Position numbers and translations under genes: made by a program | Part shown: positions 1-64,000 of the stretch, piece after piece | Position numbering within the stretch: the first letter of the stretch is position 1 | Layout: the number at the start of each line of letters is the position of its first letter | Assembly: GCA_020736575.1 (NCBI GenBank) | Contig: JAGPYM010000020.1 | Location: 620,001-684,000, forward strand | Direction of reading: 5' to 3' | Length of the DNA stretch: 64,000 nt | DNA from: Thelonectria olida | Taxonomy: Eukaryota > Ascomycota > Sordariomycetes > Hypocreales > Nectriaceae | The notes under the pieces: model-generated | Told to the model about the DNA's origin: nothing | Seen by the model: the letters and a program-made list of their open reading frames with translations, nothing else | The model's database searches: none

Positions 1-1090
1 TATGCTGTCGCCGAATTTCTCCCCTTCATCAGAACGAGATCTTGGCCCATCATCGACCTTGTCGCAAGAAACGGACAGGGACTCAAGGGAAAATGCGCGT
101 TTGGCTCTGGCGCTCCGGCCGATCGCGCGACTCGGATGAGCCGGGTGAGCGGGTGCTTAGAATTTGTTCCTATAGAATCCAGCCCCTGAAGTGAATAGGT
201 CTCTCACGCGGGGCCTTAGTATTAAGCTAGCGAAGCATGTTGGTTGTGTCTGCGTCGATATGTCCGACCTCGTATTCTCGCATGTTCGGGCGTGGTGCTG
301 GTTTAGGTTAGGACGGCGCGAGATTATGAAGACAGACAGAAGCAAGGCACATAACTGGAGGAAAGATTTCTCGCGTGGACGGGCAACGGGCAAGTGCACC
401 TGCCGCATCTGTCATTTCACTACCTAGCTGCTTTGTACCAACGGGTGTTGGTTGACGATGTTTGCAAAGTGCGCGTATTAGCGAATTTGGCCCTTGTCTT
501 GGTTTACATAGTGGAGAGCTGCCCGACATGTAGCTCCAGGGTTCCCTGCCGTCGCAGTATGTGCCCAAAATAACATTTTCGCTAGTCTGATGGACCCTGT
601 CCGGCGACAAAGGATTTGCCGACAGTCCGTTTTCAAGGACCTGGTGACACATCGGTGTTAAGGCTCGGCCCGCACGGCCTTTAGGACGAAGCCCTTCCTC
701 TTTGGCCGTGGTGTGAAAACATGTCAGAGCCTTAACTTGGATTCATAGTGTGAATCTCGCACTTGGGCGGACAATTGTGGCCTGATTCATCATGCCCGCG
801 TATTCGGGCTGTTGTTGGTTGCTAGCACACAAACCGCGACCCCTGAGAATCCAGACCTGAACTAGGCCCGTACCGGGACTCATGTGCCGCTATCCGTATA
901 CGCGTCAACGACCTGGCGTCCAAGAGGAGGCCACAATGGCCTTGGAAGCGATAGCTGAAGTTGGAGGATCCACCCTCAGCCCGACAGAGCCACTTCACAC
1001 TGCAACTCGACTCGATGTGAAGATCGCTTAGAAGGGCTGTGTATTGGCTTCTTGCATGCATAGAAGTCTTGTCCACGCCATCAGGACAGG

Positions 1091-1183
1091 CGCAAGCGGG
1101 GGACAAAAAGCACCGCAGACATCTCAAGAATTAGTATGGGGTTTTGAGCCAGAGTCTGCGGTGTAATTTGTCCCCCGCTTGAG
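1091..1183. repeat. Imperfect palindrome with 30-bp arms
   Basis: Arms 1091-1120 and 1154-1183 are inverted copies with 26 of 30 positions matching; the core GTCTGCGGTG and the block TGTCCCCCGCTTG pair perfectly. A further short CTCAA/TTGAG pair lies inside the 33-nt spacer, so the whole could fold as one long hairpin. It contains no coding sequence. It could be a miniature inverted-repeat element or the remains of two head-to-head copies; no target duplication was obvious. Confidence 0.7.
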
Positions 1184-1461
1184 GCGCAGGACAACGGACG
1201 GAGATGTACCCATGGAGTAAACAAGACTATCACCAATTTGGCCGTGACAGACAGGGGTATTGCATGTTCGGTACCTTCCGAGTAGGGTGCTAGCATTCGC
1301 TCGCTTATTCATGCCCTCGTATCATAAGCGCCCAAGCAACTCCAGTGCCGCGAGATCGCCCTTGAAAGCAGAGGTGCCAAGGCGCTCATCCTCCCTCCTC
1401 CCGGCCCATTCCTCACGCGGCTACGTAATATGGACGCGGATCTTCTCAAGTTGAACCACTC

Positions 1462-1541
1462 AGATCCTTCTCGAGGGGGGCACTATACAGATCCTTCTCG
1501 AGGGGGGCACTGTATAGATCCTTCTCAAAGGGGCGCTGTAC
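1462..1541. repeat. 27-bp tandem repeat, three copies
   Basis: Unit AGATCCTTCTCGAGGGGGGC plus a short CACTATAC-like tail, at 1462-1488, 1489-1515 and 1516-1541. The first two differ by two bases near the end; the third is diverged and one base shorter. Read on the plus strand it encodes a DPSRGGH-like repeat, but there is no supporting gene around it. Confidence 0.75.
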
Positions 1542-1782
1542 GGACCCTGCTCATGCTCCGATTCTTTTCAAGCACAGGTGACGCTACTCCATTCAGAGAG
1601 CTCTCAAGACCCACTTTGACCTCGTTCTAAGTTGAGCCCCGATGCGATTAATATCCACGGCCTAATGAGGTTCATACTTCCATTGCCAACGCACCGCCAA
1701 GACCTATCTAGGTTTACATAGCATGACTAATCTTGCCCTCGGCCATTGCTCGTTTCGGACAAAGAACACTAGGAAAGAAAAC

Positions 1783-1790
1783 TATATAAG
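1783..1790 (+). promoter_or_regulatory. TATA box of the secreted-protein gene
   Basis: TATATAAG lies 103 bp before the ATG at 1893, a normal distance for a fungal core promoter. Confidence 0.6.
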
Positions 1791-1892
1791 AGCCGGATTC
1801 CTCTCTCTTATATCCTCAAAACTAATATCTATAATATCAGCAACTCTTTTACATCACTTCATCTACATTCATCATTATAAATACTTCTTAAG

Positions 1893-2387
1893 ATGCAGCT
1901 GTCCACTCTCCTCCTCTATATTACTGCCTCTATTAGCTTGACCTCTGCTATAGCTATCCCTGAGGCGGGTGATTCTACCCAGCATCTCCAGAAGCGCGCG
2001 TGCTTTAAAACTGGGGAGAACTTTGGCAATCAGCGGGACTTAGCTCAGGACAAGGCCAGGTTCGCCTGTAATAAGCACTTTAAGGGCAATTGGAAGAAGA
2101 GGGAAACGGTTGTAAAATGCTATGACCTCGGCAGTAGTGGGAAAAGCGTCCTCTTGACTGTCGGTCTCACGGGACCGAACGCTGGGTCCACTCGCTACCT
2201 TGACCCAGATGAGTGCTTCAGCGGTCTTAGCAGTGAGATTCTAAACTGCGGCAAGGGAGGTGATACGACCTATGGCAACTGGCGCTACAGGTGAGTGAAT
2301 TAAGGATGCTTTTTACGATATTGTGACTTTTTGAGACGGGAACGTGCTGACTCCTCTAGGGCCGATCCCAACTCAGGGGGCTGCTAA
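1893..2387 (+). CDS. Small secreted cysteine-rich protein (candidate effector)
   Basis: Two exons, 1893-2290 and 2360-2387, give a 141-residue protein. The 69-nt intron has a GTGAGT donor, a CTGAC branch site and a TAG acceptor; splicing avoids an immediate TGA and yields the C-terminal tail YRADPNSGGC, an ending I recognise as common in fungal small secreted proteins. Residues 1-20 form a hydrophobic signal peptide. A short pro-segment ends in a Lys-Arg Kex2-type site (residues 34-35), so the mature protein would start at Ala36. The mature part has six cysteines, enough for three disulfides, and is Lys/Gly-rich. No enzymatic domain is visible. It is intact although AT-rich desert begins within about 2 kb. 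The role is inferred: an effector or a defence-type secreted protein are both possible. Confidence 0.8.
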
Positions 2388-4244
2388 GTGTAGATTTCCG
2401 AGACGAAAGCTGGGAGGGCCGATTCAAAGACAATACAGGCCTTGGTTTGTGGCGGAGGAGTTGACCTGGACTTGTATGGCATAAGGTGGCTAGGGTATCC
2501 ATGGAACGAGGAACAACTCAGACAGTCTTGACTATATACTATGTACCTTAGGAGAGAAAAGAACAAATACAGTCTTTACCGTATATACGAAAGAATCAGC
2601 CAAGTCCTGTACTAAGTAGAACCCAAGCCTGCCAAGCCTACAGTGTCACCAAAGCCCTCAGCTTGGGACCCGACCATCTAAGGAGATCGCCCAATGCTAT
2701 GGTGAGATTACAATGATATGTAAGGATGGACGGTCGTTCCCACACAAGTGGAATACAGACTAGGCCCTTTATTTCACGGTGGTGCGGCTTTAAGTAGAGT
2801 TACGAATGACGGTCCTTTTAAGTCGATTTAACTATCGACATAGAGGCAGGAAATAACTGGGATATTTACAGGCCCGAAGGTAGACCCAAGGAACCCATTA
2901 TTTAACACCTTAAATACTTAGGTTTAAACAAATCATTCCGTGTTAGTTGTACTTAATGCAAGTCCCCTTCTATCCTTACCAGTAGATGGTTAAAAATTAG
3001 AGTCGCCGATTGACGATAAAATATCTCTTTCTAAAGTCATAAAATTGTTAGTCTTAAGGAGGAGGATGCTTAGAATGCATAGCAATATCCGTAGAGTACT
3101 CTGTATACACCTCAGTGATCTATTTTCGGGCCCGCGCTGGGCATGCATATTCCAGGGGGCACATCTCGGCCATGTTCAATTCTATAGAATTACAATGGCG
3201 CTGAAGGCGGAATGCCTTATCCAAAGGTGAGTGAGTGATGATGTGTCGGTTTGCCTTCTATCCGCGCACTGAATAGTTGCCCGAGGCACGGGCGTCAGAT
3301 CCTCAAATATATCAAGCCATCGCAAGAAACCAGTCCCTGTCTCATTTCGACGCCGCCTACACGGAGTGCCGTACGGCTAACTAACTAGACGGGGGTTGGG
3401 GCGGCTAGATCAGCCATCTGTGTGCCCGGCAGCTAATGGCTGACGACTAATCTAAAGCCACCCCCTATTTAGAAATACAGCTGAAGCCCAAGGCTTATCG
3501 AGCAGGGAAAGACAATAAATTATTCAAGGTGATAACTAGACATTTGCTCCTCTTCGCCGAAGAAAAATACACAAACAAGGTCGATGCGCAAGGTCGTCCA
3601 TTAATGGCCCAGGATGACTTGGATCATACAACCTATCGTTCTTATTTTCCTGGGCGAAGATTCAAACTCGACGCCTATTCGACATGCAGCAGCCGACGCG
3701 CGAAAGATTAGCCTGCGTTTGCTGTTCCCCCTCAGGTTTACTAATAGTCGAATCTGGATGGCCTGTTACGTTATCTTTGTGGCACATAGAGTCCTGACTT
3801 ACGACGGAGATTTGCGATGCTCCCCTTACCAACTGTCGTGGTTTGCAAAATATACGACTGCCCTTGCCATCTCCTATTATATCGGTTCACATATCAGTTT
3901 CAATTTTTAGCAGTTACTTTAGCTGAATGTTATATATCTAGTTTTAAGAGTTTTCTTATTTTATTTAAGCGGAGCGATTGGAATTAAGATTAAGGCTTTA
4001 TTTATAGCCCTTTTCGCTATAGTCGTTAATATCTATATTAGTATTAGCGCATACTTATGGATTCTATTCTTAATGATGCTGCTTGTTCCGTTGTACTATT
4101 AGAGTGTAAGGCGTGTGCACCTAAGGCCGAAAGGGGCTAGCCTGCTATTAATTAGAGCGTGTGGAAGATCTAAGTATACTTATAATCGGCTAATAGGCTT
4201 TTATAAAACCTAGGTTATTATTATTTTGCCTTTAGCGATATTAA
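2388..4244. other. No gene recognised; transition into AT-rich desert
   Basis: Composition falls from balanced to strongly TA-rich after about 3,900. Short frames at 3045-3230 and 3614-3910 carry no recognisable domain. At 3391-3467 there is a weak inverted repeat (GGGG-TGG and GGCTAGATCAGCCAT-like arms) of uncertain meaning. Nothing else is supported. Confidence 0.45.
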
Positions 4245-6046
4245 GACTATATTGCGATAATAACCCCTATAGTATTAAATATTAGCTTAAAGAACTAGAT
4301 GTTAATACTAAACTTATAGTATAATATAAAGTGCTATTATACTACTAGGGTCCTCTAGGCAAAGATATTAAATATATTATATATTATAGATACTATCTAA
4401 TAGTAACCTAAAGCCTTTATACTACTTTATAATAATTGCAGTATATTAATAAAGAAAGAACACTCTAGGTAGACTAAGTTTATATTAATTAAAAAGATAA
4501 TATTAAAAAGAGTACCTAAATCCTACTAATGCGAAGTATATATAAGTATAATATTATAATTCTAATGTAGCTTAGCGAGGGAGACCGGCACGGCAGAAAA
4601 GGCTTAGAATTTGCTAGAATAATTAATAAAGCTTGCAGACGACATTTAATTGCAGGAGAATTTGCTTTTAGTTTTATATTCCCATACCCCAGCCTGCTAA
4701 CTCTACTATACTAGTACTAGGAAAGTTTCTTTAAAGTTTTTTAAAAGCCTTAGTTTAAATGCGTCTAGATAATCTAAAAAATTACTATTTTAAAAAGATC
4801 TATTATTATATGCGCAGAGTATAAGGTGGAATAGCTAGAGCTTTATAAAGCCTATAAGTACTCTAGAGAACTTGGCGCCATATATATTTATAGCTATTAT
4901 ATTAACCTAAATGCTATTAATAATCTTGAACATCTTTAGGGCGAGATTAAGTCTAGGAACAAGCACTCCTTATTTAAACTAATAACTTGAATGAGATTAT
5001 ATAGAGTATTAAACCTGCTAGATAAGATCTATTTGCTATGGGGGCTAGTAGATCCCGTTAGTATTCGGAGTCTGCCATTTCGGCCTAATTATAATAAGGC
5101 GCTTGAGCAGTTATATAAGAATTTCGCTATATACATCCTTAAAACTTGCAACAACCTGGACCTTTTCGAGTCAATCTATAACATTACCAACCCCAACGCT
5201 AGAGTGTTGCCTTCCTGGGTGCCTAACTGGAGCTCGACTTGCTGCGTGGCTCCATTGCGCCATACGGAGATGATGTTCCCGGAGGGCGAGGTTCCCGAAG
5301 TTAACGCCGTTGGGTTTCGTGCCACGAAAGATTCTACATCCCAGCCACATTTCAATGACAGTACCCAGCAACTGATATTAAAAGGACATATTATTGCCGC
5401 CATCAAGGAAACTAGTGGACTTCTTAACCTTAACGGCTTACGCTAGGATAAGATAAATATATAAGCAGAAGTAGATATAGCCGCATCCTATATTACAAGC
5501 TGGATTAAGTGGTAGGCTATTACTTATATTAATAGGAATAAGGATTATATTACTAGGGAAGGCATGCTAGATTACTACTAGAAAATAATTAGCACTAATA
5601 TTATTCTAAAGGGTGAATAATAATATTAAAATGAGTTTTACAGATATAATGCATTTTTGCGAATAGCATATAGAATTATATAGATCCCTCCCATCCAGTT
5701 TATTAATAGAAGCTTATAGGTTATGATTATTATAAAGGCAGTTAGCTATCTTATATTATAACTATAGGGCTATAATCCTTAAGCGGTATAAAGCTTCTTA
5801 TTTAATATTAGTATGTTAATAAAGAGATTAATAGCTAGACTGGAGGACGGCTGTATTGGTTTGGTACCTGAAGGCTCTATTATAGGAGATATAGTTGCCC
5901 TACTGGAGGGTGGGAAGGTACTAGTTATTCTTCGCCAATTTGAGGACCGCTTGGATTTCCAGATAATTAGGGAGGCGTATATGTATGGAGTTATATATAG
6001 AGAGGCGTTCAGGTCTGGCGAAAGTCGCAGGATCTTAATTCGCTAA
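4245..6046 (+). pseudogene. RIP-mutated HET (heterokaryon incompatibility) gene relic
   Basis: Reading across stops on the plus strand recovers the order of a HET-domain protein. Around 4340 there is GPLGKDIKY-like sequence that follows the usual SYTWG motif. At 4455-4500 the pattern RTL-W-VD-x-VYIN-Q appears with TAG (4466-4468) where Trp is expected and TAA (4490-4492) where Gln is expected. Then come ILLM-SIY and L-EGDRH-RKGLEF. A longer open stretch at 4991-5446 carries KIYLLWGLVDP, NFAIYILKT and LPSWVPNWS, typical of the middle of these proteins. The C-terminal block at 5813-6046 has GLVPEGSIIGD and VALLEGGK. HET proteins trigger cell death on fusion of unlike hyphae. This copy cannot encode one. 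Exact ends are uncertain. Confidence 0.8.
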
Positions 6047-6503
6047 CTATATAACTATAGAGCTTTCCAAGTTCTTCTATAATTGAGATATGTGTTTAGA
6101 GTTATCTCCTAGGTTCTTATTCTGATTTGCTAGCAAGCTAGATAATTCTTTTGAGTGAGCAAAGAGAAAAGGGCTCCTTATTAGCAAAAAGTCCGAACTT
6201 GGACTGCAAATTTTCTTACTAAGATTCTATGAGATTTCTGCCGGGGACAAGCGAGTCTCATTTTCAATTGTTATGCCAAACCCTCACGACGCTCAAACGG
6301 CCAGGGCCGAACCTGAACCAAGAGAGTTGACTGCTGCTTAGCAATGTCGCAGCTCATTTACGCTCTGATTTGGAACTTGGCAGCCCGAGATCTATTATCT
6401 CGAACGGGTGGCCGAACTTGGGAATGAGAAGTACTCGAGGCTTGATTACTCATTTATAGACACTTCAAATAAGTTTAGGGAGATACCAAGTCCATTATTA
6501 ATA
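6047..6503. other. Spacer, no gene
   Basis: Mixed-composition spacer between the HET relic and the 3' end of the minus-strand zinc-finger-like gene. No reading frame or repeat of note; presumably it holds the 3' untranslated region of that gene. Confidence 0.5.
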
Positions 6504-8845
6504 TTAAAATGAGTTATCTACCATTTGCCAGGGCATCAGATCGACATTTCCAATTCCCAGCAAAACTTGAGGGTCAATGTCCAACCAATCTGTATCGCCA
6601 AGTTGAGGGAATCCTCCAAGTTCTCTACCCAAATTTCCAAACATGAAGTCATCAGTTGCGGGCCGAGTTTCTTGCTCCGCAAGAGGTGGCGCTTGCTGTG
6701 AACGCACAAGAGAAGCCGGCTGTGGCTGAGGTGTTTGACTGGGTTCCGACAACGATGCATTAGTGGCTATTTGAGGAGAGGTTTCGCCTGGGGTGGCACG
6801 ATAGCCAGACAGAAACCTTTCGAACAGCTCCTGGAAAGCCTCTTGAACCGTTTCGATGACTCGAGACATGTGAATTGTTTCGTCCAGAGGGAAGTTGGTT
6901 TCAAGCCTCACTCGAAGGAGAGGTGGCATCTCTCTCGATAAATATTGATAGAGTTCGTTTCCGGAAGGCTCAATAACAGACTCAGGGTCATGCATGCTCC
7001 AGTCTAGCAATTTTCCATGTCAGTACGAATATGAAATGAATAGCGTTGGAGCTAGTAGTATATTTAAGAAATCCATCAGAGTTGACTTACATGGATTAGG
7101 GAAATCACTCTCTGGCGTCTTGGGCCAAAGGGTCTTGTATATTCGTCGAATCTTCTCCTGCTCGTTGCCGTGTTTCTTGCTTCTCAGGAGTCTTTCCTGG
7201 TATCCGTCAATGCCTCGGGGCTCTCTTCGCTCGCTGATTGGGCAAGGTGTGTCAGCTCTCTGGTGTTCTATAAGTTCATCTCTATCGTCGAACATTTCGA
7301 AGCATCGGTTGCAGATTTCTGGCTCGAGATGCTGTCGGAACAGATGCTCTCTTTATAAGAGGTAAGCAAGGGTACACCACTTTGAAGTGCCTGGAGAAAA
7401 CCTACTTTAGTCTGCTGATATTCCAGGCTCCTAGGCAAGGCTTCCTGTGGATGTAGATCCAGGGAAACATTTTGAGAAAAGGGCATGCGAGCTTTTTTGC
7501 TTTGGTCGTGGGGTCTTCTTCTTCATTAGGACTCCCACCTGAGCCGTCCCCCTCGCCCTCTTCTTCGTCGTCCCCATTGCCCTTATCCTTTCCTCTCTTT
7601 CTCTTTCTTCCCCGCTGTGGTCTTCTGGTAGGTTTTTTGTGCCTGTTCTGCCGGACCTCAGCGTTGCTGGTTGACGAGTGTTCTTGAGTCAGGGGCTCAA
7701 TCTCGTCATTGCAACATGGTGTGCCTGGACTTGAGGATGGGTTGTTCTGTAGTTCAGATGATAACCACACGTGAACCGATGTCAAGATCTCGCCAATCAA
7801 TAGATTTCTTCTTTCTAGATCGTCATTTGTCCAGAGGGCTGGATTAATTCTCCCAAAGCTCTCTAGTAGGTCTGGTAGGCGTTCGGGCTCGATGGCTGTT
7901 GGCACTACCTCACGATGAGTTGTATCTGAGGCAACCGAGTCTCCCGACTCATTTTGCCACTGGACGAGTGCTTCGCGTGCTCGAAGAGACGTTTCATTTT
8001 CGTCGTAGTCTTATTTAGGGGTAAGTTGGAGGAATTTCATTACTGCAAGGAGGGCTTACATGGAGATGGTATATTTTGGGCGTCCGGAAATATGATTCTG
8101 TAAGCTCGACACCATTTATCAGCTTCGGATCCCTTGTCAGGCAGCTCTTGGATCTGTTCTTTTTGATTGCGGCTGATTGTTTGTACAACAAGAGGTCGTC
8201 TGTGACAGGCTTCGAGGCTTCGTTGGTGGCCTGCCAGCGTATCATTATTGGTGAACATCTCGGAGCATCGAGGGCACTGCGCCCTGGAAAGGAAGTGGCT
8301 TCTCAAGATATGCCGCCTAGAAATCCATGAGCCCCTGAGCTTGTGCATGAGAAGATTAATGTTCACCTAACGCTTGAGAATCCCGACCACCCATGGAGAC
8401 ACTCTTGGCCTTCCGGATGGTGTAGATGGCCGCGGGGGGTTGCTTTGAAAATTGGGCATGCAAAAAGTCTGGATTCCCTTGCGCCTAATCTAGGACTGTG
8501 TCCACTGTCGTGCATCTTATCCTTGTCATCGTCGTCCCGAGATGGTTCGTGCTTGGCGTCATCTTGCTTCTCCGCTGCTTTTCTTCGGGGGGAAGTAGGT
8601 GTTGAGTGGGTATTTTGACTCCTTGCCTCGTGAGGCTTTTTGTTGGATGTGTCGGAGGAAGGATTCATGTTCTTTGCATGCCAACGTTGTCGCGGCCCCG
8701 ATGATAACAGGCTACGAGCAGCCTCGAAGACGTCTTCCATCATCTGGCTCTGCAGCTGGGTTGATGGGGTCGGTGCTTCCAATCCCTTGAGCGCGAGGGA
8801 ACGGAAGGGGTGGCTGCGTAGATGCTGAGTAGAAAAGGTAGTCAT
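6504..8845 (-). CDS. Five-exon protein with duplicated C2H2-like module (699 aa)
   Basis: Exons, in order of translation: 8845-8367, 8316-8060, 8009-7406, 7350-7091 and 7003-6504. All four GT-AG introns (50, 50, 55 and 87 nt) keep frame and restore motifs. I chose the ATG at 8843-8845 because the open frame upstream begins with a non-ATG codon. Two related modules occur, at about residues 128-260 and 419-530. Each starts FACP- or LACP-, passes a Cys/His stretch ending RRHILRSH or KEHLFRQH, then CPRCSEMF or CNRCFEMF, then GHQRS or EHQRA, and ends in a W-RIYR-type segment with P-D-IPSPYYD or FPNPYW. Between them is an acidic and basic linker with an NLS-like Arg/Lys run near residues 370-388. 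I recognise this as a fungal C2H2-type family without a defined role, possibly a nucleic-acid-binding regulator. The duplicated module is the unusual point. It sits intact between two RIP deserts. Confidence 0.78.
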
Positions 8846-9286
8846 GATGAATTCACTGGCCTTGGTCTCTGGCAAAGATGGTTTAGGAGGATGTAATGAT
8901 AGAAGAAAGAGATCAGGTCTGCTAGAATCATCAAGAGAGGAAGAAAAGGCAAAGGTTAAATAGTGCGTCAGAGTGGCGGAAAGATTGAAAGACGCTCAAT
9001 CGTGAAGTTGCGCAGCTGCGCATTTTTCATCTCCAAGTGCCCGGGCACTTTACCCAAGTGGCGCAGGAACTAGGGAAGGTGTAACGCGAGTGATAGGGCA
9101 GTTTGTGAGACAAGGCATCCGGTCCCATTAGGCAGGAATGAGGCAAGAGATGGTCCGCCAGGAACTTTCAGATACCTAATATATAGTGTAAATAGTTAAG
9201 TAAATAACTTCTGAGCTGTTATATAGTAGTTTGTTATCCCGCTGGCCAGTAGTACGGACGATCTGATCCATCCCTTACGAGGTCGA
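8846..9286. other. Upstream region of the duplicated-module gene
   Basis: Balanced composition with no open frame of interest. It presumably contains the promoter of the minus-strand gene that starts at 8845. It ends abruptly at a short telomere-like repeat, after which the DNA becomes TA-rich. Confidence 0.45.
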
Positions 9287-9300
9287 TTAGGGTTAGGGTT
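9287..9300 (+). repeat. Short telomere-like repeat (TTAGGG x2)
   Basis: TTAGGGTTAGGGTT lies exactly at the boundary between a gene-bearing block and a long AT-rich desert. TTAGGG is the usual telomere unit in filamentous ascomycetes. Two units can occur by chance, so the interpretation as a healed break or old chromosome end is weak. Confidence 0.45.
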
Positions 9301-10030
9301 ACTATATCCCAGCGCTAAATATCCTTTTATAATAGTACAATACTTATAGCAAGTCCTACTACAAATATGGCTATAAAGGTGCGGGTAAGAAAGGTTGCTG
9401 CGCTAGAATCCTTATTAGGGCTGGACGTGCTGCTTAAGCTCTTAGCAGTACCCGTCTTACTGCCCAAGGCCTTCTCACTAGTCGCAATCGCATTGCTAGA
9501 GGTAGCTTAGGCGCTATCCAATATATTACTAGTAGCACTTACTTTATTGGATGCTAATTGTATAGCGGTTAGCAAATCCTAGCTAGTAGTAATAGTAATA
9601 GGAACTTAAATAAAGCTATTAGGCCCTAGGATGTTATAATAATTAGAATGAGTAATAGTTATAGTAGGATGGCTGTTATTATTATTATGCATATTAATAG
9701 TAGTGCATTCCTTTATAATAGTCCAAGTTATATTATAGTAAAGAGAGAACTTTTACTACTTCTTAGTAAAGGTTATAATAATAAAAAGGTTGAATTTACT
9801 AGTTTTAATAGCCCCAGGTGGTAATGTTTTGCTTGCTTAGGGACCTAGAGTAATAGAGTAATTATAGATGCCGCAATTGATATTATTATTAAAGGTGCTA
9901 TAGTTTAGGATGTATATAGTGGCTGTAGCCTCTATACTAATAACCTTAGCTATAAAGCCCCCTAAGTAGCTTAAAAGAAGGAGTAATATAATAATAGATA
10001 AGAATATAATTAATATTTTTATTATAAAAA
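9300..10030 (-). pseudogene. Relic of a Ser/Thr-rich membrane-anchored protein
   Basis: On the minus strand a Ser/Thr/Asn-rich stretch (around 9560-9410, with TSSNAIATSEKALGS and SLSSTSSPNKDSS) runs directly into a hydrophobic segment IAIFVVGLAISIVLL near 9370-9330. That is the layout of a fungal cell-wall or plasma-membrane protein with one transmembrane helix. Several TAG/TAA codons interrupt it, and the upstream part (9,600-10,030) is degenerate and Asn/Thr-rich. No family name can be given, and the 5' end is unclear. Confidence 0.4.
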
Positions 10031-12399
10031 GAGGGCAGAGTAAAGAGATAATATTAAAATAAATATAATATTTTATAGCTAATAAGTTTAAAAAGTAAAT
10101 AGAAAAGAAATAAAAAAGAGAAAATAAAATAACTTCTCTAATTAAAAATCTATTAGCTTATTAAGTAATTGCCTTATAGTTTTAAATTAGGAGTAGGGGC
10201 AATAATATATAAAGGCCAGTTTTTCTAGGCTATTAGTTATAAGTTATTAGTTACTAGCTGAATGTTTTAAAATAAAAGGTTATATTAATTTATATATAAT
10301 ATTTCTCTTTACTATTTAAATAATAAGAGGCATCCTTCTTTCTAGTTTGTTTTAAGCGAAATGAAGTATAAATTAGTAGTAAAATTATTACCCTTATAAA
10401 GAGGCTGCTCTCTTTATATTATTAAGATAGCATCTACCTGTTAATAGCTTAAATAACGCGTGGGGTAGTCTGCAAATGTATGCCTATGCCCTGTCTAATG
10501 AATTTGTGAACCTCCAGCTCCTAAGCTATTACTATTATATCCCGCCACTAATTAGGGTTTCCGCTATTATCTCAGGGCGTGTTGGCCCAAGTCCTAATAG
10601 CTTTAGCGTTATAGAGCTAGCGGAAGATTAGTTTACTATTATTATTAGCCTCCTAAGAATATTAAGCTAAGTAAAGGAAGCACTTATATAGTGTGCTCTA
10701 ATAAGATAGGATTCTAGTCGGCAATTATAAAGACTATTAAGAGCGGAAGCCATATTATAAAAGACTAAAAGCTAGTAGCAAGGGGGTAGTAGCATCCCTG
10801 GGCTCGGCAAAGGCCAGGATAATAGAGAAGACAAACGCAACAAGGAATACATCCAAACTGGCAAGCATAGGAATGACCCCGCAGGTTAACATCGTCTTCA
10901 TCACCAGACAACAGCCAAAACAGGCCATAATCCAGGGCGTTTAGCATTTTTATTAGGGTACATGGTTCTTAACAAGAGATAAGCCGCTGAACTGATTCAC
11001 ATAGCAGATTACAAAGTAGGCTGCGCTATATATGTGTTCCTGCACCTCGTCTTCTACCTGACGAACAGCATGTTTGCGCCAAACGCATGATTGCTAGACA
11101 TGTTCTTGTTCCTGTTATCAATCTCAATATGCTTACAAAAGGATGAAAACTCAACGGAAGACCTACTAGTACTTATCGTTAAGATCGCTATGATGTATGT
11201 ATTATTGTTAAATATCTAATAAAGCGGTCTCCTCGCGTTAACTCCGTAGTGTCCGGTTCTTCCAACTTGCAATGCTGTATGTTCTGCATCATCTTTAGCA
11301 AATAGAGAATTTATTATTTAATACTGCAGGCCTGGGACATTTACTATAGAAGCGGCAGTGGCACCTTGAGAGGTTTTTAGGCATGCGATAACATTTTGCG
11401 GCTAATAAAGCGAATATATACAGGTAACGATCTTTTATAATATGAATATTAGTAGATTTCCTTAATATAACCTTTATATTTAACCCAATTCTCTATTTAA
11501 CTAACTAAAATAATAATGCCACGATTGGCAGTTTAATATAGGTCTATAAGGTGTGGTAGTATATTATTAAAGTTGTAAAGCGCCCTAGTTATGTATGAAA
11601 CTAAGATATAGAAACAGCTAACCTAGCAATAAAAGGTTTTAGTATGCGCTAAACTCGTCCTATTATATATATAATATAATGCGACTAACTGCTTATCAAT
11701 ATAGTTCTTTCTAATTTTAGCTAATATGGATAGGAGCATATATAGAACCCCCTCTTTTTAGCTGTTATAAAGAGCTATGCGGTAGTTAGTATTTTTCTTT
11801 CTCTCCTCCTTAGTTGTCCGCTATTTCGCAAAGTTCTTCCCACTTAATATCTAATAAGCTTATTTGCTTTTTAGTTTGTCTTTAGTTCGCCCTAGGAAAG
11901 GAGACGAAACTCAGCATATTGTTTCCAAAGTTATGTCAATCTAGCTCCCTAATAATATAGTTACTATTTGCTGGCCGGTCGCTAATAAACTAGGGAACTA
12001 AGGCTCCGCCGGATAATAGTACGATTAAAGTTATAAGTTCAATCACTCTTACTATGATTCTTTAATAGCTTATATAGTATAGCTCTAGGATAATAATTCT
12101 AACTCTTTTTACTTCTAATTGTAAGCTAAAGCTTAAAAACCTAAAAAATAACTATTAACTTGTATAGGATTAGAATTACTAATATTAAATTTTTAAGGTC
12201 TTCTATTTTAAGCTATAAATGGGAAAATAGGTAGTAGTACTACTTTTATTAAAATAGATTCTATTAGCAAGCTATTATAAAAACTTAGTATTATAATTGC
12301 AATTTTAATAAGTTTCTAGAGCTCTAAATAATAATTATTAGTAGGAAGCTAAAAACTTAATATAAGTTTTAAGCACCCTGCACTTAGCTAGCTAATAGT
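10031..12399. other. RIP-type AT-rich desert with a small less-mutated island
   Basis: Mostly TA-rich sequence full of stops on both strands. An island at about 10,740-11,330 is less AT-rich and has short open frames on the minus strand (for example 10,765-10,947, Cys-rich) that I cannot join into a gene. No family recognised. Confidence 0.4.
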
Positions 12400-13330
12400 T
12401 TAATTAAATATAAGGTTTATAAAATTATTATAAATAATAAGCTTTATAAGGCTCCTATTAGAGATTACTTATAAGTAAGTTAATTTTCTCTATTTATATA
12501 AATTCTATTTACTTATAAATTTAAAATATATTAGATTTAAGTTATAATATTAGTATTTAAGCAATATAAGTCTTTCTACCTAGTCTAGTATAAGTCCTAA
12601 TAGCCCTAGTAAATTTACAAATATATATCTATTTATAAAAGTTATTAGTATTAACCTTTTACTTATTTAACCTAGCTTTATACTATTAAACTGCAGGTTT
12701 AAAGTTAATAATATTAACTAAGATTAAACTTACCCAATTAATTATTTTAACTTTGTTTATATTTATACTCTAATAGGCTGTATCCCTAACTAGACCAAGT
12801 TATATAAAAAAGCCTTTAAGTATATTCTCTTTTAACTATTTAGTATAAATTACTAACCCTATAGGCATTTTTAGCCTAGGGGCTAAATTAAAAGTATTAA
12901 GCTGTAGGGTAATACTAAGTGTAATAATAATACTTTATAAGCTACCTTGCCCTTTAAAATGTAAGTGGAAATATTTATATAAATTGGAGAAATAACAGGT
13001 AAAAGCTTTTTTTAGGATAAGAAAATAGCCGACTTAGTTAGAAATACTAGCTTTATTAATATCTTAGCTTACAAGGTTAAGGTTCCTATTAGAATATAGC
13101 CTAAGGATAAGACACTTAAATAATAGGGTGCTTAGAACTGCTATTTCCTTTTTTAGGGTCTTAAGGGGTTTTCTATCCGCAGTCTTACTAAAATACTAGG
13201 GGTATATTTCTATATTACTAACATTTAGATGCGAACCTAATAAGTTGTAATAGTAGAAGTATAAGGCTTTGCAGCTGTTTCTTTCTAAGATATATAAGGA
13301 GTTAACTAACCTGGCGCTTTATGCCTACCT
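12400..13330 (+). pseudogene. RIP-mutated UMTA-type SAM methyltransferase
   Basis: Reading through stops on the plus strand gives the hallmark order of this fungal methyltransferase family: a KYKVYKIIINNKLYKAPI segment near 12,410-12,460; an INLLLIQPSFI-like stretch and NCRFKVNNIN near 12,640-12,720, corresponding to the usual GTDLSPIQP and NC-FE-DD; FNFVYIYTLIGCIPNWTKLYKKAF near 12,750-12,810; then GEITGKSFF, KIADLVRNTSFINI and KVKVPI-WPKDKTLK up to about 13,130. TAG and TAA occur where Trp and Gln belong, and TTA/ATT where Pro or Val is expected, fitting C-to-T and G-to-A change. Members are often linked to secondary metabolism. This copy is dead. Confidence 0.8.
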
Positions 13331-16300
13331 TAAAGTGTAAGCCTCTTTGATTTTCCTCTCCGCTAGACTCTTAATACTATTACAGTTACTAACGAAAGTG
13401 TAACATAGGACTGTGATTTACGGCCAGAAGCCAGAGGCTGAGGATTAGGGACCTAATCTCTATTAGCATGTAATAACTTTAGTTAAACTACCTTGGGAGT
13501 AGTGCTGTGGGTGAAAATAACTGTTGTTTCTTTGCATTTTCTTACTTGGTTCGATAGTGTTTGCTTTAATATAATAGTTTCTAAAGTGTTATTAGTAATT
13601 CTAGTGCCCAGACAACTAACGCCTAGAATTGCCTTATGTGCTAATTAATATAAGAATTTAATTATTAAAAGTAATAGAGCCTATAATAAGAAACTAAAGT
13701 TAAGGCAATAAGTTAATTTTATTTTAATCTATCTACCTAGTTTAAAGCTATCTCTTTTAGCTTATATTATTTTTAGTAAATGTAAAATCTTATAATATAT
13801 TAAAATGCTAATTTCTAATATACTATTTAAATTATTAAAAGAAAAAGGAAAAATCAAATAGTAATTATCTCCCTAGTATTAAGCTCTAAGGGCTTAAAAG
13901 CTAGCTTAGTAGGTATATAAGTAACCTATTTAATCTTTAGTACAACTTTTATTATAAGCAACTTAATAACTTTAATCTAGTGTCTAGCTTTAACTTCCTT
14001 TTTAAAATGCTCTTATATAAGGTTATAAACCTATTTTTAAAACTAAAAAGCGCTTATTTTATAATTAGAGTGCATTTTACTATTAATAAAAACTCCGTGT
14101 TTAATGTTCTCTTAAGTGCTAATAGTAAGAAACTTATTTTCTAATATAATATACTTATATATATTTAAGATATTAGTAAACTCCTTTTTTATAATATTTT
14201 TATTTTTATAAACCTTATAGTATATAATAGAGCCTTTAATACTAAGAGGAATAAAATGCTATATTATAAAAAAGTTTTAACTAAAAGGGTTAGTAAGGTA
14301 AAAAAGGAGTAGTTATAAAAGGAAGAACTTATAAAATATTAATTAAAGTATTAGAAAAGAAGTATATTAGGGCAATTTTAAATCCCTTTATAATTATCTT
14401 AAGTATAGGGCTACTAAAGTGCATAAAGTAGGACTTTTTAAAAATAACCTTATAAGTGTTAATATTAATAAGCTTATATAGATTAGGGTATAATATATAG
14501 TAATAGTAGCACTTATTATAGTTATTACTTAAGAGCTTCTAGTTATAAGTACCCTCTATTTCCTAAGTATAGTTATATTTATACTAGTTCTAATTATAAT
14601 AATTAAATCTCTCTTATATATTAGATCCGCTAAAGTCCTTAAACTAGTTAATAGGAATATTACTAGAGTTAAAGTTAGTTTAAATAAGACCCCTCTTATT
14701 AATATAAATATAAATAGAAGTTAGGCCAGGCTAGTTAGTATTAAAGTGCTAAATATTCTTATTAGTATGGAAAGCCTTAATCTCTCTATTTTAATTATAA
14801 TAGATAATAAAATAGTAGTTAATTATTTAGTACTTCTATTAGTTTCTATTTTAAGATAGTTAGTACTAATATATAATAAGAAGCTACCTAGTAAAAAAGA
14901 TAGCATACTTTTTAAATTTAAATAGTTTTTAGGATAAGTACTATAAGGTTAAAAGAGCTCTAATAATAGTTCTTAAGCTCTTTTTAGCAGTCTCCTTAGG
15001 TTTAATAGGAGTGGCAGCAGGCTTGGGGGCAGGGCTAGCGCCCATACTAAAGTAGCTCTTAAGGAAGGATATAGTAAGTAATAAGATAGGATGGAAACTA
15101 ATATTTTAAATTAGGCGGGTGGTTCTTAGACTCTTAGGAGTGTCTTAAGGCTATATAAGGAAACTGTTACTAATATTAATAAGTCTATTATAAGTGCGGC
15201 AGAAGATTAACTTTTATTTTAACTTGTCCAAGCTGTTAAGCCCTAACCCTATTATTAACTACTGGCCCTAAGATTATAAGCCGGCTCTAGCTGTTAGATT
15301 AATAGTATATAGGGATAGTGGGAGGGGACGGCGCAATAGCGCAATATGCCATTTATATAAGTAGTGCTATAGGCTCTAGGGCGCTATTAGTTGCCCTATA
15401 TAAGCTTTGGGCTAGTAATATCCATATTTTTAATAGTAAATAATAGTAAGAAGTATTTAAATTAGTTAGGTGCTAAGCTCCTTTCAGTTTAATATTATAT
15501 TATTAGGGCTTATATAAGTAAATTATACCTATTTATAATAAAGCTATTATTAATATCTATTAAAAGGGAGCGCTATAGCACTTCTTATTAAAACTAGCCG
15601 TAGTAAAGGACTTATTATAATTATAATAGTTGCAGCCACACTATATTGGGCATTAATATCCGGATAATAAAGGCTACTAATAAAATAAGGGCGACTATTA
15701 GTATATTAGATGTAATATTTGCCTTTTACTATTTTAAAGTGGCAATTATAGGGTGCGGGCATTTAGTATTATACTAATACTTATAAGGGCTTTATATTTA
15801 TAAGTAAGTATTATTTGTAAGGGCTTTATATTTTAGGCTTTAAAATTAAATTAGATCTTTCCAGACTTTTAATATCTCTTATATTCCTTTAGTTAGCAAT
15901 CGGTCTAATATTATATTTAGAAGTAATAATTATACCTATCCCTATACTAAAGGCGCTATATTTATAAAATTAGTTTAGGGAGATTGCACTCTAATTACAT
16001 ATAATTAATAAGGTTAGCAGTCTAGGGCAATAGGCTTTATTTTAAAAGTTTAAGCAATTACTATTTTTATTATTTATATTAAATCGACCCCTAAGGTTAA
16101 AAAACCAGTTAGGCTGTCCTTATATGTCTTGCCCTCTTTAATCCCTAATACTTAAATAATATATATAGCAGTTATAATAGTAATTAGGTTAAATAAGGCT
16201 TATTAAGTAAAGGAAATAATCTAGTATAAGTAACTTCTTAACTATAAGAAATTTAGCCCAACCAGCCTAATTACTAGTAGTTTAATTAATAATATTCTAA

Positions 16301-16560
16301 AAATAGAAATAACTTTACTATAGTTAATTTGCCCCAGCTCTCTTATTAAAATTCTAATATAATTTAATTAGCTATTTATAATTACTAATATATATTAAAA
16401 TGCGCTAGTTAATTTAGGCTTCTTTAAATAATCTATTTTAAATAAAATATAAGTAATATATAAGCTGGAGCAGATTGCTATATTTATATATAATTCCTAC
16501 TTCTTGCCTATTTTAATTTAAATTACCTTTAGCTTAGCCTGCCCACTTTAATTAAGTAGC
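13331..16560. other. AT-rich RIP desert
   Basis: Strongly TA-rich with dense stops on both strands. A minus-strand segment at about 15,400-15,000 contains protein-like stretches (SPKLI, YINGILRYCAVPS and a later SMGASPAPKPAATPIKP) that hint at another mutated gene, but I cannot assign it to a family. The rest shows nothing recognisable. Confidence 0.45.
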
Positions 16561-17520
16561 CTTATAACTGCTCTAATTAAATTAGGCGGGCGATAGTAGA
16601 ACATATAGGCAGCTGATAAACCAGCGGGCTCCCTTGCGGCAGACAAAAGGCTCGTCTTACTGGGGTGGCTTTTAGCTATATATCGGGCTAGGCTATGATA
16701 TCTCCATTCCTAGCCCAAGAGATTCTTCTTTTACGGCTTGGGCATGGTAGTTTGGTCACGGAGACCGACTTGACCGCGTTGGCGCTGAGTTGGAGATCTG
16801 GGGGGAATCCTGTTCGAAGCGAGGACTAAACCTCGGCAGGCTCGTCTAAGATGTCCCTATCTGTTGTTGGGGACTTGAGCGCCATTTTCCCCGGATTAAC
16901 GCCATGCTCGACGGCAAACGGAAGCACGGCGCGTCGGGAGAGACGTGGATGAGCCGGGATGTTAGAATCGGAAAGAGTGTTGAGACTGAAATGCATCTAA
17001 GGGGTAGGATTGCGATCCTACGACCTCGGGGGTAGATGAGAAGGCCTGCTCCAAACCTGCCTAGATCACGGGAAGGTCCAGGTTAGCTGGTATCTGGTCC
17101 GGCATCTACCACGCGAGGCTTCCATAGTCTACGTCGACTTTAATAGTTCAGGTACAGTCGGAGGACGTTAACGTTCTAGGTCTGCTTGGATGACTATCGT
17201 ATCGCCAATGGAGCGTGATCGAATTAGGGCGGAAGCCGTGGCTGATTGAAGTGAACAGAAAGAGTTGCTACTTTCTGAGCTGTCTGTGATCGTTTTGTAA
17301 CGAGAGTTATCTCGGCGAATAACTCTCGGCAGGAACGAGTTTCCCAACACCATGCAATAATAATCTGGCATATACGCAATTAGAGATCGGCTCAGGTGAG
17401 ATGCTGGGCGACAATATCAAGCCTGCACCACGCTTAACATGTGCCCCCTGCGAATCGCGTCCAGGCCGTTATTAGTTTGGAGTCAAGGACGAGCCGGACA
17501 GGTTAGACATGCTCGGCCTA
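16561..17520. other. Less-mutated island without a recognisable gene
   Basis: Balanced composition between two deserts. One minus-strand frame at 17,168-17,371 has no recognisable motif. A nested hairpin lies at 16,994-17,038: outer CATCTA/TAGATG and inner GTAGGAT/ATCCTAC with a TGCG loop. I checked it as a possible tRNA, but the arm layout does not fit. Confidence 0.4.
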
Positions 17521-20500
17521 AATAGGTAACAATATAGCACTTCTAAACTGCCTTATTATTACGAATTATAGCAATAAGATAATGCAATATTTTAATTGTT
17601 TAAACTAAACTTGTTGCTAAATTACTGCCCCTAATATTAATACTATTATATTTAATTGCTTTTAATTATATTTAGGCTTAAAAAGAACTAGGCATTTAAA
17701 TTTATATTTTTATATATATAGGGCTAGTTATAGCAGTTTATAATCTCTATATTAAAAATACCTAGTTATATTTAGCAGAGGTATAAAGTCCTTAGCTATA
17801 TGGATTTACTTATATAAAGTTAGAGTTATTAGTATAGGACTATATAGCTATTTCTTTAAATATATTATATAAGTTAATAATGCTAATAATAGACTTATAA
17901 GTCCTTATAATTATTATAAAAGTACTTATAATAATAATAAAAATGCACTATCTAACTATAAAATACCACTTTACTAACTTAACCTTTTTACTAGTAGCCT
18001 AATTGTTATATAACTATATATAGCTATATAGCTAGAAGTATATAAATATACTAAAAAGAGCGCTAATAAGTAAAACTAGCCCTCCAAATATAGGAATTAT
18101 ACTAGTAATAATATAAGTAATAATAGTAATACTTATAGTATAACCCAGCTAGGTTGCTTAATATATAAGGCTATTAGAGTTTAAGTGTTTTATCCCTTAG
18201 AAGAGTTGGATAAAAATATATTTAATAGGAATTTATATTACTATTAGCTATAATACCTAAGTATATAAACAACCCCTTTATATATATAAGTAATAATTAT
18301 AATAGTAATAATTAGACTAGAAAGAGCAATTTTATAATAGACTTTCTTTATAATTATACTAGTAAAACCTAAAATAGGTAATACTATATAAGAACTGTAA
18401 TAATAGTAAATTATAATACTAATAGTAATATAAGTGCTAGTTATAATACTCTAGCAAATAAAAAGAGATCTAGTATAGTATTAAGGCTTATACATTTTAA
18501 CTGCAATTAAAAAGAATTCTAGTATACTAGAGAAGAAAAAGATAAGGGCTAAAATAGCTAAAATACTATTAGTAAAGCTAGGCTTATTTATAATCTTATA
18601 ATTAGATACTTATTAGCCCTATAAAGGAGTATTAGCCGGGCGGTTTTAAATACTAATAGCAATTATAATAGTAATAACTATATATATTATTAGAATTACC
18701 TATATATTATTTAAGAGGGTTTAACTAACTAGCTATTATAATATAAGTTAATCCGGCCTAAGTAACCCAATTAATATAACTAAAAGTATAAATGCTTAAA
18801 AATATAAATATAAAAATAGTAATAATAGTAATAAAAACTATAATATAAGCGCTATAAGTTAAAACTATATTAAAACTAATAGAAATACCTAATATAATAG
18901 AACTAGAAATAAAAATCTAGTTTAAAAGTTATTAGCATATATTATTATATAATATTAAATTACTTATAAAATATACAAGCAGTTGCAAATACTTTATAGC
19001 TAATATATCCAAATATTTTAAAACTAGCATTATTAATATTATAAACCTTAGGGTAGTTATATTTAAAAATACTAATTATATAGTTAGACTAGGTTATAAC
19101 TATAAAAACTGCTATTAGAAGAATAACTCTAGGGATAATTCCTAGGGTATTAAAAGTAGTAAAAATAGATAGAATACTAAAACTAATTTATATTTTAATT
19201 ATAAGAGTAATAATTATAGTCTCCCTAAGCTATTTCTATTATTATAAGTTTATAAAACTTTATTTTTAGCTTAAGGTAAGATATATATTATAATAATTAG
19301 AGCTGCCTTTTAATACCTCTTTAAAAATAGCGTCCTTAATATAAGGGGGGGTGTTAATAATTTTACTATTTCTAGACAGATACCTCTAAAGGCTATTAGA
19401 AAGACTCTTAAAGTTAGTTAGAACCTTTTCCTTAAATATATTTATTAAGTTAAGTAAAGGCAGCAGCTAAATCTAGAAAATCTAGGGAATCTAGAGAACC
19501 TTATATAAAACTAAAGGAATAGACTGGAGAAAATAGGGTAAATAGAGAAAAATTATAATAGGAAAAGTAAATATTTAAAGTCGTTTAGCTCTTAATTAAC
19601 ACTTGCTTAACTGCAGATTCTTTATAATATAAAAATCATATAACTCTATTAAGTTTATAAGAGAAAAATATAGTTAAGGTTTATAAGGCAGAATCTAAAA
19701 GCCTATGCTAGACTAGGGACAGATATCCTAAAATAGGTAATAATCGCTTAAAAAGGGCAACTCTTAAGTGTTAGAGTCTTTATATAATCTCCTATTTTAA
19801 ACAAATAACTCCTATATAACTATAGCGCATTTTATTAAAAGATTTAAACAATTGTTAAGTTAAAACTGCAGGGGTAAGGGAGGTAGCATTTTACTAACTC
19901 CTTATCTAAGAACTTAAATAGATAAGACTTATAAGTAGTAAATAATTAGTATTATTATAGGCCGCTATATTATTTATTCTCTTTTTAATACCCACTTAAG
20001 TAATATAGTTTTAATATAGGCGCTATTTCTCCCTAGTTAGGTATTTTAACCCCTTTTTTAAGATGTCTTTTTAAGATATATAGGATATTTAGTAAATGGC
20101 AAACTAGTATAATATTTTAACTATTTAATATATAAAAGTAGTATAAACTCCAGTTCCGGCTTCCCTATATAAATCTTAATATAGTATAGTAACTAGAATA
20201 TCCTATAGCCCTATATTTAATATGCAAATAGCTAATATAATATATGAACCTTATTATTTAAGCTTCTTTCTATATACCACTTAAAAAGAATACAATCTAA
20301 TACTAATTAAAGAGTATTAGCCAATTAATCTAATAAAGATTATATATTTATATAGGATTTAACTCTCCTCTAGTTATTATATCTTAATCTGGGCAAGGTT
20401 AGAAATATTTTTAAATATAGTGGACTGACTTTATAATAGCAGTCTTTAAGGGTAATAATAAGCACCTATATCACTCCTAATTAAACCTAGTCCGGACTTG

Positions 20501-20830
20501 AAATAAGGAAATATAAGGCTTAAACTAATTTTAAAAGGCAAATTATAAATTAATAAAAGCTACTAAAGGATAATAGTTTGCATTAAGAATATTTTAAAAG
20601 GACAGCTTAAAACTACTATCCCTTAGGTCTGGATCCAAATACCGAGAGGACTATAGAGCTCATATAAAAAAGGATGGAAACAACCTTATAACTACTATAT
20701 TAGCAGGTCTAGGAATATATAATACTTGGGAAAAACAACTCTCATACCGCTCTTTAAAATATAGATAAGGGAAGCGCCGAGTGAGCAGGCTTATGCTAGG
20801 AGCATCCTAAACGATTAGAGATTAATTTCT
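17521..20830. other. AT-rich RIP desert, possible retroelement relic
   Basis: Stop-ridden TA-rich DNA. On the plus strand near 18,490-18,540 a HFNCNQK-EF-YTRE-like stretch resembles a retroviral-type zinc knuckle if Cys-to-His and Gln-to-stop changes are allowed, followed by Asn/Ser-rich low-complexity sequence. A G-rich run followed by TGTTAATAA at about 19,346-19,362 could be a polypurine tract and LTR edge. I could not find a second LTR, so the element type is not established. Confidence 0.35.
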
Positions 20831-21640
20831 TATTAAACGCTTATATTGTTCTTCACCGCCTTGCCTAACAGTTTCACTGCGCAGCTTACCTTCCATTCAT
20901 CCGGTGTCATATTGCTCAGATGGTTGCTCCATCGAGAGGAACTCGTTTTCCCGCAATGCAACTACCGACGGCACAAATCCGGGCCCATTCCCTCATCTAC
21001 ATTTAAAAAAGAGGCAGGCGAGAGGTAATGGTACGAAATTTTGAATTCGTTCCCTCGACCTTATTTGCATCTTAGGCAGATATCGCCCTGTGGTCCATAA
21101 GCATGCTGCCCATCCTCCGAAGTTCCTGACATCGCTTTCGTTCAATTTCTGTTTCGAATTTCTACGACCTGACGCGATAATTGGAGATTATATAGGTTTC
21201 TTTACATTTCATTATCTCCATGCCCGAATTCGACCTCTAAACAAAGGAGGTGCATGGAAACAGTGGATGCCTGTTGGGCTGTTACTTCGCTGCCAGGACT
21301 TGCTAGTGTGGGATAGAACCCTCTTCAAGTATTAACCCTTTATTAAGGCTACTGGAGGTCCGTCAAACGTAGTGTTACTTAGCGGGACTATATGAGCCAA
21401 CTCATTCATGCAGTGCGAGTTTGGCACTGATTGGGCCTGAGGCTCTTCCAGCACTTCGTGCAAACTTAGAGGGATCTCACAAATAGGAGGCATCAATTCA
21501 CAGGGTCTAATATTACTTCCTGCCGGCTAAGATATTTCCTTTGCATGTCCCGAGAGCTAGACGTCTTAAGTTGGGTCACTCTCTTCCATCTTGAGACAGC
21601 TTCAGCTTAACTATTAGTACTTATATTTCGTCTAGTTTAG
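20831..21640. other. Less-mutated island, no gene assigned
   Basis: Balanced composition. Open frames at 20,846-21,028 and 21,090-21,335 on the plus strand lack any family signature or paired splice sites I could trust. Left as unassigned. Confidence 0.4.
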
Positions 21641-24600
21641 GCGCGGAGGTAGATAATAGAGAATGAAGAAGAATTATTACTTAATTAACTAGTAGAATAA
21701 TCTACCTAAAGAATTGAATGCTTCTGACGTCTGGGCGATTTTATTGTGGGTAGGTAATTAATGTCTCGCAAGCTGCTGTTAATAAGGCCAGTTAAATTGG
21801 GACAGAAGAACTTGAGGTGCTTGCATACAATTCGACTTGCAGCATAAAGACTGAGCATGGTCCACTGCACATTTAGAGCTGACTTAGCATTTCGACAACC
21901 GGATAATCCAAGTCTAACAATATATTAGTTGTTAAGTTGCCTGATTGTAAGGGGTAGCAGTGCTTATATAAGTTATATTCTAGTCTCATATGTTAGCTTT
22001 CTTACTACTACTTATTATTACCTTTCTCTACCTAGATTTAATTGTATTATTATTCTTCTTATTTATTATAAAAATTGTCCGCTCTTTCCAAGTATAATAG
22101 CAGTATAGGACCTTTTCTAATATTTATTATTTTAGCTTTTTATAAGGAGCAGGATTCTTTAATATAGCTAACTAATATAAAGGCAAGATAAAATATAATA
22201 TTAAAAGCTTTAACCCTAATTAAAATATTAAGAAAATATAGTATATATAGCAAACTATCTTTCTAAAATAGCCAATTAACTAATAGCAAATAGAAGCTAT
22301 TCTCTATATATAGCCCGATTACTATTATATTTATAAGAAAGGATTCTATCTATTTTATTTAATAGATAGGCTATATAGTAAAGTAGCTACTATTAGCATT
22401 CTATTAAAATATTAAGGCAAAGGATTTAATACTGCTCTTTTAGAAAAAGTAAAAGCTGGGTTAAAGAATGTAATATAATCTAGTATAAAAGGCAAGCTAA
22501 AGTTTTTAAAAATTAGATCTTAAATCCCTTACTTCTAGCCTTAAATGCTTAAAAACGCCTTATTAAAAGTAAAGGACTTTTTTATTTATAGAGGTAGGTA
22601 ATAGTATTTAATAGTATTTGCATTTTAATAGTAAGGGCTTATAATATATAGGTTTCTATAAATTAATTAAACTAGGAGCTTGCAATCTTTATAAAGATAT
22701 TTACAACTCTATTATACTACTTAAAATTATAAAGAGAGTTTTAAAGATAAATATTAAATTCTCTTTATAATTATTAAAATTATATAAGAAATATATAATT
22801 AAATAATAGGCTCTTTTTATTAGTTTATTTTAAATACTAAATTTAGTTAGATACTAACTTATGCTTACAGCTAGTTTAAAATATATAAAATCCTTATAGT
22901 AAATAACTATTATTAGAAAGTATTAGTAGCCTTTAATTCTAATATAAATATATAAATCGAATGAATATTAATATATTCTCCTTTCCTACTAGCTAGTAAT
23001 ACTTTTATATTTTTACTTTTAGTTCTATTTAAAGAAAGGACGGGCTTGATTTCTACTATAGGTGTGAATAAAAGTATAAGAGGTAAGGGTATTAAGTTAA
23101 TATTAGTAGTAAAAGCTATAAAGAACTTATAAGAGAGGGGCATAGAAGGAATATTTATTAATTTAGTTTTTATATAGGGTTTTTATAAATAGATAGGGTT
23201 TAAGACTACTTAGGAGTATAAGCTACTTATAAGTTAAAAGATAAATAAGTAGTACATTCTCTAGTAATAAACTAGTAGTAATATTTCAAGTTCTTATAAT
23301 AATATATTATTATATTCTTAAGTGCCTCTAGTGCTTTATAATAAGCTAGATAGCAGCTAAAATCTTTAAACTAGAGTAAAAGTACTCCTTAGCTTATAAA
23401 AATATAAGGGACCCAGTTAAATAGGTTATAAAAGCCCTAAATAGTAATTCTAATATAAGTATTAACTTATATATAGGCACTAACTAACTAGAAATAAAAT
23501 TAGCTTATAATACTTTTTAATAATCTTCTTTAGACTTATATTTTTATATACCTCCTTCTATTATATTAAGTTTATTTTATTTACTAGTAGCTGGATCCTT
23601 ATATCCAGTTCGGTTAGCGCTATTTTAATGCCTAGCTTCTTATAGCTTTATATAATAGCAATTTATAAGTTAAAACTAGGCGCTTAGTATATAATAAAAT
23701 AGGCTTGCATTTTAATTCTATTAATTTTAATACCCTTATTTTATAGCATTTTAATAATACAAACTGCGCCCTCTAATTTTATACTAGGAGACTTAAAGTT
23801 ATAATTATTATAATATAACTTTATATAAAAATTAGCTTTTATAACTTTATAAAATGCCAGTTTAATATACTTTTTACTAAGAACTTAATAAAAAATAAAA
23901 TTTTAATAGGTTCTATTTTTATTAAGAGCTTTATTTATAATATTTTAAGTGTAGTACTATTCCCTCTAGTAGCTTGCAACTTTCTAAATATATTATTTAA
24001 TTACTTTTCTTAGGGTCTTAAGTGTCTATTCTATTAATTCGACCTAGGGAGCTAGTTAAAAGTGCTAAATAAGTATATAATACTATATATACTAGCCGTT
24101 TTTCAAAGCAATTAAAAATACTACCTCGCCCTTAGTAAAATTAAAAACTCCTAGGGAGGGTTTAATAATTACCCACTTAAAAAGTTAGCTATTAGCTAAA
24201 TATTTACTATAAGCGACTTACTTTCTATCTATTTATTAGTATTATCTATTTAAATTCGTGCATGTCCTTAAGAATAGTATTATATTACAGGTAAATATCC
24301 TTATATCTAGCCCTCTCCCGCTATCCTAGCGAATTAGTCGCTATATTAAAATACTTAAGTCTAGCTTTTTTTACTTATAAGTTTAATTAAGTAGAGGAAA
24401 GAGGTAAAAAAGCTAGTATAAAAGGAAGAGTTAAATGGCAGAATAACATTTTATAAGTAGAAGCAAGTAATAAACAATTTAAAGGACTTAATAATACTAC
24501 TTATAGCAATTAAGGCAAATTAGAACATTTATTATATTATTAAAATAAGTATTAAAGCTTTAGCCTGCAGTTAATATTTAGATGCTAGGTTTATAGCTTA

Positions 24601-24950
24601 ATACCTATTATTTTAAGGGTATTTCCTAATAATAATAATTAACTTATTACTATCCTTATTAAATCCCAATTTAAAATAGGGACTGCTTATCTATCTACTT
24701 ATTTTAATAAGTAGTATGGTTTATCTGCCGATATTTGCCTGCAGGCACTATAAGGGAGGTTTACTACCTATTTTACCAGCTTGGTTAGATACGAAGTTGC
24801 ATTTCTAAATAAAAGTGTTTTTAGCTATTATTTTGCGTTTATATGGTCTGTAATCCCTAAATTATTTCCCCTCGGCCTTAGAGGTTACTTAAAATAGAGG
24901 TTATAGAATAACTTCTTAACTATAGGCTGCCTCGAGCCAAGCTATAATAA
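21641..24950. other. AT-rich RIP desert
   Basis: Continuous TA-rich sequence with stops in every frame. No relic could be identified. Composition returns to normal at about 24,950, just before the catabolic-type gene block. Confidence 0.5.
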
Positions 24951-25893
24951 CCGGAGAATGTCGTGCGACTTCGAACCAGGGGCCATCCAAAGATCATTAT
25001 AAGAATATTTAAGACATTTTTCCATCATTTTGAAACCATTTTCTATTTCTCATTCCTATGTCGGCTATTCTGCTTGACTTTAAGGACGACTGTGATCTCA
25101 TGCTTCTATTGTCAGCCAACTTTCCTCAGCTGGAGCTCCAAGGGGTAGTAATTACATCGTCTATTCAAAAGCCCCAACTGAGGTAGGTATGCTGAGACCG
25201 AACTTTCCGAGTGGTTAAATGAAGAACAACGGACTAGTTAATAATCAGTCGATTCTGTGCGATCCCTCAACTGCATTCATTGGTCGTCCGCATAGCGAGT
25301 CGGCTGTGGTTGATCAGCTGGAAGCCACAAGTTATCCAAATGTAATCTATTAGATTGTGAGAAGGCGTGTCAACTTGCCTTTTTGTGCTCAAAAGTTGCG
25401 TATATGACTACATGCCAACATATCGCACGTACAGTGGCGGCAAAGGTTTCAGTCAGTCACTAATCTACCAAACCATACCTAGAAAACCGTAATCATTACA
25501 CCACAACATACATCCTCCTCACCCTCTCCAATGCGCCGTCCAATGTGCCGAGACATCCTGGACACAATCTGAACGCCCCCGTGGAGTCGTTCCCGGTTCC
25601 CATCGGTCCGATGATTATCACCGCCGGCACCTCCTCCTGTAGCGGAATGCAGATGAGGGGTAAAGCGCCTGTTGGAAACCCTCGGGGAACCCCACCCCCC
25701 CAGGCTCTCTCCGGCTTGGCCTACATCAGTCTCCCTAACATTAGTGTTCTCAGACCATCAAGTCTTACAACCGCAGCCGTCGAGTGGTATGGTCCAGAAG
25801 CCTAGATTAAGTTAAGTCTCAAGCCTCTCCAAGCAATCATTAATTCTCATCGCCATCTTCCAATACTCAGCCTTGTTTAACGCCTTCAGCATA
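24951..25893. promoter_or_regulatory. Region upstream of the first P450
   Basis: Balanced spacer between the desert and the first cluster gene. A palindrome CATCGGTCCGATG lies about 290 bp before the ATG, a CGG-N1-CCG arrangement of the kind bound by some Zn2Cys6 proteins. A reading frame at 25,545-25,805 overlaps this and shows no family features, so I do not call it a gene. Confidence 0.4.
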
Positions 25894-27858
25894 ATGTCCG
25901 CGAACACAAAACACATTACCGCCGTGGTGGGAGTGCTTATGCTCCTTGGTTATGTGCTTTTTCGAGCGACTCGAGCAATATATCGCATTTATTTCCATCC
26001 CCTCAAGAACTTTCCCGGACCACGCGAGGCAAGGACGTCTGGTAACTGGCTGTATCGTGTAACGAAGGAAGGGTCTCCAAATGAGGTATTCGAGAACCTG
26101 CATCGAAACTTTAGTGAGTCCTCTTATCCTGCCAGCCTTTTTGCGACGTATATTCTAACTTTCTAACTTCCTAACAGACTGCAATGCTCTCCGCATCGCC
26201 CCAAACGAATTACACATCTCGGATGTCTCGTTATACAAGGTTATTTACAGCCAGTCCTCACCGTTCCCCAAGTCCGGCGATTTCTATTCCGCTTTCAACA
26301 TTCCTCACACCCTGTTGACCGAGACGGATGCCAAAGCTCACAAAGAGCGCCGACGGATGCTTAACAGTTTGTTTTCTCGAGTCGGAGTTCTGAAGCTCCA
26401 GCCCATAATCCACGATAAGCTGGACCTACTTGGAGATAAGATTAATCGACTTTATAAAGACGGGCCTGTAAATGTTTATGATGCTTTTCGGTAAGTTGCG
26501 ATCGCACTGGTGATGAAAATACCCTCATATATACATACCAGACGTGTTAAGCCAGGTAGCTAACTGCAACGCAAATTAGTCTCCTGACAACCGAGGTTGT
26601 TATGCAGTTTGCCTTTGCGAGATCCGCCGACCTCATTGGAGAAGATGCTGAGGGCTTTCATTCTTGGTTCCTGGATGCTTTCGACTTAGCCTCCCAGAGC
26701 ATTTTCGATATGCAGCACAACCCATGGCTGCGGTTTGCCGGCAATTTAATGCCACGGCCAGTTGTGCGGCTCCTTAGTAAAGAGGTTGGAACGCTCCTAG
26801 ATATGAGAGAGGTACGTCACCAAGAGCTTTTGCCGGTTCCGGCTCCGACTCATTCTACTCACGCTCCAATCAGTATGCAGAAAACTCGCTGCGATACTTC
26901 CAGCAAAGATCCGAGCTACCCAACCATCCGGTCGTTTTTGACAACCTCCGCTCCCTTCCAGATGTTCGTAGTATCGACGAGGCGCAGGATATCATGGTTG
27001 CCGGGGCAGATACTACGGCTTTCACCCTGACTACCGGAACCATACACATCCTCAGCAACCCTGAAATCTATGAAAAGCTTGTTGAAGCGCTTGACCAAGC
27101 AATCCCGAAGGGAGAAAACTTCCCCCCTCTTCTATCGCTCGAGAAAATCGACTATTTGGTAGGCAGGCCTGTTTTGTTGAACTCTGATGTCGTTCTGATG
27201 CCTCTCTTGCCAACGAACTCCAATAACATAAACCCCCATCCAGACAGCTAAACCAGTTCTCAGTGCCGAAACACGCCAATTGAGGGAGATTGCTAATTTT
27301 CTCTTACAGAATGCGATTGTTAAAGAATCTCTTCGTATTGCATCGGCTGTTCCTGGCAGACTGCCCAGGGTGGTCCCAAACGGCCGCCGCGAGCCGCTGA
27401 TCGTAGATGGAAAAGTCATCCCCCCAGGCGTACGTCTCATCAAATGGCCCATGTTAACTCTTCTGAACTGAAAATAACAGTCAATTGTCTCGATTTCTGC
27501 CTATACAATGCACACGGAGACCGACATTTGGGGCCCTGACGCTCGTGAGTTCAACCCAGATCGGTGGCTTATGCCGGATGCGAAAGGATTGGATCAGTAC
27601 CTTTGTTCCTTTTCTAAAGGCACGCGCATGTGTCTTGGTCAAAAGTAAGTATTCAGAACTCCATGTGGTGTTTGCTAGGTCATAGGCTTATTGTGGTATA
27701 GTATTGCGACGGTAGAGCTTACGGTTGCTTTTGCTTGGATTTTCCGCCGCTACCGCTTGTCTTTGCCAGAAGACTTTAAGTTTCCGGCAAAAGTGGATAG
27801 ATTTACAAATACCTACCTTGCACCTGGCGTTAAGGTTAATATGGTCCCACGGGTTTAA
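25894..27858 (+). CDS. Cytochrome P450 monooxygenase 1 (496 aa)
   Basis: Seven exons: 25894-26113, 26178-26490, 26580-26811, 26874-27158, 27310-27429, 27481-27644, 27702-27858. All joins are GT-AG and in frame. The N-terminus has a single hydrophobic membrane anchor followed by YFHPLKNFPGP, the hinge of microsomal fungal P450s. The oxygen-binding helix shows AGADTT; the K-helix ExxR is E356-R359 (KESLR); NPDRW is present; the haem loop is FSKGTRMCLG with Cys441 as axial ligand. Everything needed for activity is visible. Sequence style resembles trichodiene-oxygenase-type P450s, but substrate cannot be read from it. As the first gene of the block it is a candidate ring hydroxylase or demethylase acting on the aromatic substrate. 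Endoplasmic-reticulum location is expected. Confidence 0.9.
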
Positions 27859-28476
27859 TATAATTTAGAGTTAAAATAAGTAGCTTTAAAAATTAGAGTT
27901 TATATTTATTTTTTTATATAAATTTTCTTTTTATATTTTTTTATTAAAAATACTCTTTTATAAAAATATAATGGCCTCCTTTTACAGTTTTGGCCCGGTG
28001 GTTTGTGTCTATGTTGTGCCGAGGTAGTGAGATAGAATTGTCGGGCCCGGTTGTATTCCAGGTAGCAGCCGAGACTGCAGAGGTCGGTCAAAGCAGCGTG
28101 AAGTTGCAGTTGAGGGCGAGTGTGCGATGACCCGGAAAGTCGGGCAGCCGAGGCAGCAGAGAGGTGTCTTCGGGGCGTGAGGGCCCAAATAAGGTCGGGG
28201 GCAGTAAGGCCCGGAGTGTTAAGCAGCAGGATGCCGCGAGTGTTGTCATGTTGTCTTTTACAGGAGAGAGTTGAACCGCCCACAAGCATGTTGTAAACCC
28301 TGAACTTTAGGGTAAAACCCATACACCGCGGTAGATCTAAGAGCCGAGGCGTTTCATAAGATCACACGAGCGGCTAGTTGAGTCTTCACCCTTTTAATTT
28401 TCCAACGGTGTTTATTTCAGGAAATCTATCCAGAGAGGCGCTTCCGGAGGTTCAACATCTCCGCCAGGCCTGTGAC
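27859..28476. other. Intergenic, no gene called
   Basis: Begins with a short TA-rich tract after the P450 stop, then a balanced stretch whose minus strand stays open for 138 codons (27,906-28,322). That frame ends in a Lys/Tyr run encoded by the AT tract and has no family features, so it is treated as chance. It holds the 3' regions of the two converging genes. Confidence 0.5.
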
Positions 28477-29533
28477 TTAGCTGACATGCAAAGATTGGTT
28501 GAAGCACCCGCCAACAACATGTAATCCAAACGAGGCAAACATTGCCTGAAAGAACGGCTTCGGGATATACTCGTATTCGTGTAGATGCCCGGGAAGTTCC
28601 GTAATTTCCCCCCTCTGTAGTTTAGAGACATCATCATGTGTAGTCGTGAACTTGGAACCTAAATTTTCATGCCAAGGTTAGCGACTTGCACCCGAACGAG
28701 CGAGGATTGCACTTCATCCACATACCAGTCGCCTCTTCTGCCAATTGCACAAACTCATTCCATGTCATTTTGTCTCCATAGCAGTAAGTCTCTTCCTCCC
28801 AGTCTGGGACGTCGAGGGCGGCAACAACAAAACTGGCTACGTCGCGGGTGTAAGTCCATGTCATCGGATCATTTCCCATCCCAGGTATGGCAGCGACTTT
28901 ATTGGAAACATCGACAACAAAAGTTGTGGGGTCCATGTGACTCTCTACATGCGGGAGGCCGTAATAGTCAAGAAAGAAACCGTTGAAGAAGCGAGTCCAT
29001 TCGAGACCAGACTGTCGAAGGAGATGACAGACAGAGTTGCGAATCGCCTTTTGCGGGAGGACAGCACTAAGATTTAGAGCAACCGTTAGAACTGCGACAT
29101 GAACACACCCCTATGTGATCAGGAAGCCACTCACTCCTCGGGGACGGGATACCCCCAGTCGCTGGTGACAAAGCGTTTTGTAGGTGCCGACTTGGACGCA
29201 GCGAGAACGAGGTTGGATTCGGCCTTCCCTGCATCATCGTTCAGGATTTTGATTGCCGAGACGACGGTGTGGATTTGCTCGGATTCGAGAACGTTTGCAA
29301 GTCCATCAACATCATGATAATCCACCACTAGCCTTCGTGCGTCAGGTCCCTGGTTTGTGTGACTCTAAATGTCCAGACAATGGTCAGCAGGCGTACATGT
29401 TCAAGGTTGAATGTGAGCTACACGGTACCTCTCTAACAAGCATGATGACATTATGCTTGGGTGATTTCTGCAGGGCTTCAACAATGGTTCGGCCAAGGTG
29501 GCCGAGCCCACCAGCAACTGCAACGTTGACCAT
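28477..29533 (-). CDS. NmrA-like / isoflavone-reductase-like NAD(P)-binding protein (285 aa)
   Basis: Exons in translation order: 29533-29429, 29364-29135, 29066-28726, 28658-28477. Introns of 64, 68 and 67 nt keep frame; the last has GTATGT and a GCTAAC branch site, and using it replaces a premature end with a normal NmrA C-terminus (ITELPGHLHEY, PFFQAMFASFG). The N-terminus is a Rossmann fold with GGLGHLG. RFVTSDWGYP and GLEWTRFFNGFFLDYYG match the central part of the family. NmrA-like proteins bind NAD(P) and act either as redox-sensing regulators or as small-molecule reductases of the isoflavone-reductase type. Within an aromatic-degradation block either role is possible, for example reduction of a phenolic double bond or carbonyl. 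Length is near the normal range. Confidence 0.85.
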
Positions 29534-30078
29534 GGTTCAAGGCTGCGGCAGGAATAGTGCGTGGAGAGATGATGTGAGGGGGGGGACGATTCAAGCAAAA
29601 GCAAGAGTAAGAAATGATAAGAGATAAGAAAACTGATACTATAGCTGGCGTATCTTCCTTGTTATGGATGGAATGCGATGAAGAAGCAAAAGTCGGGTTC
29701 GTCAGCCGGAAGGTTCGAGGCAGAAGAGACTGTGTGGGGGTAGGCCGAGTCCTGCCTTGTAGCTGTGGGGGACCCGAGAAGAGGGGTTCCGTGCCGTAGT
29801 GGAACTACAACTCAGCAGCTGGCAGATCCTCGATCGCATCTCCCCACGACACCAACTGCGGAATAAAATAACTAATCATAATGCTGGGTAATTGCAGCAC
29901 CCACAGTCTCGTTCTGCAACATTGGGGCACCGGCACACCCAGGCCGTGCATCACCAATTGGGAAGTCATTCTGTCTTGGGATTATCCGACAGTCATCAGT
30001 TTTGTCTCGGGCTGTGATGATACGGATTGGCATATATTTCTATGTGATATAGACATTTGTGCTCGCGTTCCCGTTAAA
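29534..30078. other. Intergenic, upstream of the NmrA-like gene
   Basis: A 545-bp spacer between the NmrA-like start and the hydrolase stop. It should contain the NmrA-like promoter and the 3' end of the hydrolase gene. No distinctive motif recognised and no gene. Confidence 0.5.
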
Positions 30079-31023
30079 CTATGGGCAGCTGGATTCGCAA
30101 AATCGGCCAACCTCCACTCCCCACTCCTCCTCTTGTGTTATGCCAGTGCCCAAGCTAAGTTGTGGACTCATGTGATTATGCCCATTCAGCACGAAAGATT
30201 GCAAACGCGGTCCCTCCCACTCCCGTTGAAAATCTGCTGTTGGCACTAGAATCTCGTCGGTGGGATCTAGGCTCCCCGTCCAGACAGAGAACTTGACGCC
30301 AGATTCGACGACCGCATCGTCCAGCTTGTTGGATCTGAGAAGCCCCAGGGGAGATGGTGTCATGAGGTCTTTGCCGCCAAAGTAACCCTCCAAAGCTTCG
30401 GCTCTATCTTTGGACGCCTGTTCAAAGTGGAAAGGAACAGAGAGGAAGATGACTGCCCGAAGCTTCACTCCATGCTGAGTGTACTTAGTGATTGACTCGC
30501 GCGAAGAATTGAATTGCCTGTGAAACAGGTACGTCGCCAAGTGAACCCCTCCGGCAGAGTTCCCCATGAGAAAGAGGTCGATAGTTCCATAACCGTCTCG
30601 CTTGGCCAAGCAATCCCGCACCCAGGCGATCGCGAGTGCGAGGTCTTCCCCGCCTGAGGGAAATCGGCCGCCGTCAGACACAAGGCGATAGTTTGGAACC
30701 ACGACGGCGAAACCCAATGTCGTTGCAAAGAAATGCCCCACGTTGCCATAGACGGTTCCATTGGCGTAGCCCGGAAGGACCTTGTCACCCTGGGTGAAGC
30801 CCCCGCCGTATATCCACATGAGGACAGGCTTGGGCCCCGTGGATGAGTTCGACTTTGGGTAGTAGACGCCCAAGGCTTGCCGAGGGTCGTCCCCGTACTG
30901 AAACGTCTCGTGACGGGTTGAGTGAATAGCTGCCTCACGTGCTGCGAGCAGGGGCGCGTACGTTGCGAAGGTGGGACCAACGTTCTGGTTGATCTCGCGT
31001 CCAAGTTTGGGTAGATTGTTCAT
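30079..31023 (-). CDS. Alpha/beta hydrolase, carboxylesterase-like (314 aa)
   Basis: A single uninterrupted frame. I start at the ATG at 31,021-31,023 (MNNLPK) because the open frame upstream begins with GTG. The oxyanion-hole segment IYGGGF is at residues 72-77; the nucleophile elbow is GNSAGG with Ser156; the acid is probably Asp253 in TGSLDPTDE; the His is 282 or 284 in LNGHNHMS. The layout fits alpha/beta-hydrolase-3 or kynurenine-formamidase-like esterases that act on small esters or amides. There is no signal peptide, so it is probably cytosolic. It shares a 566-bp divergent promoter with the lignostilbene oxygenase gene, which suggests joint control and a role in releasing or trimming acylated aromatics. 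Confidence 0.88.
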   Translation of the reverse strand: MNNLPKLGREINQNVGPTFATYAPLLAAREAAIHSTRHETFQYGDDPRQALGVYYPKSNSSTGPKPVLMWIYGGGFTQGDKVLPGYANGTVYGNVGHFFATTLGFAVVVPNYRLVSDGGRFPSGGEDLALAIAWVRDCLAKRDGYGTIDLFLMGNSAGGVHLATYLFHRQFNSSRESITKYTQHGVKLRAVIFLSVPFHFEQASKDRAEALEGYFGGKDLMTPSPLGLLRSNKLDDAVVESGVKFSVWTGSLDPTDEILVPTADFQREWEGPRLQSFVLNGHNHMSPQLSLGTGITQEEEWGVEVGRFCESSCP

Positions 31024-31589
31024 TGTGATAGAAGGTGCCAAGGTATGCACTGTAAATTCAGTTGCCGTAGCAGTATGGTGGCTGACATGAGCGAGAAGGG
31101 GCGCAGCGCGAAATATAGAGAAAACTGACTGTTCTCATGGCAAGCCTCCCAGCACGAGGGCTGCTTCATTCAACCCGACAACTGGTATTACAAATTATTC
31201 CCCCACAACATGCCCGTCTGGTCTGTCCCCGCAAGTAACTGCCGAAAAACACCCCACAATTGAAAGAAAAGCCGCTGCCGCTAGCGGAAACCCCATCAGA
31301 CTCCTCTCGCTTGTGCCCCGCGATCTTGGAGATGAACATGTCCGATGATCCGAAACGTCAGCTCCCATAGGGGCCCGGGGAGCGGCATCATGCTTACACA
31401 AGAGCCGCTGACTAACGACATTGGAACTTACTCATGAAGAAGGAACATGGAATACGGCAAATATGTATATAAGCACATACCTTCGCTGCCTTGACACCGA
31501 GCAAGCAACCTAACTAACATTGTTATCTGCAACAAACAATCCGGATTTATCAAGCTACCTCCACAGCTACTCAGTACATCCTTCGCACA
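31024..31589. promoter_or_regulatory. Divergent promoter, hydrolase / lignostilbene oxygenase
   Basis: 566 bp between two divergent starts. TATATAAG at 31,466-31,473 lies 117 bp before the oxygenase ATG. A perfect palindrome CCGCTAGCGG sits at 31,278-31,287 and could be a Zn2Cys6 site. No CGGACTCC motif of the kind seen in other cluster promoters was found here. Confidence 0.5.
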
Positions 31590-33477
31590 ATGGAAGGTCT
31601 CTCAATCCTCCGTGGCAACCAGGCCGGCATCTCAGGATGGCCGGAAGCTCCTACTTCCTTTGAGCCCCAGGCTGTGGGTGCGACTCTCACAGGGTTCCAG
31701 AGACCAATCCGCGTTGAGGGAGAGATTTACAACCTCGAGGTTGAGGGCGAGATCCCAAAGAGTATCGCAGGTACCTTCTACCGCATCATGCCTGACCCAG
31801 CTTTCCCGCCATTCATCAAGGACGACATTGTACGCTTGCCCGGCTCCCATCTTCAAGAATAGTCTGCTGATTGGAGTTTAAGTGGATGAATGGAGATGGC
31901 GTCGTCTCGTCATTCCGCATCAAGGATGGCCATGTCGATTTCAAGCAGCGTTACGTTGAAACGGAGAAGCTCAAGGCCGAAAAGGAGGCACAAAAAGCTC
32001 TTCTCGGTGCGTCAAGACTTTCCAAAAACAGTGACTGGACTTTTTAGTTTCTCTCTCTGCCTCTCTCTTTCTCACCACAATAAGCCATCTCTTGGGACGC
32101 TAATACCCCATACAGGGAGATACCGCAACAAGTTCACCGATGCCATCGACTTCCGTGTCCGCACAGTTGCAAACACCACTGTCTTCCCGTTTCGGGATAA
32201 GATCTTCGCGCTCAAGGAAGATGGACCCGCTCACGCCATGGACCCCATTACCCTTCAAACCTATGGTGCATGGGATTTTGATGGGCAATGGGATAGCGAA
32301 ACCTTTACTGCTCATCCCAAGTACGACACCATTACTCGCGAGATGACGGCATTTGGATATGAAGCCAAGGGCGTCGCAACTAAAGACATCTTATATGGGT
32401 CTTTTGACAAGCATGGAAAGATGACCGAGAAGGTTTGGTTCACGGCGCCCGTGTGTGGCTTTCAGCATGAAATGGCAATGACAGAGAATTATGTGAGACC
32501 GCAGTCGAATCATCCCATCTCTAATTGGTTGCCCTGACACCTCTGCAGGTCCTGTTCCCGATCATCCCGTCCCATTGCGACTTGGAACGCCTCAAGGCCG
32601 GCGGCTCCCACTGGCAGTGGGAGCCCGAGCAGCCGTACTATATCGGCGTCCTTCCGAGGCGGGGAGCCAAGACGACCGACATCAAGGTGCGTGATCCTGC
32701 ACGGTCTCACTCCCTCTCCAGCTGACCAAGGCAAAAGTGGTTCTACGGCGATAACGCGTATATTGGTCACGTCGCCAACGCCTGGGAAGAGAACGGCAAG
32801 CTCCACCTTTACATGGCTTACGCTGAGGGTAATGTTTTCGGTTTCTTCCCTGACAAGGGCGGCAAGGCGCCGCCGCCTGGGACTTACCCGAACACGCTGG
32901 CGCGCTGGGTCATCGACCCTGAGTCGGACGAACTTCATCTATCGAAACCCGAGACTGTCATTAGCCGAGATAACGAGTTCTACCGTGTCGACGATCGTTT
33001 CGTCGGCTACAAGACGAGATACATCTTTGGTGCTATTAATGATGACTCGAATGGAGGCACCGACTGGGGCTTTGTCGCCCAGCGTATCGGAGGTACTGTC
33101 GACACGCTCGTGGCCCCTTATCCACAGGATCAATACTGACTTGCGTCACAGGAGGGTTCCCCCCCTTCAACTCCATATACAAGAAGGATTTGAAGACAGG
33201 CAAGGTCGATGTTTACCACAACGGACCCTACAGACTGTACCAGGAGCCTGTTTTCATCCCTCGAAGTCTCGACGCTGAGGAGGCTGACGGATACCTGATC
33301 TGCCTAACCATGAACTACGAAGATATGATCAGTGAACTCATCATTTTGGATACGCAGGACTTGAGCAAGCACGTGGCTCTGTGCCGCCTTCCACTGAAAT
33401 TGCGGATGGGCATACACGGAAGCTGGGACGATGACACCGACGTTGACGGCCACGGTGAGATGCCTACCAGGCTTTGA
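31590..33477 (+). CDS. Carotenoid cleavage oxygenase, lignostilbene dioxygenase type (519 aa)
   Basis: Six exons: 31590-31829, 31883-32006, 32116-32492, 32549-32686, 32738-33092, 33152-33477; introns of 51-109 nt, all GT-AG and in frame. The protein is a seven-bladed-propeller dioxygenase of the lignostilbene/resveratrol-cleaving branch: N-terminal EGEIPKSIAGTFYRIMPDP, then DGVVSSF. Four iron-ligand histidines are visible: H188 (TAHPKYD), H239 (FQHEMAM), H304 (GHVANAW) and H500 (GIHGSW). Enzymes of this branch, such as Neurospora CAO-1, split the central double bond of stilbenes (resveratrol, piceatannol) into two benzaldehydes with O2. No signal peptide is seen. This gene gives the best clue to the substrate of the whole block: a stilbene or other phenylpropanoid-derived aromatic with a styryl double bond. 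Full normal length, no damage. Confidence 0.93.
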
Positions 33478-34248
33478 GTTGCCTCGCGCGGAGATATTTA
33501 GTATAGTTATTCTCTTGATTTAGTTTACTAAAATTGCCTATATATACTATGTTACCGCTTATGCTTCCTTCTAATAAGAGAGTAATATGTATTATTATTA
33601 TTATTATATTTTAATACTTTAGTATACTCTTGTTTCTCGAGTTTGCTTTTATATAAAAACTTTAATCTATTTTTTTAAATAATATTATATTTTTAAAATA
33701 ATAATAATAACTATTAAAATAAAATAATTTAATTTAAAATATATTTTATATTTTTATAATTATTAATAAAAAATTAATTTAATATAATTTAATATTATCA
33801 TTTATATTATAATTATCATAATTATATCATTTTATTATATTACACAAGTGGTTAGTCAGATGGGGTGGTCGGTTGTGGGGTGTCCGATGTTATCTTATCG
33901 CAAAACCTTGTTTGTGGAGGGACATAGATCATGGCCCTTAGCTGGATTCATCAAATCGCATCCAGCTCTATGCAACCCCACCGGAACTCCGCAACTCCGG
34001 AACTCCGATGTTCCTCTAGACCCAGCGGCTTGCCGCCACAACCGCTTCAGGTCGGGAAACGGTGTCAATCCTACCGGCAAGGGATCAGAACGAGGAACGA
34101 TCCTGACTTGGGGGGCGGCGTGGTTGCCCGCTGTAACTGGGCAATCTCTCATATATTACGGGTCGTCTTTTCTGCACGTCCGTGGCCTGTTAGCATGGGC
34201 GAATCCTCCATCGACAATATCGTGAAGTCCTCTGGCTGAGCTTTCGAC
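33478..34248. promoter_or_regulatory. AT-rich spacer and carboxylesterase promoter
   Basis: 33,490-33,850 is a low-complexity TA-rich tract. The balanced part after it is the upstream region of the esterase. Two CGG-N4-CCG inverted triplets (CGGAACTCCG) stand at 33,982-33,991 and 33,998-34,007, about 240-270 bp before the ATG, inside a short AACTCCG tandem repeat. They resemble the CGG-N3-CCG motif in other cluster promoters. Confidence 0.5.
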
Positions 34249-36207
34249 ATGGCGGATGTCGCGACACTGTGGCACGAGAGCTTGAATGCGACACTTGTCG
34301 CCGCCAAAAGAAAACATCATTGCGAGTTTCGTGGCATTAAATATGCCTCTATCCCAAATCGTTTCGAACATTCGGTCTTGGTAGAGAAGAGAGATGGGCA
34401 GACGCTGGACTGCACCAAATTTGGGTAGGAATTGGATCCCTTGAGACGTGTTCCCTGGCCCCCGGCAATCCTTGTGTTGTGGCGAAAAGAGGTCCTTGCC
34501 TCTACTTCCTGAGGTTGATTTCTGACACTGTTGATTCACTAGACCAAGGTGTCCACAGCCGTTCAGAGATGTGGCGGCGTTTTACAGCCTTCCAGCTGAC
34601 CAGAAGATGCCTCCCCCCATCCCTGAGGACGAATTCGAATGTCTGAACTTGGTGGTGTCCGTGCCCCATGCAGTACTTCGCAATACTGCCGCCAAGGTGC
34701 CCGTCCTTGTCTGGTTTCATGGTATGCAAGCTCTCTTTGATCGACCTCTTAGCGTCGCTAACTGCACAACATAGGCGGAGCACATGCGTATACGATGGTG
34801 AACATTGAGCAGGGATTTACTGGTAGGGTCGTCCTGTATACATCGATTGAGGTTCGCATGATGTCGCCACTAACGAATGAACTTGTTGAAGATCCATCGG
34901 ACATCATTCAGCACTCATTAGAGATGGGGAAGCCTATCATTATGGCCCACGTCGCATATCGCCTGAATGTCCTCGGCTACTCGGTGTTCAAAGACAAGAC
35001 TAATTTCGGTCTTCACGACCAGAAAAGGGCTGTGGAATGGGTCATCAAGCATATTGGAGATTTCGGTGGTGATAAAGTACGAACCCCCAAACAAAGCAGT
35101 CTGGCCTTGCTGTCGATCAGTGGAAGAGATTGTCTGACTGAATGCAGGCGAACATAACGATATCTGGGGAAAGCTCAGGTGCTCTCGACGTGCACGCGAT
35201 GATCCATGGACCTGCCGCGGTCAGAGGCGTCAAACAGGCGATATTACAATCCGGATCGTTGTATTTGACGGGACCCGTACCGAAGTCTAGCGGTGTGACC
35301 GTCATGGAGAGAATTGCTTCCGAGGCACGCCTTAGCACCGCAGAGCTTCAGTCCATGCCAGTGAAAGAACTTATTGCTGGTATTGGAAAGCTCGGCATCA
35401 AGGCGTATGGCCTGCACCATGAAGAGGGCGTCTTCGAACTCGGTTCGGGCGAGGACGAGTGGTCCATCTCGGACTCTCCGGAGCTACAATCCGTCATGGT
35501 CAGCGATTGTGGGTGGGAGTCGCGAGGATTTGAGGCGGCTATTATGTCTCTGGGCCTTGAGAACCTGAAGCATTACTTTCTCTCGCGCTGGGGTGATGTG
35601 GGCCGCGAGATTGTAGAGCTCTATGGCATTGAGTTCTCTTCGCCCGAGGTCGCTCGCCCTGCGATCTCAGCCTTTGTCAACGACGCCAGGTTCGCATTAG
35701 CTGCGCACAAAATCTGGCAGCTGGAACTGAAGGCTGGAAAACGCCGATGCTATCGCTACGTGATGGACGTAAGTTGAAAGTCACCGCCCTCCATTGCCGG
35801 CCTTGTGGCGAGACACGTTATCGAAGGGTTGTTGCTGATTTTGGTGTGTTGTCTAGCAATACAACCCATGGAACAGCGCTGTTCGCGCCCAGCACGCAAT
35901 CGATCTTCTCTTCCTGTACGGTGGACCCTACGACTACTCGTCCGATCACGGCGCGGTGAAGGTCAGCCTTGATATCCGGGAGAAATTCGTCAAGTTCCTG
36001 TATGGCGACGAGCCCTGGGCGCAACATTCCGCCTATGCTTTTGGACCGGATGGTGAAGCGGGTCCTGTTTCTGCCGAAGAGCTCGGGAAACGCAGACGCA
36101 TCGAGAAAATTGAGAAACTAGACAAGATTGGATGGAAGCGTTTCCAGCCTTTACTTGCGAGGCTGCTATCCCTTAAAGGCACTGTAGAAGAGGCATACCT
36201 ACAATGA
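34249..36207 (+). CDS. Type-B carboxylesterase (519 aa)
   Basis: Six exons: 34249-34424, 34543-34721, 34775-34822, 34892-35076, 35148-35768, 35857-36207, all GT-AG and in frame. The carboxylesterase/cholinesterase fold is seen in order: FRGIKYA near the N-terminus, FGPRCPQP, oxyanion hole HGGA at residues 118-121, DQKRAVEWV, nucleophile elbow GESSG with Ser205, and a late catalytic-type His in RAQHAIDLLFLYGG. The family hydrolyses carboxylic esters. There is no signal peptide, so an intracellular role is likely, unlike secreted feruloyl esterases. With the neighbouring alpha/beta hydrolase the block carries two esterases, which fits a plant-derived conjugated or acylated aromatic. The acidic member of the triad was not pinned down. 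Confidence 0.9.
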
Positions 36208-36439
36208 GTGTACTGTCAACGGCAAGGATCACAACTATCGCGAATAGCTTCACGGTCAGCTTGAACGCTACACTATCATTAACGCCAGGCAACAGCCTGT
36301 TGCCTATGAGATCGGCAGACTGAACACAAGTATAAGAGACCGTCTCTCGTCGCTCCTTTAGATAGAAAATCAAACGCTCATTTGATCCTCATGGCCCATC
36401 AGTACCTGCGACAAGAAGGTTCTATTCCCGTGCACAAGC
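36208..36439. other. Spacer after the esterase
   Basis: Short spacer holding the 3' end of the esterase. No gene. The HET remnant follows. Confidence 0.4.
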
Positions 36440-37056
36440 CAAAGAAGCTACCGGGACCTAGTTATTCCAGGCAATGGGCAGAGAGATTCCGGCGTTGCAA
36501 TGCCGGGCCCTAGCAGCGCAGATCGTGAGGAAGGCGGTTCCCGTCCATAAATGCCTGCCATTGTGCTAGAGTGCGACCTCCATGAATCCTGAATGGCGCA
36601 TAGAGCATCGACCCAGAGATAGGCAAAGCCCAGCTTGCGCGTAATGGCAACTGCATCTCTAGGCACAGCCCAGTGCCGCTATCATGCGTGCCAAGTTCTT
36701 TCGCGCTCAAGCGTGGGAAGGGCCTGGCTATTCCAGGCCCAAGACATATTCCTACACCATTCCATAAGGAACCGCTTAATCTCAGCGTATGGACGCTACA
36801 GGAGCGGCTCTTGTCATCGCGTGCGGTGATCTATAGCACAGATACGCTGGCGTGGCACTGCCAGTTGTCATCTCAGAGGACGGGAAGCCTAAGCCCACTT
36901 GATACCGACCAGATCAAGGCGATCCATCTGTCAGAACATAGCACGTCCTACGATGTATCAAATTGGCGGAAAACCGCCAAGGACTGTTCTAAACACCAAC
37001 TTGTACACCCCCAATGTTTACTGCCTGATGAACGCTCACATGGAGAAGCGAGATGA
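36440..37056. pseudogene. Rearranged HET gene remnant, halves head-to-head
   Basis: The minus strand from 36,666 down to about 36,450 encodes the first part of a HET domain: RDAVAITRKLGFAYLWVDAL then AIQDS and HSSTMAGIYG; after a one-base frame change it continues TAFLTICAARARHCNAGISL. The plus strand from 36,673 to about 36,920 encodes the next part of the same domain: PRHIPTPFHKEPLNLS-VWTLQERLLSSRAVIYSTDTLAWHC. The two halves therefore diverge from about 36,670, as if the first half had been inverted in place. Unlike the relic at 4245-6046 it is not RIP-mutated; stops and the inversion have killed it. HET genes are common in variable fungal regions. Confidence 0.7.
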
Positions 37057-37178
37057 GGTCACCAACCGGGGTTAAGCAGCAATGCCACCGAACGCGAGGC
37101 CTGAGCTGTAAGTTAGCGCCTGTGCGTATCAAGTTAAGTAAGTGCCTTCCTTCTCAGGCCCGTTCCGAAAGACATTGG

Positions 37179-37188
37179 CGGACTCCGA
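37179..37188. promoter_or_regulatory. CGG-N3-CCG motif upstream of VOC dioxygenase
   Basis: CGGACTCCGA, an inverted CGG triplet pair with 3-nt spacing, lies 223 bp before the dioxygenase ATG. The identical ten bases recur at 40,472-40,481 in the next divergent promoter. Inverted CGG triplets are classic Zn2Cys6 binding sites; the cluster regulator at 54,045 is a candidate binder. Confidence 0.45.
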
Positions 37189-37410
37189 AGGGGGCCGGTC
37201 TCCCGTGTGGGGTTTCCGGTGGGGTCGGGGCCTGTTGCTTGGGGACAGGGCTTGAGCATACGGGCACAACTTGACAACTGGCTCAATGCCGTGCGCCATC
37301 CAGAACACTGAGGCTTTATAGTTACCCAATGGGCGTCCTTTTGCTGCTCATACTTCCTTTTCGCACAACGACAAACTCAGCAGGAACAGTAGACAACAGA
37401 ACTCGCCACC

Positions 37411-38790
37411 ATGACAATGGATATATCCCCAACCAACAAAGGTGAAACATTGGACCAATGGCATGCCGGACCTCTCGAGTTCGAGGACCAAGAAGCCTGG
37501 AGACAACGTCTGAAAATCGATGTTTCGAAGCAGATCCGTCTCCGTGAATTGGCCCACATGCGATATGTGCATACTGATATCCCAGCCATCACGCAGTTTC
37601 TTCTTGGTAAGACTTCCCAATTCAAGAGGGTGGGGGACTCGGCCGAATATCTCCAACAAGAAGCTGACTACCGCGGAAGACTTTGGAATGAAAATCGCCC
37701 ACGAAAACGACAAGAGAACGTATTGGAAGGGATACGGGCCCTATCCATACGTGTATGTCGTAGAAAAGGGTGATAAACCCAAGTTCTTGGGAGGTACCTT
37801 TCGAGTTGAGAGCTATGCGGCACTAGAAAAGTATTTGGCGCGCTCCACGGGTGTAACCACCAGAGGGACAAGACTGATACCCGAGACACAGGGCAAGCAA
37901 GTTACCCGGCGCCAGTGCAATCACTGCTCTTGATGATGAACCTTGGGGTGGGCACATGGTCACCGTTTACGATCCTGTCGGTTATCCGATAAATTTGATG
38001 TACGGCCAGAGTATGGATCCGGTGAAAGAAGGTGCTATTCCCTCTCCTATTGTCATGAACTACGAAGACCGCAAGGAGCGTCTGAATGCATTTCAACGCT
38101 TTACCCAGGGACCGGCAGCGGTACACAAAGTACGTTGTCCTCAGACTGATCGGCTGCTTAACGCTGACTCTTCCAGCTTGGCCATTACGGGATTTGTTAC
38201 GCAGACTTCGACCAAGCTTATGAGTTCTGGATACGTACATTCAACTTCGTGCCTTCTGATGTGGTCTACGCCCCATCAGCGTCGGGAGAGGAGAAGACCA
38301 ATGTCGCTGCATTTCTCCATATCGACCTCGGCGAGGAGTACACGGATCACCATACGTTTTTCTTGGGCGCCTCGCCGAGACAACGAATCCATCACTGCTC
38401 CTTCGAAGTCCATGACTTCGATACCCAGCTACTGGGTCACCAGTGAGTGCTATCCCAGGCTGTGGACATCTGTTGTTGTAGTTGTGGATGCTAAAATGAG
38501 TGCACCTCAGGTGGTTGGAGCGAAAAGGCTACAAGTCTGTATGGGGAGTTGGGCGCCACTATCTGGGCTCACAAATCTTTGACTATTGGTGGGACACTAC
38601 GGGTTTCATGATAGAGGTAGCTGCCATGATCCTCCCATGCATCCCCATTCCACGACTAACATTACACTTTCTCCAGCACTACGCCGATGGTGATCTTGTC
38701 AATTGTACAACAAAGGTGGGATTAGCTGCTGCTGACGACAAAGCTCTGTCCGTCTGGGGTCCTGATAGACCCATTGACTGGATCAAATGA
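37411..38790 (+). CDS. Extradiol ring-cleavage dioxygenase, VOC/glyoxalase fold (356 aa)
   Basis: Six exons: 37411-37606, 37680-37830, 37892-38129, 38177-38442, 38511-38616, 38677-38790. The second intron (GTATTT, CTGAT branch, ACACAG) resolves an apparent frameshift and gives EKASKLPGASAI. Two VOC modules form the chain. The C-terminal one carries the likely Fe(II) ligands His198 (LGHYG), His267 or 268 (IHHCSFE) and Glu319 (GFMIEHYADGD), the 2-His-1-carboxylate set of type-I extradiol dioxygenases such as dihydroxybiphenyl dioxygenases. The N-terminal module (MRYVHTDIP onward) lacks an obvious site, as is usual. Role: meta cleavage of a catechol-type ring made by the upstream enzymes. No signal peptide. 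A metal-binding VOC protein with another activity cannot be excluded. Confidence 0.88.
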
Positions 38791-39257
38791 TAGCCTGTTT
38801 GAGTATCTATCTCTAGTGTGCAAATGGAAAGTTGTTCAACTATTGTTTGATTGTTAGATCTGTCTACTATAAGCCGAGGGCCTGGACGTGCAAACAGTAT
38901 ACCTGAAGAGGTAATAGTAGAGGGGAGCGACAGTGCCGCATCATCCAGGGCGCAAAATGACACGCTCACTGTAGGCTTTTAGAGAGGTGACAAAGAAGGA
39001 ATTGCAGAACGTCGCTATGTACTGAGGGCACGAGTTATCAGGGAAGGTCTTTAGTTTCCGTTCGAGCGGATCTGGCTCCCGGTGGTTTAAGATATAATGA
39101 TCTCGTTCAGAAAACTCTATATCTTCATTCTATCTCCTTTGCAAAGGTGCCGCAGGCATTAAGAAGCTCGAGTTAAGACTTGTTATAAAGGTAATTAAGG
39201 CTCATAAATACAGGCCGAAAGTAATGAGCTTTTAAGGGCGTTATATATTTTTAAATA
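38791..39257. other. Spacer between converging genes
   Basis: 467 bp between the dioxygenase stop and the stop of the minus-strand CMD-like gene. No gene; the last 100 bases before 39,257 are AT-rich. Confidence 0.5.
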
Positions 39258-40216
39258 CTATTTTAAAAGCCCTGCTTGGATCTCTGCTGATAGCGCATCG
39301 ATGTTAAAACTCTCAATATTTCTCTCCGCCCAGCCGCAGATCTCAACAACAGTCTCAGCAACTGCTTTCACAACATCAATAGAGTTTCCCAAGCCTAGAG
39401 TCGCCTTAATATGGCTTCTGGTTTGTCGCGTGGCTCCCAGAGCCATAATGGTAGCAGCCACGATTAGATGGGAATGCTCCAAACCAAATACTTCCTCGCT
39501 AGCTTTTGAGATCAAAAATCCCCAACCTATGACGGTTGAACAGAAATCTATACAGCCACGTCAGCCTCTCAACCACGGTGACGGAAGATGGTGGTTGAAT
39601 AGAATCAACGTACGCAAATCAGTGAAGAGCTTCTCCATCTGCGAGAAAATCTCCTTGTTTCCAACTCCGCGGTATATCTGTGACCGAAGTTGAAATCCAG
39701 TGTGGACAGTAGCTGCATCGATGACGGGTTGGCGAAGTCTCTCCGTGTGAGCATAGGAGAGACCCTTCCTGTTCACCACCCCAATCATACCGTAGCAGGC
39801 CGGCACCAGCGTAGGCATGCCGAGGTATGGAAACACGATGGTAATGGCCTCGCGGATTTGCATGAAGATTTTTTGCGAATCCTGAGGTGAGGCATTGGTC
39901 GTCAGGTCGTCGAAGATGCGGCCGACCACATCAGCGCGACCGACCGCACAACAGGCCGATGCCTTCGATGATATCAGCAACGTGTAATTTGGAAGACAAC
40001 AAGGACATCTCCAAAGTTGAAATTGGTGGGCAAATCGATCAGACTCACAATGATAGCTGCGCTGCAAGTCCGCATATCAGGTCCGACGCCTCCGAGCTTC
40101 TCTTCAAGGGCAAGGAAGAAATCTTTGTCGTACTTTCTCGCATTCGGTTTGACATTCGTCGAGACATATTTTTTGTCCCATGCCGCCATCTGCTCATTCT
40201 TGTCCCAGTCAGCCAT
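39258..40216 (-). CDS. Carboxymuconolactone-decarboxylase / AhpD-like protein (261 aa)
   Basis: Exons in translation order: 40216-40049, 39962-39614, 39526-39258; introns of 86 and 87 nt, in frame. The ATG at 40,214-40,216 begins MADWDKNEQM. The middle part has GRADVVGRIFDDLT and REAITIVFPYLGMP; the C-terminal half GLEHSHLIVAATIMA, GATRQTRSHI and LGLGNSIDVVKAV resembles the helical bundle of the CMD/AhpD superfamily. The classic CxxC peroxidase motif is not evident, so a decarboxylase or lactone-processing role in aromatic breakdown is more plausible than an antioxidant one. Family assignment rests on overall motif style rather than on catalytic residues. It shares a 433-bp divergent promoter with the second P450. 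Confidence 0.7.
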
Positions 40217-40427
40217 GGTCGGATATCGATACACAGATTGTGACCCTGTGCAGAATGAGCTAGATGTGATGAGGTGCAATGGGTCCAGTAATCGTGTAGG
40301 GCCACTTGGAGTCGTCGTTCTATTTGACTTTGGTGACTTGTGCCCAAACCCTTGCCGGCCTAGGAACGGGACCCTTTTGCAACATCGTGGGGCACCCGAT
40401 TGTGGAGATGCCTTGGGCTGAGCCCCC

Positions 40428-40481
40428 CTCCGGAGTCCAGGAGCTGTGGAGGAGGGACGCCGTTGTGTCTTCGGACTCCGA
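40428..40481. promoter_or_regulatory. Paired CGGACTCC motifs in CMD-like / P450-2 promoter
   Basis: In the 433-bp divergent promoter, CGGAGTCC at 40,431-40,438 and GGACTCCG at 40,473-40,480 form a perfect 8-bp inverted repeat about 40 bp apart. The second is part of CGGACTCCGA (40,472-40,481), identical to the site at 37,179. The arrangement suggests a binding site for a dimeric Zn2Cys6 regulator serving both genes. Confidence 0.5.
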
Positions 40482-40649
40482 CGGGGCTAGGCATCCCGCG
40501 TGTAAGTTGGGCTGTGGGGGAGATAAGCCTGCGTACCAGTAGACCATAAATCATCAGTTACTTCTCATGGGATGTTGCCATCGAGTACCGTGTAACCGTA
40601 TTATTCTTGATCTTATCCATCGAGAGCAGCGCTGCTTCAACCGCCCACC

Positions 40650-42433
40650 ATGGGTTTTCTGAAGGAGCTCCCTGTTACTTTCAACTCACTGTCTATTACT
40701 TTCAATGACCTCCCTGCTAGCTTGAAAAGATTCGCTGTCGTTTACAAAGAGCTCCAAGCTCTTCCAGTCTCTATGTTATGCGGCACAGCACTTTCGCTCG
40801 CAGTAAGCAATATTCACTTCCAAACTCTGGCAGATGCTGACGTAAACAGGCGATCTTTTATCTCACATTTCATGTGATACACAATCTGTACTTCCATTCG
40901 CTGCGGCATTTACCTGGGCCACTTCTTGCCAGGGCTACACGTCTGCCCATGGTGATCAATAAATTCCGTGGCAACGCAACCTGGCATTCCAAGTTGCATG
41001 AGAAGTTTGGCGACGTCGTCCGGCTGGCACCAGACGAAGTCAGCTTCATTGATCCTCAGGCATGGAAAGACATTTACGGCTTCCATCCTGGCAACAGGGA
41101 GAATTTCCCTAAGGACTATACTTTCTACGGTCCCGATGCCGCCGGAAGGGGAGGTGGTATCTTCAGAGCCAATGACGAGGTTCATGCACGTCAACGGCGA
41201 ATCTTTTCACACGCCTTCTCAGACAGGGCGCTGAACCAACAAGAGCCTATTTTGAAGTCCTATGTGGATAAGCTGATTACTCGACTCAAGGCCTTTGCCA
41301 AGGACGAACCAGGATTGAGGATCGATATCGAAATGTGGTACAACTTTACCACGTTTGATGTCATGGCCGATCTCACTTTTGGTGAACCCTTGCAGTTGCT
41401 GGACAATCCAGGCAAGTCCTACTTTGTGCACAATGTTATGGATTTTCTCAAAGTCCAAAGTGCGACGCAGCTAGGCAGATATTACCCCATGATCGCACCA
41501 ATCTTGGACTATCTCTTCATTCCACGGGTTACCAAGGCCAACCAGAAGAGGCATTTCAAGGAATCGGTCTCCAAAGTGAACCGCAGACTGGAAAGACAGA
41601 GCGACAGAGGGGATATCTGGTCACTCGTCATTCGCCAGAACAAGGACAAGGCCCTGTCGGTCGGCGAAATGCAAGCGACGGGTGTCTCCTTTATGACTGC
41701 TGGGACGGAAACCACCGCGACCGCACTGAGTGGTTTAACTTACTATCTTCTCACCAACCCCGGAAAGCTGAAGAAGCTGACTACCGAGATTCGCACTGCA
41801 TTCGCCACAGAAGAAGAGATGTCCATTCTTGCCCTGGCCCGGTTACCGTACCTACAGGCGTGCTTCAATGAGGCTTTGCGAATGTATCCCCCTGTACCTG
41901 GCGGCCCGCCTCGCGTGGCTCCTTCTTCTGGTGGACTCGTATGTGGAGAGCGGCTCCCTCCCGGTGTACGTATCAGCAGCCTGCTGTTGGAGTCTCACAC
42001 CGCTGACAATGCATTAGACAACGTGCTATTTCAGTTCGTTCGCGGCCTATCGCTCGCCCCGCCGTTTCAAAGATCCTGATAGCTTCGTGCCCGAGCGCTG
42101 GATGGGCGAGGAGCGCTACGCATCGGACAACAGAGAGTGCGTTCAACCATTCTCATTCGGGCCCAGAAACTGCCTAGGAAAGAAGTACGAGGTTCCCTCT
42201 CCCTTCACCTTCCCTGAGTTACTCATGGACATGGACGGCTTCGCTAACTTCTCGACAGCCTGGCGTTTCACGAAATGCGGTCCATTCTGGGACGGGTGCT
42301 GTGGAATTTCGACATGGAGCTATGCGATGAAAGCAAAAGTTGGCCTGACCAGAAGGTGTTTGTGGTTCGGAACAAACCTCCATTGATGGTCCACCTTAGA
42401 TCGCGTGCAGATCTTGCAGAGCCAGGAGAATAG
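40650..42433 (+). CDS. Cytochrome P450 monooxygenase 2 (536 aa)
   Basis: Four exons: 40650-40802, 40850-41965, 42018-42184, 42259-42433; introns of 47, 52 and 74 nt, all in frame. A hydrophobic N-terminal segment precedes [11 protein letters not shown]. Conserved elements follow: [17 protein letters not shown] (C-helix), AGTETT (I-helix), E392-R395 (NEALRMYPP), AAYRSP, FVPERW, and the haem loop [10 protein letters not shown] with Cys475. The style matches isotrichodermin C-15 hydroxylase/averantin-hydroxylase-type fungal P450s. It is unrelated in detail to P450-1, so two different oxidations are expected. In this setting a benzoate or phenol ring hydroxylation that creates the catechol for the VOC dioxygenase is plausible but inferred. 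Complete and undamaged. Confidence 0.92.
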
Positions 42434-43530
42434 CCAGGAGAATAGCCCTGCGCTAGATTTGTGATGTCAATGGCGTCATGCATGGTATTCATTGGAGTTT
42501 GGGCACAGCAAATGTGCATGGCCTAATTTCCTAATATTTCTACGTCGTTCTGCGACCAAAACTCGTATGCCCAGGCAACAGTTTAGAGCCATTCATCGAC
42601 AGTGAAGGGTCGCCGCAATGCATGATGGGCCGTGACATGTAGCTCCCGGGCGAACAGGATATGATTATCATGCTTTGCCGAGTCCGAGTCGCGAAGCAAG
42701 CCTTCCATGTTTGGTGAGCAAGCAGGCCAGGGCCCGCCAACCGGTGTTTCGGAAGGAAATGGTACCTGATTCGACTCAGGTGTTGCAACGGCTATTCAAA
42801 AAGATCCGACATAAGATGTTAGCGTCTCCTCGGAGTCATTGGTGAGCTGGTTGTTTCGGCGCATTTCGGTGATAAGAGTCGTGGATCCAACGGCCAACAC
42901 CGCAGCTGAGCCCCACCATTCCAGGCCTTCTCGTCCTTGAAACGCCCGATAAGGGTGTCTCCTACGTAGCCCTACAATTTGTTGCACGATGTATCGGCTT
43001 ACCAGCCTCTTCCTTGCCCTTGTGGCATTGACATCCATAGCAACACGCCGAAGCACGACTACCACAACAGCCATGCAAAATGCCGTCAAAGAAGCCACTT
43101 GTCCCAAAGATTCTGGCTTGATGGTGATCCAGCTTGGCTCCGAGTACGCCGAAGCCTACGAACAAGTCATCGATGCCCGGAAATGGCATGACACGAGGTC
43201 CAGGTCCTCCTCGAGAGTATCAGGATCCGGAAAGGCATGAAGCCCAGCGACAGACCCGATAAATCCTCTAATAGTACGATCTTTACAGACAAAGAACTGC
43301 CCCCGTATGAACTATGACGATGGGACTGTTCCTTATACCATTTTTTCCTACTGGCAGTTCATGTCTGATTTAATGGAGAAGACAGAAGGCGACGATGATT
43401 GTACTTAGGATTCCCTTGGTTTGATCTGATCTATCCCACCGTCTATCGCTACTGCCCAGAAAGCCATATCCGTTTTAGGTGTCGATCATAAACCATTGAC
43501 CATTCTTGGGCATCCTGTTTATCTATACCG
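42434..43530. other. Unassigned interval between P450-2 and the FAH gene
   Basis: About 1.1 kb of balanced DNA. A plus-strand frame at 42,989-43,240 begins with a signal-peptide-like MYRLTSLFLALVALTS followed by 60 further residues with no family features; a second short frame starts near 43,310. Minus-strand frames at 42,540-43,189 have no recognisable motif. A small secreted protein is possible but not supported well enough to call. Confidence 0.3.
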
Positions 43531-44739
43531 TTATGCAAATTCCACCGAGTTGCGCAGCGTCCCGATCTTGGAGATCCAGACCTCCATTTTCGTGCCAGAA
43601 GTGAGATATTGAGGAGGGTCCATTCCGGCGCCAATGCCTTTTGCCAGATCTAAGTCAGCAGGTTGCGGTGAATGAATGGTGGAAAGAGAGCAAGGGAAGG
43701 GCAAGGACATATGCAATGACAAATGAACATTCCGAAACAAAGCACGAGAAAGGATTGGATGTCAGCTTCTCTGTATTATGGTTCTTACCTCCCGGAGTGC
43801 CTGTCATAATGACACTGCCCTTCTGCAGCGTAGTACCCTGGCTCAAATACGAGACCAAGTAGGCCGAATTGAAGAGCAGATCGGACACGCTCTCATCCTG
43901 CCGCGTCTCGCCGTCGATGATGGTCTTGAGGTGCAATGTGGCCGGATCACCGATGAGCTCGGCTGCCACGAGACAGGGTCCCAGGGGCGCAAAGGTGTCG
44001 AAACCCTTGGAGAACCCCCATTGCGGGACCCGACCGGCAAGGGCAGGGTCGCGCTGAAGCTTGCGCGAGGACACATCGTTGCCAGCTGTGTACGCGGCTA
44101 CGTAGTCGAGGGCGGATTCGATAGGCACGTCCTTTGCATCGCGGCCAATGACCATACACTGGCGGTGGCTGGATGTCAGTCGAATCTGGCCGAATGCAGG
44201 TCCATGAAGAGCATGGTGAACCTACCAGTTCGCCTTCATAGTCTGCTTGATCATCTTGGGCGATTTTGGGGATCACTACAGGCGCATTGTGGCCGACGAC
44301 GGTTGTGTTGGGCTTCAAAAAGATAAAGGGGAACGGGGGCGGTGTTCGGCCTGTCTCCTTGACTATACCAGTGCCGTGGTCAACTTTGCTCGTTTATCTG
44401 CTTGTTCTCCGATCCCCGTCGATCGATACAAAAATCCCTTCAACGTCGAGGATGAGGGGCTCACAATTCACTTACTATGCTTCGCATAATTCAGCCCAAC
44501 ACACCGCAGCACCGGGACATCCTCCCTGGCCAGCGGACCAAGCAGTTTCTTGACCGTAACGACCTCGTCACTGACTTTGGTTTTACCTGTGATGTCGAAG
44601 GGGTCGTCGCCGACAATGACCTTGGCCTTCAACTGGTCCGAATCGGTGATTTGGCCCAGGTCGAAGTCTGGAAGTGGCAGAATGGGTTCCCCTCGCAGCA
44701 CTCGGCCATCCGAGGCTACGAAGCGGATGAGTCGAGTCC

Positions 44740-44872
44740 TGTTGAGACCGTATGACTAAGATGGTCCAATCTGCTGCTGGCTGGGATGTGGATATTTAGT
44801 GAGCCGTGCTCCTCACAGACACATGTAACTTAGACCTTTCAATATCACCACATAACCCTTTTTGTTTCATCA
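44740..44872 (+). repeat. Left LTR of the copia element (133 bp)
   Basis: Starts TGTTGAGACC and ends TTTCATCA; base-for-base identical to 50,731-50,863. Preceded by the target duplication AGTCC. Confidence 0.97.
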
Positions 44873-44884
44873 GGTTATGAGCCC
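44873..44884 (+). other. Primer-binding site, half initiator tRNA-Met
   Basis: GGTTATGAGCCC directly follows the left LTR and is complementary to the anticodon stem-loop of initiator tRNA-Met (GGGCUCAUAACC), not to a tRNA 3' end. This is the half-tRNA priming known from Copia and Ty5-type elements. Confidence 0.8.
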
Positions 44885-45591
44885 GGAGGGCACCATCTTC
44901 CTCCAACCGCAAAAGCTGAGTGTCTTCTGTCTTCCATTTTACTTTCCCTGGACAGCACAAGAAGTCGAAAGACTTCCTTTCACTGCGCATGCACATTCAG
45001 CTTACCTGGACCTACCTCCTTCTTTGGTTTTCGCAGAGTTTGCAAATCAGCTGATAAGATATGTCTAGAAATATCTCGAGAAGGAGCCTTTAACCACTGT
45101 GTCCAAGACACCAAATTCTAACCATCGGCCCCAAATCACCGAGGGATTCTCAGACCACAGCCTGGCCGATAAGCTGACAGATCTTGACCAGCCCCTCGGT
45201 CTGCCAGTCTTGACCTCGAGATGAACGGTATCACGCGAAAGTCGCCCGTGAGGACACGTCACGTCCCGTTATTTTTGTTCACATTGCGAGGTGGAGCCAG
45301 CCAACGGCTGGAAAATCAGCCTACTCAGGCTGACTCAGATTATGCAAGACCGTCCGAAGTGGTGTGTCAGATGGTCGAAATCAGATTATTGCCCCCTCCC
45401 CAGACAATGGGAGTGACACTATCAATCTTACTCCTTCGGAGCGCGAATCAGATGACTCCGATCTAATAAAAACTCTTGCAGCAGAGATCGCCTAACGAAG
45501 ACAAGAAGACTCCCAAACCCTCGATCTAAAACCTGTCGAAAGCTGTCTGTCCCCACTGTACCTCGATCACCAGCCTCTCGGAAAAATCGCA

Positions 45592-48500
45592 ATGTCACTT
45601 TCAAAGGAATCGCTCAACCTCGTTAGCAATTCCAGCACCATTCCAAAGCTGGAGCAAACCAGCCAGTGGCTGACCTGGAAGAGAGAAATGCTGGACCTCC
45701 TGGACATGTGCGGATACGGAGACCTTTTGACCAGGAACGCTCAACCACCAACAGAAGGGAACGACCTCACAACACAGATTGAGGCCTGGAGGAGCCGTCA
45801 GGATCGAGCATGCGGCGCCATCCGAAGTCGGCTCGGATACAACGCCCGAGTGTTCACCACGGGGATCCCAACGGCCCAAGGCATGATTGGTCACCTCGAA
45901 ACCCGTTACCGCCCCGTTGGAAGCGCCATCTTTCAAGAACTCGACCGAAGATACCAAGAACTCACTCTTGACTCTTGTGGTTCGGTTATGGAATATGCAA
46001 ACAAGCTTCGTCAAGTAAGGGCGGAACTCTTAGAGATGGATGAAATCTGCCAGATTGGGGAACCACACTTTGTCAACAAGTTCCTCTGCGGACTTGGTCC
46101 AGACTATGAAGTCTTCCTCACTGCTTTCAATCAGAACCATAACATCCTTCCTATCCGAGATCCAAACAACCGCAACGTTATCCTCAATGAGGCCGTTACG
46201 TTCGAAACTGCTATCTTTGCCGCATCCCAAGAAGAGGACAGACAAAGAGGGGCCACTGCAAGGATTGCTCAAAGAGCCATGGTGGCCCAGGATACCTTAG
46301 GTTGTGGACACTGTGGAAGAAAAGGGCACAACAAGTCAACTTGCTGGAAACTTCACCCGGAACTCAGAAGGGAGCATGAAAAGACAGGTCACGAGAGACG
46401 ACAACGAAAAATGCAGAGACGGGAGAAGGAAAAGGAGAAGACGAATGATGAACCGGAATCCGCTATGGCTGCGACTCCTGCATACCTCCAACCTGATCAA
46501 GCGAGACTGGCTCTTTGGCAAAATGACTTCCAAGGTCACCTTGGATTAATTGGCTCGTCATTCGGACTTTCCGGATCTCAGGCATCCCCCCAAGCTCGGG
46601 CCCTCGAACGGATCCATGTCTTGGATAGTGGTGCCTCCTCACACATTTTCTGCCGGTCTACGTACTTTACAGTCCTTCACAAGTACCAGGGACTCCCAAT
46701 CAATGGCATTGCAAACGCAACAGTTATGCCAGGAGGACGTGGAACATACTCCCTCCGAGTGCAAGGACCCAAGGGGCCACAGAATGTCACTCTCGAGAAC
46801 GCTCTGTATGTTCCGGAAGGATGCTCAAACCTACTGTCCGTGTCAGCACTGGAGAAGAATGGGGCAGAAGTTCTTTTCCGAAATGGGAAGGCAGTGGTCA
46901 CAAACAAAGGAAAAGTCGTCCTCACCGCAACAAGGATCTCAGGCGTCTATGTGGTCGACGAAGCTGAGGAAGATCACTTTCAAACCGCTTTGGCCTCCTT
47001 TTCAGTGGGAGACCCTCGACTGCATCTTTGGCACGAACGACTCGCACACTTGGGAGAGAGAAACATTAAGAGACTGATGAAGATGTCTACTGGAATTCGA
47101 CCGGACGAGTCTACATCAAACCCATGTGGAGCTTGCGTGCAAGGCAAACTCAAGGAATGCCCCCATGTTCGACCGATCAAGAAAGGAACTTACCCCCTGG
47201 AGTGTATTCATGCGGACATTGCCGGCCCCTTCCCGGAAGTGGGAGTAGACGGGAGCCGATACTGGGCCTGCTTTATTGATGACTTTACTCAAATGTCCTG
47301 GGTATATCCAATCAAAGAAAAGTCAGAGTTCGAAGAATGTTTCCAGCATCTGTTGGAGCAGTTCGAAAGACCGGAAAGGCGATGCCATTTCCTTCATCTC
47401 GATCGAGGAGGAGAAAATCGAAGCCACATCCTGATTATGTTCTGCCGGGACAGAGGAATTCATCTCTCGTACACAGCGACAGAGCAACACGAACAAAACG
47501 GATTGGCAGAGGTTCTCAATCGAATCATCATGGAAAAACTCACGCCCACACTGGTCAAATCCGGACTTGCTTTGAAATGGTGGCCATACTTCCTCAAGGC
47601 AGTGAACCACGTCCGAAATCTCTGTCCCACGGCGAGCATCTCCACCACTCCATACCAAGCCTGGTATGGAGATGTTCCTGATCTCAGCCACCTGCGAATC
47701 CTTGGCTCACGAGGATGGGCTCTACTTCCATCTTCTAAACGAAAGAAGATGCAATCCAGGAGCACTCCCTGTCAGCTTCTCGGCTATCAGGGTAGTACGA
47801 ACTATTTTCTTCTTGACGAAAGGGGGCGAGTCTTTGTGTCTAACAATGTCGTCTTCTCTGAAAACATCAAAAGTGTCGAACCAACACTCGACAATCTCAC
47901 GCATCAGATGAGTGACCAGAGACCATTGCAACGACGACGGGTAGACAGAGAACAGAACACCGGCGTGGAAAATCCTGTCATTCTAGAACCGTCGCCGCTT
48001 CCGATCGCGTCAGGAGAGGCAAATGGAACTGAGGAGATTGGCCGTGGAGAGACGACCTCGGATGAGTCCTCAGTGGGAGATCCAGGATGGGATCTGGACC
48101 AAGAGTCAACCAGGTCGAGTATCCATGTTGCCACAGATGAGCACGAGGCGCCACCGGAAGCAACAGAACGGCACGCAGAGTCTCGGCTGCCCGAGAGATC
48201 GACCAGAGGACAGCTGCCATCGAGATACATACTGGCCAGCACAAACTTCGCCTTCCTCGCAACAATTGCAAGACAATTGTACCTAGTTGCTCGCGACATC
48301 GACCAGTCAGAACCAAGAACCTTCAAGGAAGCCACTCAGGGTCCTCATGGAAGACTCTGGTGGAGAGGACTGAAGGATGAACACGGATCTCTAATCGAGA
48401 ATGGTGTCTGGAACCTAGTTACGCTTCCACCAGGACGAAAGGCCCTTCGAGGCAAATGGGTGTTCAAGCTCAAACGAGGGGAAAATGGGGAGGTTCTGCG

Positions 48501-49860
48501 GTACAAAGCCCGCTTTGTCGTGAGAGGATTCGAGCAAAGGGAAGGAATTGACTTCAACGAAACCTTCGCCTCTGTTGTCAAGCCGATGAGCTACAAGATG
48601 ATATTTGCCATCGCGGCGGCACTCGACTTGGAACTGGAACAAATGGACGTCAAGACAGCCTTCCTCTATGGCCTCGTAACTGAGGAGATATACGTGGAAC
48701 AACCCGAAGGATTCGACGATGGAAGTGGGAGAGTCTGTAAGCTCTTGAGAGCATTATATGGACTGAAGCAAGCTCCAAGGGTGTGGTACGAGACCCTCTC
48801 GACCTTCCTCGAGACACTCGAGTTCAAGCCTTTACTTTCAGACTTGGGGGTCTTCGTGAAAGGTCACACGTTCATTGCGGTGTATGTGGACGATCTGCTT
48901 ATTGCTGGACCCTCCAAGGACGAGATCGTAGCAGTCAAGCAAGCTCTGTGCAACAAGTTCAAGATGACAGACCTGGGCCCATGCAAATATTACCTAGGCA
49001 TGTCCTTGAGAAGAGACAGGGCGAACCGATCGATTTCCTTGTCGCAGACAACGTACCTGGAGAAAATACTTCGAGACTTTGGAATGGATCAATGCGCCCC
49101 TAATGCCACGCCAGTTGCCACAAGCAAATTCGGCGAACCAGACTCCGACTACAAGGCAACCGATGAACTCAAGCAGTGGTATGCGAAGGCGATTGGATCC
49201 CTGATGTATCTCATGCTTGGGACGAGACCCGACATTGCCTTTGCCGTCTCTCTATGCAGTCGACACCTGGGAAACCCAACCAACGAACATCAGACCGCTG
49301 TCAAGCGTATCTTTCGATATCTCAAAGGATCCAACAATCTGGAACTGATGTACCAAGGAAAGCTGCAACCTCTTCTCGGCTACACCGACTCGGATTGGGC
49401 GGGAGATCTGGAGACTCGAAAGTCAACGTCTGGATACGTGTTCAACCTTGGCACGGGCGCTATTAGCTGGAGCTCGAAGAGACAAAGGACTGTTGCCCTG
49501 TCCTCATGTGAAGCAGAATACATGGGGCAAACGGGAGCAGCGAAGGAAGCAGTCTGGTTGCGAAGCCTTCTCCAGGAACTGTTGAAAGAGTACAGGGAGG
49601 TCCCAGAACTGAAGACAACTGTGATCTTTGGGGACAACCAAGGAGCGATCGCAATGTCGAAGAATCCCCAGTTCCATGCAAGAACCAAGCATATTGATAT
49701 TCAACATCATTACTGCAGGGAGAAGGTCAATGATGGAATCGTTGACTTCCAGTACATTCCAACAGGCAAGCAGGTCGCTGACGGGCTGACGAAGGCTTTG
49801 CCGAAGGATCGCTTCTTACTATTTCGGGAAGCTTTGGGTCTCAAAGAACGACGATTGTGA
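45592..49860 (+). CDS. Copia gag-pol polyprotein (1,422 aa)
   Basis: One uninterrupted frame from ATG to TGA. Gag ends in a zinc knuckle CGHCGRKGHNKSTC (from Cys238). Aspartic protease follows at LDSGASS (Asp345). Integrase has the HHCC domain beginning at His478 (HLWHERLAHL) with CGACVQGKLKECPH, then the catalytic core (DIAGPF, EQHEQNGLAE) and the SRGWALLP region. Reverse transcriptase has KARFVVRGFEQ, QMDVKTAFLYG and the YVDD box (Asp1100-Asp1101). RNase H has GYTDSDWAGD and SSCEAEYMG, with the copia-type C-terminus KHIDIQHHYCRE. The order protease-integrase-RT-RNase H is diagnostic of Ty1/copia. Gag and pol lie in one frame without a frameshift, so their ratio must be set by another means. 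No inactivating lesion seen; it may be autonomous. Confidence 0.97.
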   Translation: MSLSKESLNLVSNSSTIPKLEQTSQWLTWKREMLDLLDMCGYGDLLTRNAQPPTEGNDLTTQIEAWRSRQDRACGAIRSRLGYNARVFTTGIPTAQGMIGHLETRYRPVGSAIFQELDRRYQELTLDSCGSVMEYANKLRQVRAELLEMDEICQIGEPHFVNKFLCGLGPDYEVFLTAFNQNHNILPIRDPNNRNVILNEAVTFETAIFAASQEEDRQRGATARIAQRAMVAQDTLGCGHCGRKGHNKSTCWKLHPELRREHEKTGHERRQRKMQRREKEKEKTNDEPESAMAATPAYLQPDQARLALWQNDFQGHLGLIGSSFGLSGSQASPQARALERIHVLDSGASSHIFCRSTYFTVLHKYQGLPINGIANATVMPGGRGTYSLRVQGPKGPQNVTLENALYVPEGCSNLLSVSALEKNGAEVLFRNGKAVVTNKGKVVLTATRISGVYVVDEAEEDHFQTALASFSVGDPRLHLWHERLAHLGERNIKRLMKMSTGIRPDESTSNPCGACVQGKLKECPHVRPIKKGTYPLECIHADIAGPFPEVGVDGSRYWACFIDDFTQMSWVYPIKEKSEFEECFQHLLEQFERPERRCHFLHLDRGGENRSHILIMFCRDRGIHLSYTATEQHEQNGLAEVLNRIIMEKLTPTLVKSGLALKWWPYFLKAVNHVRNLCPTASISTTPYQAWYGDVPDLSHLRILGSRGWALLPSSKRKKMQSRSTPCQLLGYQGSTNYFLLDERGRVFVSNNVVFSENIKSVEPTLDNLTHQMSDQRPLQRRRVDREQNTGVENPVILEPSPLPIASGEANGTEEIGRGETTSDESSVGDPGWDLDQESTRSSIHVATDEHEAPPEATERHAESRLPERSTRGQLPSRYILASTNFAFLATIARQLYLVARDIDQSEPRTFKEATQGPHGRLWWRGLKDEHGSLIENGVWNLVTLPPGRKALRGKWVFKLKRGENGEVLRYKARFVVRGFEQREGIDFNETFASVVKPMSYKMIFAIAAALDLELEQMDVKTAFLYGLVTEEIYVEQPEGFDDGSGRVCKLLRALYGLKQAPRVWYETLSTFLETLEFKPLLSDLGVFVKGHTFIAVYVDDLLIAGPSKDEIVAVKQALCNKFKMTDLGPCKYYLGMSLRRDRANRSISLSQTTYLEKILRDFGMDQCAPNATPVATSKFGEPDSDYKATDELKQWYAKAIGSLMYLMLGTRPDIAFAVSLCSRHLGNPTNEHQTAVKRIFRYLKGSNNLELMYQGKLQPLLGYTDSDWAGDLETRKSTSGYVFNLGTGAISWSSKRQRTVALSSCEAEYMGQTGAAKEAVWLRSLLQELLKEYREVPELKTTVIFGDNQGAIAMSKNPQFHARTKHIDIQHHYCREKVNDGIVDFQYIPTGKQVADGLTKALPKDRFLLFREALGLKERRL

Positions 49861-49864
49861 AAAC

Positions 49865-50600
49865 GTGCAAAGATGGGCATGGATGGGAGACCTACCATGG
49901 ACAGACAGGAGACCCACAGATCCAAGATTGCACTGAGCGTGAGGAACGTGCAAAGATGGACTGAAGTGGGAGACCTACCATGGACAGAAGACCCATGGAC
50001 TCAAGATTGTACCTGAGTTGAAAAGAGCGTGCAAAAGTGGGCTTCAGTGGGAGATCTTCTATGGACGGAAGAAGACCCATAAGTTCAAGATTGCACTGGA
50101 CTGAGAGGAAAGGTGCAAAGATGAGCTTTGGTGGGAGATCTTCTGCGGGTAGAAGAAGACCTGCGATCCCAAGATTGCATGGATTCGCGAGAAGGTGCAA
50201 AGATGGGCTTCAGCGGGAGATCTTCTGTGGACAAAAAGAAGACCCACGGGCTCAAGATTGCACTGGACTAGGAAGAAGGTGCAAAGATGAGCTCAAGTGG
50301 GAGATCTTCTATAGTTAGAAGAAGACCCATGGGTTCAAGATTGTACTGGACTGGGAAGAAGGTGCAAAGATGAGCTTAGAGGGAGATCTTCTGCGGACAG
50401 AAGAAGACCTGTGGTCGCAAGATTGCGCTGTATTGAACAGAGCGTGCAAAGATGGGCTTCAGTGGGGGATCGTCTGTGGACAGAAGAAGACCCATGGTTT
50501 TAAGATTGCACTACCGAGAAAAAAGGTGCAAAGATGAACCTAGGTGGGAGATCTTCTGCGGATGGAGGAAGACCCACTGCCCCAAGATTGCATGGAGCTG
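49865..50600 (+). repeat. 82-bp tandem repeat in the copia 3' region, nine copies
   Basis: Units begin GTGCAAAGATG at 49,865, 49,948, 50,029, 50,113, 50,195, 50,279, 50,362, 50,444 and 50,526 (spacing 81-84 bp). Each carries a GTGGGAGATCTTC-like block, an AGAAGA block that can pair with the TCTTCT just before it, then AGACCCA and CAAGATTGCA. Copies differ by scattered substitutions and small indels. The purine run GTGGGAG is the same as the polypurine tract at the right LTR. The repeats lie after the gag-pol stop and are not coding. Confidence 0.92.
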
Positions 50601-50723
50601 TCAAGAATTTCCAAAGTGCCTGAGTCGAGATGGCTCTTTCCCTGCAGTTTTCACCCACGAAGGTGTTTTTGGGGTTTTAACGAGACTCGACAGGCCTGCA
50701 CATGAAGTCCAACAGCAGCTCGA

Positions 50724-50730
50724 GTGGGAG
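50724..50730 (+). other. Polypurine tract of the copia element
   Basis: GTGGGAG abuts the right LTR and would prime plus-strand synthesis. The same heptamer recurs in most of the tandem units upstream. Confidence 0.7.
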
Positions 50731-50863
50731 TGTTGAGACCGTATGACTAAGATGGTCCAATCTGCTGCTGGCTGGGATGTGGATATTTAGTGAGCCGTGC
50801 TCCTCACAGACACATGTAACTTAGACCTTTCAATATCACCACATAACCCTTTTTGTTTCATCA
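50731..50863 (+). repeat. Right LTR of the copia element (133 bp)
   Basis: Identical to 44,740-44,872; followed by the target duplication AGTCC at 50,864-50,868. Confidence 0.97.
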
Positions 50864-50881
50864 AGTCCAGGGCAGCTTCAT

Positions 50882-51437
50882 ATTGCGGTAGTTGCTGGTG
50901 ACTGTCAATGCTATCAGTTGCCTTGATACTCAGCAGGATATCGGGTAAGGCCTATTGACAGAGGAAGTATCGCTTTTATTCTAGCATGTTGATGGACTTG
51001 GATGTTAAGGTGGGTGGAGTCCGGTGGGTGAACATCGCTGTCTGCGGCCGGCCGGGAAAGAAGGGAACCGGACATGGTGGGGCTCCCGAGCTTCGTGCCC
51101 CACAATCGGCCAGAGGACATAAGGGCTTGGTAATAGATCGGAATGTTGTGGGGGAGTGTATAATGATTCAAGGTCTGGGTTAGAATTGTAATATTGCCAT
51201 TACTATATATATTGCTTAGCGGCCTTAGAAATTTTATAATATGCTTATTATAATAAATATATAACTGGATTTTACTTATAATAACTTTTATTTTATATTA
51301 GTATTTAATATATTTGAATAAATAATATAATTTGTTTTTTATAAATATATATAAGATTTATTTTAATAAAAATAGTATTTATAAACTAATTTATAAAAAT
51401 GCTAATATAAAAAATAAAATACTATATTATAATAACT
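50882..51437. promoter_or_regulatory. FAH-gene upstream region and AT tract
   Basis: 50,882-51,180 is balanced DNA upstream of the FAH start codon and should be its promoter. GGAGTCCGG at 51,016-51,024 (CCGGACTCC on the gene strand) lies about 140 bp before the ATG and matches the cluster motif. 51,190-51,437 is a short TA-rich tract next to the aldehyde dehydrogenase stop. Confidence 0.5.
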
Positions 51438-53156
51438 TTATAAAGCTTGCTTGGCTCTCACACTGCCAGACGTCCAATACTGGACACTTTTAACTATTGT
51501 CCAATCATCCAGTGCTTCCCTACCCATATCCCTACCAAACCCACTCTGTTTTACCCCACCAAATGGCACATTTACATTAATCAGGCTCCAACAATTTACT
51601 GATACCTGGCCCACCTCAAGCGCGTCAGACACCCTCATGGCGCAAGCAATATCTGAAGTGAAGACGTAAGCCGCAAGTCCATACTCCGAATCGTTCGCCT
51701 TTTTTATAGCGTCTTCTTCGCTCGAAAACTTGGAAATTGTCTGGGAACTTTTGTTAGTGCACTTATTCATCAGAAAAAGACAATGGAAAGGACTGTGACC
51801 TGCAATCCACAATTCCCCTGGCTCTTCTTACCACCACGGGTCCGAAGATCTCTTCTTTGACGATGCTCATTCCCTCTGTGACATTAACGAACGCGGTGTG
51901 CGGCACAAAGTTACCGGTCCCCGTGGAGTGGCCACCGAAAAGAACCGTGGCGCCTTCCTCCCGACCCTTCTCGATGTATGACATGATTCTTTCATATTGG
52001 CCAAGGCTGACAACAGGTCCTTTGCTAACTTCCAGGTTTGTCGGGTCACCATGCCTCACTGGGGCTTGGGACTGCTCTTTGAAAAGACCAAGAAACTCGT
52101 CGTAAACACTCTCATGCACGTAGAGACGAGACATGAGAGCACAGATCTGCCCGTTGTTGGCACTGGAGCCGAGACTTGCCCAGAAAGCGGCATTTTTGAG
52201 ATCTGCATCGGGGAAAATGAGGCCGGGGCCTTTGCCGCCCAACTCAAGGGTGACTTTCTTGAGGTTAGTGTTTGCAGCAGCACGGAGAATGCTGCGCCCG
52301 GTGCTATCGCTGCCTGTGAAGGCAACCTTCCTGATTAGCATGTGTTCAGCAAGTGCTTGACCTGTTTCCTGTCCCAATCCGCAGAGAAGGTTGACCACGC
52401 CAGGCGGAAAACCGGCCTCAACTACCAGCTGAGCAAGCTTCTGCCCATACAGGGGTGCCAATTCCGGCGTCTTGATAATCAAGACATTGCCGCTCGCAAT
52501 AGCAGGTCCGAGCTTCCAACAGGTAATCATCCTATGGCATCGTCAGTGAGTCTTGAGGATTCCATGAAGCCTATACAGCTGCGCTTGAAGACTCACAACG
52601 GTGCGTTCCAGGGGATAATCGCGGCGCATATCCCAAAAGGCTCGCGGCGGGTGTACGCGAAGCCATTGGGGATTTCAAGTGCATCGCCCGTATTCTGACC
52701 AGCCAGTCGTGCATAGTATTGAAGTGTGTTGGCCGCATGTTTGACGTGGCCGCGTAGGGAGTCGTTGTACAGTATCCCAGCATCGATAGCCTCGATCGTT
52801 GCGAAATCCTCGGCGCGTTGCTCGATGAGGTCTGCTAATCGATTAAGGAGATTACCTCTCTGGATAGCTGAAACCGTCCTCCACCCTTTCAAGGCTGCTG
52901 CTGCGGCATTGACTGCAATATCAACGTCTGCCTTTTGCGCAGATGCCAATTTGGCCAATAGTTCCTCGTTCAGCGGGTTTCGCACATCAATGGTAGAACC
53001 AGTCTTGCCAGGAACGAATGCACCATTGATGAACAATCCTGTAGGAACTGTCGCGGGGTCAGTGTCGGTGTATAGATGGGATGGGGTTGCGACCCTGACT
53101 GGCGCCTTACCTCTGACAGCCCTGCCGTTGGGAGCCTGAATATGTGTCAACTCCAT
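51438..53156 (-). CDS. Aldehyde dehydrogenase (NAD(P)-dependent, 520 aa)
   Basis: Exons in translation order: 53156-52597, 52531-51832, 51740-51438; introns of 65 and 91 nt, in frame. The ALDH superfamily signatures are complete: IPWNAPL, IIKTPELAPL (Lys207 for cofactor), FTGSDSTGR, LELGGKGP with general base Glu283, nucleophile Cys317 in NNGQIC, then KEEIFGPVV and PFGGVKQSGFGRDMG near the end. The Glu-Cys spacing of 34 is the family norm. It oxidises aldehydes to acids. Next to a stilbene-cleaving oxygenase the obvious substrates are the hydroxybenzaldehydes that enzyme releases, as in vanillin or salicylaldehyde dehydrogenases; specificity is inferred. No targeting peptide is evident. It is divergent from the transcription factor gene, sharing an 888-bp promoter. 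Confidence 0.93.
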
Positions 53157-53290
53157 GTCGAAGCCTGCGGTTTGCTTGATAGGATTTCCCTCGAGAGTTG
53201 GATTCTTATAGTGATCGTGTCCAGTGGAGCATTGCCTGATGTTCCTTGGATCCTGTATTTATGGACCGTTATTCGGGCATTAGTTCTCTC

Positions 53291-53330
53291 CCACCCCGAT
53301 CCGTATTTCGGGGTGGGGGTGGGGGTGGGG
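53291..53330 (+). promoter_or_regulatory. Hairpin and G-quadruplex-capable run
   Basis: CCACCCCGA (53,291-53,299) pairs with TCGGGGTGG (53,308-53,316) around an 8-nt loop. The right arm continues into four runs of 4-5 G separated by single T (53,310-53,330), a textbook G-quadruplex pattern that would compete with the hairpin. It also contains three GTGGGG carbon-repressor-type sites. It lies about 140-175 bp upstream of the aldehyde dehydrogenase ATG. Confidence 0.6.
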
Positions 53331-53408
53331 TCCCGCACTCTGGAAACCATTCAGGTATGATTCAATTTGCAATCTCCATGTCGATAACACGGCAAATATT
53401 CAATACAC

Positions 53409-53462
53409 CATCCGGGACATCCGGGGCATCCGGGGAATCTGGGGAACCTGGGGAATCTGGGG
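53409..53462 (+). repeat. 9-bp tandem array, six units
   Basis: Units CATCCGGGA, CATCCGGGG, CATCCGGGG, AATCTGGGG, AACCTGGGG, AATCTGGGG in direct succession. Five of the six contain CCGGGG or CTGGGG, each matching SYGGRG. Confidence 0.8.
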
Positions 53463-54044
53463 ACAGTGACCCCCTATAAAATTACCCGTATGAAAGCGAA
53501 ACAAACCTCCATCTCTAAGCGTTGACGTAGCAGCTCACCCTGCTACCCAACAGCTCACATGCCTTGATTATGTGAAACTGTGTTCGTTCCGCGGCTCTAA
53601 TGAGTGATAGTACTAGTCGCTCAGTCTAGATAGTTACCCCGCTTGAGAAGAACTGCTACGACCTTAGAGTGATTGCTCAAGGAGTAAAACAATTCCATCC
53701 TTCTCGGGGTTGATGATTGATTGCCGGCACCGATCAAAGTGCCGCCGCCGATCCTAATCCCGTGACTTCGCCCGAAGTTGACCCAGACCAGTGGAGTCTG
53801 TCCATTTATACGACAAAGCTCGATCATTCACCACCTCCTCGTCCTCTTAGCTAACTGTTCCGTTATCTGGCACCGATCATTCACCCGTCAAGGAGGCCTG
53901 AGAAGATACAAAATTGCTCCGGCCAGCACAAGAACTTACAATGAGCTACGAAGCGGACCCAACGGACTCCCTCATTTAACGTAGAACCCCTCTCACTTCT
54001 GAAGCCCGGCGAACGCGGCCGCGGACTTCACTGCCACTGATCAG

Positions 54045-56683
54045 ATGCGACCGCTACAATGCACGCATTGCAATGCAAGCTTCAAGCGAAAAGAGCATCT
54101 GGAGCGGCACATTCGCCGGCACTCGGGCGTCCGACCCGTCACATGCAGGCTCTGTTCAAAACCTTTCTCACGAAGGTACCGTACCTGTCACACTCTCGCA
54201 TAACGTTTTTTGAGACGCCCCTTATTGATCTGCTACATCACAGAGACGCTTTGCAAAGACATGTGAGCAGCCATCGAATTGACCCTGCCGACGCAGCCGA
54301 GATTCTGCAATCGGCATCCTCGGCACGTCGAAATCGGGCTTGTTCGAGCTGTGCTCTCGCCAAACAACGATGCACCGGCGGTGATCCCTGCGCGCGGTGT
54401 GCTTCGAAGAAGGTGCCGTGCCAGTATCGACCCCAACCCGTTTCTCCTGCATCCTCCCGACGTCGGGATGTGGCGGACAGGGACGAGCACGTGATGGCCA
54501 TTCAGATGCCCGCTCCAACGGTCTCGCTGCACGACAATGCTTCTCCGACGGCCAATGATGAGACCTCCTCCGCAGGAAGATTACCTGACTCCGGCCTAAA
54601 CGCAAATGATCCGGCTAGCTCTGGTGACGTTGGGGCCGACGAAACATCTACTCTCACCAGTAACGATCATCTCGAGATCGCCATGACAGCTTTCGATCAC
54701 AACAATGATCTCTTCAATGGTCTCCCATGGCTGATAAACGATGTTCCCTCGTACAACAGCCTCTTCTGGGTGACAGACTATCCCGACCCTCTTTACCCGG
54801 ACATCGGTTACCTTCCGCCCACGGATCTAGAACCTAGTCGTGGTGCCTTACTGGCGCCAGAGTCGACCTCACACGCATACCACGATGTGCCGCTGCAAGA
54901 CTCACGTGCCAACAGAACGGAGGGCGCCGGAGATTCCATTCGTGTCCAGTCCTCACGGCGCAGCCAGTGGCCTGATCAGGATTCCGGCGCTCAACTCCCC
55001 GTCTTGACTTCGGAGGATAAAAATGTTATTCATGCGCAACTCTTTGGCTATCTCCGCCAGACGACCCGAAATACCTTCCAGAAGGTTGCCGATTTTTATA
55101 CAGAACAAAATCAATGCTCAGGCCCCTTTATGGATAAGCTCACTTTTCAGACTTTTCTTGAGCTATACTTTGAGCATTTCGCGGACCACTTTCCCTTCCT
55201 TCACCCGACACTGCTGGAGGATGACGACATATCATGGGTTCTCCTCTTAGCAGTGGCTGTCGTGGGTGCTCAGTTTTCAGCTCTCAAGAACGCACCTCTG
55301 TTTGCCAACATCCTCCAAGATCTGCTAAACAAGGCAGTGAAGATGCATTGTCCCGAGATCCCGTCATCCACAGACTTGACGTGGGCACAAATCATACTGC
55401 TCCGGGATATCTGCATGCTATTCAACGGTGGTAAGAAGCTTCAGGTGGCGCGACAGTATGAGAAGAACAAGCTCCTCACGCTTTCTCGTGTGTTGAGAAC
55501 CGACATTCCAGAGCCGCCCCTCTCGACTGAGCAAACCCTTGAACAGCCCCTTCCTGAACAAGATTGGAAAAATTGGATCGCCGCAGAATCCCGGATTCGT
55601 TTATTACACAGCGTGTACTTTCTCGAATGTCTGCAGTTCTTGTTCCATGACATCCGGCCCTCGGTTGAACTGACGGACTTGACGAACAGCCTACCGTGTG
55701 AGGAGTCCATCTGGAAATGCCAAAGCGAAGAAGAATGGCGGCGGGCCTTGGTAAAGTGCCGGCATCAACAATCGTCGTTGGGCTACGATAGCTTGATTGA
55801 TTGGAAAAATGCACACAAAGCCGATGGTTATGTGCAGAAACTCTTGTTCGTCTATCTCTACACGGAGGAGAGATTGACTATGGAACGGCTTCGAAACTCA
55901 CCCTTCCGGCAAGTGCTCTTCCCGTCCACTTCTCCTGCCCCATTCCAGCAACAATGGGCAGGGCTCGTCCGTGTAGATCCTAGAGGGCTCTTGACAATCA
56001 TGAGAAGCTCTGTTGCCGGCGAACTAGACCGTCTCCAACCTGTACAAGAATCAGGCCTACCCCCTAGGCCGGAGTCCGGAGACCAGGATGTCTTATATAT
56101 CTTGATTCATCTACTGAGAGATGTACCCATGAGAAGTATTCTTGCCTTTGCGGGATGGCAAGTGGATGATGCACAAGTTGAAGCCGCCAAGCTGGAGTTG
56201 ACTGGGTGGGCTTTCCAACACGAACAAGTGGCCCGCCAATGCCTCCTTCATGCCATCACTGTTTTCAACATCTTGCGCACCAAAAGCCCCTTTGCCGCTT
56301 ATGACGCCCTCTCTCTACTGACAGCGACCTTATACATTTGGATGTATGATCAGTTAATCCAGGGAGAAGATTCTGAGAGTCGACATGCTGCCTCCAGGTT
56401 AGTTATCCGATCAGACCGTGTGTCTGATCGCCCGGCTTTTGAACAATGGGTCAACAAGGGAGGAGCCGCCCGTATCCATATCCCAGGTGTGGGAATCTTC
56501 GGCGGAAGAGATGGCCGGTCGCGTCTGCTGCACGAGCTGCGCAGGATATTGCTGTCACGCACAGAGTGGTCGAGGGTGTGCCAGGTGATTGCCATAGCAG
56601 TCATGCATCTGCTCCAAGATCAGCGCCCTAGATTTGAAGAAGATGTGAGGTCTGGGTCCATTACCTGTGCCTTGGATGCTTGA
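54045..56683 (+). CDS. Fungal transcription factor, two C2H2 fingers plus Zn2Cys6 (856 aa)
   Basis: Two exons: 54045-54175 and 54244-56683. The 68-nt intron splits the second finger; joining restores KPFSRRDALQRH. C2H2 finger 1 uses C6, C9, H22, H26; finger 2 uses C34, C37, H50, H54. A Zn2Cys6 cluster follows with Cys 77, 80, 87, 93, 96 and 103. The middle part contains [14 protein letters not shown] near residue 350, the mark of the fungal-specific regulatory domain. I chose the ATG at 54,045 because it includes the first finger complete. The protein is nuclear and DNA-binding. Placed at the edge of the block and divergent from the aldehyde dehydrogenase, it is the likely pathway-specific activator. 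The CGGACTCC motifs upstream of cluster genes, and one 75 bp before its own start, fit autoregulation and cluster control, but binding is inferred. Confidence 0.92.
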
Positions 56684-57955
56684 TTTAGAACTAGTATAGT
56701 TTATAAACTTGAGCTATAGAATATATTTATAGTTCAGGTTTTTATTAAATTTATTTAATTAAATAAAAGGCTAGCTATTTAAATATAGTTAATAACTTGT
56801 TAGCTTTTTAAAATACTATTAACTTTATAAGATAATGCAATTCCGCTACAAATGCTAAAAAAGACAAACACGCCCCCGGATTCAATTTCCAAGACGGAGA
56901 TGTAGGGTAGGGTTAACAGGAAGAGCCTCGCCTCAACTACGCAAGGAATCAACTTTACTCGAGCCATATTACTCACAAAATAATTTGGAAGTGTCCGAGG
57001 CTCTGCAGATTTCCCACTAGTAGTGAGAACAACCCCTGTTAGTTCGTAGCTGCCAACAGTTCAAATGCCGGCATTCGGTAAAAAGCATGTGAATGTTAGA
57101 TAAAGACTGAGCTAGAGGAAGCTGAACGCGTTAGAATGCACTAGTGCTCCCTGGCAAGCCCAAGAGCCTCATGATCACTAAGAATTTGCTAAGTGGCAAC
57201 TTGCAAGGATCACGACTTTGACCTCCGGCCACCTTGTGATACATGTTGCACCTCTCATCTCACGATGTGCGGACAGAGTAATTCTCCTTGCCAAAACCAG
57301 ATCATTGATTGGGTCCAGACTGCAAAACCCGATATTAGTACCGAGGGTCTCCAAGAATCCAGAGTCTTCTTTGCGCATCTGAGAGCTGAGCCGGCGTCTT
57401 ATGCTTAGAATAAAGTTGCTGGGATCATTTGGCCGGGATGCTAAATATTCTTAATCCCATTTCAATTCACGTCAGCCAAAACATGCTCCAAAGGGGCAAC
57501 AAGTAATAGGGGCTAGTAAATAAAGCCTCATTATGCTATAGCAAAAACTAAGCACGTTCCCGAGATCGTATCCACCTTCAGGCCATCCTCCCCTGCTAGC
57601 TGGCGAGGACCTGGCCGCATGGTGCGGAAAACGAAGCAATCTGCCGCGATGAACGGCAAACCCCTACTATCGCCCGTCACATATTAGACATATTAAGCTG
57701 TAATACGAGCTTCTTGAAAAGGAACGCTAAGCCTTAATATAGACGTCCCTCGGTTCGATATCGCTTAAGTTGGGTGATATAATAAGAGTCGGACTTTAGT
57801 AGATCTAGACGGCATTAGGCAGATTAGTATATAAGGAATTATTAGGCGAGATGCAATTATTATATTACTTATAGGGCTGTCTCCTAGATTAGGCTGCTAT
57901 TCTTATTAAAAAGTCCGATCTAATATCTATTTTTTAAAATTTATATAAAGATATA
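56684..57955. other. Intergenic to RIP-edge DNA, no gene
   Basis: A short AT tract after the regulator, then balanced DNA without a supported gene (a 71-codon frame at 57,193-57,408 shows no family features), then AT-rich sequence from about 57,700. Weak inverted CGGACTTT/AAAGTCCG arms at about 57,790 and 57,905 may be an old small element. Confidence 0.45.
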
Positions 57956-58004
57956 ACGTACATGATAAGCGAGTCGGAAATACAAGCGAGTCGGAAAAAA
58001 ATCC
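57956..58004 (+). repeat. Left terminal inverted repeat of the pogo element
   Basis: 49 bp starting ACGTACATGATAAGCG; exact reverse complement of 59,767-59,815. It contains the direct repeat AAGCGAGTCGGAAA twice, a likely transposase-binding site pair. Confidence 0.95.
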
Positions 58005-58061
58005 TCACCCTCCAGATAGAATTCTAGATAAAATCAAAATAAAGCCTTAAATCAATTGAAA

Positions 58062-59717
58062 CTAATCGCTATTCTCTTCTCCAGATATTTCAACAACAAT
58101 CTGACATGTTCTTGAGTTATGACCAGCCTTACTACATATTCCACACCGCCTTTCCCTCGCCGCCCCCGACCTTCCCCGATCACCACTTCTCGATAATTCC
58201 GCCCTCACCTGCGCATCAACGTCTTTCTGATTAATCTCATCCTTCCCCTCACCTACAGTCATCTTCCCTCCATTTCGCAGCCGGGTTCTTTTCGCTCTGC
58301 GCCGCTTGCTAAGGGTCTCATTTGACTGTCGAAGGTCCTGGACCTCAGACTCTAATAAGCTCATCTTATGCATTATTGCCTTTGTTCCCTTAGTCAATGA
58401 CTTCAGGGCCTCAAGAATAGACGCAGGTGAGCTACTCTGATGCCTTTTGATTCGTCTTTCGAGGTATTCAGACTGTGAGCTAGCCTCAAGCACTGTCTTT
58501 GGTGTCTTAGAAACCCAAGGGTCGGGGAGGCCGACCTCCTCTCTAATCGGTGTTGGAGTCCGTAGCTGCACGTCAAGCTTCGATATGACATTTTCTGGGT
58601 TCAAGGGAACAAGTCCCGCCCCTCGAAAACCTCCCTCAATATTACTCCTTGTCATCGCGGCTTCGTGGGCGGCACAAAAGGCCGGGAAGAAGTCGGTCTT
58701 GGAAACATGGGTTATCGAGCACCTGATCAGATGCTCGATTTCTCGACCATATGCCTTTTTGAGCGGACCAAAGCACCCGACGTCAAGAGGCTGGAGTAGA
58801 TGAGACGAATGAGCCGGCATACACAGCGTGATGATGTGGTTGCCTTCGCAATATTTCTCAAAGTCGACCGAGTGGTGGCTGTCATGCCCATCGAGGATCA
58901 GAAGACGATAGCGACCGGTTGATCGGGCCTTGGTGTGTTGATCGAAGTGTTTGAGCCACTCAAGACCTGTATCATTGTCGGTCCAGCCATTATGAGTCGT
59001 CGCAATAGCCCAATCGTCCGGGAGGTTGCTTTCTTGGTACCAATTAGCGAGGTGATATTGGCCCGCAACCACGATGAACGGCGCGATCACCCAGCCTTCG
59101 GCATTGATCGCCTGAATGGCCGTAACCCATTCCCGGTTTCCAGGCTGCACTGATTTCGCCTTTCCACGTCTTTCTGCGCCCGTGACAACCATTCCGCTTG
59201 CAATGATGCCCATCATAAAGCCAGTCTCGTCAAAGTTGTAGATGTCAGCTAGGTTGATACCGTATTTCGCGATTGTGTTCTCCACGAGCCTGAACCAATG
59301 GCGAATAATGGCCGGATCTTCGCATTTAGCCCTCTGATAATCGTATCTACGATTAAAACGCGTCTTTAGGTCTGGTTGTCGCCTGACGAAGTTGGAAGCC
59401 CAGCGCTTGCCGACGGGTGACGCGTCGCGGTCGGCGAGCAGTCGGTTGGCCATTTCTTCCACACCACGAAGCCGAGGGGGAAACCCTCGAGAGTCTAGGT
59501 CGATAATATATTCAATAATGATCTGTTCCTCTAGATCGGATAGTTTGCGTGAATTCGGGATAATATCGCCTCGAGAAGGTTTGCCATAATATCGATCATA
59601 GAGGGTGCTAGGCGGGACTTTATATATCCTTGCAGCGGGATAGATGCGTAATTTTGGGTTGTTTCGAAGAGCCTGAAGGGCGAGGATAATATTTTTCTCT
59701 TTGCTTAACTGTGGCAT
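58062..59717 (-). CDS. Pogo/Fot1-type transposase (551 aa)
   Basis: Single exon from ATG at 59,717. The N-terminal third is a Psq/CENP-B type helix-turn-helix pair (ARIYKVPPSTLYDRYYGK, then the WASNFVRRQPDL region). The catalytic DDE/DDD core follows: Asp163 (NFDETGF), Asp276 (LILDGHDSH) and Asp312 (QPLDVGCFGP). The spacing of 35 residues between the last two is normal for pogo/Fot1. A long C-terminal part has basic and coiled segments, ending in a zinc knuckle CGICSKAGHNSRTC (Cys525, Cys528, His533, Cys538). It cuts and pastes the element by binding the terminal repeats. No stop or frameshift; probably active. Confidence 0.96.
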   Translation of the reverse strand: MPQLSKEKNIILALQALRNNPKLRIYPAARIYKVPPSTLYDRYYGKPSRGDIIPNSRKLSDLEEQIIIEYIIDLDSRGFPPRLRGVEEMANRLLADRDASPVGKRWASNFVRRQPDLKTRFNRRYDYQRAKCEDPAIIRHWFRLVENTIAKYGINLADIYNFDETGFMMGIIASGMVVTGAERRGKAKSVQPGNREWVTAIQAINAEGWVIAPFIVVAGQYHLANWYQESNLPDDWAIATTHNGWTDNDTGLEWLKHFDQHTKARSTGRYRLLILDGHDSHHSVDFEKYCEGNHIITLCMPAHSSHLLQPLDVGCFGPLKKAYGREIEHLIRCSITHVSKTDFFPAFCAAHEAAMTRSNIEGGFRGAGLVPLNPENVISKLDVQLRTPTPIREEVGLPDPWVSKTPKTVLEASSQSEYLERRIKRHQSSSPASILEALKSLTKGTKAIMHKMSLLESEVQDLRQSNETLSKRRRAKRTRLRNGGKMTVGEGKDEINQKDVDAQVRAELSRSGDRGRSGAARERRCGICSKAGHNSRTCQIVVEISGEENSD

Positions 59718-59766
59718 ACTTGGTGGTTGAGAAATAATTGATTAAAGGAAAATGAAGGTGGTTGGG

Positions 59767-59815
59767 GGATTTTTTTCCGACTCGCTTGTATTTCCGACTC
59801 GCTTATCATGTACGT
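59767..59815 (-). repeat. Right terminal inverted repeat of the pogo element
   Basis: Perfect inverted copy of 57,956-58,004, followed by the TA target duplication. Confidence 0.95.
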
Positions 59816-61605
59816 TATCTAGTATGGAAAATAGACCCTTTAGTATTTTAGGGGTTACTACTAATAGTCTAATAATAATAATATTTAATCTACTCTAATA
59901 ACTTTTAACTTAAAATAAAAAGAGTAGAATTAGAAACTAGAAATGCCTCCTAAGTTGGGTATTATTTATAAAAATAATTTTATAAGTAATAATAATATAC
60001 TAGGGCTATTTCTAAAGAATTTGCTAGTTTAGTAACTACTTACTAATTATATATATATTAATAATAATATATTAAACTATAAGTACTAGGGCAGGGGAAT
60101 AATAGAAGAGCCTTTTATTATAACTTAAATATATAATAATATTAGAAACTTATTTAACTAGCCTAAGTGGCTATAATAGATAATTATTATAATATTAGCT
60201 ATAACTTATTTTAATATTATATTTAGCTTTAGTATATATACTAGTAGGTGTATTATATTTATTTTTTAGCTAAAATATTAATATAAGTTAGTAGAAACTA
60301 TAATTAAACTTATAATACACTTTTAAACTAACTAGACCTTAATTATAAAAGGCGTTTTATTATATATTTTTAGCTTTACTTTTAGTTCTCTTTTATAAGC
60401 ACTTTTATTTAAGATTTATAGTTGCTAAGTTATTTTCTTTTTTAGTTACGGATTATATACAGTTTTTAGCACCGCCTATACTACCAATAATAGTATTATA
60501 ATACTTTTAGTTTTATATTTCTTTATAAGTGCCTTTAGCTTATTTATTTTAATAAATACTAAAGGTATTATTTTAAATATTTTTATAATAAATAAGTAAA
60601 GTATTACTATAAGTATTTTCTTACTTATACTATTTATAAGCCCAATATTAAGTCCTTTTATTAGAAGCTACCTTAGGTTAAATAAGGGTTAGAAATAAGT
60701 AAGTCTAATTGCCTAAATAAATATTCTTATTAATATTAAATAGGTTATAAGCCTAATATCCATTTTTATAAGTGCAGTTTAAATTATAAGCATTCTTATA
60801 ATTCCTAAAATATATACTTTTATTATTTTAAAAAAGCGGGCTAAAGCTTTCTCCTAAAAGATAAGCAAGGTTTATAAAATAGAGCTAGAGGTCTAGAGCG
60901 GAGTGTAATTTATATTTTAAGTACTAAAAACTGCTCTCTATTACCTATAGGCATTACTTTTTACTAAGCCTATTATTTTTATCCTCTCTATCTATACTAC
61001 TATTATTTATAGCACCTTATATCTTCTTTTTAAAATATACCTAGTTATATTCTAGCTTAAAAGAGGCTAAATGCTTAATAAGGGCAGCCTAGCTTTTATA
61101 AGTATTATTATAAGTATATTCTCTACCATTTTAGCTATTATAGCTATAAATATTTAATATATAAAAAAGGTAAAATAGTTTAAAAATAGAATTTTAACAC
61201 TTAAATACTATTTACTAAATGGAATAATTAGAGGAATTATACTATCTATTAGTATATTTTAATTTATATAATAAGTATATATATTTAAAATCCCTATTTT
61301 ATAATTAGCTAACTATATTAGGACTTTATATAAATCTATATACTAGATATTTCCTATTATAGCAAGTGCGCTATTTAAATTTAATATATTTATAATTTTT
61401 ACCTCTATTTTTAGCTACCTTATTAACTTATATATTATTTACTCTATATTTATCTTAATAGCAAATATAGTACTCTAGTTATTATTTAGTGCCGCTTTCC
61501 TTATATTTATAAAATAGATATATAAAAAGCTTAAAATATAATAGGCCAGCTCCATTCCAGCTTTCCTTACTCTTACTTACATACTAATACCATTCATTCT
61601 ATTTA
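59816..61605. other. AT-rich RIP desert
   Basis: TA-rich, with stops in all frames. No relic identified. Confidence 0.5.
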
Positions 61606-63420
61606 GGTATGGGCCAGCCATTTGCAAGAGGTGCAAGTATGCGGCTCGAGCTGCGGCCGCTGCAGCTATGGAGACGGAGGAGGGGGATAGATATTAGATC
61701 CGAGGGGGTGTTAATAAATTGTTTACGGCTCTCGCTATAGACGAGGGTCGTGGAGCTGCAGTCAGACAACTGCTGACCCTTAGTCATATGCCTATAAGCT
61801 TGTAGAAAGGCCAAGGTAATGCCATTTTATTACTAGCTGCTATAGAAGATAATAAAGAGCTAGTCGGGCTGCTCTTAGACTAATAAGATGTTAATATTAA
61901 TTTGAGAGATGCAAATAGCTACTTACTACTTTTATATAGTACGGCTAAGGGGCATAATAGAGTCATCTGGCTTCTCCTAACTTAAAGCAATATTAATCCC
62001 AGTTTATAAGATAATAAGGGGCGAATAATACTATTATATATAGCTAGAGGCGGGCGTGAGGCGCAGCTTAACTAGCTACTAACCCGAAAAGACACTTAAG
62101 CATATTTAATTAATAGATCTGGTCGATTAGTCCTCTCTTATATAGTAGAAAATAGATATAAATCTATTATTAAGATAATACTAGGCTTAGGTAAGGTTAA
62201 AGCTAATATAAAGGACTAGAAAGGCCGGAGCGTATTATAGTATGCTATTATAAATAACTATAAAGCAGTTATTAGGTTGCTGCTTAAGACTGGCTAGGTT
62301 AATACTAAATATAAAGATTATAATAATATAATAGCTCTATAATATATAGATTCTTATAGAAATAATAAGGTTGTTAAACTCCTACTTAACTACTAAGCAA
62401 GTGTAAAATATAGAGTAAATAGAAATAGGATAGCATTATATAAAGCGGTAGCAAATAGATATACTACTATTATTAAACACTTGCTTAATAGAAATGCAAA
62501 TATTATAATAAGGAATAAAAAAGGTAGGACTCCCTTATAATATGCTATAGAAGGGGGATATAAGTCTATTATAAAGATGCTTCTTAAGAAAGGTGCCGCA
62601 GTAGAAATAAGGGGAACGAATAGCTATAGTGCGCTATAATATACTTATATAAGAGAATTTAATACTATTACTAGGATACTATTAGAGAAAGGCACTTATA
62701 TTATTAACTTAAGCTTAAATTATATTATTAGGCTAGAAGTTGTAACTATATATAGTTATATTATTATAATAGAGATATTACTTTTAAATTATAGTAATAG
62801 TAATATAGCTATATATACTATTAATTTAATACTACCTTAAGCTATTATAAGTAATTATAAGGCTATAGTAATACTATTAATAGGAGCTATTAAGGGAGAG
62901 ATAAAGATATCCCTAACTATCTCTTAAAAAGACCTACTACTTCTTACTATAATAGGGGGAAATAAAAGTATAATCGACAAGTTGCTTAAAAAAGGCGCCA
63001 ATTTGAACTAGGTCTAGAAGGGTAGAGACGTCCTGCAGTATGCCATCCAGACGATTAAAGGTTGTGGTACTATTATAAATACCCTCCTTAAGGTGCCCTA
63101 TAGGGGTTAGAAATCACATATTATTACTAATTTCCTACTTAATAGAGAGAAGCCTAAGGGCTATCCTATAGGACAAGAGGGTCTCTCTTAGGGCCTAGCT
63201 AAGGTTAATTACTATAATATAAATACGCTATAATATACTACTATTAAGGGCAATATAGCTTATATAGAGGTACTGCTTAAATATAAAGTTTTAACCCTAA
63301 TTTAAGCGCCTTAGTTAAATAATATACTAAAATTTGCTTAAAAGTAGGGGCATTTAGGTGTCGTACGGCTATTATATAAGTATTTAGCGAGATAGATATG
63401 GGTAGACTAAGGAGTTAATA
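61606..63420 (+). pseudogene. RIP-mutated ankyrin-repeat protein gene
   Basis: Reading through TAA/TAG on the plus strand gives successive ankyrin repeats: GNAILLLAAIEDNKELVGLLLD near 61,820-61,880, then NINLRDANSYLLLLYSTAKGH, NKGRIILLYIARGGREAQL, KGGTPLLYAIEGGYKSIIKMLL-like units around 62,520-62,590 and LLISRGA-like units onward to about 63,350. Gln codons have become TAA and TAG. The first part, 61,610-61,800, is better preserved and may hold the original N-terminus. Such proteins often accompany NACHT or HET modules in fungi; none is seen here. Exact limits are approximate. Confidence 0.7.
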
Positions 63421-63772
63421 ATAGATAAAATGAAGACACTTTAGACATATCTAGGTATGCGGCCCGCAACCGCCCGGTAAAATATCCTAATCCCTCGGAG
63501 CTTATCGAAGGTTGGTTATAGTTGTACGCACTATAGCAAATACTTGGTTATTCTTATCTCGAGCTCAAGTGTTGGTAGATCTGCCGATTCTTGTCACCTA
63601 TTGGACCCTGCCCTGCAGTTAACTGAGCTTAGTCATTCTGCCTGGACTGTCCGCCTTCTGCGGTTGCCTAATATGTTGTCTCGTGTCTCCGTACCAAGGC
63701 TGAAGCTGCAGCATCTTTTCTTGTCTCTGACTTCCCGGCCACCTAGATCCCATCTTTTGGGGGGCAGATACA
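63421..63772. other. Upstream region of the right-edge gene
   Basis: Composition returns to normal at about 63,440. No separate gene; presumably the promoter and 5' untranslated region of the reading frame starting at 63,773. Confidence 0.4.
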
Positions 63773-64000
63773 ATGGCAGAGTTCGACGCCGATTGCGTCG
63801 CACAAGAAGCTGCTGAAATAGCAGTGCAAGAATGGCCCAGTCGGATAGAACACCTCGACAGCCCCGCGCGCTCAACCTCCAGGTATTCAGTTATATCGGA
63901 CGAACTTGAAGACTTGGATCGAGCTAGGGCAGACGCTTTCGACCATTTGCGTATGGGAATCGATGACTCGGACAAGATCCGACATTTGAACAGCGATGCA
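63773..64000 (+). CDS. 5' part of an unknown gene, cut by the window edge
   Basis: ATG at 63,773-63,775 followed by 75 further open codons to the last base. The N-terminus is acidic and begins MAEFDADCVAQEAAE, then IEHLDSP and SDELEDLDRA. No domain, signal peptide or transmembrane segment is visible. I do not recognise it. A minus-strand frame over the same DNA is Ser-rich and looks like its shadow. Confidence 0.5.
   Translation, partial: MAEFDADCVAQEAAEIAVQEWPSRIEHLDSPARSTSRYSVISDELEDLDRARADAFDHLRMGIDDSDKIRHLNSDA

Follow-up and report, generated by a model that had tools for sequence, protein, structure and literature searches.

Evidence for a recent Ty1/copia insertion separating an FAH-family gene from its start in a presumed catabolic cluster of Thelonectria olida

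Results

An FAH-family gene and its neighbours

The window, a 64,000-nucleotide stretch of Thelonectria olida contig JAGPYM010000020.1, carries on its minus strand an FAH-family gene whose body runs from 44,734 to a TAA stop at 43,531 in four exons (290 aa), separated by introns of 113, 67 and 151 nt that all have GT...AG borders (Table 1). Assignment as an FAH-family hydrolase, with predicted hydrolase activity, is based on the FAA_hydrolase domain (PF01557), for which the open frame containing exon 3 scores 134.3 bits against a cut-off of 23.9. With the six codons found upstream, from the ATG on, the protein would be 296 aa long, as are 78 of the 120 listed homologues (the best 120 of 2,946), and 117 of these 120 have RLIRF no later than residue 14. 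Homologues that share the register begin with MKLPWTRLIRFVA (P0002), MKVPWNRLIRFIA (P0003) and MMPPWTRLIRFVA (P0001); because relatives start in the same register, it could be established without joining the flanks of the insertion described below. An acceptor for intron 3 that adds four residues (DLAK) was ruled out by the homologues, which give GGIGAGM, and the query used for the protein search still carried these four residues. The earlier note had described the gene body as otherwise clean, and indeed it is open over all four exons with no further visible damage.

The top protein match is 85% identical in the search table (best 120 of 2,946 matches) and 91% identical in a global alignment. 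The FAH-family protein P0002 of Exophiala dermatitidis is 86.6% identical to the body and has the same N-terminus; its name, caffeoylpyruvate hydrolase, is a database label. Among the best 120 of 2,946 matches none exceeded 85% identity, and no allele from another isolate was seen there. Searching the genome at the DNA level for another copy of the body gave this locus as the sole match. Nothing on the locus appeared among the literature matches listed.

Domain-bearing genes flank the FAH gene on both sides, and in their predicted exon structures no clear break was seen. By eye, a further C-terminal piece of the aldehyde dehydrogenase extends below 51,763. One exon of the VOC-type dioxygenase resembles 2,3-dihydroxybiphenyl 1,2-dioxygenase. 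The gentisate catabolism (GC) cluster of Aspergillus fumigatus, as described in PMC3914699, includes a stilbene dioxygenase; judged by position and domains only, the window shares with it a stilbene-dioxygenase-like gene, an FAH gene, an aldehyde dehydrogenase and a C6 transcription factor lying close together, but has a VOC dioxygenase and a cytochrome P450 in place of the gentisate dioxygenase. Matches to gentisate 1,2-dioxygenase (TIGR02272) were found only on contigs C3, C91 and C133 and none on the window's contig (C79), and no salicylate hydroxylase occurred among the window frames scanned (part of all frames). The C91 locus of this genome is closer to the GC cluster than the window cluster is.

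Table 1. Coordinates of genes and element features in the window
Feature	Coordinates	Strand	Remarks
Carotenoid-oxygenase-family (lignostilbene/stilbene dioxygenase-like) gene	31,524–33,477	+	Several pieces
VOC-type dioxygenase gene	37,393–38,790	+	Apparently several exons (by eye)
Cytochrome P450 gene	40,841–42,386	+	Heme motif read by eye
FAH gene, exon 4	43,531–43,637	-	TAA stop
FAH gene, exon 3	43,789–44,158	-	
FAH gene, exon 2	44,226–44,362	-	YEGEL at its end
FAH gene, remainder of exon 1	44,476–44,734	-	Opens RLIRFVASDG
Target-site duplication, left copy	44,735–44,739		AGTCC
5' LTR	44,740–44,872	+	133 bp, TG...CA
Primer-binding site	44,873–44,889	+	Complementary to anticodon arm of host tRNA-Met(CAT); tested part, 13-base core 44,873–44,885
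gag-pol single reading frame	45,592–49,860	+	1,422 aa plus stop, undisrupted; integrase ahead of reverse transcriptase
Degenerate tandem array	49,865–50,596	+	83-bp unit repeated about 8.6 times; lies between pol and 3' LTR
Presumed polypurine tract	50,721–50,730	+	Purine-rich; just before 3' LTR; read in sequence
3' LTR	50,731–50,863	+	133 bp, TG...CA; same sequence as 5' LTR
Target-site duplication, right copy	50,864–50,868		AGTCC; overlaps final codons of start stretch
FAH gene start	50,864–50,881	-	ATG and five further codons (MKLPWT), then in-frame TGA in LTR; homologues begin alike
Aldehyde dehydrogenase gene	51,763–53,258	-	Two open pieces with Pfam matches; same strand as FAH
Zn2Cys6 transcription factor gene	54,047–56,680	+	Top database match Thelonectria olida B0T10DRAFT_518054

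A complete Ty1/copia element inside the gene

Between codon 6 of the FAH gene (ATG at 50,881–50,879, minus strand) and its remainder lies a complete Ty1/copia element of 6,124 bp (44,740–50,863), which is on the plus strand and thus antisense to the gene. The earlier note had read this as a gene split in register, with its start at 50,864–50,881; both points hold, but its count of an ATG and six codons is one too many, since the six include the ATG. Its identical LTRs and flanking AGTCC repeats were also found: the two LTRs show 0 differences over 133 bp, and AGTCC stands on both sides. A 134-bp LTR frame was rejected, its one mismatch being owed to a base that lies outside the LTR.

The element is a Ty1/copia retrotransposon by its integrase-before-reverse-transcriptase order, TG...CA LTRs, short duplication and tRNA primer site. 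Its polyprotein carries gag_pre-integrs (residues 452–519), rve (535–630) and RVT_2 (937–1175) domains; RVT_2, gag_pre-integrs, Pol_BBD and SH3 score above their Pfam cut-offs and rve and Retrotran_gag_2 below. The 13-mer of the primer-binding site is present in six tRNA-Met(CAT) genes and has 30 exact genome matches in total, whereas the reversed control pattern has 1. Among the fungal copia clades FunCo1–27 (PMC5445492), FunCo1 is reported to have a primer-binding site that is complementary to an internal tRNA region and matches tRNA-Lys, whereas the site of this fungal copia element points to tRNA-Met(CAT).

At the protein level the closest relatives compared are Ty1/copia polyproteins of Fusarium, which come from different hosts yet are of nearly equal length and have like kinds of domain. 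Full-length identity to this element is 95.1% for F. falciforme FALCPG4_18898 (P0127), and 90.0% and 89.2% for two F. oxysporum polyproteins (P0128, P0130).

Near-identical sister copies suggest recent activity

The 52.5-Mb genome contains five full-length sister copies, of which four (on C153, C115, C98 and C93) show 0 differences over 6,124 positions from the element at the FAH locus and one (on C105) shows 1. Because each of the six full-length copies, that at the FAH locus included, has a different and perfect 5-bp duplication of its own, a chance likeness of the insertion structure is excluded. These comparisons replaced dating from the LTR pair, which is weak because 0 differences over 133 bp are still compatible with about 2% divergence (rule of three). 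The insertion had previously been called fresh; this was right, and the five sister copies, at 0, 0, 0, 0 and 1 differences, are the better evidence for it. Assembly or polishing can even out identical repeat copies, so these counts may understate the true number. The near-identical copies suggest recent activity of the element.

The 83-bp tandem array is the same in all six young copies and has diverged in older ones. One older copy (L020) differs at 323 of 6,020 aligned positions and shows no excess of RIP-type changes, since its transitions are balanced (C>T/T>C 65/59, G>A/A>G 50/52). RIP-like AT-rich blocks do occur in the genome.

Position of young insertions relative to genes

Eight young sites were examined, namely the six full copies, a solo LTR (C102) and a copy cut by a contig end (C82). 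By eye, seven of the eight lie within about 500 bp of an apparent gene 5' end, with gene starts approximate and C82 not judgeable; at an opsin-like gene the insertion is inside the coding region. In a mechanical control, four of eight sites had a predicted 5' end no more than 500 bp away, while the base rate was 0.315 (6,809 positions, some of them in the same flanks but over 1 kb from a site); on distance, the control did not confirm the preference. Gene direction is skewed: of the nearest predicted genes within 2.5 kb on each side, 11 of 13 are oriented with the 5' end toward the insertion (about 0.01 by a one-sided binomial calculated by hand). That young insertions perhaps lie near gene 5' ends is a lead and no more, because the gene predictor is crude, having failed to find exon 1 of the FAH gene.

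Discussion

Consequence for the FAH gene

We propose that a recently active, structurally complete Ty1/copia element inserted in reverse orientation after codon 6 of the FAH gene, a member of a presumed phenolic/stilbene-catabolism cluster. The event would have duplicated AGTCC, left a six-residue peptide ahead of a stop, and cut off the body from its start codon and presumably from its promoter. The native ATG now yields MKLPWT followed by a stop; on the body side the frame reads TAG, then seven sense codons without an ATG, then the first codon of the gene body. We consider it very probable that a recent Ty1/copia insertion split the gene from its start, as the earlier note held for a gene otherwise without visible damage. 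These features give good support to a predicted loss of the gene in the sequenced strain, which may or may not be confined to this isolate as the earlier note proposed, and we infer both that no functional FAH enzyme is now made and what role the enzyme formerly had.

Continued production of a fully or partly functional enzyme, through a non-ATG start on an LTR-initiated transcript (for example at GTG-CTG codons a short way into the body) or through splicing, appears very unlikely. The intact four-exon body without later damage would fit such an enzyme, yet is equally expected of a very recent loss, and the in-frame TAG, the lack of an ATG up to the junction and the length (6.1 kb) and antisense orientation of the element argue against it. 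The alternative start on which the earlier note's reading could have failed is likewise missing early in the frame: an in-frame ATG first occurs at body codon 134, past the conserved YEGEL. Six near-identical copies in one assembly make it conceivable that a copia copy was wrongly placed in the FAH gene; however, both junctions coincide exactly with LTR ends, the 5-bp duplication is unlike those of the other copies, and the two flanks form one gene in register, making an artefact extremely improbable. General decay of the cluster is less likely than an isolated recent insertion, because no clear break was seen in the domain-bearing neighbours.

A third view, compatible with the proposed knock-out, takes the insertion as real but of little effect because the FAH gene on C91 or others are redundant; we regard this as a real possibility, although on balance we lean against it. 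The earlier note had allowed for a second FAH enzyme elsewhere, and candidates exist at the sequence level: by our grouping the genome has 14 other FAH-domain loci, three of which have a gentisate-dioxygenase-like match no more than 10 kb away, none of these matches reaching the family's curated cut-off. The C91 gene is the nearest of four compared (70% identical to the window gene), apparently shares its first two intron positions (by eye), and has nearby a salicylate-hydroxylase-like FAD enzyme, a transcription-factor-like gene, a gentisate-dioxygenase-like match and a stilbene-dioxygenase-like gene. Against redundancy, it sits on a long branch apart from the window gene, and the ring-cleaving candidate of the window cluster is of another kind, so the substrates of the two enzymes may differ. 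Related FAH genes may or may not compensate for the loss.

The enzyme may have acted as the terminal hydrolase of the pathway, and ring-opened acid might then accumulate in its absence; against a terminal role, the only ring-cleaving candidate found in the cluster resembles (in one exon) an extradiol VOC dioxygenase and not the gentisate dioxygenase of the stilbene/gentisate clusters described so far.

Wider meaning and origin of the element

The insertion that we propose is an ordinary transposon knock-out and a clean example of one: in a presumed catabolic cluster of a fungus, a retrotransposon would have disabled a single gene, in whose neighbours no clear break was seen. If other isolates have an empty allele, the locus would be a natural experiment on the need for the FAH step in phenolic breakdown. 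The near-identical copies also mark recent transposition, in a genome where RIP-like AT-rich blocks occur.

A broader scenario, which we consider unlikely, would make the insertion one outcome of a very recent burst, in Thelonectria, of a Fusarium-type copia element that was perhaps acquired by horizontal transfer. This element would have escaped repeat-induced mutation, would prefer gene 5' ends and, in bursts, would re-set promoters and knock out genes; the FAH gene, as a member of the cluster, would in turn have been acquired from a black-yeast-like donor. Horizontal transfer of the element is no more than suggested by its 95% protein identity to F. falciforme. As a separate lead, the FAH gene of the window may be black-yeast-like.

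A retrotransposon between two in-register parts of a gene

The FAH-family gene of the window is interrupted by a retrotransposon, assigned to Ty1/copia from its domain order and reverse transcriptase family, and the insertion is real, precise and recent. The event is of an ordinary kind: the element is a new addition to a known family, the disrupted enzyme also comes from a known family, and the metabolic consequence is putative only. The window corresponds to positions 620,001-684,000 of contig C79.

Features of the interrupted gene, the element and the related locus on contig C91 of the same genome (window positions unless a contig is named)
Feature	Location	Strand	Description
FAH-family gene	ATG at 50,881, six codons, element, body from 44,734 to TAA 43,531-43,533	minus	four exons
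Ty1/copia element	44,740-50,863		6,124 bp; two identical 133-bp LTRs; AGTCC at each flank
Polyprotein frame of element	45592-49860
83-bp degenerate tandem array	49865-50596		between pol and 3' LTR
Gentisate-dioxygenase-like match	C91 299,552-300,609		near C91 FAH gene
Stilbene-dioxygenase-like gene	C91 305,428-307,013		near C91 FAH gene

The earlier note held that the start of the gene (the six codons) and its body share one register, and homologues bear this out without any joining of the flanks, because relatives show the same N-terminus. That of Exophiala dermatitidis P0002, MKLPWTRLIRFVA, has the same thirteen residues as the six codons plus the first seven residues of the body. RLIRF falls inside the first 14 residues in 117 of the 120 homologues listed, and 78 of the 120 are 296 amino acids long, the length expected for the uninterrupted gene.

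Translation from the native ATG now yields MKLPWT followed by an immediate stop inside the LTR. On the body side the frame runs from a TAG through seven sense codons without an ATG to the first gene-body codon, and the first in-frame ATG of the body is codon 134 (residue 140 in the 296-residue numbering), beyond the YEGEL motif, which bears metal ligands in this superfamily. A functional FAH product from the interrupted gene is therefore unlikely.

A recent burst of the element

Identical LTRs of 133 bp are weak proof of recency. The genome (a 52.5-Mb assembly of 165 contigs) was searched with a 134-base LTR query, returning at least 41 matches; among those listed, 14 were at 100% and 27 at 83-96%. 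Full-length copies on contigs C153, C115, C98 and C93 are identical to the window copy over 6,124 bases, and that on C105 carries a single G>A. On C82 lies another copy, truncated by the contig end and identical over the 885 bases compared. Each of the five other full-length copies, as well as a solo LTR on C102, has its own 5-bp duplication, and the same open frame of 1,454 codons, counted from stop to stop, is unbroken in all six full copies. The element has undergone a recent burst, and the description of the insertion as fresh in the earlier note is upheld by these five copies, which differ by 0 or 1 base.

Priming from within a tRNA is known for copia elements. Here the host tRNA-Met(CAT) has an anticodon arm complementary to the bases that follow the 5' LTR, and the 13-mer after the 5' LTR occurs 30 times in the genome (once for a reversed control), including six tRNA-Met genes confirmed by ARAGORN. 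An internal-tRNA priming site is also described for the fungal copia clade FunCo1, with tRNA-Lys (PMC5445492). The 83-bp array is identical across all six young copies and diverged at four other places; it is present in older copies too.

Among the relatives listed, the nearest to the polyprotein come from Fusarium falciforme (95.1%) and F. oxysporum (89-90%). The 95% identity in another genus would be compatible with a possible horizontal transfer of the element.

AT-rich blocks at 9000-25000 and 60000-63000 (GC 0.26-0.30), which flank the window's gene-rich part, are RIP-like, with TpA/ApT of 1.47-1.48 and (CpA+TpG)/(ApC+GpT) of 0.50-0.65. This signature is absent from the element (0.48 and 1.30, respectively) and likewise from its 5.4% diverged relative on C132. 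In this respect the near-identical copies contrast with the AT-rich blocks of the genome, which look mutated by RIP. A DNA transposase with DDE_1 and Tc5-type DNA-binding domains lies at 58062-59741 as a 559-residue open frame.

Other young insertion sites

The C98 copy sits between two pieces that resemble, by eye, a single opsin-family gene, so the same burst may have disrupted a second gene. A piece near this copy gave a Bac_rhodopsin match below cut-off (E 2e-4), and Pfam returned no match for either piece adjoining the junction. On C153 the insertion is at the 5' end of a gene for a cytochrome b5/FMN dehydrogenase. The copies on C105 and C93 are each upstream of a transcription-factor-like gene (with a match below its cut-off in the case of C105), the C115 copy is upstream of a Clr5/ankyrin gene, and the solo LTR on C102 is upstream of a frame for which Pfam gave no match. 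Young insertions seem to lie near gene 5' ends, and a mechanical control was mixed: the 5' end pointed toward the site in 11 of 13 nearest predicted genes, and the distance measure (4 of 8 sites against a base rate of 0.315) was not significant.

A putative catabolic cluster and candidate backup enzymes

Neighbours of the FAH gene were assessed from reading frames and domains, on part of the window's frames. They include a carotenoid-oxygenase/stilbene-dioxygenase-like gene (with PDB matches named carotenoid oxygenase 1 and lignostilbene dioxygenase), a VOC dioxygenase with one exon like 2,3-dihydroxybiphenyl 1,2-dioxygenase (E 4e-5), esterase-like genes, a P450, an aldehyde dehydrogenase and a Zn2Cys6 factor (54,047-56,680). 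The last matches Thelonectria olida B0T10DRAFT_518054 at 100% across 93% by the search table and at 96.3% across 855 globally aligned positions, the latter figure probably reflecting differing gene-model starts; on this match the source is very probably T. olida, a member of the Nectriaceae. Position, together with resemblance to the stilbene/gentisate clusters described in PMC3914699 and in Gluck-Thaler et al. 2018 (as cited in PMC10735191), suggests that these genes form a cluster.

A genome search for PF01557 gave 24 matches, grouped into 15 loci including the window gene, which was compared with four of the remaining 14. Closest of the four is that on C91 (298 residues, 70% identical to the window body), whose neighbours also include an FAD monooxygenase (salicylate-hydroxylase-like) and a transcription-factor-like gene named by eye. 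The C91 locus (290000 to 307013) resembles the gentisate catabolism cluster with stilbene dioxygenase described from Aspergillus fumigatus in its FAH, salicylate-hydroxylase-, gentisate-dioxygenase-, stilbene-dioxygenase- and transcription-factor-like genes. FAH loci on C133 and C3 each lie about 2 kb or less from a gentisate-dioxygenase-like match, the one on C3 spanning five stops that may represent introns or damage; the TIGR02272 matches on C91, C133 and C3 all fall below the family's curated cut-off. Candidates for the second FAH enzyme envisaged earlier are thus present by sequence, for example at these three loci.

Origin of the FAH gene

A midpoint-rooted tree was built from 68 rows picked by score (66 of the 120 listed homologues, with two more rows from this genome). 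In it Fusarium oxysporum P0001 is the partner of the window gene (100/100), and the pair belongs to a set of 20 (97/95). Two rows of that set are nameless; the remaining named ones are from the black-yeast genera Exophiala, Fonsecaea, Cladophialophora and Rhinocladiella (Chaetothyriales). The rows from Colletotrichum and Pyricularia are placed outside this set. Drawn from one cluster gene under a midpoint root, this placement hints at horizontal transfer of the FAH gene between black yeasts and Nectriaceae.
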